The notes under the pieces were generated by a model that worked only from the letters and a program-made list of their open reading frames with translations, made no database searches and had not been told where the DNA came from. A DNA stretch of 56,317 bases from Candidatus Kuenenia stuttgartensis. Lineage in GTDB: Bacteria; Planctomycetota; Planctomycetia; Pirellulales; UBA1268. The position numbers and the translations under genes were made by a program. The DNA is taken from positions 1 to 56,317 of the forward strand of contig CAMBSN010000008.1 in the NCBI GenBank assembly GCA_945870505.1, read 5' to 3'. Positions 1-56,317 of this stretch are shown in pieces. Position 1 is the stretch's first letter, and the number at the start of each line of letters is the position of its first letter.

Positions 1-1341
1 CGGCACCTTGCCGGCGAGGTGGAGCGCGTAGAACACGATGTCGGCTGCGGCGCTCGCGGGAAGCATCACGCCCACATGCCGTTCGGGATAGGCAGCGAAC
101 CGGCGGGCCATCAGGGCCGCGGCCACGAGCAGCCGCCGCGCCGAGAGCACGCCCGACGTGGCATCGGCGACGGCGATGGCCTCGGGCTCGGCGAGCACGC
201 GGCGGACAAACGCCTCGGCGATGGTGTCGGCGAGCACGCGGCGATCACTGTGGCCAGCCGGCCGGCTCCAGGCGGGCGGGGCCGAAGCCGGCCGGTTCAG
301 GGCCGACGTCGCCGCCAGTTTGCCGTCGGCGAGTGCCCAGAGACCGCCCAGCGTGTCGACCACCACGTCGCTTCGGAAGCCAAACTGCTGCTCGATGGTG
401 AGCGCGAGTTCCATGCGGTCGAGGCTGTCGAGGCCGATGGCATCAAACCGCGTCTCGGCCTGGAGTTCGTCTGGTGCAAGATCCCGCCTGAGGTGCGAGG
501 CGAGCATCTCGTTGACCAGCCGGATCGTCTTTGGCCAGATCGTGGCCGGATCGACGGCGACGCCGGAGGATGCGGCTTCGAAGCGGCCGGAAGAGGGCCC
601 GAAGAGGGCGTGATAGCGGACAAACAGCGGCTTCTGGCCGCCATCGGCGTCGTACCACGACTCGAGAAACGCGTTGAACTCCTCCCGCGAGCCAAGCGGG
701 AGACGGTCGCGCGGAATGACCTCGGCATGCAGGTGCACTGGCCGCCGCGGTAGAAAGAAGACGAGACTGGCGAGGCCCCAGCCGACCGCGGCGACCGCCT
801 TGCGGCCAAGGTCTGGCAGCATTCCCCGTCGGGCGCAGCTGAACATGCTTCCCCACAAGCCGCGGGTGCGGATGAGGACGACGTTCACCTCCGGGCAGCG
901 GGTGAGCAGTTCGTGGACCACGCGGGCGGAGCCCACAATCTCGCGGTCGCCGCGCTGCAGGCGGCCCGAGGGATAGATGAGAAAGCTTTCTCCTGCCTGC
1001 AGTCGTGCGGCGACGGCGTCGATCAGATCCCTCGTCCGCGCGGCGGCGTCGCGGCTCTGGGCGGAGAGGTCGGGCACCTCGAAGGCGCGGACGAGCTTCA
1101 TCAAGGGCAGCAGCGGCAGGAGCCGGTAGGTACCGGAGTAAACGAGCGGCCGCAGCGGCGTTGACAGCGGCACATGCGCGAGCACGGTGGGCGGATCGAC
1201 GTAAGCGGGGTGGTTGGGGAGTACGAGCGTGGGGCCTCGGAGGTGGCGGATCTGTTCCATGCCGTCGGTGGTGACGCGATACCGAAGGTGCAGCAGGGAG
1301 CGCACCAGTCTCCAGAAGATGTGATCGACGCGTATTTCCAT
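1..1341 (-). CDS. PlsC acyltransferase - ACP - acyl-ACP ligase fusion (Aas-like), 3' end outside window
   Basis: The reading frame is open from an ATG at 1341 to the window edge, giving 447 codons without a stop. Residues 1-230 form a PlsC-type glycerophospholipid acyltransferase with the NHPAYVD (H-x4-D) motif near residue 40 and a YPSGR motif near 130. Around residue 305 there is an acyl-carrier-protein segment with the phosphopantetheine-serine motif GLDSLD. From about residue 375 the sequence starts to resemble the N-terminus of AMP-forming acyl ligases (VGVMLPASAAADI). The order PlsC-ACP-ligase resembles a lysophospholipid recycling Aas enzyme that carries its own ACP. A GGGGAGA Shine-Dalgarno-like sequence lies about 11 nt upstream of the ATG. 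It is divergent from the LacI gene at 1404. The ligase half is mostly outside the window, so the full reaction is inferred. Confidence 0.8.
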   Translation of the reverse strand, partial: MEIRVDHIFWRLVRSLLHLRYRVTTDGMEQIRHLRGPTLVLPNHPAYVDPPTVLAHVPLSTPLRPLVYSGTYRLLPLLPLMKLVRAFEVPDLSAQSRDAAARTRDLIDAVAARLQAGESFLIYPSGRLQRGDREIVGSARVVHELLTRCPEVNVVLIRTRGLWGSMFSCARRGMLPDLGRKAVAAVGWGLASLVFFLPRRPVHLHAEVIPRDRLPLGSREEFNAFLESWYDADGGQKPLFVRYHALFGPSSGRFEAASSGVAVDPATIWPKTIRLVNEMLASHLRRDLAPDELQAETRFDAIGLDSLDRMELALTIEQQFGFRSDVVVDTLGGLWALADGKLAATSALNRPASAPPAWSRPAGHSDRRVLADTIAEAFVRRVLAEPEAIAVADATSGVLSARRLLVAAALMARRFAAYPERHVGVMLPASAAADIVFYALHLAGKVP

Positions 1342-1403
1342 GCGAGCGGTCTCCCCGTGTAGAATAACGGTCCCTCCAGTTTCGCACGGTACCCATCCCT
1401 CCC

Positions 1404-2498
1404 ATGCCGAGCGTCCGCGCCATCGCCGCGTACTTGAAATTGTCACCCGCAACGGTGTCGCGGGTGCTCAACAACCATCCCGACGTCGACGCAAAGACCC
1501 GTCAGCGGGTGCTCTCCAGAATCAATGCCACGGGGTATGTGCCGAAGGTGGGCCGTCGCGTGACCAACGTGATCGCTCTGGCCTATCCCGACCAGCCGGT
1601 GCGGTCGGAATACGGCTCATTCGAGCCCTCGCTGCTGAGCGGCGTCATGCGGGGCCTTCAGGATCACCACTACAACCTCAAACTCCTGAGCATCCGCCGC
1701 GATAAGTTGCCCGACGAGAGCTATACCCAGTTCTTCCTCCGCAAAGGGATCCAGGGCGTGATCCTCCGGTGCGTGCATCGCACCAGCGACATGATCAAGC
1801 GGATCGCGATGGAGGGGTTTCCCAGCGTGGTGGTGGCAGCCCGGTTCGACGAGCCGGAGGTGAACTTCATCGATTCCGACTCGTATCCCAGCAGTCGCCG
1901 CGGCATGGAGCACCTGATCGGGTTGGGGCACCGCAGGATCGTGCTGGCGATCCACAACGTCTCCGACACCGACCATGCGGATCGCCGCCGTGCCTACGAG
2001 GATGCGATGGCGACGGCCGAGCTGCCCATCGATCCGACGTGGATCATGGAGTTGACGGCCAGCGTTTCGTCGGGCGAGCAGGTGCTTGATGCGATTCTCG
2101 CGATGCCCGATCGGCCGACCGCCGTCTTCGCCACCAATCCGATGACGGCGCTCGGAATCATGCGGCGGGCGCAGGAGCGGGGGATCGTCATTCCGACGGA
2201 CCTTTCCGTCGTCGGCGTGGATGACAGCGACGTGCGGATGCACGTCTGGCCCCGGCTTACGGCGGTCACGCAAGATGCCTCCACGATCGGGTATGAGGCG
2301 GCGACGTGGCTCACCACGGTCCTCTCGCAGGAGGAGGTCGGGAGGTCGTGCCGACGGACGATTCCGACCACGTTCGAGGTGAACGGCACAACCGCCGCAC
2401 CCCCCGGCCGCAAGGCATCGCTCGCCCCGGCTGGCGGCCGGACACCGGCGGCCAAGCGATCTCAGCGTTCGCCGGGTGTTTTGGCCCGGAAACGATGA
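1404..2498 (+). CDS. LacI-family transcriptional regulator
   Basis: This 364-residue protein starts with a LacI-type helix-turn-helix: residues 1-48 contain AAYLKLSPATVSRVLNNHP followed by the hinge region. A periplasmic-binding-protein-like effector domain follows (about 58-330), with family phrases such as FPSVVVAARFD, HRRIVLAIH and FATNPMTALGIMRRAQERG, and SVVGVDDSD. The last 30 residues are basic and low-complexity. Such proteins are sugar- or nucleoside-responsive DNA-binding repressors or activators; the ligand cannot be read from the sequence. It is divergent from the acyltransferase fusion with 62 bp between starts, so it might control that gene, but most LacI targets in planctomycetes are not adjacent. 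No clear operator was seen. Confidence 0.9.
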   Translation: MPSVRAIAAYLKLSPATVSRVLNNHPDVDAKTRQRVLSRINATGYVPKVGRRVTNVIALAYPDQPVRSEYGSFEPSLLSGVMRGLQDHHYNLKLLSIRRDKLPDESYTQFFLRKGIQGVILRCVHRTSDMIKRIAMEGFPSVVVAARFDEPEVNFIDSDSYPSSRRGMEHLIGLGHRRIVLAIHNVSDTDHADRRRAYEDAMATAELPIDPTWIMELTASVSSGEQVLDAILAMPDRPTAVFATNPMTALGIMRRAQERGIVIPTDLSVVGVDDSDVRMHVWPRLTAVTQDASTIGYEAATWLTTVLSQEEVGRSCRRTIPTTFEVNGTTAAPPGRKASLAPAGGRTPAAKRSQRSPGVLARKR

Positions 2499-2613
2499 CA
2501 GACACCTCCTGGAGCGAACCATGGGGTTCCGGGATGCGTATGGCCTTTGTCGAGGCCGCTTCTCCGGGCATACTCGGGTTGTGGACGGCACGAAACGCAT
2601 TTCGGGTGCAACC

Positions 2614-4629
2614 ATGAAGCGGAAGCCGTTTGGCCGGCTCGGCCGGATCGAAAAGCTCGAGAACCGTCGGCTCATGGCCGTGGACGTGCTCAGCGCCCTG
2701 CCCGACCTGGCGGTGGCCCCGGGGGCCGCGCCGGCGGTGATCTCCCTGGCCGGACGCTACGACGACGCCGACGTCACCGGCACGATCGTGCGGTTCGACG
2801 TCAACAGTCCGGCGCCGCTCGACAAGGTCTACGTCGAGCTCTTCGACAAGGAAGGCGCGGCTCGGCTGCGGACGACGCCTGCGACCGCCACCAATTTTCT
2901 CTCCTACGTGGATGGCGGCCACTACCAAAACACGTTCATCCATCGCTCCGTGCCGGGGTTCGTGGTGCAGGGGGGCGGGTTCACCGCCACCAACGCCAAT
3001 CCAGGAGTTTCGATCGGCAACGTCACGCAGTTCGCCGCTGTCGTCAACGAGCCGAAGCCGGGTGGAACCACCGCCCCCAACAACGTTCGCGGCACGATCG
3101 CGATGGCGAAGCTCGGCAGCGACGCCAACAGCGCTACCAACCAGTGGTTCTTTAACCTCGCCGACAACTCGGAGAACCTCGACAACCAGAACGGCGGCTT
3201 CACCGCCTTCGGCCGTGTGCTGGGCAACGGCATGACGGCGGTCGATGCGATGGCAGCGGTGCCCCGGTTCGGCTATTCCTCGCCCTTCGACACGGTTCCG
3301 ATCCGCAACGTGCCGGGGGCCAACCCGAGCACCGCTCCCTCCTTCACCAACCCGGCGGTCGATACCACCACGCTGACCGCCGACCAGTTCGTGAGGTTCC
3401 CACAGATCGTGCGCGTGGGCGAACTGGTCTACTCGGCCACATCCTCCTCGCCGGCCCTTGTCACTCCAGTGATCCAGGCCGACGGTAGCCTGAAGCTCAC
3501 GTACGCCCCGGGCGCCGTCGGCACGGGTGTGGTGACGGTGCGGGCGAGTTCCGTCTTCGATGCCACGAAGTTTGTCGAAGACACGTTCTCGGTGGCGGTC
3601 GCTCCGCCCCTCCCGCCGCCGGCCAACGCCATCATCGGAATGTCGGGCGATGAGCTTGTCATCAGCCGATTTCCGAGCGGCGGTTTCACCACGAGTCCGG
3701 TCGGCACCCTACCGGCTGGTAACACGTGGGTGGCGCGGGTCGCCGGCGACTTCAACAGCGACGGGCGAGGTGACTTTGCTGCGGCTTCGTCCACCGGCGA
3801 CTGGTGGGTGACGCTCACGCCGGCGTCGGGCACGGCCACGCCAACCGTGTGGGCGAATCTCCCGATCTCTCAGTTTCCCTCCGTTGGCGACTTCAACGGC
3901 GACGGCAAGGCCGACATCGCCGTTCGCAACGCAACGAACGGTTCCTGGCGGTTCCTCACCAGCACTGGATCGGCATTCTCGTCGGTGAGGGCTGGTAAGT
4001 GGGCCACGGGCATCGCTTGGGACAACGTCCGGGCGGGTGACTTCAACGGCGATGGCAAGACCGACCTCGTCGGCCAGAACACCGGCGACGGTACCTGGTC
4101 GGTGTCGCTGAGCAACGGAAGCGCCCTCGCGACCTCCGTGTGGGCGAATCTTCCGGTCTCGCAGTTCACCACCGTCGGTGACTTCAACGGCGACGGCAAG
4201 GCCGATCTCTTCGTTCGCAATCCGACCAACGGGTCGTTGCGGTTCCTCACCAGCACTGGAACGGCATTTTCGTCGGTGAGGGCTGGCACCTGGGCGACGG
4301 GCATTGCCTGGGATAATGTCCGGGCGGGCGACTTCAATGGCGACGGCAAGACCGACCTGGTCGGTCAAAACACCGGCGATGGCAGCTGGTCGGTCTCGCT
4401 GAGCAACGGCAGCGGCCTCACCACGTCTGTCTGGGCGTCGCTCACCAGCTCTCAGTTCGCCACCGTCGGCGACTTCAACAATGACGGCAAGGCCGACATC
4501 GCCGTCCGCAACGCGGCCAATGGTGCGTGGCGGCTCCTGGCCAGCACCGGGTCTGCCTTCACGTCCACGAGGGTGGGCACCTGGCCGACCACGAAGGTCT
4601 GGTCTGCCGCCCTCGGCGTGAGGGGCTGA
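2614..4629 (+). CDS. Exported cyclophilin-type peptidyl-prolyl isomerase with FG-GAP/VCBS repeats
   Basis: 671 residues from ATG 2614; an upstream in-frame ATG at 2476 would add a tail that precedes the export signature and is less likely. Residues 12-23 (IEKLENRRLMAV) match the planctomycete N-terminal signature of extracellular proteins. Residues about 58-225 are a cyclophilin domain with the active-site stretch FIHRSVPGFVVQGGGF (H110-R111, F116, Q119). After a linker, residues about 370-670 hold FG-GAP/VCBS calcium-binding blades (DFNGDGKAD and DFNGDGKTD motifs), the kind that build a beta-propeller. The protein is therefore likely exported or surface-located, joining a folding catalyst to an adhesion-type propeller. 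The C-terminal blades are near-identical copies (see the repeat entry). No neighbour suggests a dedicated partner. Confidence 0.85.
   Translation: MKRKPFGRLGRIEKLENRRLMAVDVLSALPDLAVAPGAAPAVISLAGRYDDADVTGTIVRFDVNSPAPLDKVYVELFDKEGAARLRTTPATATNFLSYVDGGHYQNTFIHRSVPGFVVQGGGFTATNANPGVSIGNVTQFAAVVNEPKPGGTTAPNNVRGTIAMAKLGSDANSATNQWFFNLADNSENLDNQNGGFTAFGRVLGNGMTAVDAMAAVPRFGYSSPFDTVPIRNVPGANPSTAPSFTNPAVDTTTLTADQFVRFPQIVRVGELVYSATSSSPALVTPVIQADGSLKLTYAPGAVGTGVVTVRASSVFDATKFVEDTFSVAVAPPLPPPANAIIGMSGDELVISRFPSGGFTTSPVGTLPAGNTWVARVAGDFNSDGRGDFAAASSTGDWWVTLTPASGTATPTVWANLPISQFPSVGDFNGDGKADIAVRNATNGSWRFLTSTGSAFSSVRAGKWATGIAWDNVRAGDFNGDGKTDLVGQNTGDGTWSVSLSNGSALATSVWANLPVSQFTTVGDFNGDGKADLFVRNPTNGSLRFLTSTGTAFSSVRAGTWATGIAWDNVRAGDFNGDGKTDLVGQNTGDGSWSVSLSNGSGLTTSVWASLTSSQFATVGDFNNDGKADIAVRNAANGAWRLLASTGSAFTSTRVGTWPTTKVWSAALGVRG
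3883..4629 (+). repeat. 291-bp tandem repeat encoding paired FG-GAP blades
   Basis: Units start at 3883, 4174 and 4465 with an exact 291-bp (97-residue) period; the last unit is cut by the stop codon. Each unit contains two calcium-binding loops, one ending KAD and one ending KTD. A diverged half unit (DFNSDGRGDF) precedes the array at about 3750. Within the array the phrases FLTSTG.AFSSVRAG and WATGIAWDNVRAGDFNGDG are preserved at protein and nearly at DNA level, which indicates recent duplication or gene conversion. Confidence 0.9.
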
Positions 4630-4739
4630 CGCTCCCACGACCGTGTGGGGGCTACGTTCCGTAAACCCTGTCGTCAGCCTGGCCTCCCCCGACTCGCCCA
4701 GTGACCGTGAGACGGTAGCTCATGTCGCATCGATCGGGT

Positions 4740-5198
4740 CTATTCTTCCGCGGCCTGCGAGAGTATGGCTTTGAGCAGGGGTGACTCTTCCGGCAGGAAA
4801 GGATTGACGATCGTCACGCCGCGCCATGTGAAACCATGCTGGAGATCTTCACTGAGCACGATGCGGCAGCGATTTTCTGCCGCGACCGACATCACGAGCG
4901 CGTCCCACATTCGAAACTCATGGGTCACGGAGAGATCGAACGCTGCCTGAAACGATGACCACGTCGAGTCCACGACGTCAAACGAGTCGGCCCAGCCGAG
5001 CACAGCGTCGCGGGCGGCCTCGCGAATCCGCCCCGCTTTTCGCGTCAGGACCAACATCAACTCGCCGAGCACCTGCGCCGGCAGCAAAACTGCTGTTTCA
5101 GGCAACTGGTCAACGAGGCCGACGGCAATACGACACCGTTCCGCATCCCCGACACCCTCGGCGTAGGCGAGCACGTTGGTGTCGATGGCGACCCGCAT
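4740..5198 (-). CDS. PIN-domain ribonuclease toxin (VapC-like)
   Basis: 152 residues with the PIN-domain acidic residues in order: D6 in AIDTNVLAYAE, E in VLGELMLVL (about 46), D in MWDALVMSVAAE (about 98) and D in LSEDLQHG (about 116). PIN toxins are metal-dependent RNases that usually cut tRNA or rRNA. The start ATG at 5198 lies 2 bp after the stop of the Phd/YefM-like antitoxin gene, the normal antitoxin-first order of such operons. Length and layout are typical, and nothing indicates inactivation. Confidence 0.88.
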   Translation of the reverse strand: MRVAIDTNVLAYAEGVGDAERCRIAVGLVDQLPETAVLLPAQVLGELMLVLTRKAGRIREAARDAVLGWADSFDVVDSTWSSFQAAFDLSVTHEFRMWDALVMSVAAENRCRIVLSEDLQHGFTWRGVTIVNPFLPEESPLLKAILSQAAEE

Positions 5199-5200
5199 GG

Positions 5201-5437
5201 TCAGTTGTCGTAGAGTTCGTCGCGGGTCCAGCAGCGGGCCCCAACGACCGGTTGCTGTCGCAGTCGCTCGAGCAGTAGACGTTTCGCCGACCGCCGCTCT
5301 CCTCCGCTGCCGCGAACCGGTGCAATGGTCGCCACAGGTCTGCCGCGAGAGACGACAGTGATATGCTCGCCTTGCGAAACTTCGCGGAGTACTCTGGAAA
5401 AATGCCGGTTCGCGTCGGCCGCCGAAATGGTTTTCAT
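5201..5437 (-). CDS. Phd/YefM-type antitoxin
   Basis: 78 residues starting MKTISAADANRHFSRVLREV. This N-terminus has the Phd/YefM fold pattern (short beta strand, helix containing ..N.S..L..V, then HITVVSRGRPVATIAPV), which dimerises and binds DNA. The C-terminus (about 48-78, ending in RDELYDN) would bind and neutralise the downstream PIN toxin. I chose ATG 5437 rather than the farther upstream start because the family begins exactly here. Autoregulation is likely: a perfect palindrome sits 19 nt upstream of the start. Confidence 0.88.
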   Translation of the reverse strand: MKTISAADANRHFSRVLREVSQGEHITVVSRGRPVATIAPVRGSGGERRSAKRLLLERLRQQPVVGARCWTRDELYDN

Positions 5438-5455
5438 GACCGCCTCCGCCTGATA

Positions 5456-5472
5456 GTAGTGATAAACACTAC
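5456..5472. promoter_or_regulatory. Palindromic operator candidate upstream of the toxin-antitoxin operon
   Basis: Perfect 6-bp inverted repeat GTAGTG-ataaa-CACTAC in an AT-rich stretch 19 nt upstream of the antitoxin ATG (5437). Phd/YefM antitoxins bind short palindromes overlapping their own promoter, so this is the natural autoregulatory site. The spacing and symmetry are seen directly; the function is inferred. Confidence 0.5.
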
Positions 5473-5768
5473 ACAATTCGTCGCGGTTCGTCAACGTGAC
5501 TTGACCCTTCCCAGTTTCGGCCGGCAACACGACGTCTTGTTGCCATCGGGGCGGTGCTGCTCGTCAGCCGTTCCGCCACAAACCCCACACCGTCGTCTTG
5601 GTCAGCAGCACCGCTTACGGCTCCGCGATGGGCGACCTGGCGAGGCCGAAAACGCTGGCGACAATCGTAACGATAGCCGATTGGAGTTCTCAGATTCGTT
5701 CTCCCGTATCCGTTCGCACGCAGCAGCGGATGGCGAGCCATTCGTGCCCCAGCGGTGAGGAGCTACCA
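5473..5768. other. Gene-free stretch between toxin-antitoxin operon and DUF4345 gene
   Basis: I see no convincing coding region here. Open frames on both strands are arginine/serine-rich and lack family motifs. The stretch should hold the antitoxin promoter on the left and the promoter and ribosome binding site (GAGGAG at 5757-5762) of the gene at 5769 on the right. Confidence 0.4.
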
Positions 5769-6149
5769 GTGAGAATCAAACAGGCCTACCTGATTCTGAC
5801 GTTCTTCGTCGTTGCGGGCGTGGCCGTGCTGTACGGGATCTCGCCGCAGTGGTTCGCGACCAGGTTTCTCGGTGTCGCTGAGCTTGACCGCAACCTGGCG
5901 CACATCCTTCGAGCGGTGATGGGGCTCTATCTCGGGATGGGGCTCTTTTGGCTGTTCGCCGCCGCGAGCACGAGGCACCGAAACACTGCCGTGCTCACCA
6001 CGCTGATCTTCGCGGCAGGACTGGCGAGCGGCAGGATCATCAGTCTGGTCACCGATGGGCTGCCCGCACCGATTTTGGTGGCCTACACGGTTGCGGAGTT
6101 GGTCATCGTGCCGATTGCCTATTGGGTGTACCGGCTGCCAGAAGCGTGA
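5769..6149 (+). CDS. DUF4345-like small integral membrane protein
   Basis: 126 residues from a GTG start chosen because a strong GAGGAG ribosome binding site ends 6 nt upstream; the longer frame from 5598 has an unlikely N-terminus. Four hydrophobic segments are visible: about 6-25 (YLILTFFVVAGVAVLYG), 45-68, 75-93 and 98-118. The pattern, with a conserved NLAHILRAVMGLYLGMGLFW after the first loop, matches the DUF4345 family, whose function is unknown. It converges with and slightly overlaps the VIT1-like fragment on the other strand. Confidence 0.75.
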   Translation: MRIKQAYLILTFFVVAGVAVLYGISPQWFATRFLGVAELDRNLAHILRAVMGLYLGMGLFWLFAAASTRHRNTAVLTTLIFAAGLASGRIISLVTDGLPAPILVAYTVAELVIVPIAYWVYRLPEA

Positions 6150-6420
6150 CCAGCACCGACGCGAAATGCTCGATGTCGGTCCTGCCAGCCATGTAGCCCC
6201 CGAGGCCCATGGCGATCGCCCCGGCGGCAACCTCGGCCAGGCCGGCGGTGAAAATGATGCCGCTCGACTCGACGGCCCCCGACAAGCCTGCAGCGAGGGC
6301 AAACGGCACCGTCAGGCCGTCCGACATGCCGATCACGATGTCGCGGACGGTTTCAGAGTCTGTGAAGTGCGTCTCGGGGGCCATCGCCCCATGGTGCTGC
6401 ACCTTTAATAAGGCCCCCAC
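6103..6420 (-). pseudogene. N-terminal fragment of a VIT1/CCC1-family metal transporter
   Basis: The 105-residue frame contains VRDIVIGMSDGLTVPFALAAGL and GLAEVAAGAIAMGLGGYMAG, the hallmark first two membrane segments of VIT1/CCC1 iron/manganese transporters. Family members are about 230 residues or more; here homology stops at GRTDIEHFASVLVTLLAAG and a stop follows 8 residues later, so the cytoplasmic domain and last three helices are missing. The 3' end overlaps the convergent DUF4345 gene by 47 bp. This is most simply a truncation by rearrangement, and the fragment is probably non-functional. Confidence 0.75.
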
Positions 6421-6657
6421 CTGTCTAAGAAAGGGTGGCTACCTGCCACATTCTGGCTTCCCTGACGCGATCGGAGGGTCTCTACCTCACTCTGGAGCCT
6501 CAGAAAAAGCATTGCTTTATCGGCGATTTCGATCTAAAGTGCGGGGGTCGGTGTTGGACGACGCTTGAGGGTCCGCGGTGGCCGAACGGCCGCATCTGCT
6601 GCTTCTTAATGCTCGCCTTTACCCTCTGGCGGGCTGCCACTCTCTGGCCCTTTCGAT

Positions 6658-6684
6658 ATGACCCCGAAAGCATATTTGGGTCAT
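6658..6684 (+). promoter_or_regulatory. Stem-loop in the leader of the RRM protein gene
   Basis: Perfect 7-bp inverted repeat ATGACCC / GGGTCAT (6658-6664 and 6678-6684) with a 13-nt AT-rich loop. It ends just before the ribosome binding site (GGAG at 6690-6693) of the gene at 6704. It could be a DNA-binding site or an RNA hairpin affecting translation, as is common in leaders of cold-induced RNA-binding proteins; the role is inferred. Confidence 0.45.
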
Positions 6685-6703
6685 TGGCAGGAGTGTTTTG
6701 TTC

Positions 6704-7000
6704 ATGGGTAAGAAACTGTATGTCGGTAACCTGGCCTATAGCGTCACGAGCGAGGTGCTCGAGCAGATGTTTCTCGAGTTCGGCACCGTCACGAGCGCGC
6801 AGGTAATTCAGGATCGTGAGACAGGCCGTAGCAAGGGCTTCGGATTCGTTGAAATGCAGGCCGACGACGCGGCGCAGCGGGCGATCAGCGCGATGCACGA
6901 GAAGGAGTTCGACGGTCGGCCCCTCACCGTCAACGAAGCCAAGCCCCGTGAGAGCGGTGGTGGTGGCCGTGGTGGTTTCGGCGGCGGACGCCGCTACTAA
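6704..7000 (+). CDS. RRM-domain RNA-binding protein with glycine-rich tail
   Basis: 98 residues. A single RNA-recognition motif occupies residues 3-80, with RNP2 (KLYVGNLAYS, residues 3-12) and RNP1 (KGFGFVEM, about 45-52). The tail GGGGRGGFGGGRRY is an RGG-type extension. This is the classic bacterial/cyanobacterial cold-inducible Rbp layout, binding single-stranded RNA as a chaperone. Start ATG 6704 is preceded by GGAG at 6690. The gene has its own hairpin leader and a strong terminator, so it is monocistronic. Confidence 0.95.
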   Translation: MGKKLYVGNLAYSVTSEVLEQMFLEFGTVTSAQVIQDRETGRSKGFGFVEMQADDAAQRAISAMHEKEFDGRPLTVNEAKPRESGGGGRGGFGGGRRY

Positions 7001-7029
7001 ACCAGATCGCTTGGAAACGGAACACGTCG

Positions 7030-7072
7030 GGGCCGGAGCGCGTCGTGAAGGCGACCTCCGGCCCTTTTTTTT
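7030..7072 (+). terminator. Rho-independent terminator of the RRM gene
   Basis: Perfect 9-bp GC stem GGGCCGGAG (7030-7038) / CTCCGGCCC (7056-7064) followed directly by eight T residues (7065-7072). It lies 30 bp after the stop codon of the RRM gene. Confidence 0.93.
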
Positions 7073-7156
7073 GCTTTTGGATCGCGGTCGATCCGGTCTT
7101 CAGCAGTCGTTCGTCGGCTCGTGCTATCAATACCGGCAGCCTCACGAGGAAGTGCC

Positions 7157-7378
7157 ATGCCGAAGAAAAAAGCCCGCCGTCGGAAGCACAAGTCAGCCCA
7201 CCAAGAAGTCGTCTATACCTGCGACTCGTGCGGCGAAGAAATCGTCGTGCCGGTGGATATCTCAGCCGGAACGCACCAAGACTACGTCGAAGACTGCCCG
7301 GTCTGCTGCCACCCAATGACGCTGCACGTGGATATAGACCCAGACGGCGAGGCTCATGTCGAAGGTGAGCACGAGTAG
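7157..7378 (+). CDS. CPXCG motif-containing small zinc-ribbon protein
   Basis: 73 residues. A lysine/arginine-rich N-terminus (MPKKKARRRKH) is followed by a zinc-ribbon-like pattern with CDSCG (about 25-29) and CPVCC (about 50-54), the CPXCG cysteine-rich protein family. Function is unknown; four cysteines suggest zinc binding. The ATG is preceded by GAGGA 7 nt upstream. It stands alone between the terminator and a small unknown gene. Confidence 0.88.
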   Translation: MPKKKARRRKHKSAHQEVVYTCDSCGEEIVVPVDISAGTHQDYVEDCPVCCHPMTLHVDIDPDGEAHVEGEHE

Positions 7379-7592
7379 CCAGGCGGCGGCGGAATGGCAT
7401 CAGACGAAGCGGGGACGGCAGGGCAGGGGGGTTGGTCGTCCCGGAGAAGTGAGTCTCGGGCTTCAAGGGCGGGCTGGAATGGTCCCGACGGTCGGAAAAG
7501 CCGTAATTTGGCTGTGATCACATACGCAGGGATTTTATTTCGCGTGTTGTGTCTACAATCCGGACAGTTTTCACCCTTCCCGGAGCAACCCC

Positions 7593-7802
7593 ATGCCCAA
7601 CGACCAGACCAATAACTGGCCAGACCTGTTGATCGGCCTCTACGACAATCTCACAGGTCGCCGTGCCGAAATCACGTATGAGTTCGACAACATGCACATC
7701 AAGATTCCCAGCGGCACGGGCCCGTCAGCCGAGCATGCCGAATGGGTTCTGCACGGGACGATGAAGATCCGCACGCGGGACACGGGTACGTCCCCAAACT
7801 GA
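7593..7802 (+). CDS. Small hypothetical protein, first of a coupled pair
   Basis: 69 residues with normal amino-acid composition (WPDLLIGLYDNLTGRRAEITYEFDN, then EHAEWVLHGTMKIRTRD), unlike antisense shadows. CGGAG lies about 9 nt upstream of the ATG. No signal peptide or membrane segment is visible; it reads as a small alpha/beta protein. The next frame begins immediately after its stop codon, which suggests translational coupling. I do not recognise the family. Confidence 0.65.
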   Translation: MPNDQTNNWPDLLIGLYDNLTGRRAEITYEFDNMHIKIPSGTGPSAEHAEWVLHGTMKIRTRDTGTSPN

Positions 7803-7804
7803 TC

Positions 7805-8068
7805 TTGGCCGGACGATTCACGGGTACGTTAGATGGTCGTCCGGTCGTGATCAGTGCAGACGAAACGGGGCTGACGCTCGATGTCTCGTCTTTGTATTCG
7901 GGGTGGCAACTCCGGAAATACAGCAGTGCCGTCTTGCCCGTGCTCGGGTGGCTGAATGCCTCGCACATTCCGCTGACGATGCGGGTGGCAGGTGTTGTGT
8001 CGATTCCTTTACTGCCGAACGCGGGGTTGCTCGTCCGGCTTTTTGTTCCAGCGCTGGCCAGCGGATGA
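7805..8068 (+). CDS. Small hypothetical protein, second of a coupled pair
   Basis: 87 residues if the TTG at 7805 is the start, 2 bp after the stop of the preceding gene; the open frame extends back to an ATG at 7742 inside that gene. The sequence is beta-rich and hydrophobic (GRFTGTLDGRPVVISADETGLTLDVSSL, continuing to SIPLLPNAGLLVRLFVPALASG). Composition supports real coding, but the start is uncertain and I recognise no family. It probably works with the 69-residue protein. Confidence 0.5.
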   Translation: MAGRFTGTLDGRPVVISADETGLTLDVSSLYSGWQLRKYSSAVLPVLGWLNASHIPLTMRVAGVVSIPLLPNAGLLVRLFVPALASG

Positions 8069-8170
8069 AGTTCCACAGCCAAGGGCTCAGCATCCGCGCA
8101 CAAAAAGAGCCCCCCCACGGCGAAACGTACGGGGTGCCGAAGCGGTCCCGGATAACAGGCTTTCGCCGCT

Positions 8171-8242
8171 GATTCGTCCCAGCCGCGGCGGATTCGTCCC
8201 TACTTTTGCCGGATTCGTCCCTACCCGTGCCCTATTCGTCCC
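8171..8242. repeat. Four 10-bp direct repeats at 20-21 bp spacing
   Basis: GATTCGTCCC occurs at 8171, 8191 and 8212, and TATTCGTCCC at 8233, giving spacings of 20, 21 and 21 bp. The array sits about 95 bp upstream of the large PEP-CTERM gene start (8338). Two-helical-turn spacing on one DNA face suggests a protein-binding array; alternatively it is a simple expanding repeat. Confidence 0.75.
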
Positions 8243-8337
8243 TTTTTGGGTTTTGTGGCTTCTGGGCGAGCGATGTGGCTGTAGAACTGGTCGCGGAAGT
8301 ACCGGTTGTTGATCCCCGCCAGTGGAGTTTGCTCGTG

Positions 8338-10409
8338 ATGTCCTTCGCCTGTATGCCCCGACTCGTCTTCTCCTTCGGTGTGGTGGCCCTGCTTGGTTCG
8401 CTGACCGTTCCTGCCCGCGCCGCAACGACCACCTACGACACCAACAACACGTCCTACGCCGGCGGCACGATCGACCCCGGCGATACCGTGCTCTTGAACG
8501 ACGGCGCGACCGTCACCGGCGATGTCATCGACAATGGAACGCTCCAGTGGAACCAGACGGGGGCACTGACGATCAGCAGCACGATCTCAGGCACCGGCAC
8601 GCTCTCGCTCACGAACACCGGCACGCTCAACCTGAACGGTGCGACGTCTCCGGCGAACACCGTCGTCCTGGACATGACCACCAATGTGTCGGCAGGGTTG
8701 CTGCAGATCCGGTCCGGCAACGGGTTTCTCAGGATCGGTAACAGCGGCACCGGTCTCTTGACCGTGAACGGGGGGAGCGTGACCAGCAACGAAAGTTTTC
8801 TGGGCTCAAACGTCGGCAGCAACGGCACTGTCACGGTGGCAAACGGCACGTGGGCGATCAGTTGGCACCTCCACGTGGGCGGCAGCGGCGCCGGTGCCCT
8901 CAATGTGACCGGTGGCAGCGTCAGCAACAACTTCGGTATTCTCGGCAAGAGCGTCGGTAGCAACGGCACCGTGACCGTGTCGAGCGGCACGTGGGCCAAC
9001 AGCGGCAGCATCGAAGTTGGCCAAGGGGGCGCAGGCGCGCTGAACCTGTCCGGGGGTCGGGTCACCAGCAATCAGGGCTACGTCGGCCGGTCAGCCGGCA
9101 GCCGGGGCGGGGTGACCGTGTCGGATGGCACGTGGTCCAACAGCGGCGTTTTCTACGTTGGCGCGAGTGGCACCGGCACACTCGACATGACCGGCGGCAG
9201 CGTCACCAACAACTTCGCCAGCTATCTCGGCTCCAGCGCGGGAGGCTCCGGTGCGGCCACGGTGTCGGGCGGCACGTGGGCCACAAACGGCCTTTTGATC
9301 ATCGGCCGAGCGGCGTCGGCACACTCGCCGTGAACGGTGGCAGCGTCACCAACACGTCTGCCACCCTCGGCAGTGGGACCGGCAGCAACGGCACCGCCAC
9401 GGCGACGAGCGGCACGTGGACCAACAGCGGAAGCCTTACGGTCGGCAGCAGCGGCACGGGCACGCTCACCATGTCCGGCGGCCTTGTGACGGTCGGCGGC
9501 ACGCTCTCGACGGGCACCTACGGCACGATCCATCTCAACGCCGGCGGCACACTCCAGATCGGCGTGGGCGGCACGACCGGGGTTCTCCTGGGTGGCACGG
9601 GTAGCCTCACCAATAACGGCACCCTCGTCTTCAATCGCGGAAATGCCTCGACGTATTCGGGCGTGCTGAGCGGCTCGGGGTCGGTCGTGAAGCGGGGCGC
9701 CGGCACGTTCACGCTCTCCGGCGCGAGCAGCCTGAGCGGCCCGACCACGATCGAGCAGGGCACCCTTGTCATCGCCAACGCTGCCGCTCTGTCCGCGAGT
9801 GCAATCACGCCCCTCGCCGGGGGAACGCTGTCCGTCCCGCCCAACCTGCAAGCATCCGTCGGCGGCCTGAATCCCAATGCCGGCGGTCTCGTGGACGTCG
9901 GCACCGGCATGGTCACGGTTGCACAAGGCCTGACTCCCGCTGCTCTTGTGACGGCGATTCTTACAGGCCGGGGAGACGGCTCGTGGAACGGCACGAGCGG
10001 CATCACGTCGAGCGCGGCGGCGACTGATGTGGCCTCAGGTATTCCGCGGGCGGTGGGCTGGCTCGATAACGGCGACGGCTCGATGACGGCGGCCTTTGCG
10101 GCGCCCGGCGACACCAACATCGACTGGGTGGTCGACGTCCTCGACGCGGGCAACTTCCTCACGTTCGGTAAGTACGACACCGGGCTTCCAGCGACCTGGC
10201 TGGAGGGCGACTTCAACTACGACGGCGTGGTGGACGTCCTCGACGCCTCGGAGTTCTTCGGCACCGGCCTCTACGACACCGGGAACTACAACACGCCGGC
10301 TGGGGCATCTGGCATCGCCGCGGTGCCGGAGCCGAGCGTGCTGGGGATGTTTGGCGTGGGTGTCGTCGCAGTGGGCTCGATGGCGATGATGCGGAAGCGA
10401 GTGGGCTGA
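8338..10409 (+). pseudogene. PEP-CTERM surface protein with 141-bp repeats and dockerin-like pair, broken by a 1-nt frameshift
   Basis: Signal peptide from ATG 8338 (MSFACMPRLVFSFGVVALLG, predicted cut near ARA), with GGAG 10 nt upstream. The body is Gly/Ser/Thr-rich beta-helix-like repeats of the autotransporter-associated type. The C-terminal part has a dockerin-like pair (GDTNIDWVVDVLDAGNF and GDFNYDGVVDVLDASEF) and ends with a PEP-CTERM anchor (VPEPSVLGMFGVGVVAVG, then RKR). The first frame stops at 9333; the continuation is in another frame. The repeat phase locates a net loss of one base between about 9296 and 9324: the distance between equivalent codons is 143 where 144 is expected. 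Either a true inactivating mutation or a sequencing error; no exosortase gene is in the window. Confidence 0.85.
8758..9500 (+). repeat. Six tandem 141-bp (47-residue) coding repeats
   Basis: Equivalent codons of the units fall at 8758, 8899, 9040, 9181, 9324 and 9465. All steps are 141 bp except the fourth (143), which carries one extra codon and lacks one base. Protein consensus per unit: L.V.GGSVT.N...LG.S.GSNGTVTV..GTW..SG.L.VG.SGTG. Extent of the last partial unit is approximate. Confidence 0.88.
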
Positions 10410-10795
10410 CACCTAGGAAAGAGCGGCTCAGGTTTTCCCATGCCGCTCTTTCCGTGACCTCTCCCATCCACGCCCGACTCGATCCCCCGCCAGACTCGTT
10501 CAACGCCTGCCAACGTGCGGTTCACGGCGGCTGGATGAACCTCCCGGACGTGCTCCTCGATGACCGTCTCCTTGGTCTTCGTGAGCACCAGAAACCGTGT
10601 CGTGATCTTCTTCCCTGGGCTGATCTCGCTGGCCAGATGCGAGTACAGCAGGAGTTGCTCCCCGGACCAAGCCCCAAACTCAGCCAGAAGATCGGCACGG
10701 GGCCAACTGCGGCGGATTCTGCGCCACTCCCGTTCGCTTTTTGTATGTTTACCGAGGATTCCTTTGAAAGTTTGAGTCCCCCGTCGCCCACTCAT
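10286..10795 (-). CDS. Possible hypothetical protein or remnant
   Basis: From ATG 10795 the frame encodes about 115 residues of protein-like sequence (SEREWRRIRRSWPRADLLAEFG, then SGEQLLLYSHLASEISPGKK and ETVIEEHVREVHPAAVNRTL). Past about 10450 it runs through the hairpin and the antisense of the PEP-CTERM gene, so the natural end is unclear. The composition is better than the competing plus-strand frame. I do not recognise the family; it may be a decayed gene. Confidence 0.35.
   Translation of the reverse strand: MSGRRGTQTFKGILGKHTKSEREWRRIRRSWPRADLLAEFGAWSGEQLLLYSHLASEISPGKKITTRFLVLTKTKETVIEEHVREVHPAAVNRTLAGVERVWRGIESGVDGRGHGKSGMGKPEPLFPRCQPTRFRIIAIEPTATTPTPNIPSTLGSGTAAMPDAPAGVL
10416..10453 (+). 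terminator. Perfect 12-bp hairpin downstream of the PEP-CTERM gene
   Basis: GGAAAGAGCGGC (10416-10427) pairs perfectly with GCCGCTCTTTCC (10442-10453) across a 14-nt loop. It begins 7 bp after the stop codon, the expected place for a terminator. There is no T-run after the stem on the plus strand, so termination efficiency is uncertain. Confidence 0.6.
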
Positions 10796-10929
10796 GTGGT
10801 TTGCAGCGATCATCGGCGACACGAAAGAGGCCCGGACACGTGGTCGGGTCACCGAAGAGCATTCGCAACGCAACGACACACATGCCGATCTCCTGGAGCG
10901 GGGGAGGGCCAATGTGCAGGGAGATTGAG

Positions 10930-11718
10930 ATGCCAGAGCGAAAGGTCGCCGTCGTGACAGGGTCTGCCACGGGGGTGGGCGCCGCCACGGTTCTGGGCCT
11001 GGCACGCCGCGGGTACGACGTCGTCATCAACTACACGAAGAGCGAGGCCGAAGCTGCGGCATCGGCCGCGGCCTGCACCGAGGCTGGTGCCGACACGCTG
11101 GTGGTACGGGCCGACGTCGCCGACGACGCTGCCTGCCGCAGTATGGTCGGCGCCGCCGTCGATCGCTGGGGACGCATCGACGCGCTCGTGAACAATGCGG
11201 GCCGCACGTCGGTTGCCAGCATGGCGGGCTGGGAAGGGGTCGATGCGCAGATCTTCCATGACATCTATGCCGTGAATCTGATCGGGCCTTTCCAGATGAT
11301 CCGCGCCTGTGCGCCGGAGCTGACGAAGGCCAAGGGGGCGATTGTGAACGTCTCGTCGATGGCAGGGGCGCTCGGGATCGGCACCTCGGCCCCCTACATC
11401 GCCTCCAAAGGAGCGCTCAACGCCCTCACCCTGAACGTGGCGAGGATGCTTGCACCAGATGTGCGGGTGAATGCCGTGTGCCCGGGTCTGATTCTCAGCC
11501 GTTGGTTTGCGAGCGGAGCCGGCGAGGGCGGCATGGAGCTGCTGAAGAGCCAATACGAACGGGCCGTTCCGCTGGAGCGGGCCAGTACTCCGGCGGAGGT
11601 TGCCGATGCGGTGATCTGGTTGATCGATGGTGCAGCAACGATGACGGGCGAACTGCTGCTGCTCGATTCGGGCATGCATCTCGGCAAGGGGCTGTCGGGG
11701 ACCCGGACGGCCCCTTGA
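10930..11718 (+). CDS. Short-chain dehydrogenase/reductase (SDR)
   Basis: 262 residues. Rossmann NAD(P) motif TGSATGVG at residues about 10-17, NNAG near 90, catalytic Ser in NVSSMAG and the YIASK (Y-x3-K) active site about 152-156, and a C-terminal TMTGELLLLDSG typical of classical FabG-like SDRs. It oxidises or reduces an alcohol/keto group with NAD(P)H; the substrate is unknown. Start ATG 10930 places the cofactor motif at the usual distance, with GGGAGA just upstream; ATG 10912 is an alternative. It stands alone, so no pathway context. Confidence 0.9.
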   Translation: MPERKVAVVTGSATGVGAATVLGLARRGYDVVINYTKSEAEAAASAAACTEAGADTLVVRADVADDAACRSMVGAAVDRWGRIDALVNNAGRTSVASMAGWEGVDAQIFHDIYAVNLIGPFQMIRACAPELTKAKGAIVNVSSMAGALGIGTSAPYIASKGALNALTLNVARMLAPDVRVNAVCPGLILSRWFASGAGEGGMELLKSQYERAVPLERASTPAEVADAVIWLIDGAATMTGELLLLDSGMHLGKGLSGTRTAP

Positions 11719-11930
11719 ATCTCATGGATCGCGTGAACGCCGGATGCATTTCGAGGTTACTCTCGGGTTCCGGCGGGAACCTCGAGGACAAGACGTGACA
11801 ATCAGCGTGGCGATCGTCGGTGGCGGGCCTGACGCTCGCTGCGGCGTTGGCCCACCCCATCCTTGGCTTCCCAGCGCCCGATAAACGTCACCATTCGAGG
11901 GGTTTTCCGAGCCGTGCCGCCACCGGTCTC

Positions 11931-12506
11931 TCAGCAGTCTTGGCGGCCAGATGCGGAGGGTGGTGCGTGAGCCGGGGGTGAGTTGAGCCGCTTTTCCATC
12001 ACGTAGTCGTCCATCACGAAGCCGGAGCCGATGTCGAAGACGGCCTCACGGGCAATCGTGAAACCCGCGGCAGCGTAGAACCCGATGGCCATAGTGTTCT
12101 GCTTATTGACCTGCAGGAATAGCACCTGCCTCCCCAGATCACGCGCACGACTTTCGACGTGACTGAGCATGAATCTGCCGAGTCCCATGCCGCGGTGGGA
12201 TTCAAGCACATCGAGTTGCCCGAGTTTCATCGCGGCCAACCGTTCATCGCCATATTGATCCGCCAACTCATAGCCGCAATAGCCGACAGGCGTGCCGGAC
12301 AATCGCAGCACTTCCAGCCACCTGTCGCTCGCTTGTGCGTATTCCCTCAGAGCTGCGTCGCTGAATCGACCCGCCAGCATGTACTCGATCTGGGCCACTG
12401 AAATGATGGCCGCGTAGTGATGCCGCCAAATCGTGTCGGCTAGTGCTCGAAGGTAGACGTAATCGTGCGTGGTGACGGTATCGAGCGTGGCGTCCTCGTG
12501 CAACAT
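11931..12506 (-). CDS. GNAT-family N-acetyltransferase
   Basis: 191 residues. The acetyl-CoA binding signature is visible as V.ES.RGMGLGRFML (motif A, Q/R-x-x-G-x-G/A; about 101-114), followed by LFLQVNKQNTMAIGFYAAAGF (motif B, about 129-149), which is the common GNAT C-terminal half. The N-terminal half (LADTIWRHHYAAIISVAQIEYML) resembles the group of GNATs that begin with a helix around IW..HY. The substrate is unknown. It is monocistronic on the minus strand next to the island remnants. Confidence 0.88.
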   Translation of the reverse strand: MLHEDATLDTVTTHDYVYLRALADTIWRHHYAAIISVAQIEYMLAGRFSDAALREYAQASDRWLEVLRLSGTPVGYCGYELADQYGDERLAAMKLGQLDVLESHRGMGLGRFMLSHVESRARDLGRQVLFLQVNKQNTMAIGFYAAAGFTIAREAVFDIGSGFVMDDYVMEKRLNSPPAHAPPSASGRQDC

Positions 12507-12566
12507 TCGGCTCTCTCAGTTGATTCACTTTTTTACTCCATCATCTTCTCGGAGACACCCTATTCA

Positions 12567-12731
12567 ATGTCCACCGCAACCACCGTATCGGCCGACACTG
12601 GCCAACAGACTTCCCGAAACGGCCTACAGCGTGGAGCCCAGCGGCCAGTCACACAGCAGGAACGCAACGCCGCGCAGAGTCTCCGCACCAAGATGGGGGC
12701 CTGGGTGCTCGATGTCCCGCTCGTTCAGTGA
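12567..12731 (+). pseudogene. Truncated N-terminus paralogous to the fragment at 19549-19788
   Basis: 54 codons beginning MSTATTVSADTGQQTS and continuing to NAAQSLRTKMGAW before a stop. The minus-strand frame starting at 19788 shows the same pattern (MFTATTTSHDTGQHTT and NAAQRLRTTL), so both are N-terminal pieces of one family. Both have a GGAGA-like ribosome binding site upstream. I believe longer relatives exist in planctomycetes but cannot name a function. Both copies break off shortly after the LRT motif, so they are probably remnants. Confidence 0.55.
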
Positions 12732-12745
12732 CGTTCGGTGTGTGT

Positions 12746-12895
12746 ATGGAGAGGTTGGACCTGCGGGAACTCGGGAGGTTGCAGATCACTCGGGCGAGCC
12801 ACATCGAGACAGATGCAGAGGGCTACTGGTGGGCAGATATGGGGCCTGTTGAGGGTCCTGTTTTGGGGCCTTACGGCAGTAGGTCGGAGGCGTGA
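12746..12895 (+). pseudogene. Small ORF with premature stop, island remnant
   Basis: 49 residues (MERLDLRELGRLQITRASHI, then ETDAEGYWWADMGPVEGPVL and GPYGSRSEA) of clearly protein-like composition. After TGA at 12893 the same frame continues plausibly (GAKRKWLLAARLST) to 12940, which suggests that a longer gene was cut by a nonsense change. There is no obvious ribosome binding site at ATG 12746; GTG at 12728 is an alternative. The family is unknown. Confidence 0.45.
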
Positions 12896-13050
12896 GGCGC
12901 GAAGAGGAAGTGGCTGTTGGCTGCGCGGCTATCGACGTGAACACGCAGCCGGCTCGAGAAACACCACCTGGCAGAGCACCGTGTTCTTAGCGCTGGCGAC
13001 GAAGCAATGTTCGAGGCCTGCTGACTGAACGGTAGCCGGCCAAACAGTGC

Positions 13051-13284
13051 TCAGCCGGCCAACGAACTGCGGCGGCTTTCCCGGCCAGATGTATTTAGCG
13101 CGTTGGCGGTCACGGCTCTCAGGATTTTACGAGCCAAGTTTGCCGCCCCTACGATCCGGCCCTCTGTGTAGTCATCAAGCCCGTAGCCTTGGCGAGCTTC
13201 ACGCTCGCGCTGGGCCTGAATAGCTTCGCGGCACAGGGCGGCTATTTCGGCCAGTCTCTCGGCTTCTAGATTGCGACGGGGCAT
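13051..13284 (-). CDS. Small helical hypothetical protein
   Basis: 77 residues, strongly helical in the N-terminal part (LEAERLAEIAALCREAIQAQ) followed by LDDYTEGRIVGAANLARKIL. The composition is plausible for a real small protein, but no family is recognised and no clear ribosome binding site was identified. It lies among decayed fragments, so it may itself be a remnant. The flanks 12941-13050 and 13285-13525 show nothing else. Confidence 0.45.
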   Translation of the reverse strand: MPRRNLEAERLAEIAALCREAIQAQREREARQGYGLDDYTEGRIVGAANLARKILRAVTANALNTSGRESRRSSLAG

Positions 13285-13525
13285 GGCTGGTGATAGCGGA
13301 GGTTCAAGGGCAGCAAGGGGAAAGGACCCGTTTGAATAGTAGGCCGGCGCACAGAACAGGCGAGGCTATGGGTTGGTCAGGGGGAGGCAGCAATGAGGCC
13401 CAGTAGCGGCTCGGACTTTGGCGAGCTCCTGCAGGGGTGGCCCCGGGGCGTGCTTTCTACTGGCGAAACAGCTAGCGGCACTGCGTAGAGGAGGGGGCCG
13501 CACCCCAGTGGCCGCCCATCCCCGG

Positions 13526-14616
13526 TCATCCATCGATGACGTGACACTTCCGCGTGCGACGGCGGGCGGCGAAGGCCAAGGTGCCGATCGCGATCACGCC
13601 GAGCACAGAGGTGGAAGGCTCGGGCACTGGGATCGGCGAGATCGGTCCAATCACGACGGTGCTACCATTGACGTAGCTGTCGTTCGAGTTGTAGATCGAC
13701 AGATTGAGATTGCTGGTGTCCCCGAGATCGATTGCACCGATTCGTGCGCTCGATGGCGGGGTCCATCCGCCTCCAAGAGAAGGGCTCCCGGCTCCGTATA
13801 AAGACTCCATCGCCGTCAAGTCAAAGAGGAACTGAATCGATCCGCCTGCACACCCTGGCGGAATACCCGAGCGGCATAATCGTAACTGACGCCACTTCCA
13901 ACACCGCCCGGAAGGTTTGAATACTGCCCAGTTCCAGCGTACGCCGCACCGTTCGTGGTCATTGCATAGAGGTTTGATGGACCGTTGCCATTAGTTGTTT
14001 GGGCACTCATCCACATACCGAAGTCGCCGGTAGGCGCCCACACGGTGTTGTCCGTGCGACCGTCAGTGCCGCCGAGGGAAGACGCGGCCTGATAGTTGTT
14101 AGTCCCGATCCCGAAGTTGACGAAAGTCGTACCGATCGCGCTGGCATTGTTGTCTTTCATCTTAAGACCGACTCCCATAATCACATTGCCGTTCGCGAAG
14201 GCTCCTTGCGAATACGTGCCCTGACCGAATCCGCTGGGTGCAGATGCCGTTTTGACTTGAACCGGACTGCCCGTGATCGCATTGTCTTCGAAATGGAAGA
14301 CTGTCGTGTACAGATCGAAATTGCGGGTGGTGCTGTCTTTGGCCCAAATGCCGACGTCACGGGAGTTGCCACGAAGTGACCAGCCACCCCACGACGTTCC
14401 ACCGTCGATAACGATCGGACTAGCGGAGGCGGTCCTCGAGGTGACGTCCCAACTCAGCGATATCGCCGCCAGAGCGAGAACTGCCGTCCACCGAAGAAAA
14501 GGATGACTTCCGTGATGGCAGGACGTCATCCCCGCGGACTTCACGAACACGTTCTCACGAGACAGAGCAATCTTTCGAAGCGCAGCCGCGAGCGTATGCA
14601 GGATGCAATTCATCAC
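13526..14616 (-). pseudogene. Second PEP-CTERM exported protein, frameshifted
   Basis: The N-terminal part has a signal-like segment (RWTAVLALAAISLSWDV; ATG 14529 or 14616) and a Gly/Asn/Thr-rich beta domain. The first frame stops at 13816; the protein clearly continues in another frame (GGSIQFLFDLTAMESLYGAG, IDLGDTSNLNLSIYNSNDSY) and ends with VPEPSTSVLGVIAIGTLAFAARRR, a PEP-CTERM anchor. The frame change lies at about 13860-13880, near DYAAR. Nucleotide composition is visibly less GC-rich than the flanking housekeeping genes. Together with the gene at 8338, two of two PEP-CTERM genes in the window are frameshifted. Confidence 0.75.
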
Positions 14617-14625
14617 GATAGAACC

Positions 14626-15280
14626 TCAGGAGGGCTAGAGGGCAGGAGGGTAAAAGCGTTTTTGCTGAAGCCGAGACAGACTTCTTGAGTGGCGCTGACA
14701 TATCCGCTATTGACTGTGAGCGTGCCTGGGCCGCGTTCGCCGACCCGATCGCGAGCGTCACGGTCCAGATGTCTTGGGTCCTGCCGCGAGCCGCCGTCAT
14801 CGTCGGCTGCAGCGCGACCTGGGCGCCACCCTCGGTGTGTCCGACGGCGCTCGTGGTGAATCCCACTGTCGTAAACTCGACAGCGACGGTGCGACCATCC
14901 ACGACGAGCGTTCGATGGTCGTCCTCCGCGAGGACCCGATCCATGGCGGCATCGTCGGGCCACTGCCCGCGAAGACGGTCAAACCCGGCAGGATCGGACC
15001 CCGCCCCGCCAACCACCGCATGCAGAATGCCGTCGAGCCCGGGTGTGCGGCCGACGCGCTGCTCGTGTGAGTTCCACGACGGCGTCGCGACGTCGCTCGC
15101 TGCGCCCGTGAGGGAGGTTCGCTGCGCGAGCTGCGGTACGCTGAAAGCGCTACCGAGGAGTTGCCGGTAGCGGCGATCCCGGTGGTGGCGCGGACCAGAT
15201 TTGGGCGTAGTGCATCGCCGCGAGGGCGACATTGAGCGGCACGCGAAGAATCGGTTGTGAATCGGGGCGAGAACACTCAT
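14626..15280 (-). pseudogene. Possible remnant of a repeat-type exported protein
   Basis: One minus-strand frame reads plausibly through VVDGRTVAVEFTTVGFTTSA and QDIWTVTLAIGSANAAQ (about 14735-14905). A second frame then gives PGTLTVNSGYVSATQEVCLG (about 14670-14730), which looks like a beta-helix repeat of the autotransporter-associated type. The junction suggests another frameshifted surface-protein gene that has lost both ends. Support is weak. Confidence 0.3.
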
Positions 15281-15759
15281 CGCGGCGCGTACTGCTCTGT
15301 GTCATGAATGTCCTGTCCTTAGGGTGAGGGGCGGTCCGTTTCGCACTGGGCCGATGCTACGCGCGGCGTCCCCGCACAAAGTTTCTGGAGACCACAACAG
15401 CAGGTTTTCAGGCCATAATGAATCGTGGACATGTCGCCCCAATCGCAGGCAACGTCACAACGCGCGGTCGACGGGCCGCAAAACGCAAGCCGCGGGGTTC
15501 ATAACTGCAGTTGGAGCCTGTTGCACCCACAGGAGCGTGCGCCGCAGGCCTCCTGCGTCGAGACGCCGGCCGGAGAGGACGCCGCTCTCCAAGATGGTCG
15601 CAGAGCCCCTCGACGGCTGACTCGAGAATCAGGCGGTCGCCGAGCAGCCCGTCTCGGCGGACATCGAAGGGGAACTGCAGTCATGCCTCACCTGCGGCAT
15701 CCTCTGCTTCGGATTCGGACGGTCGACGACAACGGCGGCGGGGATACAGGCGGAGAGAG
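15281..15759. other. Stretch without recognisable genes
   Basis: I see no frame with normal composition on either strand; the available frames are Arg/Ser/Pro-rich and carry no motifs. Given the decayed neighbours, this is probably degenerate island DNA. Confidence 0.4.
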
Positions 15760-16761
15760 TCAACCACCGGGACGGACATATATTTTCCCTCTGCTCGTGG
15801 ACTGCATCAGTTTCGGCAGGCTCGTGGCGATGTCCTCGAGTGGTACATGGGCCTGGGCCTTCGATTGCAGGTCGGTGGTGAGCAGCCGACGGGCACTCCG
15901 CAGAAACCGCGAGATGCGCAGGAGCCCGAGTGGACTGCGATTTTGAAACTCGCGGGATACCCAGTAGCCGCTCACGCTCTGACCACGAAAGATCAGGTCG
16001 CCCGGATTGACCGTCGATTCGGCTCCAGACAACACGCCGTAGACCGTGATCGTGCTGCCGGAGGGCATGCACGCGGCCAGGATGCCCGTCATGCTCCCGG
16101 CCACGGCGTCGGCGGCGTACGTCGCTTTGAGGTCTCGGGCCAGGCTCGTGAGCGATTCCTGGAAGTCGGCCCGACTACTGTCGAGCACGTGCTTAGCGCC
16201 GTCTGCCTGCAGTTCGGCGACGAGAGCATCGCGATGCACGATGTTGATGAGCGGGAAAGCATGGCGATTGCTCAGACGGATCAGCATCCGGCCGAGTTGG
16301 GAGGCCCCGGCGGTGTGAATCATCGCCGGATGGCGTCCCTTGATCATGGGCCGGGCGAGGCCCAAAGCAGTCAGCGGGTTGATGAAGGCGGACGCGGCCG
16401 ATTCGTTGCTCACTTCATCGGGGATCGGCAAGGCCTCCACGGCCTTCAGAACGACGTACTCGGCCCAGAAGCCCTGGCCAGACTGCACGGCCCCGGCTAC
16501 CCGCCTGCCGACGAGGCGATTGGCCAGCCAGCCGCCTCCCGACGAGACGACGGTGCCACACCCTTCGAATCCGGGAACCACTGGGAGCCTCGGCGGAGAA
16601 CTGTATTTCCCAGAGCAATACAGGACGTCGGACGGGTTCACCGGCGAACAGATCACCCTGACGAGGATCTCGCCGCGGCGGGGCGTCGGGACGGGGATTT
16701 CAACAACGCGAATCCCCGCGGGGCCGGAAAAATCCTCGAGCATGGCGGCACGCATATTCAT
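15760..16761 (-). CDS. Zinc-independent MDR / quinone oxidoreductase-like enzyme
   Basis: 333 residues. The N-terminal GroES-like domain is visible (GEILVRVICSPVNPSDVLYC, then VPGFEGCGTVV), followed by a Rossmann domain where the usual AGxGxxG is replaced by HTAGASQLGRMLI (about 148-160). The catalytic zinc ligands of alcohol dehydrogenases are absent, which fits the quinone/enoyl reductase branch of the MDR superfamily (NADPH-dependent reduction of quinones or enoyl thioesters). Residues DRL near the C-terminus are lacking in zinc motifs as well. It lies alone within the island; the substrate is unknown. Confidence 0.85.
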   Translation of the reverse strand: MNMRAAMLEDFSGPAGIRVVEIPVPTPRRGEILVRVICSPVNPSDVLYCSGKYSSPPRLPVVPGFEGCGTVVSSGGGWLANRLVGRRVAGAVQSGQGFWAEYVVLKAVEALPIPDEVSNESAASAFINPLTALGLARPMIKGRHPAMIHTAGASQLGRMLIRLSNRHAFPLINIVHRDALVAELQADGAKHVLDSSRADFQESLTSLARDLKATYAADAVAGSMTGILAACMPSGSTITVYGVLSGAESTVNPGDLIFRGQSVSGYWVSREFQNRSPLGLLRISRFLRSARRLLTTDLQSKAQAHVPLEDIATSLPKLMQSTSRGKIYVRPGG

Positions 16762-16945
16762 GGCACGAATCCTTCGCGAGTACGGAATGTTGACGGCGGT
16801 TGAAAACGGCGGCGCGGCGCGGTCAAAAATGGTGGCGATGACGTCGAAGAGGAGCTCCGCACCGGCCTTGCTCGCCGGGAACTAGCCCAATTCGTAGAGG
16901 TGACCCCAACGCCATCAAGGAAGACCACCACTTGCCCACCGCACC

Positions 16946-17953
16946 TCAGCCCGCTTCCTCCACGCGGGTGCCAGCAAGAAACGGCTCCCCACGGCCAACA
17001 AGGGAGAGGTTTTCCACCGTCACGCGAGCGATTTCGGAGAGGGCCTCGCGGGTGAGAAACGCCTGATGGGCCGTCACCAGCACGTTGGGAAATGTGAGCA
17101 ACCGCGATAGTTCGTCATCCTGCAGCACCTCGCCAGAGAGATCCTCGAAGAAGATCCCCTCTTCTTCCTCATACACGTCGATCGCCAGACCGCCGAGATG
17201 ACCACGCTTGAGGGCAGCGATGACGGCCTTGGTATCGATGAGTTTGCCGCGACTGGTGTTGACCACCATCGCCCCCGGCTTGAGCCGGGATACGGAATCG
17301 GCATTGAGCAGATGATATGTCGAGGGGGTGAGTGGGAGATGCAGGGTGAGAATGTCGCTGACGCTGAGAACGTCAGCAAACGAGCGGTATTCGATACCGT
17401 GCGCTGCGGCCCAGTCCACCATCGGAAATGGATCGTACGCCACCACCTGCATACCGAAGCCGCGGAAAATCTCTGCCGTCACACGGCCGATCCGGCCAGT
17501 GCCGACGATGCCGCAGGTCTTGCCATGGAGATCGAAGCCAACCAGTCCGCTGAGCGAGAAGTTTTGCTCGCGAACGCGGTTGTAGGCGCGATGGATGCGA
17601 CGGTTGAGCGTCAGCACCAGGGCCACGGTGTGCTCGGCCACGGCGTGCGGTGAGTAGGCTGGCACCCGCGTCACCACGAAGCCTAGGCGGCCGGCGGCCA
17701 CCAGATCGACGTTATTGAATCCGGCACACCGCAACGCCACATGGCGGATTCCACAGCCCGCGAGTTCTTCCAGGCATGCTCGGTCGAGACGGTCGTTCAC
17801 AAACACACAGACGGCGTCAGCCCCCCTCGCGGTTGCGGCTGTTTCGGCTGTCAGCCGAAACTCGTGGAACACCCAGTGGATCACATCCGTGGCCGCCGCC
17901 ACCATGAACTGCCGGTCGTAGGGCTTCGTGTCGTAAAATGCGACGGTCGTCAT
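16946..17953 (-). CDS. D-2-hydroxyacid dehydrogenase (D-lactate dehydrogenase-like)
   Basis: 335 residues from ATG 17953, chosen because CCGGAG lies upstream and the family starts with VAFYDTKPYD; the frame extends 9 codons further. The NAD-binding motif GIVGTGRIGRVTAEIF is present (about 144-159), followed by the family signature with catalytic Arg (NTSRGKLIDTK, about 227-237), Glu in DVYEEEEG and the catalytic His in TAHQAFLT (about 290). These match fermentative D-lactate dehydrogenases that interconvert pyruvate and D-lactate with NADH. Cytoplasmic and intact. Confidence 0.9.
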   Translation of the reverse strand: MTTVAFYDTKPYDRQFMVAAATDVIHWVFHEFRLTAETAATARGADAVCVFVNDRLDRACLEELAGCGIRHVALRCAGFNNVDLVAAGRLGFVVTRVPAYSPHAVAEHTVALVLTLNRRIHRAYNRVREQNFSLSGLVGFDLHGKTCGIVGTGRIGRVTAEIFRGFGMQVVAYDPFPMVDWAAAHGIEYRSFADVLSVSDILTLHLPLTPSTYHLLNADSVSRLKPGAMVVNTSRGKLIDTKAVIAALKRGHLGGLAIDVYEEEEGIFFEDLSGEVLQDDELSRLLTFPNVLVTAHQAFLTREALSEIARVTVENLSLVGRGEPFLAGTRVEEAG

Positions 17954-18182
17954 GCTCGCGGCTCCGGGGTGACCGACCATCGTATCTCAGGGCACGCCGC
18001 CGAGCCGGTGATACACGTATGTCGAATGCACTCAAGGAGGCTTACGTCACGTGGCCGCCAGGTGGCTCTTTCGCGGGGATATCGTTGAGGCAGTGCAATT
18101 TGCAGCGCCATGCTCCGTTCAGCACGCGTCGGGAATCTCACGATAGACTGAGCGAATCGAAAGACGTTCATTGGGGGCACCT

Positions 18183-19475
18183 GTGTTGCAGTTCAAGGTC
18201 GCGATCGTTGGAGCAGGCCCTGCTGGCTACTTTGCAGCTCAGGCCCTGCAAAACTCTGCCGATGGTAGTCGCTCATTTCACATCGACATGATCGAACGTC
18301 TTCCAACTCCTTGGGGTTTGGTACGGAGTGGCGTGGCGCCCGATCATCAAAAGATCAAGACTGTCTCGAAGGTCTTTGAGAAGATCGCCGCCGATGATCA
18401 CTTCAGATTGTTTGCGAATGTGGAAGTTGGGAGCGATCTCTCCATTGCGCAATTGCAAGAGCGATACGATGCGGTGATTCTTGCGACCGGCTCATCCCTG
18501 GGGAAAAAGCTCGGGATTCTTGGAGAAGAGCTGCGCGGGTCTCTCTCTGCGGCAGTTTTCGTACCGTGGTACAACGCGCATCCTGATTTTATTGACGTAG
18601 ATCCGCCCTTGGATACCGATACCGCGATCGTCATCGGTGCAGGTAATGTGGCCGTGGATGTGGCGCGGATGCTCGCGCAGGAGCCTACGGAACTTGACCG
18701 CACTGATACGGCCGACTACGCGATCGATGCCCTCAAGGCAGGCGGCATCCGCCGTGTGTTCATCAGTGCGCGACGAGGGCCAGAGCATGCCGCCTTCTCG
18801 TCGCCAGAACTCCGCGAACTGCTCAGGTTAGAGCGGACCAACATCGTGATGCAGCAAGGTGACATCGACGCAGCGATGGCTCGTGCAGGCGATGGAGCTG
18901 TGAAAGATGTCAAAAGTAACTTCGATGCGATGCGCCTGATCGTGGAAACTCCAAGCAGCGATCATGAGCGGACCCTGGAGTTTCTCTTCCATCACACCCC
19001 ACGACAGATCATTGGCACCGATCGAGTGGAAGGCGTCGTGTTCGAAACGCCTCATGGCGACGTGACCATCAAGTGTGGTCTTGTCATTACAGCTATCGGT
19101 TATCAGGCACAGGGTATTGATGGTGTGCCCTATGAAAATGGCAGAGTGGTGAGTAGCGATGGCCGCGTGCAGGCGAATCTCTACGTCGTTGGCTGGGCAA
19201 AACGGGGCCCAACAGGAGTGATTGGCACCAATAAGTCTGATGCAGCAGCGGTTGTCGAGCTCTTGGTATCTGACCTGCAGAGCCCAAAGAACTTGGGTGA
19301 TCTCACAGGGCTCATCACCAATCAGACTATTGTCACTCAAGAGGATTGGCAGAGAATCAACCAGGCCGAAGTTGATGCCGGTGAGCCACGTGGCAAGCCG
19401 CGCAAGAAGATGTTCCGCCGCGACCATATGGTGGCATTTTCTCAGAGCGTGAACAGGGAGATCGGCAGTTCGTGA
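18183..19475 (+). CDS. FprA/adrenodoxin-reductase-like NADPH:ferredoxin oxidoreductase
   Basis: 430 residues from GTG 18183 (TTG 18171 is an in-frame alternative). The FAD motif GAGPAG is at residues 9-14, followed by ERLPTPWGLVRSGVAPDHQK, the signature of the adrenodoxin reductase family. The NADP-binding site GAGNVAVDVARMLA is at about 154-167, and the C-terminal GWAKRGPTGVIGTN is the second FAD-contact motif. The enzyme moves electrons between NADPH and a ferredoxin; no ferredoxin gene is adjacent. Codons are clearly more AT-rich than in the flanking genes (many GAT, AAT, ATT, GTT), suggesting acquisition by transfer. Confidence 0.92.
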   Translation: MLQFKVAIVGAGPAGYFAAQALQNSADGSRSFHIDMIERLPTPWGLVRSGVAPDHQKIKTVSKVFEKIAADDHFRLFANVEVGSDLSIAQLQERYDAVILATGSSLGKKLGILGEELRGSLSAAVFVPWYNAHPDFIDVDPPLDTDTAIVIGAGNVAVDVARMLAQEPTELDRTDTADYAIDALKAGGIRRVFISARRGPEHAAFSSPELRELLRLERTNIVMQQGDIDAAMARAGDGAVKDVKSNFDAMRLIVETPSSDHERTLEFLFHHTPRQIIGTDRVEGVVFETPHGDVTIKCGLVITAIGYQAQGIDGVPYENGRVVSSDGRVQANLYVVGWAKRGPTGVIGTNKSDAAAVVELLVSDLQSPKNLGDLTGLITNQTIVTQEDWQRINQAEVDAGEPRGKPRKKMFRRDHMVAFSQSVNREIGSS

Positions 19476-19548
19476 CGTCATCGGTGAGCATGAGCAGTCC
19501 GGTAGTCCTGCCCGGCTGACCTGCCCCCATGAATGGAACCAGTGGCTG

Positions 19549-19788
19549 TCACTGCCGGCGATAAGATCGAGAGCCTGCGTCAATGGGCTTCCGGTCGCTG
19601 CGTTTCGGCTGATTGGGCGGGCGTGTATTCGCGGTCGGAAGTGGGCAGTGGGCGGGGCGGAGGGTGGTGCGGAGTCTCTGGGCGGCGTTGAGAGAAGTTT
19701 GCGTGGCGGGGTTGGTGGTGGGTCGGGTTGTAGGCCGGCTCGTGGTGTGCTGGCCGGTGTCGTGTGATGTGGTGGTTGCTGTGAACAT
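19549..19788 (-). pseudogene. Truncated N-terminus paralogous to the fragment at 12567-12731
   Basis: The 79-codon frame starts MFTATTTSHDTGQHTTSRPT and reaches NAAQRLRTTL before becoming low-complexity (RPAHCPLPTANTRPPNQ). An AAGGAGA ribosome binding site lies about 12 nt before the ATG. The same pattern at 12567 in the opposite orientation makes these two inward-facing pieces. Probably non-functional. Confidence 0.55.
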
Positions 19789-20355
19789 CGGTACGTGGAA
19801 TCTCCTTGAAGGTTGGATGGAAGGCCCAGCCGCGCAGACCGGTGGCGGTTCGGGCTTGGAAAATCCCTCTGGCTGGTGACGCTTTTGGGCCGCTGGGAGG
19901 CCCGATTAGCCCCGATTTGCGGGTGATTCTTGCCGACGCCTTCGAGCAGGCGGAGCCGGACGCGAAGGAGATCGTGCCCATGGCGACTCGAAAGGGCGTG
20001 AATCTGCGGACATACCTGGAGCGGATCATCTCCAAGGCGGGGCACGAGGTGTGGCCGCGGCTCTTCCAGAACCTGCGGGCATCATGCGCGACCGACTGGG
20101 TCGAGCGGTACCCGTCGCACGTCGTCGCCAAGTGGCTCGGACACTCGCCGAAGGTGGCGGCGCAGCACTACCTCATGTCGCGCGACCACCACTTCGAGGA
20201 CGTGGTGAAGGGCACGCCGAACGTCCCGGCGGCGATCGCGGCAGAGGGTCCGAACAGGGGGCCGGCGTGCGACGCGAATTGCGACGCCATTGCGACGCGA
20301 ATTGCGACTCCGCAGGCGTCCGCACCGGACAGCACCGAGTCGCACGAAACGACAG

Positions 20356-20388
20356 AACCCGCTGCCACCATTCAGGTTGCAGCGGGTT
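20356..20388 (-). terminator. Hairpin downstream of the tRNA, terminator candidate
   Basis: Perfect 10-bp inverted repeat AACCCGCTGC (20356-20365) / GCAGCGGGTT (20379-20388) with a 13-nt loop, 37 bp beyond the 3' end of the tRNA on its strand. A stable GC stem in this place suggests termination of the tRNA transcript; no long T-run follows, so this is tentative. It overlaps the integrase remnant. Confidence 0.5.
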
Positions 20389-20401
20389 CTTCGGAGGTTA
20401 C

Positions 20402-20420
20402 GCCAGTTACCAAAACTGGC
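20402..20420 (-). repeat. Short hairpin abutting the tRNA 3' end
   Basis: Perfect 7-bp inverted repeat GCCAGTT / AACTGGC with a 5-nt loop, 4 bp from the tRNA 3' end. It may contribute to tRNA 3' processing or termination, or be part of an attachment site. Confidence 0.4.
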
Positions 20421-20424
20421 TTAG

Positions 20425-20498
<74 letters not shown>

Positions 20499-20637
20499 AC
20501 AGGTGAGCGGTCGAGCCAAATCGCGTCGGTTGACGTGTTCGGCTGAACAACTTCGCCCAATAATACCCCGGCGATCCACGAAAAGAAGCCCGGGGTGGAA
20601 CTCCCGGCGGAAACCGTAGGTTTTGTAGGGCACAAGG

Positions 20638-22269
20638 ATGAATCCTCAGCCGCCACCGCCTCCCCGTGACTCCCCGTCCGCCGCAGATCACCGCACACTG
20701 GTGGGCGGATTGCCGTGGGACCAAGCCGACGCAAGTGGTGGGCGGCACAATGATCGGATCGCCCCCGTGCCGGGCATGCCGGTTGTAGTGGATCGGCCGG
20801 CCGATGCCCAGTGGGGAGCGCCTGGCGAATCGGGCCGAGGGTTCGCCGAACGTCTCGATGAGTTCGTTCGGCGCAGCCCGCCATTTACCGTCAGCCTGTC
20901 GCTGCACGTGATCGTGCTCCTGTCACTGGCGCTCTGGTTCGTGCGGGTTCGTCCCGAGAACCGCGTGACCCTCGACGTCTCGTTTCGCTCGACGGAGGTG
21001 ATCGAGTCGCCCGATCACGGCGTGCAGATTAAGCCTGAGCCCGAGCCCGTTCCGGAGCCCGTGCCCGAGGAGTCAAAGTCGGATGAACCGCCGGTCGAGG
21101 AGCCGATCGCCGCGCCGCCGGTGATGACGAAGCCGACGGAGACGCCGGGGGCGGCGATCGCCGAAGCGGTGGCGCCGGCCGTCGGGTCGCTGCTCAACGG
21201 CCGTGAACAGGGCCGCCGCGCCGCGCTCGTGGATGCCTTTGGCGGGTCCACTGCCACGGAGGCGGCCGTGGCAAAATCGCTTGCGTGGCTCGCCAAGCAG
21301 CAGGACAAAAAGGATGGTCTGTGGGGCCTCCAGGGGCCCTATGTGGATGGTGGCTCCCAGGAAAACCGACTCGCCGCCACCGCCATGGCCCTGCTCGCGT
21401 TTCAGGGAGCAGGCAACACCACCCACGAGGGCCAATACAAAAAGGTGGTCGCTCGGGCGTGGAAGGCGCTTGCGAACACGCAACTTGCCGATGGCCGGTT
21501 CGACGTGCACCCGCCGTTGCCGACGCATCACGCGCTCTACTCGCATGCGCAGGCGACGATCGCCGCCTGCGAACTCTTTGGCATGACCAAGCTCGAAGAA
21601 CACGCCGAGCCGGCGCGGCGGTCGCTCGCGTATGCGGTCGCTGCTCAGGGGCCGAACGGTGGCTGGCGATACGAGCCAGGCCACGCGGGCGACATGTCGG
21701 TGACCGGCTGGTACATGATGGCGATGAAGAGTGGCGAAATGGCGGGGCTCGCCGTGCCCGGTGAGTCGGTCGCTGGGATCGCGGCCTTCCTCGACAGCGT
21801 GGCGGTGAGCGACGGCGTCCGGTACGGCTACCGCGTTGACGTGCCCGGCCGGCCTGCGTCGCCAGTGACCGCGGCGATCTCGGCGGAGGGCCTGCTCTGC
21901 CGGCAGTACCTCGGCTGGCGCCGCGACGATCCGCGGCTGATCGCGGGAATCGAGATGCTGATCGGGCCGCAGCCGATCGACTGGGAGAACGATAAGGACG
22001 TGTATGCCTGGTACTACATCACTCAGGTAGCGCACCATCTCGGCGGCGATACCTGGCGGCGGTGGAACGACCGCATGAAGGCGGTGCTGCCCGCCACGCA
22101 GGTGCAGAAGGGGCCGGAGACTGGCTCATGGGATCCCTCGCTCGATAAGTGGGGCCACATCGGCGGCCGGCTGTTCACTACTTGCTTCTGCACCTACATG
22201 CTCGAGGTCTACTACCGCCACCTGCCGATCTATGGCGACAAGGCGATAGCAGCGGGCGGGGCTAGATAA
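20638..22269 (+). CDS. Membrane-anchored alpha/alpha-toroid (squalene cyclase/prenyltransferase-like repeat) protein
   Basis: 543 residues. A proline-rich cytoplasmic N-terminus (1-80) precedes one membrane segment (about 84-103, TVSLSLHVIVLLSLALWFV). A Pro/Glu-rich spacer follows (125-150, repeated PEPVPE), like TonB-type periplasm-spanning linkers. From about 195 to 530 the sequence has helix-pair repeats (SLAWLAKQQDKKDGLWG, RRSLAYAVAAQGPNGGWRYE, TCFCTYMLEVYYRHLP) resembling terpenoid cyclase/prenyltransferase toroids. The DxDD or zinc-binding catalytic motifs of true enzymes are not evident. Such anchored proteins are frequent in planctomycetes, function unknown. Divergent from the tRNA. 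Confidence 0.75.
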   Translation: MNPQPPPPPRDSPSAADHRTLVGGLPWDQADASGGRHNDRIAPVPGMPVVVDRPADAQWGAPGESGRGFAERLDEFVRRSPPFTVSLSLHVIVLLSLALWFVRVRPENRVTLDVSFRSTEVIESPDHGVQIKPEPEPVPEPVPEESKSDEPPVEEPIAAPPVMTKPTETPGAAIAEAVAPAVGSLLNGREQGRRAALVDAFGGSTATEAAVAKSLAWLAKQQDKKDGLWGLQGPYVDGGSQENRLAATAMALLAFQGAGNTTHEGQYKKVVARAWKALANTQLADGRFDVHPPLPTHHALYSHAQATIAACELFGMTKLEEHAEPARRSLAYAVAAQGPNGGWRYEPGHAGDMSVTGWYMMAMKSGEMAGLAVPGESVAGIAAFLDSVAVSDGVRYGYRVDVPGRPASPVTAAISAEGLLCRQYLGWRRDDPRLIAGIEMLIGPQPIDWENDKDVYAWYYITQVAHHLGGDTWRRWNDRMKAVLPATQVQKGPETGSWDPSLDKWGHIGGRLFTTCFCTYMLEVYYRHLPIYGDKAIAAGGAR

Positions 22270-22397
22270 ACCGGCGGGGCACTGCGTCTCCTGGGAAGAC
22301 CTTGCCGCTCGCGGCGTCGCTGTGCGGGGGAGGACGGCCGCTGATTCAACGCGGGCCCCGTCGCCGATGCTAGTGGTGTACTCCAGGAGCATTCACG

Positions 22398-22700
22398 ATG
22401 GCCACGAAGAAGCGCAAGAGTTCAAAGTCCTCGATGTCGCAGCAGATTGTCGGGATGGCCACGATGGGGCTGCCGGCTCCCGTGCAGAAGGTGGCGGCAT
22501 CCAAGTGGGGTTCGAAGTTGCTCTTGATCGCGGTGCCCTTCCTCATCGCGAGCGGGATCATCACGATCACCTTCAGTGGTGGCATGCCGTCCGTGAATGT
22601 AAACCGCGATCGTGCGACCGCCGTGGGCCGCGACCTGAGCACCGAGGCCTACAAGGCCGCGGAGCGAGTCCGCGACTACGGCGAGAGTGGCTACCGCTGA
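22398..22700 (+). CDS. Small hypothetical membrane protein
   Basis: 100 residues with a Lys/Ser-rich start (MATKKRKSSKSS), one hydrophobic segment (about 41-60, LLLIAVPFLIASGIITITFSGG) and a charged, helical C-terminal part (RATAVGRDLSTEAYKAAERV). AGGAG lies 6-7 nt before the ATG. One membrane anchor with the small C-terminal domain outside is the simplest topology. Unknown family; same strand as the gene before it and the one after, so possibly cotranscribed. Confidence 0.7.
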   Translation: MATKKRKSSKSSMSQQIVGMATMGLPAPVQKVAASKWGSKLLLIAVPFLIASGIITITFSGGMPSVNVNRDRATAVGRDLSTEAYKAAERVRDYGESGYR

Positions 22701-22740
22701 TCCGGCTGTAGGCAGGGCGGCAGGCTCCGGAGGTGGCGAC

Positions 22741-23757
22741 ATGAGCCTGGATGCTTCGGTAGCGTCGGCTTTTGCGCGGGTGGCGCTTGCAAACGTATCG
22801 CGGCCGTTTCCACATAAGCTTGACCACTTGATGGTGTCGGGGCCGGAGCCCTGGGCCGTTGACCACGCGGCCGTGCATCCGGCCTTCTTCGGTTCCTACG
22901 ACTGGCACTCTGCGGTGCACATGCACTGGCTGTTGGTCAGGGTGCTACGGCTGCAGCCGCAGGTAGCCGAGGCCGCCGAGATCGCGGCCCTGCTCGACAC
23001 CCGGCTTATCGAGCCGGTGATGTCGGTGGAGCTTCGCTACCTGCAATCCCCGGCAGGGCGGACATTCGAGCGGCCCTATGGCTGGGCGTGGTTACTCGAG
23101 CTGCGGGCGGAACTGAAGCGGCTGTCTGGCTCCGATGCCCGTGCCGTGGCGTGGGCCGCGGCGGTCGATCCGCTGGCCCGGGAGCTCGCGATGCGTCTGG
23201 CGTCGTTGATCGCGACAGCGGCTTATGCCATTCGGGCCGGCACGCACGCCAACACTGCGTTTGCGTGCCTGCTGGCCCACGACTATGCGACCGTCTGCCA
23301 CGATGCCGCACTGGCGCACGCGGTCCACGCCGCGATCGGCCGATGGTATGGCGAAGACCGCGACGCCCCGACCGCTTACGAGCCGTCGCTGACCGACTTC
23401 CTGTCGCCATGCCTCGCCGAGGCGGCGGCGATGAGGCTGGCCGCCGGCACGGGGGCCTTTGCGGCGTGGCACGACGATTTTTTTACGGCCGGCCTAGGGC
23501 CGCTCGCGGCGCCGCCCATCGTGGGCGATCGGCACGATCCGCAGAACGCGCACCTCGACGGGCTCTCGCTGTCGCGGGCATGGATGCTGACGAGGATTGC
23601 GGAGGCGCTGCCCGCAGGTCATGCTCGGCGGCAGGAGTTGCAAGAAGCTGCGACGCGGCACCTTGCAGCCGGACTTCCGTGGACGGTGGGTGGCGACTAT
23701 GTCGGAGAGCACTGGCTCGCCTCGTTTGCCGCGCTCGCTCTTGGCGACGTGCCGTAA
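22741..23757 (+). CDS. DUF2891 family protein
   Basis: 338 residues from ATG 22741, preceded by the strong GGAGGTGG; the open frame extends upstream into the previous gene. Conserved phrases match DUF2891: RPFPHKLDHLM near the start, HPAFFGSYDWHSAVHMHWLLVR (about 48-70), RPYGWAWLL, HTNTAFA-like HANTAFACLL, and a C-terminal DYVGEHWLASFAALAL. The family has an all-helical (alpha/alpha)6-like outline and no established function. It sits 30 bp upstream of the 5-oxoprolinase genes, in the same direction. Confidence 0.88.
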   Translation: MSLDASVASAFARVALANVSRPFPHKLDHLMVSGPEPWAVDHAAVHPAFFGSYDWHSAVHMHWLLVRVLRLQPQVAEAAEIAALLDTRLIEPVMSVELRYLQSPAGRTFERPYGWAWLLELRAELKRLSGSDARAVAWAAAVDPLARELAMRLASLIATAAYAIRAGTHANTAFACLLAHDYATVCHDAALAHAVHAAIGRWYGEDRDAPTAYEPSLTDFLSPCLAEAAAMRLAAGTGAFAAWHDDFFTAGLGPLAAPPIVGDRHDPQNAHLDGLSLSRAWMLTRIAEALPAGHARRQELQEAATRHLAAGLPWTVGGDYVGEHWLASFAALALGDVP

Positions 23758-23787
23758 GCCACGCGGTGGCCGATCAGGAGCGAGTCA

Positions 23788-25407
23788 ATGGCCCTGATCG
23801 ACGTCGGTGACCGGGCCGTGGCGACGGTGGTTGAAGCCGCCGATGCGGCCTCCCGAATGGCGGCCGTGCGGGGCCTCACGGAGGCGATCCGTGAGGTGAA
23901 TCTGCCCGGCGTGATCGACGTGGTGCCGTCGCCGGGGCGAGTGACCGTCGTCTACGACCCACTGCGAATTTCGAGCCACGCATCGCTGCGGGCACGCATC
24001 GAGGCGATCGAGGCGACCGGTGTCGGAGCCGTCGCGGCAGGTGATGTGGCGCGGCACGAGATCCCGGTGTGCTACGGCGGCGACCTCGGGCCCGATCTCG
24101 ATGAGGTCTGCACGATCCACGGTATCAACAGCGACCAGTTCGTGGCCCTGCACACCGAGCCCGACTACGTGGTCGAGGCAATCGGCTTCCTGCCGGGCTT
24201 CGGCTACTTCACGGGATTGCCCGCGAGGCTCACCACACCTCGCCGGACGACGCCGCGGCGGGTCGTGCCCGCGGGATCGGTCGGCATCGGGGGCGGGCAG
24301 ACGGGCGCCTATCCGTGTGCGAGTCCTGGAGGCTGGAACCTTGTCGGCGGCACACCCACGCGACTCTTCGACCCCTCGCGGCCCCGACCGGCACTTCTTG
24401 CCGTCGGCGATCGGGTGCGGTTCGTCGCCATCGACCACAACGAGTTTGAGCGACGGCGCGGCTGCGAGGTGGCGGCTCCGCGCCACGCCGCGGTCGATGA
24501 CGCTGGGATCACCGTTGTAAAGCCGGGCCTGTTCACGACGATCCAGGATCTCGGCAGGCCGGGCCATCGCGCCGCCGGCGTGCCGCTCTCTGGAGCCGCC
24601 GATCCCGTGTCGCTGCGGCTGGCGAACCGACTCGTGGGCAACCCCGCGACAGCCGCTGCACTCGAGATCACGCTGCTCGGGCCCGACCTGCGCTTCGAGC
24701 GGGATGCAGTGGTCGCCCTCACTGGAGCGGTGTTTCCGGGGATACCGTCGGCCGCTGCCATGCCTGTCCGCGCGGGCGAGACGCTCTCGCTTGGCCATGC
24801 GAGCACAGGCTGCCGGGGCTATCTCGCCGTGGCGGGCGGGATCGACGTAGTGGAAGTGCTCGGCAGCCGCAGCACCTTTTCACCGGCACGGTTGGGCGGG
24901 CTTCGCGGGCTCCCGCTCGCGGCCGGGGATGCACTGCCGGTGGGCGGGGCTCATGGCAATACTTCTCGAAGCGGAGTGGAAGGGCGGCCGTCGCTCGTTC
25001 GGCCATCGGGCACCCCCATCACGCTGCGCATGATCCCCGGTGAGCAGCTTGCCTTTGCGGGCGAGTCGCTTTGGTCGTCCACGCACACCACCAGCAGTCG
25101 CTCCGATCGAATGGGCGTGAGGCTCGACGGCCCGCCGCTCGGCGGCGGCAACGCGGCCGGGTCGCTTCCGTCGGTGGCCGTCCTCCCCGGCACCGTGCAG
25201 CTTCCGCCTGACGGCAAGCCGATCGTGCTGCTCGCCGACGCCCAGACGATCGGCGGATACCCCGTGATCGGCCACGTGATCGCGGCCGACCTGCCGCTCG
25301 TGGCGCAACTACGGCCCGGCGACCGGGTCCACTGGCGGGAGGCGACGATCGACGAAGCACACCGGGCGCTGCGCGAAGCCGATGATGGCCGGGGAGTCGC
25401 CACGTGA
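23788..25407 (+). CDS. pxpBC: 5-oxoprolinase subunits PxpB-PxpC fused (KipI-KipA)
   Basis: 539 residues. Residues 1-220 are PxpB/KipI-like with the hallmark EAIGFLPGFGYFTGLP (about 130-145) and PAGSVGIGGGQTGAYP. Residues about 235-539 are PxpC/KipA-like, with GLFTTIQDLGRPGHRAAGVPLSGAADP at the start and the ending PLVAQLRPGDRVHW. These subunits, with PxpA, hydrolyse 5-oxoproline (pyroglutamate) to glutamate using ATP. In many bacteria B and C are separate genes. AGGAG precedes ATG 23788, and the stop overlaps pxpA by 4 bp (GTGA). Confidence 0.92.
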   Translation: MALIDVGDRAVATVVEAADAASRMAAVRGLTEAIREVNLPGVIDVVPSPGRVTVVYDPLRISSHASLRARIEAIEATGVGAVAAGDVARHEIPVCYGGDLGPDLDEVCTIHGINSDQFVALHTEPDYVVEAIGFLPGFGYFTGLPARLTTPRRTTPRRVVPAGSVGIGGGQTGAYPCASPGGWNLVGGTPTRLFDPSRPRPALLAVGDRVRFVAIDHNEFERRRGCEVAAPRHAAVDDAGITVVKPGLFTTIQDLGRPGHRAAGVPLSGAADPVSLRLANRLVGNPATAAALEITLLGPDLRFERDAVVALTGAVFPGIPSAAAMPVRAGETLSLGHASTGCRGYLAVAGGIDVVEVLGSRSTFSPARLGGLRGLPLAAGDALPVGGAHGNTSRSGVEGRPSLVRPSGTPITLRMIPGEQLAFAGESLWSSTHTTSSRSDRMGVRLDGPPLGGGNAAGSLPSVAVLPGTVQLPPDGKPIVLLADAQTIGGYPVIGHVIAADLPLVAQLRPGDRVHWREATIDEAHRALREADDGRGVAT

Positions 25408-26168
25408 CCCTGCATCGCGCGACGATCGACCTCAACTGCGATCTCGGCGAGGGGGCCGTTCACGACGCCGCGTTGATGCCGCTCGTCACCTCGGCCAACG
25501 TCTGCTGCGGACTGCATGCCGGCAGCAGCGACCTCATGGCCGCCACCGTGCGGCTGGCGCTGCAGCTCGGCGTGGCAATCGGAGCCCATCCCGGCCATGC
25601 CGACCGCGACCATTTTGGCCGCCGCGAGGTCGCCGTCACTCCCTTTGAGTGCGCGGAGACCATCGACGCGCAGATCGCGGCGGTCGCGAGCGTCGCCGGC
25701 GCATCGCTCCATCATGTGAAACTGCACGGCGGCCTCTATCACCAGGTGGGCCGCGAGGCGCCGCTGGCCGAGGCGGTGGCGACGATGCTCGCGGCCCGCT
25801 GGCCGCAGCTCGTGGTCTACGCACAGGCGAGCAGCCTGTTTGCGACAGTGGCCCACGGCCGAGGGCTCGCCGTCGCACAAGAAGCTTTTATCGACCGCCG
25901 CTACCTCGCCGATGGCACGCTCGCGCCGCGGTCTGCGGCTCGGGCAACGATCGACGATCCCGCGGAGGCCGCCGCGCAGGCCGTGCGGCTTGCGGCGGAG
26001 GGCGTTGTGTGCACGGCTGATGGCGCGGAGATTCGCGTCGAGGCGGACACGCTCTGCATCCACGGCGACGGTCCGCGGGCGGTCGAGATCGCTACCGAGG
26101 TTCGAGCCGCCCTTGCGGCTGCAGGGATCGACGTGCGTGCGGCTACGGGGCGAGCACCGTCCAGGTGA
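25404..26168 (+). CDS. pxpA: 5-oxoprolinase subunit PxpA (LamB/YcsF family)
   Basis: 254 residues starting at GTG 25404, overlapping the PxpBC stop by 4 bp, so translation is coupled. Family motifs are present: IDLNCDLGEG at the N-terminus, TSANVCCGLHAG (about 33-44), GAHPGHADRDHFGRR (about 62-76) and VKLHGGLYH (about 105-113). PxpA works with PxpB and PxpC in ATP-dependent cleavage of 5-oxoproline. The 3' end overlaps the convergent PNPOx-like gene by 26 bp. Confidence 0.94.
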   Translation: MTLHRATIDLNCDLGEGAVHDAALMPLVTSANVCCGLHAGSSDLMAATVRLALQLGVAIGAHPGHADRDHFGRREVAVTPFECAETIDAQIAAVASVAGASLHHVKLHGGLYHQVGREAPLAEAVATMLAARWPQLVVYAQASSLFATVAHGRGLAVAQEAFIDRRYLADGTLAPRSAARATIDDPAEAAAQAVRLAAEGVVCTADGAEIRVEADTLCIHGDGPRAVEIATEVRAALAAAGIDVRAATGRAPSR

Positions 26169-26742
26169 CAGGATCACGGTCGAGGTGGAGTCGCACCCGC
26201 TGGTGGCCCGCGGCGTGGAGCGAGAGCAGCTCGACGGCGTCAAACCGGCACGAGACGACGGCGAATCGGCCGAGACCGGTGTCGTCGTCGGCTTCGGGCG
26301 CGGACGGCCCCGCAGGAAACGCGTCGAGGGCATCGCCGGGAGCAGCGGCCGTGGTGTAGATCGCCCGACTCATCGGCTGCGAGGCATTCCACGTCACGGC
26401 GGCGACTGTGTCGCCGTAGTGGATCACCGCCACCGCGGACACCCGCACCTGGACGCGCAGGGCCGGGTCGTACCAGTGGAGGGCCACCCGGGGTGAGGTG
26501 CGAAGCGCCCGCAGTTTCGGGCTGCGGATGTCAGAGTGAAAGCGGACCTCGCGGCGGAGCGGATCGACGTGGCGGAGGACGACCGTGCGTGCCTCTGGCT
26601 GCCCGTCGGTGCCGACGGTCGCCACCGTGAGCAGGTGGAGCCCGTGCTTCGCCGAGCCGACGGCGGCCGTGAATTCGCCCGCGAGCCAGGTCCAGGCGGT
26701 AGCGGCATTCATCGCGGCGAGGTCGGGCGCGGCGGGCTTCAC
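26143..26742 (-). CDS. Pyridoxamine 5'-phosphate oxidase-related flavoprotein (Alr4036-like)
   Basis: 199 residues from GTG 26742, chosen for the GGGGAAGC ribosome binding site 9 nt upstream; ATG 26712 has none. The split-barrel FMN-binding pattern is seen as QPEARTVVLRHVDPLRREVRFHSDIRSPKL and RALRTSPRVALHWYDPALRVQVRVSAVA. The group acts on or binds FMN; true PdxH residues at the C-terminus (R.....L.P) differ, so vitamin B6 oxidase activity is not assured. It starts 19 bp after trmL, likely in one operon. Confidence 0.82.
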   Translation of the reverse strand: MKPAAPDLAAMNAATAWTWLAGEFTAAVGSAKHGLHLLTVATVGTDGQPEARTVVLRHVDPLRREVRFHSDIRSPKLRALRTSPRVALHWYDPALRVQVRVSAVAVIHYGDTVAAVTWNASQPMSRAIYTTAAAPGDALDAFPAGPSAPEADDDTGLGRFAVVSCRFDAVELLSLHAAGHQRVRLHLDRDPVTWTVLAP

Positions 26743-26761
26743 GTTTCTGCTTCCCCGATGG

Positions 26762-27241
26762 TCAGGCAGTCCCATCCCACTGGCGGAGCGCCTCGTAGGC
26801 CACGATGGCGGCGCAGTTCGAGAGGTTGAGGCTCCGTACCTGCGGACGCGAGGGGATCGTGAGCAGCCGGTCGGGGTGGGCGCTGGTGATCTCCCGCGGC
26901 AGGCCCGCCGACTCCTTCCCAAACACGAGCACGTCGCCGGGCTGGTAGGAGACGGAGGTGTAGGTTCGCGTGGCCCGGGCCGAAAACATCCACATGCCGC
27001 CGGCCCCCGCCGCCGCCAACCGCTGCACGAGATCCGGCCAGGAGTCGGCCACCTCCCACTCGAGTTCGTCCCAGTAATCGAGGCCGGCCCGGCGGAGGTA
27101 GTAGTCGTCGATCTGGAAGCCAAGGGGGCGGACGAGCCACATCTTCGCGGCGATCGCCACGCAGGTGCGACCCACATTCCCGGCATTCGGGGGGATTTCG
27201 GGCTCGTGCAGAACCACGTGGAGACGGGGGGCGTATCGCAT
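26762..27241 (-). CDS. trmL: tRNA (cytidine/uridine-34-2'-O)-methyltransferase TrmL
   Basis: 159 residues, the family length. SPOUT methyltransferase motifs are visible: [19 protein letters not shown] (about 10-28, motif 1), [15 protein letters not shown] (motif 2, about 107-121) and [19 protein letters not shown] (motif 3, about 137-155), forming the trefoil-knot SAM site. The enzyme methylates the wobble nucleotide ribose of tRNA-Leu isoacceptors. It is divergent from ispG with 97 bp between starts and is followed by the PNPOx-like gene. Confidence 0.93.
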
Positions 27242-27338
27242 GCGAGGTTCGCCGGCGGGGAGCCGTCTGCTATCGTTTCGGGTGTCCCGGGGCCAGAGTC
27301 GGCCTGCCGGCGGAATGATTGTGCCGCGAGGAGCGATC

Positions 27339-28478
27339 GTGGTCGAGTTGAAGCGAAACCCAACGCGGTCGGTGCGAATCGGGAGCATCACGATCGGGGC
27401 CGGGCACCCGATCGCCGCGCAGAGCATGACCGCCACCCACACCCAGGACGTGGCGGCCACCGTCGAACAGGCCAACGCCCTCCATGCCGCCGGCGCCGGC
27501 GTGGTGCGGATCGCCGTCGATTCCAAGAAAGACGCCGCGGCCCTGGAGGCGATTCGGGCCGGCACGCCCGCCAATCTCGCGATCGACCTTCAGGAAAACT
27601 ACCGCCTGGCCCTCGATGTCGCACCTCACGTCGACAAGCTCCGCTACAACCCCGGCCACCTCTATCACCATGAGCCGACGAAGCCCTGGCAGGAGAAGGT
27701 GAAGTTCATCGCGGGCGTGGCAGCCGACCACGACTGCGCCCTCCGCGTGGGCGTCAACTGCGGCAGTGTCGATCCAGCGAAGAAGGAACAGTTTGCGGAG
27801 CATGACTCGATCGGGCCGATGCTGGCCAGTGCCATGGAGCACTGCGAACTGCTCGATTCGCTCGGCTTCACCCGCTATGCCGTCTCGCTGAAGGACTCCG
27901 ATCCGCAGAAGGTGATCGAGGTGAACCGGCGGTTCGCCGAACTGCGGCCCGACGTGCCGCTCCACCTCGGCGTGACTGAGGCGGGTATGCCGCCTGACGG
28001 CATCATCAAAACGCGGATCGCCTTCGAGCAGCTGATTTCGCGGGGCATTGGCGACACCGTCCGCGTGTCGCTCACGGTGCCCAACTCCGACAAGCCGCAG
28101 GAGATCGCGGCCGCCAACGCCATCCTCGCCGACATCGCGGCGGGGCGGGTGCGGAGCGTGGTGGACTACGGGCTCGCGTCGCTCAACATCATCTCCTGCC
28201 CAAGCTGCTCGCGGGTGGAGAACGAGGCCTTCATCGAGCTCGCGAAGCACGTCAAGGAAATGACGACCTACGCCAAGGACCACGCGATCACGATCGCGGT
28301 GATGGGCTGCCGCGTGAACGGGCCGGGCGAAACCGACGATGCCGACCTGGGCCTCTGGTGCGGCCCGACGCACGTGAACCTCAAAAAGCGGAGCACCGAA
28401 CTCGGCGCCTTCGCCTACGACGCCATCCTCCCGCGGCTCCGCGAGGAACTCGACAAAATCATCGCGGAGCGTGCCTAG
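27339..28478 (+). CDS. ispG: 4-hydroxy-3-methylbut-2-en-1-yl diphosphate synthase IspG
   Basis: 379 residues from GTG 27339, which has GAGGAG just upstream and gives the standard N-terminus ([16 protein letters not shown], then [15 protein letters not shown]). The TIM-barrel half includes [10 protein letters not shown] and [10 protein letters not shown]. The C-terminal half carries the three [4Fe-4S] cysteines in [14 protein letters not shown] and [17 protein letters not shown]. It catalyses the penultimate step of the MEP isoprenoid pathway. Same-strand rimO, pgsA and a CPBP protease follow with 2, 3 and -4 bp spacing, so the four form an operon. Confidence 0.96.
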
Positions 28479-28480
28479 CC

Positions 28481-29929
28481 ATGCACCGTCTGCCGATCAT
28501 TGATGCCGCCGAGGGTTCCTGTGGCGTCGCCGGGAGCACGCTGCCGGCGGTGCCGCCCGTCGATCCCGCCACCTGCCGCGGCACGTTTGCCATGGTCAGC
28601 CTCGGCTGCCCCAAAAACCTCGTCGATGGCGAGCGGATGCTCGGGCTACTCCGTGACGACGGCTGGCAGCTCGTGGCCGATCCGGCTGGGTCCGACCTCG
28701 TGATCGTCAACACCTGCGCGTTCATCGACGCCTCGCGGGCTGAGTCGTACTCCGCGATCAACGAGATGCTCGACCTCAAGAAGCAGGGCGGCACGCGGGG
28801 CGTGATCGTGTCGGGATGCCTTGCCGAACGACAGAAGGAGGGGCTGCTCCAGGAACTGCCCGGCCTCGACGCCGTCATCGGCGTGTTCTCGCGGGACGAG
28901 ATTGCGAAGACGGCAGAGCGGCTGATCGGCGGGCTTGGAGACCAGCGGAGCATCTTTCGGCCCGCGCCCGCGCGAGCCCTCGATGACTCCGGCCGCATGC
29001 GGGTCACTCCCCGGCACATGGCCTACCTCAAGATCTCCGAGGGCTGCGACCGCACCTGCACGTTCTGTGCGATCCCGAAGATGCGAGGCAAGCACGCCAC
29101 GAAGCCGATCGAGGAGGTGGTCCGCGAAGCCCGCGAACTCGCCGCCGACGGCGTGAAGGAACTCGTGGTCGTCGCCCAAGACACGACCTACTACGGAATG
29201 GACCTTTACGGCGAGCCGCGGCTGGTGGAACTGCTCGACGAGTTGGAGAAGGTCGAGGGGATCCAGTGGATCCGCCTGATGTATCTCTACCCGATCTTCT
29301 TCACCGACCGGCTGATCGAGAAGATCGCCGCGAGCCCGAAGATTCTGCCCTACCTCGACATGCCGTTGCAGCACGCCAGCGACGCGGTGCTGAAGCGGAT
29401 GCAGCGCCGCACGAACCGTGCGGCAACGGAGGAGTTGCTGGGCAAACTCCGCGAGCGGATTCCCGACCTCGTGCTGCGGACGACGTTCATCACCGGCTTT
29501 CCCGGCGAGACCCGCGGGCAGTTTCTGGAGATGGTCGACTTCGTCCGCCGCTGGCGGTTCGAGCGGGTGGGCGTGTTCACCTACTCGCTGGAGCCCGACA
29601 CGCCCGCCGCGAAACTCGACGGCCATCTCCCTGAGGAGGAAAAGGCCGCCCGCCGCGACGAACTGATGGCCATCCAGCAGGGAATCGCACACGATCACGC
29701 CCGGCGGCAGGTGGGGCGGGTGCTCGATGTGATCGTGGACGGGCCGAGTGGCGAGCGGGATGACGTCTGGCTGGCCCGCTCCACGTCCGATGCCCCTGAT
29801 ATCGACTGCGTGGTCTACCTCACGGCCCCCGGCAGCTCCCCGAAGCATCCGCTTACAGGCCAAATCCTGCCGGTGGAGGTCGTGGCCGCGAGCGGCTACG
29901 ACCTGGCGGCCGTGCCGGTGGAGACCTGA
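28481..29929 (+). CDS. rimO: Ribosomal protein S12 methylthiotransferase RimO
   Basis: 482 residues. The N-terminal UPF0004 domain has the three auxiliary cluster cysteines C43 (SLGCPKNLVDGE), C79 (NTCAFI) and C113 (SGCLAERQ). The radical SAM triad is C189, C193 and C196 (EGCDRTCTFCAIPKMRG). The C-terminal TRAM region follows after about 410. RimO adds a methylthio group to Asp of ribosomal protein S12. It is slightly longer than usual because of a 35-residue N-terminal extension. Starts 2 bp after ispG. Confidence 0.96.
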   Translation: MHRLPIIDAAEGSCGVAGSTLPAVPPVDPATCRGTFAMVSLGCPKNLVDGERMLGLLRDDGWQLVADPAGSDLVIVNTCAFIDASRAESYSAINEMLDLKKQGGTRGVIVSGCLAERQKEGLLQELPGLDAVIGVFSRDEIAKTAERLIGGLGDQRSIFRPAPARALDDSGRMRVTPRHMAYLKISEGCDRTCTFCAIPKMRGKHATKPIEEVVREARELAADGVKELVVVAQDTTYYGMDLYGEPRLVELLDELEKVEGIQWIRLMYLYPIFFTDRLIEKIAASPKILPYLDMPLQHASDAVLKRMQRRTNRAATEELLGKLRERIPDLVLRTTFITGFPGETRGQFLEMVDFVRRWRFERVGVFTYSLEPDTPAAKLDGHLPEEEKAARRDELMAIQQGIAHDHARRQVGRVLDVIVDGPSGERDDVWLARSTSDAPDIDCVVYLTAPGSSPKHPLTGQILPVEVVAASGYDLAAVPVET

Positions 29930-29932
29930 CGG

Positions 29933-30496
29933 ATGGCAAGCGACCGGGTTCTCACCGTGCCGAACCTGCTCTCGCTCGCCAGACTCGTGCTCGCAATCGT
30001 GTTCTTTGTGGCGGTGGAGCGTGGCCAGCCGGTGGCGGCGTTTTGGCTGTTCGCGATCGCCGCTTCGACCGACTGGGTCGATGGCTGGTATGCCCGGCGG
30101 TTCAACCAGGTGAGCCGCCTAGGGCGGATCTTCGATCCGCTCGTGGATAAGGTGATCGTCTGCGGAGCCTACGTGCTCCTCGCTGCCGCGGGGACGGCCA
30201 TCGCCCCGTGGATGGCCGTGGTCGTGACCGTCCGTGAACTCGTGGTCACCGCGATCCGGGCGGAAATGGAAAAGGCGGGGCGCGACTTCTCCGCGGCGCT
30301 CTCCGGGAAGCTGAAGATGGTGCTTCAATGCCTCGCGATCGGCCTCGTGCTCGCTGGCCTGGCGTGGCCGGGGCTCGACTCGGGCGGAGTCGGAATCGAT
30401 ACGCTGGCCCGCTGGGTGTCGTGGGCGGCGGTCATCGCCACGATCTGGTCGGGGATTGAGTATCTCATCGCCGCTCGCGTGCTGGTGCGGCGATGA
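29933..30496 (+). CDS. pgsA: CDP-diacylglycerol-glycerol-3-phosphate 3-phosphatidyltransferase
   Basis: 187 residues with several membrane segments. The CDP-alcohol phosphatidyltransferase motif D-x2-D-G-x2-A-R-x8-G-x3-D-x3-D is complete at about 43-66 (DWVDGWYARR, then LGRIFDPLVDK). NLLSLARL near the N-terminus is typical of PgsA. It makes phosphatidylglycerol phosphate in the cytoplasmic membrane. It follows rimO by 3 bp and overlaps the next gene by 4 bp (ATGA). Confidence 0.92.
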   Translation: MASDRVLTVPNLLSLARLVLAIVFFVAVERGQPVAAFWLFAIAASTDWVDGWYARRFNQVSRLGRIFDPLVDKVIVCGAYVLLAAAGTAIAPWMAVVVTVRELVVTAIRAEMEKAGRDFSAALSGKLKMVLQCLAIGLVLAGLAWPGLDSGGVGIDTLARWVSWAAVIATIWSGIEYLIAARVLVRR

Positions 30497-31323
30497 GCGA
30501 CGTGGCCGCTCCGGCGCTGCAGGACGCCTGGCCGCAAATGCTGGTGCTGACCGCGGCGCTGGCGGGCTTCATCTCGTCGGCCGCGTTCGTACGGCGGCGG
30601 CTCTCGCGGGGCGAGCCGCTCGTGGCGGAGCGGCCCCATTCACGCGTGCCGTGGGAGGCGAGCGACGTGGCCCTGGTGGTGGTGGTGTATCTGATGGGGG
30701 CGATGCTCATGGCGAGAGCGGCGCCCGAGCCGAGGCCGCTCGTCGATCGGCTCGTTGGCAACGTGGTGCTGTCGCTGGGAACGATGCTGGCCGCGATCGC
30801 CTGGCTGCGATTTCGGGGGGCCGACTGGCCGGCCCTGGGGTTTCCCGGTGGGCGGTTGCGGGATGACGTGGCGATCGCTGGCCGAGCGCTGGGATTGGTG
30901 GTGTTTCCGCTCCTGATGCTGGCGGCGGCCCTCAATGCCCTCATGCAGTACGAGCATCCGATCGTGGATTTCCTCGACTCCAACCACGGCCTTGCGGCGG
31001 CGGCACTCGTGGTGATCTCGGCGGTCTTCGTCGCCCCACTCACCGAGGAGTTTTTCTTCCGCGAGGTGCTTCAGGGCTGGCTCGAGAATCACTTCGCCGA
31101 TGAGGCGGGTGTGGCGGTGGCGCTGTCGGCGATCGCCTTCGCCTCGGCGCACGCCGGCCAGGGACTGGCCTTTTTGCCGCTGTTTCCTCTGGCGCTCGTG
31201 CTGGGGCTGATCGCCGAGCGGACCGGATCGATCTTTCCCAGTGTGCTGTTGCACGCGCTGTTCAACGCCGTGAGCGTGTTTCTCCTGCTCGCCCAGCCCG
31301 GGCGAGGGCCGGTGCCGGGCTGA
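30493..31323 (+). CDS. CPBP-family intramembrane glutamic endopeptidase
   Basis: 276 residues with about six to eight hydrophobic segments. The CPBP/Abi motif EE-x3-R is present as TEEFFFREVLQGWLE (about 183-197), followed by the FASAHAG His motif (about 217-223) and LLHALFNA (Asn/His, about 255-262). These residues form the glutamic protease site of the Rce1-like family. Substrate unknown. Last gene of the ispG-rimO-pgsA operon, translationally coupled to pgsA. Confidence 0.92.
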   Translation: MSDVAAPALQDAWPQMLVLTAALAGFISSAAFVRRRLSRGEPLVAERPHSRVPWEASDVALVVVVYLMGAMLMARAAPEPRPLVDRLVGNVVLSLGTMLAAIAWLRFRGADWPALGFPGGRLRDDVAIAGRALGLVVFPLLMLAAALNALMQYEHPIVDFLDSNHGLAAAALVVISAVFVAPLTEEFFFREVLQGWLENHFADEAGVAVALSAIAFASAHAGQGLAFLPLFPLALVLGLIAERTGSIFPSVLLHALFNAVSVFLLLAQPGRGPVPG

Positions 31324-31463
31324 CCCGCAACTGCCGCCGGGGGCTTGAATCAACGGCTTCCGGCCGCCAAACCGATCTGGCCCAAGGGAGCCAGCTTCGC
31401 GACACTACCTTCTGGCCCGGGAGGATCCGGGCCGACCACTGCCGCCGTCACGGAAGACGCACC

Positions 31464-32405
31464 GTGCCCCGCCGAACCTTCGCCACGCGCTGTCTTGACG
31501 GCCTCGTCTATGGGGCTGTGCGGGTGGCGATCTGCGTTGTCGAGGCACTCCCGAGGCCCCTGTGCGAACGCTGGGCACGCGGGCTCTCCGGGGTGTTGGC
31601 CAACCGGCTGCGAATCCGCCGCGCGGTGGTTCGCGACAATCTCCGCATGGCCTTCCCCGACATGACCCCCGAACGCCACCGGGAGCTGGCTCAGGCGATG
31701 TGGGAGCATCTCCTGCTGATGGTGGTCGAAATTGCCCACGCCAACCGGGTGATCCACAAGACCACCTGGCGAAAGCATCTTCGGATCCACGGCATGGAGG
31801 AGATCGTCCGCACACTCTGGCTCGATCGGCCCAAGGTGATTCTCTCGGGCCACTACGGCAACTTCGAGTTGGCAGCCTACCTCTTTGGCCTCTTCGGGCT
31901 ACGGATCTTCTCGGTCGCCCGCGAACTCGACAATCCGCTGCTCGACAGGTTCGTGACCAAGTTCCGTGAGTCGCGGGGCCAGCGGATCCTGCCCAAGAAG
32001 GGGAGCGCGCCCGACGTGGCACAGGTGCTCGACGAACATGGCGCCATCGGTCTGCTTGGCGATCAGGCCGCGGGCCCCCGGGGCTGCTGGATCGAGTTCT
32101 TCGGCCAGCCGGCGAGCGTTCACAAGGCGATTGGGGTGTTTTCGCTATCGGCGTCGGCTCCGGTGATGGTCTGCTCCGCGACCCGGCGGCACGGCCTCTT
32201 CGACTACGACCTCCGCGTCGAGGGGATCGCCGATCCCGCCGCGGGCGGGCCGGAGACGAGCGACCTGACGAGCCTCTCGCAGTGGTACACGTCGCTGTTG
32301 GAGGGGGCAGTCCGCCGTGAGCCCGCTCAATACTGGTGGGTGCACCGGCGATGGCGGGGCAAGCCAGGAAAGGCTAAAAAGGCGAAGCCGCGCCCCGCCG
32401 CCTGA
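31464..32405 (+). CDS. Lysophospholipid/lipid A acyltransferase (LpxL/HtrB-like)
   Basis: 313 residues from GTG 31464. The LpxL/HtrB catalytic motif H-x4-E is seen as SGHYGNFE (about 128-135), preceded by VVRDNLRMAFPDM and followed by LGDQAAGPRGCWIEFFGQPAS, the second conserved block. The C-terminus is Lys-rich (KPGKAKKAKPRP). The family transfers an acyl chain to lipid A precursors at the inner membrane face, consistent with a diderm planctomycete envelope. It stands 140 bp after the CPBP gene. Confidence 0.9.
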   Translation: MPRRTFATRCLDGLVYGAVRVAICVVEALPRPLCERWARGLSGVLANRLRIRRAVVRDNLRMAFPDMTPERHRELAQAMWEHLLLMVVEIAHANRVIHKTTWRKHLRIHGMEEIVRTLWLDRPKVILSGHYGNFELAAYLFGLFGLRIFSVARELDNPLLDRFVTKFRESRGQRILPKKGSAPDVAQVLDEHGAIGLLGDQAAGPRGCWIEFFGQPASVHKAIGVFSLSASAPVMVCSATRRHGLFDYDLRVEGIADPAAGGPETSDLTSLSQWYTSLLEGAVRREPAQYWWVHRRWRGKPGKAKKAKPRPAA

Positions 32406-32442
32406 CGGGCGGAGGCATTTCCCGCCTGAGTGAAGCCCTCCC

Positions 32443-32781
32443 ATGCCCGACTGGATCCCGATCGCCGAGGCGTCGGAGTGTCCGCCGGGCACGAGCATTG
32501 AGCGGGTCGCAGACGGACGAATGGTGGCGATTGCCAACGTGGATGGCACGCTGCACGCAATCGACGGGCTCTGTCCGCACCAGGGAGGCCCCCTCGGCAC
32601 GGGTGAACTCTGCGCCGCGGTGCTCACGTGCCCCTGGCACGGCTGGCAGTTCGACGTGACCACCGGGCGGCATCGGGTGTCGGCGACCGTGCGTCAGGCC
32701 GTGCACGACGTTCGCGAGCGCGAGGGGAGGATCGAGATTCGGTTCAACGGCGGTGTGGGCTCTGCGGAACCGACCCGATGA
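32443..32781 (+). CDS. Rieske [2Fe-2S] ferredoxin-like protein
   Basis: 112 residues. The Rieske cluster ligands are present as CPHQGG (C-x-H, about 44-49) and CPWHGW (C-x2-H, about 64-69). Small Rieske proteins of this type deliver electrons to oxygenases or resemble NirD. No oxygenase is next to it. The last 4 bp overlap the following GNAT gene, so the two are coupled. Confidence 0.92.
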   Translation: MPDWIPIAEASECPPGTSIERVADGRMVAIANVDGTLHAIDGLCPHQGGPLGTGELCAAVLTCPWHGWQFDVTTGRHRVSATVRQAVHDVREREGRIEIRFNGGVGSAEPTR

Positions 32782-33725
32782 CCGAGTACCGCTGCTTTCG
32801 CAATGACGATCCACCGCGACTCGCCGATGTCTGGCGGACAGCGGAACTAGGTCCCTCCGGATTCCAGCCGATGACGTCGGCCTGGCTCGAGGCCTGCGTC
32901 TTCTCGAAGCCCTACTTCGACCGCGCCGGCCTGCTGGTCGCAGTGGACGCGGATCGCGTCGTGGGCTTCGCGCACGCAGCCTTCGGCCCAAACGCGGAGC
33001 ACACGGCGATCGACGCTGCGATCGGCACCACCATGCTCGTTGTGGTGGTGCCCCACGAGCGGCACGACGCCATCGCCGACAGTCTGCTGTCCCGCTGCGA
33101 GGACTACCTCCTCCGTCGCGGCGCACAGACGATCATGGGCGGAGGCACGCCAGAACTCGGCGGCCTCTACCTCGGGCTCTACGGCGGATCCAACCTGCCT
33201 GGCATTCTCGATTCGACGCCGGCCATGCAGGCGGTGTTTCGTCGCGCGGGCTACCTGGAAGCCGAGCGGATCGCCGTCATGCGGCGGTCGCTGGCCGGGT
33301 TTCGGCCTCCGATGAGTCGTCAGCAGATGGCGCTGCGGCGGGCCACCACGCTTCGCGTGATCGACGAGCCGGCGCGACGGACCTGGTGGGAGGCAGCCAC
33401 CACCACGGGGATCGCGATGCGCCGGTACGAACTCCGCGACGAGGCTGAGGCGCTGCTCGGAAGCGCGACGTTTTGGGACATGCAGCCGCTCGCGACGGCC
33501 TGGGGCGTGCACGCCACCGGCCTGATGGGGGTGGATGTGGACGGCGGCCAGCGGCGGCAGGGATATGCCAAGTATCTGCTCGCGGAGGCGCTACACGACC
33601 TCGCTCAGGAGGGCGTGGCGCTGGCGGAGACGCACGTGTCGGAGGCCCACGAAGCGGCAATCAAGCTGTTCTTCGAGCTCGGCTTCGAGGCGACGGGGCA
33701 CGGCACCGTGTTTCGGCGTCCGTGA
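32778..33725 (+). CDS. GNAT-family acetyltransferase, two-domain
   Basis: 315 residues from ATG 32778, overlapping the Rieske gene by 4 bp. The N-terminal half (residues 1-160) has a GNAT-like outline with ADRVVGFAHAAFGP and VVPHERHDAIADSLLSRCED. The second half (about 200-315) carries the clearer acetyl-CoA site, VDGGQRRQGYAKYLLAEALH, then EAAIKLFFELGFEATG. This is a tandem GNAT with one probably degenerate half. Substrate unknown; the link to the Rieske protein is by overlap only. Confidence 0.82.
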   Translation: MTEYRCFRNDDPPRLADVWRTAELGPSGFQPMTSAWLEACVFSKPYFDRAGLLVAVDADRVVGFAHAAFGPNAEHTAIDAAIGTTMLVVVVPHERHDAIADSLLSRCEDYLLRRGAQTIMGGGTPELGGLYLGLYGGSNLPGILDSTPAMQAVFRRAGYLEAERIAVMRRSLAGFRPPMSRQQMALRRATTLRVIDEPARRTWWEAATTTGIAMRRYELRDEAEALLGSATFWDMQPLATAWGVHATGLMGVDVDGGQRRQGYAKYLLAEALHDLAQEGVALAETHVSEAHEAAIKLFFELGFEATGHGTVFRRP

Positions 33726-33760
33726 GGGTTTGCCGGGATCGCATGGGAACATGGAGGGCA

Positions 33761-33841
33761 CACAGGTTGAAAACCTGTGCTACGAGGCCAGTAGCGTAGG
33801 TTTTCAACCTGCGTTAGATCGACACAGGTTGACAACCTGTG
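33761..33841. repeat. Cluster of three palindromic repeat elements (REP/BIME-like)
   Basis: Three 19-bp imperfect palindromes: CACAGGTTGAAAACCTGTG at 33761-33779, CGTAGGTTTTCAACCTGCG at 33795-33813 in inverse orientation, and CACAGGTTGACAACCTGTG at 33823-33841. Copies 1 and 3 are both followed by CTACGAG. They fill the gap between two convergent genes (stops at 33725 and 33855), the usual site of REP-like elements. Confidence 0.88.
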
Positions 33842-33854
33842 CTACGAGAGGCCC

Positions 33855-34730
33855 TCAGCGCTCGAGCGTGACGCCGCCCAAGGCGGCGAGATGGCATTTT
33901 ACATCCGCGGCGGCATCGCCCGACTGCGACAGTTCGTGGCGAATTCGTGCCGAGAGCGGCCGGCATTGAGGGTCGCGGCGAACGTCGGCGAGGTAGTCCT
34001 GAAGAAGCGTACGGCGTTCGGGCGTGGTCCGGAGCAGCCAGTGCACCCAGCACCAGGCTTCGGCGTAGTGGTCCTGAGACATCTCGCCCGCTGCCGACAG
34101 CGCCTCGAGACGGTCGAGATCAGGTTGCCAGGTTCCCTCCAGCAGGCGACCGGCGAGATGAGCCACGTGGCCACGGTGCAGGCCGTTGTCGCTCCGCGGA
34201 GTCTCGAAGAACTCAGCGATCCCCTCGTCGAGCCACAAGGGCACCGCGGGTACGACGGCGTGAACGTAGCCGTGGGTTGTCTCGTGCCGAAGATCCTCAG
34301 CGATCCTGTCTTGCCACGCCGCGAACACGGAGAGCGTGGTGTCGGTCTCGACGAAAAACGCTCGCCGTGCCGGAAACGACGGAAACCGGCGGGCCACAAA
34401 GGCGTCGTAACGCTTGGTGTTTTCGAAAAGGTAGAGGTGGACGGGCTCGTCTGAGACCGGCAGTCCCAACTCCTGGCTCACGTCGATTCGCAGGCCGTCG
34501 AGTTCCCGCACGAGGCGATGCTGACCGGCAAGTGGAAAGTCGGCGTGGATCACCAACTGCCCGGCCGTCACCTCACTGCGGTCTGGAAGCCCGTCGCCGG
34601 CCGCGACCATGGAAGCGGCCATGGCGGGGACCGACGCCGAGAAGGGCACCGCTGCGAGGTGGGCGCACCCGCCGGCCGCCAGCAGCGCACCGCACGCCCA
34701 GACCGAGATGGATTCCACGCCTTTCGTCAT
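33855..34730 (-). CDS. Putative secreted lipoprotein metallopeptidase (HExxH, DUF1570-like)
   Basis: 291 residues from ATG 34730; a TTG at 34766 overlapping the preceding stop is an alternative. The N-terminus is a signal with a lipoprotein-like cysteine (VWACGALLAAGGC, about 10-22). The zinc-peptidase motif HETTH is at about 152-156 with a downstream LDEGIAEFFE (third ligand Glu region, about 170-180), the gluzincin arrangement. PVHLYLFENTKRYDAFVARR upstream fits peptidase MA-like proteins. It should act outside the cytoplasm. It lies directly behind the 284-residue gene at 34763, probably in the same transcript. Confidence 0.8.
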   Translation of the reverse strand: MTKGVESISVWACGALLAAGGCAHLAAVPFSASVPAMAASMVAAGDGLPDRSEVTAGQLVIHADFPLAGQHRLVRELDGLRIDVSQELGLPVSDEPVHLYLFENTKRYDAFVARRFPSFPARRAFFVETDTTLSVFAAWQDRIAEDLRHETTHGYVHAVVPAVPLWLDEGIAEFFETPRSDNGLHRGHVAHLAGRLLEGTWQPDLDRLEALSAAGEMSQDHYAEAWCWVHWLLRTTPERRTLLQDYLADVRRDPQCRPLSARIRHELSQSGDAAADVKCHLAALGGVTLER

Positions 34731-34762
34731 GCGTGACGTGTACGGAAGCCGAGAAGGCCGCG

Positions 34763-35617
34763 TCAACCACGAATCCCGCTGGATTGCGGTGCCACGTCGA
34801 GCAAGATGCCTGAGAGCGACTCAAGTGACGCTGGCCTTGAGAGGACGGCCGTGGCCCCCATGCGAATCGCCGCCGCCGCCGTCTCCGATCGAGGAAATGA
34901 GTCGAGCAGGATGATGGCGGCATGAGGGCGATTAGCAGAAAGTAGGCCTGTCCAGGTGATCTGGGGGGTTTCGAGGTCGCCGGCATCCCAGACAACGGCG
35001 TCGGCGGTGTGGTCGATCAGGGGTCTCCCCAGTCGACGGCCGACAACCGCGTGCCCGGCAGCGGCCACAAGGTCTGTGACTGCCTCCACGTCGATCGCTC
35101 GGGTGGCGGCCACTTCCACCCGCGCCGGCCTGCGCGGACGCATGGCTGCGATCCGCCGCGACGCCTCGAGCAACCGCTCCTCGCGTCGGGCGGTCGCCGG
35201 CATGCCCAGGGTGCCCGGCGCGCCGACCGCTCGGTCGCAAAGCCACCACGCAAGCCGCCCGGGCAAATCGTTCCAGGCCACTTCCTCGACGCCTGGAAGT
35301 GCCGGGCCGCTGCGCCGGCGGCCTTCGACGAGCGTTGCCGCGACCGACACCAACGGCGCCAGCGGCCAGCGACGCGACACGGTCACGCAGTCGAGCACAC
35401 TCCACGAGATCGCGGCCGAGGAGGCCAGCAGGACGGCCGCCGGTGATCGGTCCCTGATCGACTCCGGTGGATTCGCCACCGCGGCGGCAGGAGAGACGGC
35501 GTCGAGCACCTCGGCGCGTTCGGAAATCCACGCCCGCGCGAGCGCGAGTTCGCCACTGGCCTCCGCAGGGCCAATCCAGAGAACGGGAGGAAGGCGGCCA
35601 GGAAGGAGGGGGGCCAT
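34763..35617 (-). CDS. Hypothetical protein with degenerate receiver-like domains
   Basis: 284 residues. The C-terminal 120 residues look like a response-regulator receiver fold: VEAVTDLVAAAGHAVVGRRL, ADAVVWDAGDLETPQITW, ANRPHAAIILLDSFPRSETA, IRMGATAVLSRPASLESL. At the last strand the conserved Lys is Arg (SRPAS) and the phospho-Asp pocket is not clear. The N-terminal half (VLWIGPAEASGELALARAWI) has a similar outline. It is likely a phosphorylation-independent pseudo-receiver; partner unknown. Confidence 0.5.
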   Translation of the reverse strand: MAPLLPGRLPPVLWIGPAEASGELALARAWISERAEVLDAVSPAAAVANPPESIRDRSPAAVLLASSAAISWSVLDCVTVSRRWPLAPLVSVAATLVEGRRRSGPALPGVEEVAWNDLPGRLAWWLCDRAVGAPGTLGMPATARREERLLEASRRIAAMRPRRPARVEVAATRAIDVEAVTDLVAAAGHAVVGRRLGRPLIDHTADAVVWDAGDLETPQITWTGLLSANRPHAAIILLDSFPRSETAAAAIRMGATAVLSRPASLESLSGILLDVAPQSSGIRG

Positions 35618-35858
35618 TCGTATCCTCGCAGTGATCCGACCAGAAGCGACGGCGACGCTACCCCAGAATCGCGCGCCGGGGCAAGGCGGGCTGTCTGCGT
35701 GAGTCTGCGGGATGTTCGCCCGCCGGTGGCTGAAACCCGGCTTGACCCATCTTCGACGCTATCGACAATCCGCTGGCGGCTCTGCTCAAGGATGGGCGGG
35801 TCAAACTGCGAAGGCACGCCCTGTGCGGCCTTCGAAACACGTTCGGCAGGAGGCCGTC

Positions 35859-37349
35859 ATGCGTGATTCTGCGACCGGGAAGGGTGGGGCGTCGGGCCGG
35901 AATGGCGGCCGCGAGGTCAAACTCTCGAAGCTGGTTTCCGGGGCTCGGTTCATCGGCTGCGACGACATCGTGGTGAGTTCTTGCCAGGACGAGGCCGGCC
36001 GCTGCCGTCCGGGCGATGTGTTTGTGGCAAGGGTGTCCGACCATAGCGACGGCCACGAGGCGGTGCCGCTGGCCATCGCCCGCGGTGCCGTGGCGGTGGT
36101 CGCGGAGCGGATCATCTCGACGGAGGGAATCCCGCTGTGCCTCGTTCCCAACGCCGATTGGGCCCATGCCCGGCTCTGCCACGCGCTCGCCGGCGATCCG
36201 TCGCGAGAGATGCGGGTGATTGCCGTGGCCGGCACCAGCGGCAAGACGACCACCGCATGGCTGGCGGCCGCCGTGCTCGCTGAGGCGGGCCATCGCGTCG
36301 GTGTGCTTTCGGACCTTGGCTACCTTGGCCCCGACGACACCGAGCCCACCGCGGTCGATGTCACCTCGCCGGCGGCCCTGGCACGTGTTCTGGCCGCGTT
36401 GGCTGGGAGCGGCTGCTCGCATGCGATCGTCGAGGTATCGAGCCGGATGCTGGCTGCCCAGGCGACCGCCGGAATGACCGCCGACACCGTTGTCTTCACC
36501 AACCGTGTCGCCGCCCACCTCGACCGCCATTCGACGCCGCGGGCCTATCGGAACGTCCTGACGCGGGTCATGGAAACGCTCGCCGATGACGGCTGCCTGG
36601 TGACGGGCCTGCCTGCGGCGGCACGTCGTCCATTGCTTGCCGCGGCGCCGGCGGAGACGACGCTGATCGAGGCCGGCCTGCGGCCCGACTGCGACGTCCA
36701 CGCCCGGCCGCTCGACGGCAGCCTCTTCGGCCGCACGTTTCTGCTCGAGTCCGGCGGGCAGACGATGCCGGTGTCGGTGGAGACACCGACGGTGCCGTTT
36801 GTTCGTGATGCGGTGCTCGCCGCCGCGGTCGGCTCACGCTACGGTGTGACGCTCGAGCGCGCGGCGCGTGGCATCGAGGCTGCCGGATCGTTGCCCGGTC
36901 GACTCGAGCGCATCGATCGCGGGCAGGACGCGGCGGTGTTTGTCGATACGCCTTCGAGCATGCATGCTGTGGCGGCATCGATGGCAAGCCTTCGGCGGCT
37001 GACACGCGGGCGTCTGGCGGTGATCGCTGACGCGTCAGTGGCCCGCCGTCTGGGCGGCAGGTCGTTTGCAGGCCGACTCGGGCGATGGAGCGACGCCTGT
37101 CTGGTCGTGCCCGCAACGGTGGCGGCGGACGAGCCGACCCAGGACGACGTCGCGGCCTATGCCCGCGTCGATCGCCTGCTCGCCTCCCTCGGCCGCGGCG
37201 ACTGCGTGGTCGTGCTCGGCAGCCGGTCGCGGGGCCATCGGCCCGGAGGCCCCGGGGACGGGCAGACGTCGTTGGCGATGCTCGTCGACGGATGGCTGCA
37301 ACTCGCCCATCCGGCTGAGGCCCCCTTTGCCGGCCGCCGGGCCGCCTGA
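35859..37349 (+). CDS. MurE-like Mur ligase family protein, catalytic residues diverged
   Basis: 496 residues from ATG 35859, which has GGAGG 6-9 nt upstream. The ATP site AGTSGKTTT (about 124-132) and EVSSRMLAAQ/VVFTN pattern place it in the MurE branch of Mur ligases. Three expected features are missing: DHLD is AHLD, the Lys that is carbamylated in MurE (Y-x3-K) is replaced in YRNVLTRVM, and no DNPR/DDPR-type substrate motif is seen where VDTPSSMHAV stands. It is first in a set with murB and an FtsQ-like gene. It may be a degenerate paralogue or have changed function. Confidence 0.8.
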   Translation: MRDSATGKGGASGRNGGREVKLSKLVSGARFIGCDDIVVSSCQDEAGRCRPGDVFVARVSDHSDGHEAVPLAIARGAVAVVAERIISTEGIPLCLVPNADWAHARLCHALAGDPSREMRVIAVAGTSGKTTTAWLAAAVLAEAGHRVGVLSDLGYLGPDDTEPTAVDVTSPAALARVLAALAGSGCSHAIVEVSSRMLAAQATAGMTADTVVFTNRVAAHLDRHSTPRAYRNVLTRVMETLADDGCLVTGLPAAARRPLLAAAPAETTLIEAGLRPDCDVHARPLDGSLFGRTFLLESGGQTMPVSVETPTVPFVRDAVLAAAVGSRYGVTLERAARGIEAAGSLPGRLERIDRGQDAAVFVDTPSSMHAVAASMASLRRLTRGRLAVIADASVARRLGGRSFAGRLGRWSDACLVVPATVAADEPTQDDVAAYARVDRLLASLGRGDCVVVLGSRSRGHRPGGPGDGQTSLAMLVDGWLQLAHPAEAPFAGRRAA

Positions 37350-37463
37350 GGTCGCCGCCAGCGGTGCTGGCGGGCGATCCCGGTTCGGCATGGACGGGCC
37401 GCTCCAGGCTGAGGCACAATCGGGCCGCCGACGCGAACGCGTGGGCGCCGAGGGATACCATCG

Positions 37464-38381
37464 ATGAACCAATCAGCCCGATCTTCCACCACTGGCGATG
37501 CCGCGTCTCCGTTTGACGACCTCGGCGTTGCCGTGTCGTCCCAGGAGCCGCTGGCCCACCACACCTGGCTCGGGCTCGGCGGCGCAGCATCGTGGTTTTG
37601 CGAGCCGATCGACACCGGGGCCCTCGCCCGCGTCGTGGGGCGATGCCACGAGCGGCGGATCCCACTGCGGGTGATCGGCGGCGGATCGAATGTGCTCGTG
37701 CCGGCGGGCGGCTTCGACGGCATGGTCGTACGGCTTTCCGCGCCGGCCTTCTGTGGCATCGACGTCCAGCGGCCGGCCGTGAAGGTTGGGGCTGGTGCGA
37801 AGCTCGTCCACGTTGTCTCCGCTGCCGTGCAGGCCGGGCTCAGCGGACTCGAGACGCTCGTTGACGTGCCGGGCACGGTGGGGGGCGCGCTCGTTGGCAA
37901 CGCGGGCGGTCACGGCGGCGACATTGGCGAGCGGGTCGCGGACGTCACCGTGATGCTCGTGGACGGCACGACCGAGGTTCGCGATCGGTCGCGACTGGCC
38001 TTTGAGTCTCGCTGGAGCAACCTCGACGACTGCCTCATCATCGGCTGCCGGCTGGAGCTCGACGAAGAGGATCCGACCGCCCTCACCAAGCGAATGCAGA
38101 AGCAATGGATCGTGGGGCGGTCCACGCAGCCGGGCGGCACCAGGACGGTGGCCATGATGTTCAAGGATCCGCTCGGCACCACGGCTGAGTCGCTGATCGC
38201 GCAGTCCGGCGCCCGCGACCTCCGAGCGGGCGATGCGAGCGTCTACGCGCCGCACGCCAACTATGTGGTGGCCGGGCCGCATTGCTCCAGCGACGACGTG
38301 CGGACGCTCGTGGAAACGGTCCGTTCACGAGTCCGCGAGAAGCTCGGGGTCGAACTGACGCCGCAGATCGAGGTCTGGTAA
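37464..38381 (+). CDS. murB: UDP-N-acetylenolpyruvoylglucosamine reductase MurB
   Basis: 305 residues. FAD-binding PCMH pattern: HHTWLGLGGAASWFCEP, RVIGGGSNVLVPAGGFDG (about 70-87), LVDVPGTVGGALVGNAGGHG (about 133-152). The C-terminal block reads VAMMFKDPLGTTAESLIAQSG; at the place of E. coli Ser229 (GSFFKNP) there is Met. Arg and Glu of the reduction site are less certain. It reduces the enolpyruvyl group to give UDP-MurNAc. It is followed 4 bp later by the FtsQ-like gene. Confidence 0.88.
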   Translation: MNQSARSSTTGDAASPFDDLGVAVSSQEPLAHHTWLGLGGAASWFCEPIDTGALARVVGRCHERRIPLRVIGGGSNVLVPAGGFDGMVVRLSAPAFCGIDVQRPAVKVGAGAKLVHVVSAAVQAGLSGLETLVDVPGTVGGALVGNAGGHGGDIGERVADVTVMLVDGTTEVRDRSRLAFESRWSNLDDCLIIGCRLELDEEDPTALTKRMQKQWIVGRSTQPGGTRTVAMMFKDPLGTTAESLIAQSGARDLRAGDASVYAPHANYVVAGPHCSSDDVRTLVETVRSRVREKLGVELTPQIEVW

Positions 38382-38385
38382 GGCC

Positions 38386-39273
38386 GTGCCGCCCGGGGTT
38401 CCGAACCAGTCACCGCGCCGTCGTGAACCCGCCGGGGAGCAAGCGTCCCCGGGGCGGGTGGCATCCTTTCTCGACGAGCACCGAGCGGGCGTCGGCGCGA
38501 TGGTGGTCGCCATCGCCGCGATCGGTCTGGGCTGGGCGGCGTGGTCCAGGCTCGGCGATCGCGTTCGCGGGGCGGCCGACCTGGTGCTGCATCCTGAATC
38601 GATCACCGTCGAAGGTGTCGCGCCGTGGGTGCGGGCCGACCTGAAGTCGGAGGCGCTGCGGGATGCCAGCCTCGACGCCGGGATACCGCTCGACGACCCG
38701 GAACTGGTTCGCCGGCTCGCCCGGGCGTTTGCCATGCATCCGTGGGTCCGCGAGGTGGTGTCGGTGACCGCGACACACCCGGCCGCGGCCGACGTCGTTG
38801 TTCGGTGCCGCGAGCCGGTGGCGATGGTGGCGGTGCCGGGCGGCCTGCTGGCCGTCGATGCCGAGGCCGTGGTGCTCCCGAGTGACGACTTCACCGCCGA
38901 AACCGCCGCCGAGTACCCGCGGATCACGGGTGTGCCGTCGGGCCCGCAGGGCGCCGTGGGTTTTCCCTGGGGCGATCCGCTGGTGGAGGAAGGAGCCGCG
39001 GTGGCCGCGGCCGTGGGGCCGGATTGGAAGTCGCTGGGGCTGATCGGGTGCCGGCCCGCCGGTCGAGGCTCACCGACGCCGCGGGTGTGGGAGTTGTTCG
39101 ACGACAAGGGCCGCACGATCCTCTTTGGCGCTGCGCCGGGCCACGAGGCGACCGGCGAGCCGACGGCGGCGACGAAGATCAGCCGGCTGAGGGCACTGCC
39201 GGAGGGAGCTTCGGCCGACCTGACCAAGGCTCCGCAGCCGGCCGACGAGCCTCGGTCGATCCCTGCGGACTGA
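38386..39273 (+). CDS. FtsQ/DivIB-like protein
   Basis: 295 residues from GTG 38386, 4 bp after murB. Short basic cytoplasmic N-terminus, one membrane segment (about 37-54, AMVVAIAAIGLGWAAW), then a POTRA-like domain (about 65-125, ESITVEGVAPWVRADLKSEA, FAMHPWVREVVSVTAT) ending in VVVRCREPVAMVAV, the pattern that marks FtsQ. A second domain follows to about 250. FtsQ is a periplasmic divisome scaffold; the location after murB mirrors the dcw cluster. Low sequence conservation makes the name tentative. Confidence 0.7.
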   Translation: MPPGVPNQSPRRREPAGEQASPGRVASFLDEHRAGVGAMVVAIAAIGLGWAAWSRLGDRVRGAADLVLHPESITVEGVAPWVRADLKSEALRDASLDAGIPLDDPELVRRLARAFAMHPWVREVVSVTATHPAAADVVVRCREPVAMVAVPGGLLAVDAEAVVLPSDDFTAETAAEYPRITGVPSGPQGAVGFPWGDPLVEEGAAVAAAVGPDWKSLGLIGCRPAGRGSPTPRVWELFDDKGRTILFGAAPGHEATGEPTAATKISRLRALPEGASADLTKAPQPADEPRSIPAD

Positions 39274-39308
39274 GTGCTTCCGTCCACCGTTTGAGCGGAG
39301 TCACAGCG

Positions 39309-39842
39309 ATGCGTCTTTCATCGTCTTCATCGATGCTCTGCGTGATCGACGTGCAGGAGCGGCTCGTGCCCGCGGTGGCTGATGGCGACCTGGTCGTAGC
39401 CCGCTGCCGGCGACTCGCAGAGGCAGCGCGACTGCTCGGCGTGCCGGCGGTGCTGACGGAGCAGTATCGCAAGGGACTCGGAGCCACTGTGCCCGCACTG
39501 GCCGCACTCCCTCCGCCACCGCTCGAGAAGCTCTCGTTCAGTTGCTGTGGCGCCGAAGGCTTTGCGGCCACCATTCCCGCGGGAGTCGGCCAAGTCGTTC
39601 TCTGTGGTCTGGAAACCCATGTCTGTGTCGCCCAGACGGCGCTCGATCTCCTGGCTGAGGGCTATGCCGTATTTCTGGCGGTTGACGCGATCTCGTCGCG
39701 GCACGCGATCGATCGCGACGTCGCCTTGCGGCGGCTGATGGCGGCCGGCGGCGTGCCGACGACATCGGAGGCCGTGCTCTTCGAATGGTGCCGCTCGGCG
39801 TCGCATCCGCAGTTCCAAGCGGTGCGCAAGCTTGTGCTCTGA
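39309..39842 (+). CDS. Isochorismatase-like cysteine hydrolase
   Basis: 177 residues from ATG 39309, close behind the FtsQ-like gene. The catalytic triad of the family is visible: Asp in MLCVIDVQERL (about 14), Lys in LEKLSFSCC (about 76), and Cys in LCGLETHVCVAQTALDLL (about 109). The cis-peptide region GLETHV is also typical. This small subgroup includes hydrolases of unknown substrate; nothing suggests isochorismate metabolism here. Confidence 0.9.
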   Translation: MRLSSSSSMLCVIDVQERLVPAVADGDLVVARCRRLAEAARLLGVPAVLTEQYRKGLGATVPALAALPPPPLEKLSFSCCGAEGFAATIPAGVGQVVLCGLETHVCVAQTALDLLAEGYAVFLAVDAISSRHAIDRDVALRRLMAAGGVPTTSEAVLFEWCRSASHPQFQAVRKLVL

Positions 39843-39854
39843 TGCGGTGGTGGC

Positions 39855-41054
39855 TCATCCGGCGGCGATCACGCGGTCGCTAAAGTCGCCGGTGTGCGGG
39901 TCCTTGAGGATCAGTTTCTCGCGTCCGTCGGGTAGGAGTTCGCGCTTGACGATGATGTGGCCGTTGTGCGAGTCAACGCGCGAGACGATCCGCGGCGTTA
40001 TCGGGCCACGCCAGTCACACTCCACGGGAGCCCACGCCCTGTCCCGTACGGAGCGGTAGCAGGCGTCCATCACGGCATTGACGATGTAGCCATCGTAGAA
40101 CGTCTCGCGGGGTGTGGCTCCCTCGTCGAGGCATCGGAACATATCGGTAAACATGTCGATGTAGCCGAGTTCCGCAACTTCGTCGCCCACGGGGAACACC
40201 CAGCCCGTGGCCGCTTCCACCTTCTCAGCGACGTAGCCCATCCCGCCGCCCGCGGTATACATCTCGAAGCCCGTCCGGAGAAAGTGGTTGAGCCAGATCG
40301 TGCCGCGGGTGCCGGCAACCTCGTCCCGCAGGTCCATCCCACCCCGGAAGGTCCAGGACACTTCGAACTGCCCGATCGTGCCGGACTCAAAGCGGATGAG
40401 GGCGATCGCATTGTCCTCGTCGTCGATCGGATGCACGAGCGTGTCGGCCGTACACAGTACTTCGACCGGCCGGTTCCCCTTGCCAGCGAATGATCGGATG
40501 ATCTCGATGCAATGGCAGCCCAAGTCGACGATCACACCGCCTCCCGTCAATCGGCCGTCCCAGAACCAGGCGGAGTGCGGGCCGGGATGGGCCTCCCGGG
40601 AACGCACCCACGTCACCTCACCGATTGCCCCGTCATGAACGGAGCGTATCGCCTTGAGCGTTTTTGGCGTGTAGCAAAGGTCCTCCAAGTAACCGGCAAA
40701 AATGCCAGCCTGCTCCACCATGTCGAGCATCCGCTTCGCCTCCGCCGCGGTGCGGCCAAGCGGCTTGGTACACAGGACTGCCTTGCCGACCTTGGCCACG
40801 GCGGCCACAGCCTCCTCGTGGAGATGGTTGGGCAGTGCAACGATGACAACATCGGTGGAAGGGTGCTGGATCGCTGCCTGCATGGAGGTGGTGTGCTCGG
40901 GGATGCCCCAGCGGGCCGAGAACGCGCGACCGCGTTCCTCGCTCCGCGAATAGCAGACCGCCACGCGATCAACGCCGCGCTGACCGTGGAGCGCCATCGT
41001 GTAGAACTCGGCGATCAAGCCGGTGCCGAGGATGGACACTGCATGAGGCCTCAT
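39855..41054 (-). CDS. Gfo/Idh/MocA-family oxidoreductase
   Basis: 399 residues from ATG 41054. Rossmann N-terminus [15 protein letters not shown] (about 7-21), the [16 protein letters not shown] block with the EKP-like lysine in TKP (about 94-109), and a C-terminal alpha/beta domain with [19 protein letters not shown] (about 170-188), the conserved D...H region. These are NAD(P)-dependent sugar or inositol dehydrogenases, abundant in planctomycetes. Substrate unknown. It converges with the isochorismatase-like gene (13 bp between stops). Confidence 0.92.
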
Positions 41055-41148
41055 GGGAAACGTCCTGTCGGGATACGAGTCGGGAGCCAACGCCGACGCA
41101 GTCCGCCAGCAAGTGACGGGCAAGTGTAGGGGAGGGGAGCCGCCGTGG

Positions 41149-41658
41149 TCACGCTCGGTCGTCGAACCGCTCGACCGTGGCCTCGTGCCGCGGCCCGCGG
41201 GCCACGTACCTGAGAGTTCGGGCTGTCGGTGAGTCGATCGTGATCGTCACGTCGAGCCGGTCCGCCGGCAGGGCGTCGGCGATCCGCTCCGGCCACTCCA
41301 CGAACGCCCAGGTGGCACGGGACAGCGCATCGTGCCAGCCGATCTCGTGGAGGTCGTCGGGGCCGATGAGCCGGTACATGTCGGCGTGGAGGATCGTCAC
41401 CTCGGGCCCGACGTGCTCGTGGATCAGGCCGAACGTGGGGCTCACGACCGTGGCCGGATCGATGCCTGCCGCCGCGGCAATGAGCTTCACGAACGTGGTC
41501 TTCCCGGCGCCGAGGTCACCGTGCAGGGCCACGAAGGCTGGGCGCGGGAGCGTGGCAACAAGCGAGCGGGCGAGCAGCGCGAGTGCTGACTCATCGGCCA
41601 CATGCACCGTCACCTCGCGGCCAGAGCCGCCCTGAGGCTGGTCATCGGTCAAAGGCAT
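41149..41658 (-). CDS. tsaE: tRNA threonylcarbamoyladenosine biosynthesis ATPase TsaE
   Basis: 169 residues from ATG 41658. Walker [15 protein letters not shown] (about 47-60) preceded by FVALHG, then [10 protein letters not shown] (about 74-83), HADMYRL (Walker B-like, about 91-97) and FVEWPERI (about 119-126), all diagnostic of TsaE. It supports t6A37 synthesis with TsaB/TsaD. The start overlaps the end of thiL by 17 bp, so the two are translationally coupled. Confidence 0.95.
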
Positions 41659-42580
41659 GCTCGTAGCCCCGGGGGATGAGCGGGGCCGTGGAGCCGTCGG
41701 CAAACCGAGCGGTGAGCCCCTCGCCCGCGACCACCTCGCCGATGACCGTGAAGGGTGTGCCAATGACCGCTACCGCCTCCGCGGCGAGTCTCCGTGCGTC
41801 GTCGGGCGGTAACGCGAGAAGGAGCTCGAAGTCCTCACCGTCGGAAAGCGCTCGATCGAGCGGCCGAGCACCGTCGCCCGCAGCCTCCGACATGCGAACG
41901 GCGTCGGGGTGGATCGGGATCGCGGGGAGATCGAGAAGCGCTGCGGTGCCGCTGGCCCGCATCATCCGCGCAAGGTCGAGCGACAGGCCGTCGCTGACAT
42001 CGATCGCCGCGTGAACATCGAAGCGGCTTGCGATCGCAAGGGCTTCACGGACCCGTGGCACCACGGCCAGATGACGGCCAAGCAGGCTGCCACCACACGC
42101 CCCGCTGACGACGAGCAGGTCGCCGGGCCGCGCCCCGTCGCGACGCCAGGCCCGCCCCGGAGCGACGCTCCCGATGGCGGTGATCGAAATTACGAGCGGC
42201 CCGTCCCAGGCGTTTGTGTCGCCGCCAGCGAGGGTGATGCCGTGCTTCAAGGCCAGCGCGAGAATCCCGTCGAGAAGGCCGCGGCCAATCGTGTCGCCAT
42301 GCGCGCGAGGGAGGGCGACGGCGGCGACGGCGGCCTCGGGGCGAGCTCCCATCGCTGCCAGGTCGCTGAGGTTGACCGCCAACGCCTTGTGGCCGACCAT
42401 CTGCGGGGTGCACTCGGGCCCGAGGACGAAGTCCACACCCTCCATGAGCATGTCAACCGTCACCACGCTCCGACGCTCGGCTGGTGGCCTGAGGACCGCC
42501 GCGTCGTCGCCCGGCGGAACCTCGAGCCTCGCGTCGGCAGGAATCCGGGCAAGCAAACCGGCGACGAAATCGAGTTCCAT
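41642..42580 (-). CDS. thiL: Thiamine-monophosphate kinase ThiL
   Basis: 312 residues. N-terminal PPGDDAAVL (about 22-30), VTVDMLMEGVDF (about 41-52), GHKALAVNLSDLAAMGA (about 63-79), LAGGDTN (about 117-123) and AAIDVSDGLSLDLARMM (about 189-205) are the ThiL metal and ATP/TMP binding motifs. It phosphorylates thiamine monophosphate to the diphosphate cofactor. It is between the HtrA gene at 42653 and tsaE, all on the minus strand. Confidence 0.96.
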   Translation of the reverse strand: MELDFVAGLLARIPADARLEVPPGDDAAVLRPPAERRSVVTVDMLMEGVDFVLGPECTPQMVGHKALAVNLSDLAAMGARPEAAVAAVALPRAHGDTIGRGLLDGILALALKHGITLAGGDTNAWDGPLVISITAIGSVAPGRAWRRDGARPGDLLVVSGACGGSLLGRHLAVVPRVREALAIASRFDVHAAIDVSDGLSLDLARMMRASGTAALLDLPAIPIHPDAVRMSEAAGDGARPLDRALSDGEDFELLLALPPDDARRLAAEAVAVIGTPFTVIGEVVAGEGLTARFADGSTAPLIPRGYEHAFDR

Positions 42581-42652
42581 GCCTCGATTGTCGTTGAGGA
42601 GCCGCGGGACGGAAGGGGGCCGCCAGGTTTCCTCCGGAAAAAAGCAGGTGGC

Positions 42653-43960
42653 TTAGCGGCGGATCGTGTCTGAGACCATGTGGCCGAAAAGCGTTTCCCG
42701 GCCCCGCAGCACATAGAACTTGATCGGGTTGAGATGCTCCTCGATCGCCTTGTCGAGGATGTATGACACGTTGTCCGGGGCAATCGTCTCCCAGACATGA
42801 AGCCCCACAAGGATGTCGCCCTCCTGAATCCCCTGTTCGGCCGCCGGCCCGCCCTCGCGAACTGACGTCACGACCAGGCCGCCGCGATAGCGTGCCTGGA
42901 GCTTCTGCACCTTGGCGGCCGGGGCAGGCTGAAACCGCAACCCGATCTCGGCCCAGCAGCGGTCATCGAGCGACTCCGAGTCGCGGGAGATCTCGGCGAG
43001 AGATAGCTCGATCTGCTCCTCACCGCCTGAGCGGACCATGGTCACCGGGATACTCTCACCCGCCTTGTGGCCGATGAGGGCGCGCTCCACGTCGAGTTGG
43101 CGGGCTACGGCCAGCTCGCCGATCCGCGTGATCCGATCGCCCGCCTTCACACCCATGCTCTCAGCCGGACTCCGTCGGTGAACCGCCTCCACCACCGCGC
43201 CCTCGCGGCCATCGCACCGCACCACGAGTCCGTGCCACGTCTGGTCGATCCGCTCGACCGACATCAGTCGCGACACGATGTCGAGCACGCGGTCGATCGG
43301 GATCGCGAAGCCGATCCCCTGGGCACCCGCCCGAACCGCAACGTTGATCCCAATCACCTCGCCGTTGATGTTGAGGAGCGGTCCACCGGAGTTGCCCGGA
43401 TTGATGCTCGCGTCGGTCTGGATGAGATCTTCGTATCGCTGGGTGCGGCTGACCTCGACGTTGCGATGCAGGGCCGAGACGATCCCGCGGGTGACGGTGT
43501 GCTCATACCCGTAAGCATTTCCGAGTGCAAGGACCGTCTCCCCGATCATCAAGTCGCTCGACGTTCCGATCGTCGCCACCGGGAGGCGGACGTCGCTGGC
43601 GATCTTGATGACTGCCAGGTCGGTGCGCGGGTCGTGAGACACAAGCGTGGCTGCGGTGGTCTTGCCTGAGGCGAGCGTCACTTCGATCCGCCGCACCCCC
43701 TCCACAACGTGATAGTTGGTGACCGCGTAGCCGCGAGGGTCGATCACCACGCCGGTGCCCATCCCGTTGACGCGGCGAACCTCAGCTTCCGTGCCGTCGT
43801 CTCCCCCAATGACCTTCTGGCCGTGAATGTTGACCACTGAGTCGCGCTGCGACTCAATCGCCATCACGATGGCGGTGCGCCGCGACTCCGCGACCGTATC
43901 ATGAGCCAGGCCAGCGGCAATGAGAGCCAGAAGCGGAAACCATGCTGACGATCTCTGCAT
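42653..43960 (-). CDS. Secreted HtrA/DegP-type serine protease with two PDZ domains
   Basis: 435 residues from ATG 43960; the N-terminus MQRSSAWFPLLALIAAGLAHD is a signal peptide. The catalytic triad is H84 (TNYHVVEG), D114 (DPRTDLAVIKI) and S191 (INPGNSGGPL). Two PDZ-like domains follow (about 235-320, VKAGDRITRIGELAVAR, and about 345-430, IQEGDILVGLHVWET). DegP-like enzymes degrade or refold envelope proteins. It is located 72 bp upstream of thiL. A second protease of this family lies at 46708. Confidence 0.93.
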   Translation of the reverse strand: MQRSSAWFPLLALIAAGLAHDTVAESRRTAIVMAIESQRDSVVNIHGQKVIGGDDGTEAEVRRVNGMGTGVVIDPRGYAVTNYHVVEGVRRIEVTLASGKTTAATLVSHDPRTDLAVIKIASDVRLPVATIGTSSDLMIGETVLALGNAYGYEHTVTRGIVSALHRNVEVSRTQRYEDLIQTDASINPGNSGGPLLNINGEVIGINVAVRAGAQGIGFAIPIDRVLDIVSRLMSVERIDQTWHGLVVRCDGREGAVVEAVHRRSPAESMGVKAGDRITRIGELAVARQLDVERALIGHKAGESIPVTMVRSGGEEQIELSLAEISRDSESLDDRCWAEIGLRFQPAPAAKVQKLQARYRGGLVVTSVREGGPAAEQGIQEGDILVGLHVWETIAPDNVSYILDKAIEEHLNPIKFYVLRGRETLFGHMVSDTIRR

Positions 43961-44152
43961 GCCGAATCGCTCCCGACCCCCGTGACGGTGGACACCGGCC
44001 ACCCGGCGACAACCACACCTTGCGGGAAAATCGGCCGCTTGGCGATGGCCGTCCACCGGCAGTGCTCCAGCCCGTACACCTTTCCAGCGGAGACGTCCCG
44101 GGCCGTCATGCGGGGGCGGGGCGGAAAAACCTGCCGACCCGGGGAAACAGGT

Positions 44153-45361
44153 TCATGTTTCCGGCACAGGCCCGGGGGGCCCGTCGTCGCCGTCCTTGGT
44201 CCCCAACAGGAACGGGATGATTTGGAGGGCCAGGAACAGCCCCAGCACCAGCAGCACAATGATCGGCCAGGTATCGACCAGGCCCCCCGCAGCGGCCCAG
44301 CCGAACTCGCGGGCCACGCCGGCCACGAGCGTGGCGACGATCACGACGACGAGTGCCACCATGATCAATCCGCAGCCCAGAGACGCCATCGTGCCCTTGA
44401 AGGTGCCAAGTTCGGTGAACTCCTCGCGGTGGAGATCGATCGACCGCCCCCTGGCGAGGCTGCGGGGCACCGTCTCGGCAAGTTCGATGGCGCGGGCGGC
44501 ATCGGACCACGAGGCAGTTGGAATCACTTCAGGGTCACGTGGTGAGCCATGGCCGAGGGCGGCGTCGAGCGCGGCGAGCGTGGCGGCACCACGGTCGAAG
44601 CCACCGCCGTCCGCTGAACCGTTCCACGTCCAGTCGCGGGAGGACTCGTCCGGCGCCTCAATCGTGACGCTCTCAGCCGCAGACTGCAGCCGGATCGAGA
44701 GGCCGGGCTCACCAGCAGGCGCCACCTGCCAGCGGACAGGCAACTGCGTGGCGCCCGTGAATCCCACCGCCAGGGTCGGCCAGGCCGCCTCCGCTTCGGA
44801 GGCCCCGAGCGTGGACAGCCTCGCGGGGTCGCCCGCGATGGCCCGCACGAGGTCGGCATCGCGGGAGAGCTGCGCCAGGACGGCGGCCTTGGAGCGGTCG
44901 GTCATCCGGCGTTCGAAGTGGAGCGACTCAGCCGCGGCGTCGACTCCGGCCAGAGACGCCTCGATTCGTCCGCGGAGCCGGGTGACAAAGGGATGGAGGC
45001 GGTCCGGCAGGCACGGCACGAGACGGCTCCCAGTGTCGCGGCGGATCATGTCGAGTTCGTATGCCCAGAGCATCGAGAGTTCGAGTGGCTGGGAAAGCAC
45101 CAGCGGCCTGCCGGCCTGAACGAGGGTTCGCACCGCCTCCGCGCGGGCGGTGTTCCAGCCGTCGGCGCCGACGAGCACGGCGTCGCAGGTGGCCGCATCG
45201 AGAAGCGGCTCCCAGGAGGCGATCTCGGTGACGAGGCCAAGAGCCTTCAGGGTTTCCGCCGAGACGTCGTGGGCGGCCACGATCCGGTCGCCCCGTCGGG
45301 ATGCCGCCCTGGCGACTTCCTCGAGTCTTGCGTCACAGCCCAGAAGTCCGATCCGCAGCAT
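44153..45361 (-). CDS. Gfo/Idh-like domain fused to a two-helix membrane anchor
   Basis: 402 residues. The N-terminal 120 residues form a Rossmann-like fold (MLRIGLLGCDARLEEVARAA, AVLVGADGW, VLSQPLELS), but the usual GxGxxG and EKP motifs of Gfo/Idh enzymes are altered (LLGCDARLE, SQP). The middle part resembles the oxidoreductase C-domain loosely. At about 330-390 there are two strong membrane segments (LIMVALVVVIVATLVAGV and WPIIVLLVLGLFLALQIIPF). A membrane-bound, probably non-canonical member. It is divergent from cinA. Confidence 0.65.
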   Translation of the reverse strand: MLRIGLLGCDARLEEVARAASRRGDRIVAAHDVSAETLKALGLVTEIASWEPLLDAATCDAVLVGADGWNTARAEAVRTLVQAGRPLVLSQPLELSMLWAYELDMIRRDTGSRLVPCLPDRLHPFVTRLRGRIEASLAGVDAAAESLHFERRMTDRSKAAVLAQLSRDADLVRAIAGDPARLSTLGASEAEAAWPTLAVGFTGATQLPVRWQVAPAGEPGLSIRLQSAAESVTIEAPDESSRDWTWNGSADGGGFDRGAATLAALDAALGHGSPRDPEVIPTASWSDAARAIELAETVPRSLARGRSIDLHREEFTELGTFKGTMASLGCGLIMVALVVVIVATLVAGVAREFGWAAAGGLVDTWPIIVLLVLGLFLALQIIPFLLGTKDGDDGPPGPVPET

Positions 45362-45508
45362 GGCAGGGTGGTGGTAAGGTGGTCAGGATACGGGCATCGA
45401 CCAGCCGAGCGATGTTCGCCCCGCCGGATGGCCGGTATAGGTATAGGGAACCCAGGATAGCCGCCCAGCGGGAGCGGCGATATCGCCCGCAGGAGGCCGG
45501 CCCACCCC

Positions 45509-46708
45509 ATGCACGCCGAAGTGATTGCGATTGGTGATGAACTGACGTCGGGGCAGCGACTCGACACCAACAGCCGGTGGATGGCCACCGAACTGGGGGT
45601 CTTGGGTGTTCCGGTGACGTTCCACACGACGGTCCCTGACACACTGGAGGCGGGCATCGAGGCGTTTCGCCTTGCGGCAGACCGGACGCCGCTGGTCGTC
45701 GTCACTGGCGGCCTGGGGCCGACCGCCGACGACCTCACCCGCGACGTGCTCGCCGCGGTGGCCGGGGTTCCGCTCGAGCTGTCGCCCGAGGCCCTCGCCG
45801 ACGTCGAGGCCCGGTTTTCGAAGCGCGGCATGCCGATGCCTGAGTCGAACCGTCACCAGGCGATGTTTCCGCGGGGCAGCCGCATCATCCCCAATCCCGA
45901 AGGCACGGCACCGGGCATCGACATTGATCTTCCTGGCGTTGCTGGGCGAGCGTGCCGCGTGTTCGCCCTGCCGGGTGTGCCGGCAGAAATGAAGGTGATG
46001 TGGAAGGCAACCGTTGAGCCTGCCGTGCTGGCGATGCTGCCCGACCGGGCCACGATCGTGCAGCGGCGGATCAAGTGTTTTGGTGCGGGTGAGAGCGCGG
46101 TGGAGGCGATGCTGCCCGACCTCGTCCGTCGCGGCCGTGATCCGCTCGTGGGGATCACCGCACACGAGGCGACGATCACGCTACGGATCGCGGCGCGGGG
46201 CCGGCATGAGGCGGAGTGCCTGGCGAAGATGGCTCCAACGGAGGCGACGATCCGCGAGTGCCTTGGCACGATCGCCTACGGCGTCGAAGACGACGAGATC
46301 GAGGACGCCGTCCTGACGGCGGTGGCGGCAAGCGGCAAGTCGCTTGCGTCGGTGGAGTCGGGCACCGCAGGACGGGTGGCGACGCTGCTCGCACAGGCTG
46401 AGGCCCGTCGGAAAGCGGCCGCCAGCGTGTTTCGGGGCAGCTGCGTGATGCCGGCGGGAATCGCCGACGTCAGGGCGGCCGCCGAGGAGGCTCGCCGCCA
46501 GTGGGCCGCAGCGGTCGGCCTCGCCGTCGGCGACGTGCGGCCGACGGCCGAGGGGCGTCGGGCGGTGGATGTCGCCATTGCTGACGACGCGGGCGTGAAG
46601 GTGACGGAGCACGTGTTCGGTGGTGGAGCCGATCTCGCCCCCACCCGGGCCGCCAAGTGGGCGATCAACCTCGTGCGGCTGCGCATGCTGGAAGGAGGCA
46701 GCCTGTGA
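45509..46708 (+). CDS. cinA: CinA-like competence/damage-inducible protein
   Basis: 399 residues. The N-terminal MoCF-biosynthesis (COG1058) domain is clear: AEVIAIGDELTSGQRLDTNS, VVVTGGLGPTADDLTRDVLA (about 55-74), RVFALPGVPAEMKVMW. The C-terminal half (about 255-399) is the nicotinamide-nucleotide amidase-like domain, but it is diverged around SVESGTAGRVATLLAQAE. The family includes pyridine-nucleotide repair enzymes. AGGAGG precedes the ATG, and its stop overlaps the next gene start (TGATG). Confidence 0.93.
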   Translation: MHAEVIAIGDELTSGQRLDTNSRWMATELGVLGVPVTFHTTVPDTLEAGIEAFRLAADRTPLVVVTGGLGPTADDLTRDVLAAVAGVPLELSPEALADVEARFSKRGMPMPESNRHQAMFPRGSRIIPNPEGTAPGIDIDLPGVAGRACRVFALPGVPAEMKVMWKATVEPAVLAMLPDRATIVQRRIKCFGAGESAVEAMLPDLVRRGRDPLVGITAHEATITLRIAARGRHEAECLAKMAPTEATIRECLGTIAYGVEDDEIEDAVLTAVAASGKSLASVESGTAGRVATLLAQAEARRKAAASVFRGSCVMPAGIADVRAAAEEARRQWAAAVGLAVGDVRPTAEGRRAVDVAIADDAGVKVTEHVFGGGADLAPTRAAKWAINLVRLRMLEGGSL

Positions 46709-47802
46709 TGTCTCCTGCCACCCAGGCGAATCGGCGGACGCTGCTGCTTTTGGCGGGGCTCGTCGTCTTGGTTGGATTGATCGCGTGGCCTTCGTTCGTG
46801 GGGCGGATGCAGTATGCCCGCACCCGGGCCGAGTTGGCGGCCATCCGCGACGCTGCAACGCAGGCGGAACTGACGTCGGTCGGAAAGATGTTCACGACTC
46901 TGGCGAGGATCATCGGCCCGACGGTCGTCAACGTGACGTCGAAGAAGCGACTCACCTCGGTGGCGGACGAAATCGCAGCGCTCCGTGGGATCCGACCGAT
47001 CGGCAAGACGGCCGAGGAGGTGGGGTCGGGGGTCATCGTCGAACGTGACGGGGTGATCGTGACGAACTATCACGTGGTCGCCAACAGTAGCGAGGTTGAC
47101 GTCGCACTTGCCGACGGTCGCCGATTTGCCGCCACACTGATCGGCGCTGACGCAGGCACCGACCTGGCAGTGCTGAGGATTGACGCTCAGGACCTGCCCG
47201 TCGCCACGTGGGGCGACAGCGACACGGTCGAGACGGGGGAAATGGTCTGGGCGATCGGCAACCCGTTTGGTCTCGACCGCACGATCACGTATGGAATCGT
47301 CAGCGCCGTGGGGCGAAAGGGCGTGCTGGAAAGTCCGTACCAGGAGTTCCTCCAAACCGACGCCGCGATCAACCCGGGCAACTCCGGTGGCCCGCTCGTC
47401 GACGTCCACGGCCGCGTGATGGGGATCACGACGGCGATCGTCGGCAAGGACTACTCGGGCATCGGCTTCGCCATCCCCAGCAACACGGCCCGGAAGGTCT
47501 GCCGCGAGATTCTTGAAGACGGGTATGTCGAGCGCGGCCACCTGGGCATGCTGCTGGCGTCGTCTCCGCCCGACGTGTTTGGTGCGCTGGTGGTCGCCGT
47601 CGAGCCAAAATCGCCGGCAGCACTCGCGGGCATCCGGCCCGGAGACCTCGTGGTGTCGTTTGACGGGGTACCGGTGGCCGAGCCTGCCGGCCTCGTGCTA
47701 CAGGTGACCCGCACGCCGATCGGGGAGAAGGTGCCACTCGGCGTGGTCCGCAGCGGCACGGAGGACACGGTCATCGTCCAGGTCGGCCGACGGCCGCAGT
47801 GA
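46708..47802 (+). CDS. Membrane-anchored HtrA-type serine protease with one PDZ domain
   Basis: 364 residues from ATG 46708, overlapping the cinA stop; GGAAGGAGG lies about 11 nt upstream inside cinA. One N-terminal membrane segment (about 11-27, LLLLAGLVVLVGLIAW). The triad is H122 (TNYHVVANS), D152 (TDLAVLRI) and S226 (INPGNSGGPL). One PDZ domain follows at about 270-360 (IRPGDLVVSFDGVPVAE). This is a DegS-like layout, typical of envelope stress proteases. The pairing with cinA by overlap is unusual and may be chance. Confidence 0.93.
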   Translation: MSPATQANRRTLLLLAGLVVLVGLIAWPSFVGRMQYARTRAELAAIRDAATQAELTSVGKMFTTLARIIGPTVVNVTSKKRLTSVADEIAALRGIRPIGKTAEEVGSGVIVERDGVIVTNYHVVANSSEVDVALADGRRFAATLIGADAGTDLAVLRIDAQDLPVATWGDSDTVETGEMVWAIGNPFGLDRTITYGIVSAVGRKGVLESPYQEFLQTDAAINPGNSGGPLVDVHGRVMGITTAIVGKDYSGIGFAIPSNTARKVCREILEDGYVERGHLGMLLASSPPDVFGALVVAVEPKSPAALAGIRPGDLVVSFDGVPVAEPAGLVLQVTRTPIGEKVPLGVVRSGTEDTVIVQVGRRPQ

Positions 47803-47862
47803 TGGATATCCCGGCGGCGTGCGTGGGTCGCAGATCGTCGGAGGGCCTGTCTGCCGCCGTGG

Positions 47863-50800
47863 TCAACCCGTGGCCGCGTCGCCTTCGGCAGGCTTGTCAT
47901 CGCCGCCGCCCGGCAGGTCGTCGAGCATGCTCGAGAAGTTGAAATCGCCGCCACCAAAAGCCGAGAAACCGCCGAGGCCGCCACCCGCGTCGTCGGCAGG
48001 GGCAGTTTTGGGTGACGCGGCGGCCGGCTTCGCGACCGGCCGATCAACAGGTGTGCCCTGCGGACGGGCCCGCATCTGACCGGTCACCGTCTCCAGCCAT
48101 TCGGCTGAGGGGAAGGCGTAGGGCCGGAACTTCTCGAGCGTACCTGTCTCCTCATGAATGAAGAGCGCCCGCTGCGGACCAAGCTTTGCCGCGACCGGGG
48201 TGTCCACGAGCTGACTCGAGTCGTTGCCGCTCATCTGGAAGAGCACCCGGAGCTCGAACTCCTTGATGGCGTTGCGATCGAACGTGCGCTGCAGATTGGT
48301 GAGCGAGTCGCACCAGATGATCATATGGACGCCCACCGCCGGGCCATCCTTCAAGACCGTGAGAAAGTTATCGGCCGGCGATGCCTTTTTGTCGCCACCC
48401 AACGAGAAGCCGAAGTCGCTCTCGTTCTTACGAAGCTCACGGAAGCGGCCGAGATCGCGAACGATCACAAACACCGCCTCACCGTCGACAACCTGCTCGT
48501 CGAGTCGCCGCTTCACCTCGGCTGCCAGCTGCTCCACGGCGTCGCCGACACCGAACCGGCCGACCACCTCGACCTCATGTGGCAGGTGGGCCGCGGCCCG
48601 TGAGATCAGGATCTCCGGCTTCTCCTCGGCAATGGCCGGTTCGAGGAGGACGAACCGCCCCGGCTTGCCCAGGGCGCCGCCCGGGTGCGGATCGAATCCG
48701 GCAGCGAGGCTGACCATCGACATGGCGAGGATCGCCGCCCCGAGATCGTCCCGCTGTCCGACGATCAACATGTTCGCGCCCCCTTGGCGTCGGAAGATCG
48801 CCGCGGTGGGATCCTTGATGGCGATGGCATCGCCCATCCAGGCAAGCGGCGCCACAAGATCCGCGCCGTGGACGGAACCAGACGCGAGGAGTTCGGTGAG
48901 CAGCGGGTTGAGGGCTGGATCGGCCGCCTGATTGCCGTCGAAGACGATCCGCTCGAGATGCGGAATGTCCGTTCGCCGGTCGGCGAGCTTGCGGAGCGCG
49001 CCGAGAAACTGCTCCCGCTGTTCGTCGGTGAGGAACACGACCTGGAAGGGATTGTTGCCCTCGACCATGCCGTTGGCGTCGTTGTAAATCGCTTCGCCGG
49101 GGCGGGTGAGCAACCGCGCCGCCGTGTTGTCCTCGGAGAGGATCAGGCTCGAGTCGGCCTCGTTGCACTGCAGCGCGATGCGGATCGCCATCTGGCCCAT
49201 CGTGGCCCGAGGGAGGCTGTAGGAACCACCGAGCGTCTGCGAGCCGAGCAGCACGTGGATGCCGAAGGCACGGCCCTGACGCACGAGACGGTCGAGGATC
49301 AACGAAGCATCCTGGGCGATTTTGTCGTCTTCGACGAAGATTTCCTGAAACTCGTCGATGATCAGCAGGATCCGCGGCATCGGGTCGGGATGGCCGGTCT
49401 GGCGAAATCCGCCGACGTTCTGCACCGAGAGTTCACGAAACAGGTCACCGCGCCGCTTGAGCTCGCGATCGAGCTGCTCCATCACGGAGAGACCGAACTC
49501 GCGCTCGCTCTCGATGGCGATCACGCGGGCATGCGGTAGGGCGTAGTGGTCGTAGAGTTTGAACTCCACGCCCTTCTTGAAGTCGATGAGGTAAAACTGG
49601 ATCTCGTTGGGGCTGTATTGCAGGGCGAGGCTCGTGATCATCGCGTGCATGAGCGTGGATTTGCCGGAGCCCGTCTTTCCCGCGATCAGGCAGTGCTGGC
49701 TCGTGCCCTTGCCCAGTTTCAGAAACTGCAGTTTCTTGGCTCCGGCAGGGCCGAGCGGGGCCAGAACCTCCTCGGCGGTGCTGCCCTTCCACCACTGGTC
49801 TTCCGCCGGAGCAACGCGATCGAACGGCACGATCACCCGCTTGGCCGACTTGGCGGCTTTACCGACCCGCTGGATGATCCGCGTGAACACCTCGTCCGAC
49901 GGCGCCTGCTCCACCGTGAGCGGCCATTTGGACCACTCGGGATCCTTCCAGGTGTAGGTGCCGTCTTTGAGGGTCAGCACAGTGCAGTGCTGCTCGACGT
50001 CCGCCAGCGAGAAGCCCGACGGCATCTGCTGCGAGGGATCGATGGAGAGAATCACGTAGACGCCGCACCGCGCCCCCGAAGACGCGATGCTCGCCAGCCG
50101 ACGCGCGCTCGTCTCGTTGAAGTTGGCCGGGAAGTTGGCGACGGCGACGAAGCGATACGGTTCGGGAACCTCCGCGTCAGCGTTGTACGCACCGATCGAC
50201 TCGTATTCGTTGCGGAGGTACTTCTGGATCACCACTTCCATCTGCTCGGTGATGTCGGCCAGCTTTTGCTCGATCAGCTGCGGCTCCGTCCAGATGCGGC
50301 TGGTGACGAGGAGCTCGTCGTAGTCGGCGAGATGCATGAAACCGGCAAACTGTTTGCCGAGGCCGAGCGGATCGACGATGGTGAATCTGGTCTGACCGGC
50401 TGGGAGACCCGTGGCGATGCGCAGCATCATCGCCTGCATCATCGCCGATGCCGTCTCCTTCTCCTCGGCCGACGTTTTGATCAGGAGGGATGAGGCGACC
50501 GGCCACGCGACGGTGGCGGGCTGTTTCCACGAAATCGGCCCGAAGCTGTTGAGCGCATCGACGGCGGACACGCCCCCCGGCACCCGCTCCAGGGAGAGCG
50601 ACAGGTGGCCGAACCGGATGCCGGGCGGCGGATCGACCGGAAGCGCCACCCCATCGTCGGCCAGGTCGTTCCAGTCGCGAAACGCCGCCGCGTCGATCCT
50701 TGCGGCCTCGTTGCACACCGCTGCGGCCGACTCTCGGGCTCCGCGCCAGGCCTCCGTCATCGCCTGCCAGTCGGTGTCGCGCTGCCGGGTGGCGGCTGCG

Positions 50801-51903
50801 AGCTGCTCATCGCGCGTCCGCTCGAGGCGTTGGATGTGGCTTTCGAGCGACTGCTGGAGCGCCTTCACCTGCGGTGGATACTTCTGCTCTGCATCGGCGA
50901 GTTCGCTGGCCACCTTGGCCGCGACCTTCACGGCGACGTCGTCGCACTTCTTCGCCAGATCCCGCAGGGAGGCGTCCCGCTGGGCGGTTGCCTCCTCGAG
51001 TTTTCGGGCGAGCTGAGCCTTGCGCGCGGTGTCTTCCTCGCGAAGCTTCGCCTCCAGACGGGTCTTGAGTTCCGCGCATTTCGTGGTGATCCACGTTCGC
51101 GCCTCCTGCTCCAGCGACTTGGCCTGGCTCACCGCGTTGAGCAACTCCTGCTGTCGCGTTGCGAGGCTGGTGCGGATGGCAGCCTTGTTACCGCTGAACA
51201 GGCCGCCAAGGCCGCCGGCGAGCGCCTGCTTGGCGGCGGGATCGTTGAGGATCTCCCCGGCGAACGTCGCCACGGCGGTGGCGGCCCCGGTGATGCGTTC
51301 AACCGGTGATCCCCGTGCCGCGCTGGCCGGCGATGCCGGCTCAGCGGGCGTTCTCACCCCCCAGGCGGCGAGCTGCTTCGCGACCGCGGCTGCGTCCTTG
51401 TCGAGCTGGGCCAAGGCCGCCGAGACCTTCTGATCGTACGCCTTGGCAGCCTGCTGCGGCTCCAAGGACTTGGACTTGCTGACCTCCTTGAAGCGAACCT
51501 GCTCGAAGAGCTCCTCTTCCTTGAGTTCCGCGACCGTCTCCTCGTACTTCCTCGTCAGTTCCCGACTCTTCGCCTTGCGATGCTCGTCGATCTTCGCCTG
51601 CTCGCCGGCCCGCCACTGCTCGACCTTCCGCTTGTGCTCCTCGTGCTTCTGGCGGGCAGCCGCGATCTCGGTGGCGTGCTTCTGCTGGGTGTCGGCCAGT
51701 TCGCGCTCGGCAGTCTGTCGGGTGGCACTCGTTGCCGAGTCGTAGGCGTCGGTGATCGCCGCCTCCAACTTGGAGCGGCTGCCGGCCTCCCGGCGCAGGA
51801 TCAGCATCTGCTCCCGGAGCACGTCGGGATGGTATGCCGAGCGGTCGCGCTCGGTCGCTGGACTTGTGTCGGCAGACGGCGATTCGGCTTCGTTCATGCT
51901 CAC
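47863..51903 (-). CDS. FtsK/SpoIIIE-type ATPase of a type VII secretion-like locus
   Basis: 1346 residues. Residues about 30-420 are mostly charged coiled coil with a short Gly-rich break (200-240) and no membrane segment. A first FtsK-like module spans about 425-690 without a Walker A. The central module (about 725-960) is intact: Walker A GKTGSGKS at 742-749, Walker B LLIIDEFQE at 846-854. A third module (about 1010-1280) has a degenerate loop (VGQRDDLG, 1048-1055). The tail from 1285 is Pro/Ala/Gly-rich. The three-module layout resembles EssC/EccC motors of type VII secretion. Two small W-containing helical proteins and a helical 204-residue protein are encoded just upstream on the same strand, which supports that role. 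The lack of a membrane anchor is unusual. Confidence 0.85.
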   Translation of the reverse strand: MSMNEAESPSADTSPATERDRSAYHPDVLREQMLILRREAGSRSKLEAAITDAYDSATSATRQTAERELADTQQKHATEIAAARQKHEEHKRKVEQWRAGEQAKIDEHRKAKSRELTRKYEETVAELKEEELFEQVRFKEVSKSKSLEPQQAAKAYDQKVSAALAQLDKDAAAVAKQLAAWGVRTPAEPASPASAARGSPVERITGAATAVATFAGEILNDPAAKQALAGGLGGLFSGNKAAIRTSLATRQQELLNAVSQAKSLEQEARTWITTKCAELKTRLEAKLREEDTARKAQLARKLEEATAQRDASLRDLAKKCDDVAVKVAAKVASELADAEQKYPPQVKALQQSLESHIQRLERTRDEQLAAATRQRDTDWQAMTEAWRGARESAAAVCNEAARIDAAAFRDWNDLADDGVALPVDPPPGIRFGHLSLSLERVPGGVSAVDALNSFGPISWKQPATVAWPVASSLLIKTSAEEKETASAMMQAMMLRIATGLPAGQTRFTIVDPLGLGKQFAGFMHLADYDELLVTSRIWTEPQLIEQKLADITEQMEVVIQKYLRNEYESIGAYNADAEVPEPYRFVAVANFPANFNETSARRLASIASSGARCGVYVILSIDPSQQMPSGFSLADVEQHCTVLTLKDGTYTWKDPEWSKWPLTVEQAPSDEVFTRIIQRVGKAAKSAKRVIVPFDRVAPAEDQWWKGSTAEEVLAPLGPAGAKKLQFLKLGKGTSQHCLIAGKTGSGKSTLMHAMITSLALQYSPNEIQFYLIDFKKGVEFKLYDHYALPHARVIAIESEREFGLSVMEQLDRELKRRGDLFRELSVQNVGGFRQTGHPDPMPRILLIIDEFQEIFVEDDKIAQDASLILDRLVRQGRAFGIHVLLGSQTLGGSYSLPRATMGQMAIRIALQCNEADSSLILSEDNTAARLLTRPGEAIYNDANGMVEGNNPFQVVFLTDEQREQFLGALRKLADRRTDIPHLERIVFDGNQAADPALNPLLTELLASGSVHGADLVAPLAWMGDAIAIKDPTAAIFRRQGGANMLIVGQRDDLGAAILAMSMVSLAAGFDPHPGGALGKPGRFVLLEPAIAEEKPEILISRAAAHLPHEVEVVGRFGVGDAVEQLAAEVKRRLDEQVVDGEAVFVIVRDLGRFRELRKNESDFGFSLGGDKKASPADNFLTVLKDGPAVGVHMIIWCDSLTNLQRTFDRNAIKEFELRVLFQMSGNDSSQLVDTPVAAKLGPQRALFIHEETGTLEKFRPYAFPSAEWLETVTGQMRARPQGTPVDRPVAKPAAASPKTAPADDAGGGLGGFSAFGGGDFNFSSMLDDLPGGGDDKPAEGDAATG

Positions 51904-51954
51904 CCGGGAGCCTCGTGGTTGCGGAAGGATGGGGGGTGGGACGCTGGACGGCGG

Positions 51955-52191
51955 CTACATGCCGTCGGTGTCGCTCACGTCGCGGATCGCGCGGTCAAGA
52001 ACCTCCGCGAGCCGGCCGAGGGCATCGAGCGTTTCTTTGACGCTCGGCGTGAGCGGGTCGATGTGGTCCTTGTGGAAGGCCTTGGCCCGGACGTCGTGCC
52101 AACCCTCGGTGGCAATGTCCCACTTGATATTCAACTGCTTGAGCGCGTTGGCGAGTTTCGATGCGCCGCTGGACAGGTCGCCGACTCTCAT
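51955..52191 (-). CDS. Small WXG100-like helical protein
   Basis: 78 residues from ATG 52191, overlapping the stop of the 204-residue gene by 4 bp (ATGA). Two predicted helices around a turn with W31 (EGWHDVRAKAFHKDHIDPL); the W-x-D-x5-F spacing resembles the W-x-G/D turn of WXG100 proteins that are exported by type VII systems. It lacks the canonical Gly, and is shorter than 100 residues. It lies between the 204-residue protein and the FtsK-like motor, 51 bp upstream of the latter. Confidence 0.65.
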   Translation of the reverse strand: MRVGDLSSGASKLANALKQLNIKWDIATEGWHDVRAKAFHKDHIDPLTPSVKETLDALGRLAEVLDRAIRDVSDTDGM

Positions 52192-52802
52192 GACGGCTGT
52201 CCTCCAGCGGCTGGTGGCTGCGGCACGATCGCCGGCTTCGCCGCCTGTGCCTCGTCGATCTGGCGGGTCACGCTCTGGCCGCCTGAGCCAGCCGCGGCGC
52301 CGGCGTCGCCAGCGGGCGAAGCGACCTGGCGGTACGCGTCGAGCGCCTTGAGCATCTTCTCCAGTTGCGCCATCGCCCGCGGACAGTCGACGTCCACCAC
52401 CTCGCGGAAGCGGACCAGCCGCACGCACGTCTCGCGGAACTGCTGCTGGACCAGGGGCGTCCAGCGGCGGACTGCCTCGGCCTTCTGCTCGGCCCGCGCT
52501 AGCCGCTGCTTCGCCTTCTCGAGCGCCTTCTTCTCCTCGATGCACGAGGGCTGGTTATTGCCGACCTTTTTGAATGCCTTGCAGTACTCCAGGTCTTTGA
52601 CCGCCTTGTTGACCAGTTCGGTCATCCTGCGGACCTCGGCTTTCCAGTAGGCCGCCTGATCGACACAGATCCAGTCGACGGCCCGTTGCCCCTGCATCTC
52701 GCACTCCGAGATGGCCTGACCAGACTCATGGGCGAACGAGGCGAACGCGGCCTTCACGAAGGCGAGCGTGTCGATCGATTTGACGTCTGCCTGGGTCGAC
52801 AT
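52188..52802 (-). CDS. Helical cysteine-containing protein of the type VII-like locus
   Basis: 204 residues. Residues 8-160 are predicted helical with long coiled segments (KKALEKAKQRLARAEQKAEA) and conserved-looking aromatic points (W44, YW52-53, W114). Six cysteines (34, 46, 74, 87, 126, 140) are unusual for a cytoplasmic protein. The tail (161-204) is Ala/Gly/Pro-rich and disordered. I believe proteins of this outline recur in planctomycetes but can assign no function. Position between the two WXG-like genes suggests an export substrate, adaptor or chaperone. It begins 42 bp after the first WXG-like gene. Confidence 0.75.
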   Translation of the reverse strand: MSTQADVKSIDTLAFVKAAFASFAHESGQAISECEMQGQRAVDWICVDQAAYWKAEVRRMTELVNKAVKDLEYCKAFKKVGNNQPSCIEEKKALEKAKQRLARAEQKAEAVRRWTPLVQQQFRETCVRLVRFREVVDVDCPRAMAQLEKMLKALDAYRQVASPAGDAGAAAGSGGQSVTRQIDEAQAAKPAIVPQPPAAGGQPS

Positions 52803-52843
52803 GCGGGTGCTCGTGCGGAAGCCGGGGAAGTGAGAACGATCCG

Positions 52844-53116
52844 TCAGCGCTGCTGCAGGTATTCCTCGACCCGCTCGGCCTTGCGGATCAGGTAGGGAAC
52901 GTATTCGCTCGTCGACTCTGCAAACCGCTTGAAGGTGCCCAACTGGGCCTCGAACTCCTCCGCAAATTTCTGCTGCTCTTGGTCGCGCCAGGTGGAACTG
53001 AGGCCGGCGAGCTGCCGCTGCACCATCTGCATCTGGGCGACGACTTCGTCGCTGAACTTCCGAAGGGCGCCGGCGAACCTACGAAGTTCCGCCGGATCGA
53101 CGACTGCCTGTCCCAT
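52844..53116 (-). CDS. WXG100-family protein
   Basis: 90 residues from ATG 53116. Two amphipathic helices (about 8-40 and 46-88) flank a turn STWRDQEQQKFAEEF with W43, the WXG100 hairpin with D in place of G. Family members are ESAT-6-like substrates or structural partners of type VII secretion motors, secreted as dimers. First gene of the minus-strand operon that ends with the FtsK/SpoIIIE-type ATPase. It is divergent from hemQ with 173 bp between the starts. Confidence 0.82.
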   Translation of the reverse strand: MGQAVVDPAELRRFAGALRKFSDEVVAQMQMVQRQLAGLSSTWRDQEQQKFAEEFEAQLGTFKRFAESTSEYVPYLIRKAERVEEYLQQR

Positions 53117-53289
53117 GGTTGGATTCCCCTGAGGAACGCGGAGTCGGATCAGACTCCGGAGATGCCGTATCGTACCGCGAAACGGCTGCCTGTGGACACT
53201 CTCCCGCCAGCCGGCGGTCGGCTGGGAATCCGGGCACGTGGAACGTAGACTCCGCCCCGTCGTTTCTCGCACATGCCCGGAGGTCCGTC

Positions 53290-54159
53290 GTGACGCAGCC
53301 CACCCGCCCCGGTCCTTCCCCGCACGCCGCCGCCCACGCGGCGGTGGAAACCGCCATCACACCGTGCACCGGCTGGCACTGCAGCCATCTTTTTTATGCC
53401 TTCGACCGCGGCCGGCTGGCGGCGCTCCCGGCCGCGAGCCGAGCGGAGGGGGCAAGCCGATTTACCGCAGCCCTCGACCCCGCCGGCCCGGAGGCGGCCA
53501 CACGACTCCAGACGTGGATCGTGCCAGGCCACAAGGCCGACTTCGGCGTGATGGTGCTCGACCCTGATCCGCTCAAGGTGGATGCTGTCCATCAACGACT
53601 GCTCGCCGGCCCGCTCGGGGAGGCGATCGTGCCGACCTACTCGTTCGTGAGCCTCACCGAGGTGAGCGAGTATGTGCCCACTCTCGAGCAGTACGCCCAG
53701 CGGCTCGTGGCGGAGGGGGAAATCGTGGACAGCCCGTCGTACAAGGCGAAGGTGCAGGGCTACGCCGCTCGCGAGCCAGCGATGCGGCAGGCACGTCTCG
53801 AGCCCGAGCTTCCACCGTGGCCCAATGCCTGCTTCTACCCGATGAACAAGAAGCGGAAGGTTGGGGAGAACTGGTTCACGCTGCCCTCCGCCGAGCGGAG
53901 CCGGTTGATGGCCGAGCACGGTGCGTCGGGAATGAAGTTCGGAGGTCGTGTGACCCAGCTGATCACGGTGTCGGTCGGCCTCGACGACTGGGAGTGGGGA
54001 GTCACGCTCTGGGCCCGCCGGCCGGACTGGCTCAAGGAGATCGTGTACACCATGCGGTTTGACGAGGCGAGCGCGCGATACGCCGAGTTCGGTCCGTTCT
54101 ACACCGGCTATGTCGCCACACCGGCGGAGATCCTCACCCACTGTCGCGTGACGACCTGA
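53290..54159 (+). CDS. hemQ: Coproheme decarboxylase HemQ (chlorite dismutase family)
   Basis: 289 residues from GTG 53290, preceded by GGAGG 6-10 nt upstream; the frame extends into the promoter region. Family motifs include WHCSHLFYAFDR near the start, SFVSLTEVSEYVP (about 118-130), FYPMNKKRKVGENWFTLP (catalytic Tyr and Lys, about 180-197) and LMAEHGASGMKF (heme-ligand His, about 207). The WGVTLWARRPDWLKEIVY stretch follows. HemQ makes heme b from coproheme in the coproporphyrin-dependent pathway. Intact and apparently monocistronic. Confidence 0.92.
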   Translation: MTQPTRPGPSPHAAAHAAVETAITPCTGWHCSHLFYAFDRGRLAALPAASRAEGASRFTAALDPAGPEAATRLQTWIVPGHKADFGVMVLDPDPLKVDAVHQRLLAGPLGEAIVPTYSFVSLTEVSEYVPTLEQYAQRLVAEGEIVDSPSYKAKVQGYAAREPAMRQARLEPELPPWPNACFYPMNKKRKVGENWFTLPSAERSRLMAEHGASGMKFGGRVTQLITVSVGLDDWEWGVTLWARRPDWLKEIVYTMRFDEASARYAEFGPFYTGYVATPAEILTHCRVTT

Positions 54160-54179
54160 CGCGGGACAGCGGCGGTGCC

Positions 54180-54914
54180 CTACCGCTTTGCCGAGAGCAC
54201 CAGTTCGATCTCGGTGCCTCGCGGAGGCACGCGGTCCTCGAAGACCTCGAACATCAGCGCGTCGTTGGCCTGCGAGCTCTCCAGCGGCAGGTCGAGTGTT
54301 GCGGTCGGGAAGTTGGAGACGCAGATCATGTCGCCACCGTCGGCCTGGTAATACTCGTGTCCGTCGGCGGGATCCTTCCAGAACACGCTGCCGGCGAACA
54401 CCCAGTCGGCGTCGAGTTGGGCCTTGGTCGTCGTTGAGCGGATGAGTTCCTGCGCGCGCCGCTGCTGAGGATGCCCGGCATCGTCATTCCAGCGCACCAT
54501 CACTTCAATGGCCGGACCCTGGGCTGCAGCGTACTCCGGGTCGAACGACACCGGGCGGCCGGGCTCGAGGCCTATCGCCAGGAGCGCCGCGTGCATGAGC
54601 CGCGCCGACGCGGCGGTCGCGACGATCGCCTCATGCTCCTTGGTGTGCCTCGGGCAGGCGAAGACCTCGATCATGCCCCTGTCGAGGGCGATCGCACCGC
54701 CGACCACCACCTCCTTGCGGACCGGATCGATCCAGATGTCTTCGGTGGTCGAGAGCCGCTTGAGCTCGGGGTGCCGGTCGGTTTGCGTCGCCGCGGCCGG
54801 TGCCGAAGGCCCTTCCGCGCGGGCGGGCGGCGGCGGGATCGTCGCGGCCACCGCGGCGACAGCCACGAGGAGCGAATAGGCTGATCGGTGGCCAAAATCG
54901 AAGATTCTCGACAT
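54180..54914 (-). CDS. Exported YdjY-domain-like protein
   Basis: 244 residues from ATG 54914. Signal-like N-terminus (SAYSLLVAVAAVAATIPPPPARA). The mature part reads TEDIWIDPVRKEVVVGGAIALDRGMIEVFACPRHTKEHEAIVAT, which matches the YdjY-like domain seen in planctomycete exported proteins, followed by LMHAALLAIGLEPGRPVSFD. The C-terminus is GTEIELVLSAKR. No enzymatic motif is seen; function unknown. It is convergent with hemQ (20 bp between the stops) and divergent from the gene at 55075. Confidence 0.7.
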   Translation of the reverse strand: MSRIFDFGHRSAYSLLVAVAAVAATIPPPPARAEGPSAPAAATQTDRHPELKRLSTTEDIWIDPVRKEVVVGGAIALDRGMIEVFACPRHTKEHEAIVATAASARLMHAALLAIGLEPGRPVSFDPEYAAAQGPAIEVMVRWNDDAGHPQQRRAQELIRSTTTKAQLDADWVFAGSVFWKDPADGHEYYQADGGDMICVSNFPTATLDLPLESSQANDALMFEVFEDRVPPRGTEIELVLSAKR

Positions 54915-55019
54915 GCGTCGCCCTCGGTGGCTGGCGGTGGCTACCGCCCGCGCCCTCCGATACGATACCGCCGTTCCGGTCCGGCTGCGATGCGGGGGCC
55001 GGCACCGCCAGATCGCCGC

Positions 55020-55056
55020 TGTCCCACGTCTCGATGTCCCACGTCTCGCTGTCCCA
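55020..55056. repeat. 15-bp tandem repeat in the divergent promoter region
   Basis: TGTCCCACGTCTCG(A/C) repeats at 55020 and 55035, and a partial third copy (TGTCCCA) at 55050. It lies between the divergent starts at 54914 and 55075, ending 18 bp before the latter. Confidence 0.8.
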
Positions 55057-55074
55057 ATTTTCTCCAGGAAGCCC

Positions 55075-56317
55075 ATGGTCGCCACGAACGAAGGCCGGCG
55101 TGCACACCGCTCCGGAACGAAAAAGTCGAGCCGGGAGCCGAAGGCCGCATCGCTGGCGGACACTGGCGAAGTCGCGAACGGCACGACGGCTGTACCATCC
55201 GGCGTCCGCAGGGCAGCCGATGCACCCCGGATCGACCCGCCGCGGGTGGCGGCGCGTGAGGCGGAGCGGCGGATCACATCGCTCGCCGAATCGGTCGAGA
55301 CACTCGACAGTCGGGAGCGATTGCGGCGGCTGGCCCGCCTTGTTCGTAAGGACGGCCGAAACGCGCGGCGCATGGCGTTTTTGGAGACGGCGATCGGCGA
55401 GTGCCTCGACGAGGTCGCACGGCCCGGTTCGCCCGCTGGCCGCTGGACAGCCTGCGAGGCCGCGACGTGGGCCCTGGCGTGGATGGCGAGAACCAAGCGC
55501 GCCGGCGGATCGGCAGGCGGACTTCTCGAGCGGCTCGTCGGCCAGGCGAGGTCGGCCCAAGCGTTGCTGGCCTCGGGCGACACACAGCCAACGCGGTTCG
55601 TGCTCGTGCTGGCCCACCTGTTCGTCGACGTCGAGGCCTGCCGGTGCCTGGAGGCCGGTGCCGCGGCAACGGTGGCGGCGGAGATGGAGCGGCTTGTTTC
55701 GGCCGAGGGCGTTCCTCACCTAAACGGCTCCTCGGCCATGGTGGAGCGTGTGGTTCGCTGGACGGCCGTGCGGGAAGTCGCCAGCGAGATCGGTGGCGGG
55801 GCCTGGTCGAAGCCAACGGAGCAGCGCTGGCGGGCGGCCGCGACCGCCGTGCTGCGACTGCTGGGCGGCCGCGGGCGCGCCCTAGCGGGGGCCGGGCGGA
55901 TGCCCGAGTCACTCACGGCGCCGCTGCTCGACGCGCTCGCGGAATGTGGCAGCCGACGGGCACGCACCATCAAGGCTGTCCGCCGTGATCAGATCGGTGT
56001 CGACGGGCAGGGACTGCTCGGTCGAGACCTCCACGACGCCGCTGCCAGTGTGGCGATCATCCGCACCGGCTGGGACCGCGGTAGTGTTCGGGTGATGCTG
56101 GACTACCGCCATCCGGTGCCTCGGCTGGAGATCGCCGTCGGCGACCGTTTGCTCGTGGATGGACCTTGGCAATGGGAGGCCTGGGCCGACGGCCGCTCGA
56201 TGGAGCCCGAAGCCGGCTGGACGGTGTCGTGCTGGGAGTCGGACCGCAAGGCGGCGTTCCTCGAGATCACGGCGCCGCTTGGCGGCGGTCGCCACATCGA
56301 ACGACAGGTGGTCGTTC
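55075..56317 (+). CDS. Hypothetical protein, possibly heparinase II/III-like, 3' end outside window
   Basis: Open frame of 414 codons from ATG 55075 to the window end, preceded by AGGA. Residues 1-75 are charged and variable; 80-260 are helical (LDSRERLRRLARLVRKDGRN, LAHLFVDVEACRCLEAGA, SSAMVERVVRWTAVREVASE). From about 310 a beta-rich part begins (DLHDAAASVAIIRTGWDRGS, VRVMLDYRHPVPRLEIAVGD, DRKAAFLEITAPLGGG). A helical toroid followed by a beta-sandwich recalls heparinase II/III-type lyases; the resemblance is structural only and no catalytic residues were identified. Truncated by the window edge. Confidence 0.65.
   Translation, partial: MVATNEGRRAHRSGTKKSSREPKAASLADTGEVANGTTAVPSGVRRAADAPRIDPPRVAAREAERRITSLAESVETLDSRERLRRLARLVRKDGRNARRMAFLETAIGECLDEVARPGSPAGRWTACEAATWALAWMARTKRAGGSAGGLLERLVGQARSAQALLASGDTQPTRFVLVLAHLFVDVEACRCLEAGAAATVAAEMERLVSAEGVPHLNGSSAMVERVVRWTAVREVASEIGGGAWSKPTEQRWRAAATAVLRLLGGRGRALAGAGRMPESLTAPLLDALAECGSRRARTIKAVRRDQIGVDGQGLLGRDLHDAAASVAIIRTGWDRGSVRVMLDYRHPVPRLEIAVGDRLLVDGPWQWEAWADGRSMEPEAGWTVSCWESDRKAAFLEITAPLGGGRHIERQVVV

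Follow-up and report, generated by a model that had tools for sequence, protein, structure and literature searches.

We located in the window, i.e., the whole stretch of 56,317 nucleotides that was analysed, all four minus-strand open reading frames that an earlier note on this DNA had claimed, at the same positions. They encode three small proteins (G1, G2 and G3) and a large motor (G4):

52844-53116, minus strand: G1, a WXG100-like hairpin protein with W-R-D replacing W-x-G (ATG at 53116, 90 aa)
52188-52802, minus strand: G2, a helical protein (204 aa)
51955-52191, minus strand: G3, a second small WXG-like protein with a W-x-D motif (78 aa)
47863-51903, minus strand: G4, an FtsK/EssC-type motor (GTG start, 1346 aa)
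51199-51204, minus strand: junction in G4 at about codons 234-235 (alignment-dependent) at which the hydrophobic hairpin of 51 of 68 family members is missing, placed by hydropathy scan and an alignment block

The genes are tightly packed, with spacings of 41 bp (G1-G2) and 51 bp (G3-G4) and a four-base overlap of G2 and G3, in which the ATG of G3 lies over the stop of G2. The assignment of G1 to WXG100-like proteins and of G4 to FtsK/SpoIIIE motors was borne out, both scoring above the Pfam cut-offs (WXG100, 31.5 bits with a cut-off of 27.3; FtsK_SpoIIIE, 107 bits); the NCBIfam WXG100 model gave G1 32 bits, below its cut-off of 44.85, and the WXG likeness of G3 is sub-threshold in Pfam (18.3 bits). 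G2 had no Pfam match with E < 0.1 and no NCBIfam match. The window's flanks carry chlorite dismutase, HtrA-type and CinA-type genes, which are common to close relatives.

The motor begins with a charged region of about 420 residues, probably a coiled coil to judge from its charged, Ala-rich sequence, followed by three modules with an ATPase fold. The three modules had been proposed before and were recovered, with the refinement that only the middle one bears Walker motifs (Walker A at 742-749, Walker B DE at 850-851). K748, S749, D850 and E851 occur in all 68 full-length family members, and those stretches of the outer modules that were candidates for the motifs lack Walker residues in all of these 68; the motifs are, by eye, restricted to the middle module also in five plasmid relatives. 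A predicted model of the core (pLDDT 82.8) aligns with the EccC of T. curvata (4nh0) over 705 residues at an rmsd of 14. G4 matches the NCBIfam models EccCa, EccCb and EssC, but falls well below their cut-offs, and it is therefore a divergent relative of EssC/EccC. The chromosome's own FtsK was considered and rejected for G4, because G4 reached 26 bits with the NCBIfam FtsK model against a cut-off of 1566, and because the window's genome has, on a different contig, an FtsK-like frame of its own (902 aa).

When the profile of G1 (51 relatives) was compared with solved structures, it matched HP0062 of H. pylori (3fx7; E 2.4e-10), EsxB (2.9e-7) and EsxA (1.2e-4), and the profiles of G2 and G3 gave no convincing match; the proposed likeness of the small proteins to the WXG100 hairpin thus stands for G1 and found no such backing for G2 and G3. 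W-x-D replaces W-x-G in all members of both WXG-type families (61/61 for G1, 68/68 for G3), and W31 and D33 are the only invariant columns among 42 aligned G3 family members. The AlphaFold2 model of G2 (mean pLDDT 80.6) predicts a long two-helix hairpin (3-77 and 88-161) with a low-confidence tail; no nuclease was recognised in G2 by family search, and the 63 members of its family measure 85 to 246 aa, the shortest being incomplete. YxxxD/E is the C-terminal signal of type VII secretion systems (T7SS). The last 30 residues of G1 (0/61), G3 (0/68) and G2 (0/63) are devoid of this motif, which occurs elsewhere in the protein in 40 of the 63 G2 and in one of the 68 G3 sequences.

The best 80 of 137 motor relatives represent 78 distinct loci, whose titles name planctomycete or unclassified genomes, mostly metagenome-assembled; being capped at the best 80, the list is uninformative on other phyla. 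The complete set of four occurs in 60 of these 78 loci; 17 have less than 1500 bases upstream of the motor and could not be judged, and the four-gene order is kept in 60 of the 61 judgeable ones, each with a G2 homologue in the same slot. Carriers include the cultured, non-pathogenic planctomycetes Singulisphaera acidiphila (L058) and Paludisphaera soli (L069). A strict order test was passed by 56 of the 60, and the other four keep the order by stop positions (three have long upstream extensions of open reading frames and L006 has G2 and G3 in one frame). The sole judgeable exception, L075, has 7 kb upstream of the motor without G1-G3, and L067, one of the 17 short loci, has 1.1 kb upstream without G3, which would fit there; in both genomes G2 and G3 are located elsewhere. 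A chlorite dismutase gene was found in 41 and an HtrA-type gene in 31 of the 78 loci (tblastn; position unchecked), all of them closer loci; farther out, the four-gene group is intact and these neighbours are missing.

Among 60 near-relative genomes (the window's own, 21 of the same genus, 15 of the same family and 23 of the same order), 58 had some motor match, although many of these matches are only the ATPase stretch of an ordinary FtsK; at E < 1e-200 the motor was found in the own genome, in 19/21 of the same genus, 14/15 of the same family and 14/23 of the same order. Across the phylum, 294 drawn genomes yielded 40 carriers of G1 (E up to 1e-3) and 39 of the motor (E up to 1e-60); 38 genomes had both, and the three discordant ones are 72-87% complete. 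Restricting the count to the 154 genomes with a completeness of 90% or more and a contamination of 5% or less left 21 carriers, identical for G1 and the motor, and the co-occurrence on which the earlier note had staked its reading was thereby seen; therefore, the set occurs patchily in the phylum, and genomes either have it as a whole or lack it altogether. A mobile module was considered as an explanation, and against it speak the flanking genes common to the closer loci and the presence of the motor in most same-genus and same-family genomes; it is also disfavoured because the relatives on plasmids are distant (22-27% identity).

Family f21, which belongs to the same class as the window's genome, contains seven checked genomes in which the genes are scattered and each part is kept. 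Three of them are single contigs: in genome G083, G1 maps to 2.50 Mb, the G2-G3 pair to 4.30 Mb and G4 to 5.92 Mb; in genome G164, the positions of G1, G2, G3 and G4 are 0.71, 2.66, 1.94 and 0.24 Mb, respectively; and in genome G210, G4 lies 0.7 Mb from a group formed by G1-G3. Genome G195 has G2 and G3 on one contig and G4 0.45 Mb away, and the parts lie on different contigs in the drafts G146, G251 and G273. Three further members of the family (G314, G323 and G348) have the compact operon, and in a genome of another family (G308) G1-G3 are together and G4 is 0.18 Mb away. A single match to G2 was found in 13 of 14 genomes examined and a single match to G3 in 10 of 11, genome G166 being the exception in both cases. 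That every part survives the break-up of the operon strongly supports a single shared function and argues as strongly against a mobile cassette. Genome G166 keeps G1 and the motor, with G2 and G3 undetected in a genome search, and all four parts may perhaps not always be needed.

A hydropathy scan of the N-terminal region of 68 motors revealed at least two strong hydrophobic segments in 47, one in four and none in 17, i.e., a hydrophobic hairpin is present in 51 motors and absent from 17 including that of the window; these membrane calls are hydropathy calls only, and the scan also flags a core window of at least 1.6, presumably falsely, in 12 of the 68. The segments start at about residues 205-295, except in one N-terminally truncated copy. 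In G4 of the window the highest 19-residue hydropathy window is 1.48, which leaves it without transmembrane helices of its own by this measure. The phylum draw supplied another 14 motors, 13 of which show one or more hydrophobic segments; the exception is that of genome G166, where a short frame (124 residues translated) just upstream of the hairpin-less motor encodes a small protein with two hydrophobic segments.

Three different junctions were distinguished by eye in an alignment of 24 rows that included 12 of the 17 hairpin-less motors: one in the window's clade and L005, another in the clade of L019, L023, L030 and L049, and a third in L027 and L044. The tree of the motor core showed four changes of hairpin state; it was built by a quick method and has long branches and a weak midpoint root, which alone cannot separate loss from gain. 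Loss rather than gain is suggested because all 20 rows beyond the midpoint root, as well as L068, bear the hairpin, and because the flanking residues remain. L005 has the junction of the window's clade, yet it groups with the hairpin-bearing L066, and because of this conflict three independent losses is the safer count. The alignment and the tree thus suggest that the hairpin was removed by three or more separate deletions, one of them in the window's clade. Between the window's motor and four hairpin-less relatives, dN of the core is 0.04-0.05 and dS 0.70-0.73 (ratio about 0.05-0.07), and the core of hairpin-less motors is under purifying selection. A hairpin-less motor under such constraint either does not itself serve as a membrane-spanning component or has another anchor, and the repeated loss of the anchor argues against an obligatory built-in membrane channel.

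The locus shares with T7SSa/b a WXG100 hairpin protein encoded with the motor and a multi-module ATPase of EssC/EccC type. EssB and FHA components had been stated as unseen at the operon; YukC/EssB was indeed matched in none of 11 genomes (the window's, which is 87% complete, and 10 relatives), and family search gave no FHA match in the motor. The ubiquitin-like protein YukD/EsaB was likewise matched in none of the 11; the controls for both proteins were matched in B. subtilis. EccB was matched in 0/11 genomes, with its control likewise unmatched. Each of the 11 genomes has exactly one WXG100 match. A standard T7SS was rejected on these grounds (no YukC/EssB or YukD in the 11 genomes, one WXG100 protein per genome), together with W-x-D, the tails free of YxxxD/E and the Walker motifs in the middle ATPase module only.

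A motor match was found in 30 plasmid records, of which five hold a relative that spans 37-59% of the query, amounting to a large part of the core or most of it, and 25 match over at most 20%. The five core-bearing plasmids are from Rhodococcus (two), Caballeronia, Deinococcus and Helicobacter. A G1-type partner is encoded on four of the five, those of Caballeronia, Helicobacter, Deinococcus and Rhodococcus (L114), and has W-x-D on each of them; the other Rhodococcus copy is without a clear G1 relative. The plasmid of Helicobacter sp. NHP19-012 encodes, in this order, a WXG protein, a 340-aa protein ending in a WHH nuclease, a SUKH immunity protein, a 77-aa protein and the motor; on the Caballeronia plasmid the order is vWA, WXG100, 436-aa, 113-aa and 76-aa proteins, the motor, CARF, vWA, a phosphatase and a kinase. 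The two Rhodococcus plasmids and the Deinococcus plasmid have rearranged versions. When the profile of planctomycete G2 was compared with the proteins in the G2 slot of these relatives, it did not align significantly with those of Helicobacter and Caballeronia and aligned weakly (E 4e-5) with that of Rhodococcus (L114), and the equivalence of the cargo slots is therefore mainly positional.

Modules of this kind are already in print, and the planctomycete set is less novel than the earlier note supposed; the papers are cited here from excerpts. Planctomycetes are listed by Zhang 2012 among the lineages that combine solo WXG domains with a YueA-like ATPase, in which just the central one of three HerA/FtsK domains is active (Table 1, footnote 6; PMC3482391); these systems are called 'mobile versions of T7SS' there. 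The planctomycete set has the same three-domain, middle-active ATPase, but is inherited in place and kept when scattered. In excerpts of the CoCoNuT paper of 2024 (PMC11090510), an EssC-like ATPase without membrane domains is accompanied by two WXG100 proteins and a nuclease. This Type III-A CoCoNuT/TerY-P module resembles the planctomycete set in its three ATPase modules with an active central one, in its two small WXG-type proteins with a third, helical protein, and in the long N-terminal region of the motor in place of FHA domains. However, the CoCoNuT motor was reported without membrane helices, whereas 51 of the 68 planctomycete motors have the hydrophobic hairpin, and the CoCoNuT third protein is fused to a nuclease, whereas planctomycete G2 shows none and the set is stand-alone and inherited in place. 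In Helicobacter, HP0062, the best solved match to G1, has the same W-R-D at the bend and is clustered with an FtsK-domain protein (excerpts of PMC3397514), and the HP0062/HP0066 clusters are core clusters in the pan-genome paper (excerpts of PMC4978471); neighbouring clusters in these excerpts list an HNH/EndoVII nuclease and a DnaK homologue, neither of which the planctomycete set shows.

The motors of T7SSa/b and T7SSc-j are, in excerpts of PMC11217815, membrane-bound and accompanied by further conserved parts, including a ubiquitin-like protein in all new types except T7SSd. WXG100 and an EssC/EccC-type motor are shared with the planctomycete set, whereas YukD was not found there (11 genomes); T7SSc has kinase, vWA and phosphatase parts, like the Caballeronia plasmid relative. 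With Walker motifs restricted to the central module in 68/68 motors and two WXG-type small proteins (G1 and G3), the planctomycete set shares these two features with the middle-active EssC-like/WXG100 module. It is related to the minimal modules, similar to type VII secretion, that have been noted in other diderms (PMC3482391, PMC11090510, and the WXG100/FtsK pair of H. pylori), and has no recognised nuclease. The excerpts of PMC3482391, PMC11090510, PMC3397514 and PMC4978471 contain no mention of hairpin losses, scattered but co-retained genes or a nuclease-free third protein, those of PMC7159879 and PMC3935865 hold nothing on diderm WXG systems, and those of a paper that mentions WXG100, planctomycetes and type VII secretion together hold nothing on this module.

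We lean towards the view that the set is a planctomycete branch of a W-x-D, middle-module-active EssC-like family, a membrane-optional motor with three helical clients. G4 would probably be a ring-forming ATPase of FtsK/HerA type, driven by its central module and flanked by two inactive ones, and its long N-terminal region might anchor it to the inner membrane by the two-helix hairpin in most lineages. G1, G2 and G3 could be clients or adaptors of helical-hairpin type, forming complexes among themselves and delivering G2, the putative cargo, to the motor, and the set would have become a fixed, nuclease-free, vertically inherited machine. Since the hairpin was apparently deleted repeatedly without relaxed selection on the core, the motor need not span the membrane; it may work at the cytoplasmic face or be recruited by a partner, and transport of clients across the membrane would be possible but not obligatory. 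On the best reading, motor and clients together would work like that half of a type VII system which comprises motor and substrates, lacking the other parts tested for and any obligatory anchor. A more specific version, which we put forward tentatively, is that a WXG/EssC-type machine was domesticated into a non-secretory, cytoplasmic protein-remodelling motor, all four parts having been retained free of any toxin domain and the hairpin having been cut out of the motor several times independently.

The main rival to this client-motor model is export, i.e., a minimal type VII-like exporter whose motor drives complexes of G1, G2 and G3 across the inner membrane, with unlinked proteins providing the channel and a replacement anchor. 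The WXG100-type partners, the EssC-type core and the wide occurrence of the hairpin in the phylum are what such an exporter would have, and an unlinked membrane protein could stand in for a lost hairpin in trans; the two-segment protein beside the motor of genome G166 and the one-segment membrane-type proteins that adjoin the Deinococcus motor and one Rhodococcus motor are in line with this, and the toxin-immunity pair in the G2 slot of Helicobacter is most simply read as toxin export. However, YukC/EssB and YukD are absent from the 11 genomes, one WXG100 protein per genome leaves no substrate repertoire of that family, the tails of all three small proteins are free of YxxxD/E, and the hairpin is missing with three different junctions, so that we regard export as possible but doubtful. 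The earlier note had left two options, a minimal export system with its parts elsewhere or a different use of the WXG/FtsK pair; the former has been weakened by the missing YukC/EssB and YukD, the single WXG100 protein in each of 11 genomes and the dispensable hairpin, and the latter, judged from the sequences, appears to fit somewhat better.

An intracellular defence or stress module, in which the motor and the WXG proteins gate an effector inside the cell, might be suspected from relatives that lie beside restriction, TerY-P, CARF and TerD genes, e.g., the Caballeronia relative among vWA, CARF, PP2C, kinase and AAA genes and the Rhodococcus relative beside TerD, as well as from the EssC homologue, two WXG100 proteins and nuclease of CoCoNuT systems (excerpts of PMC11090510). 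In the planctomycetes, however, G2 has no recognised nuclease, its 63 family members being at most 246 aa long, the genes that flank it in the window are of chlorite dismutase, HtrA and CinA type, and the set is kept after the break-up of the operon; moreover, viral contigs had no full-core relative among the matches listed, and PADLOC gave the motor G4 matches confined to the ATPase region. We therefore consider a defence or stress role unlikely.

WXG100 proteins with EssC-type motors have been treated as markers of secretion, and in the excerpts of prior literature their use in diderms is a side remark. The hairpin-bearing and hairpin-less natural variants of one chromosomally fixed four-protein set without a recognised nuclease offer a clean test of whether such a motor must span the membrane, and the W-x-D signature together with scattered, co-retained genes provides a way to recognise further members. 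If the non-secretory reading is true, WXG-guided motors would not be synonymous with secretion.

The deletion junction that removes the hairpin (the hydrophobic two-segment stretch of the motor's N-terminal region) in the clade of the window's motor is also present at one related locus, L005, at about motor codons 190-260, whereas the core of L005, the ATPase-module part used for the tree, groups with L066, whose motor bears the hairpin. This mismatch may reflect either recombination or tree error. Three further loci carry motors related to that of the window:

2325-5628, L132, planctomycete genome G166: small hydrophobic-hairpin protein and a motor without the hairpin
2034-7368, L143, unverified phage record MT836827.1: motor relative, then a 351-codon ORF
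6761-11163, L118, Helicobacter sp. NHP19-012 plasmid: WXG protein, WHH nuclease, SUKH immunity protein, 77-aa protein and EssC-like motor

At L132, the hairpin is encoded by the separate small protein directly 5' of the motor; G2 (the helical 204-aa protein) and G3 (the WXG-like 78-aa protein) were searched for in G166 and neither was found.

Near the four-gene set, the window also carries the following:

42653-44056, minus strand: second ORF, resembling the HtrA-type ORF by eye
45509-46708, plus strand: CinA-like protein whose MoCF and KH domains match well
46657-47802, plus strand: HtrA-type ORF, trypsin-like and PDZ domains (domain scan)
53119-54159, plus strand: chlorite dismutase/HemQ-type gene (Pfam E 5.5e-51)

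The CinA-type gene sits between the HtrA-type ORF and its look-alike, both of which have tblastn matches in 28-31 of the 78 loci (from the best 80 of 137 relatives). Its CinA C-terminal domain scores under the cut-off (E 0.013), and the C-terminal half of the protein is possibly degenerate. The chlorite dismutase gene is oriented divergently from G1 (WXG100-like), and its listed TTG start lies only 3 bp off the G1 start; the real start is therefore probably more internal.

The 351-codon ORF of L143, G3-like at its start, follows the motor relative on a faecal contig under a phage label, which by eye looks bacterial or integrative. The five genes of L118 form a single run, a module with a toxin cassette within.
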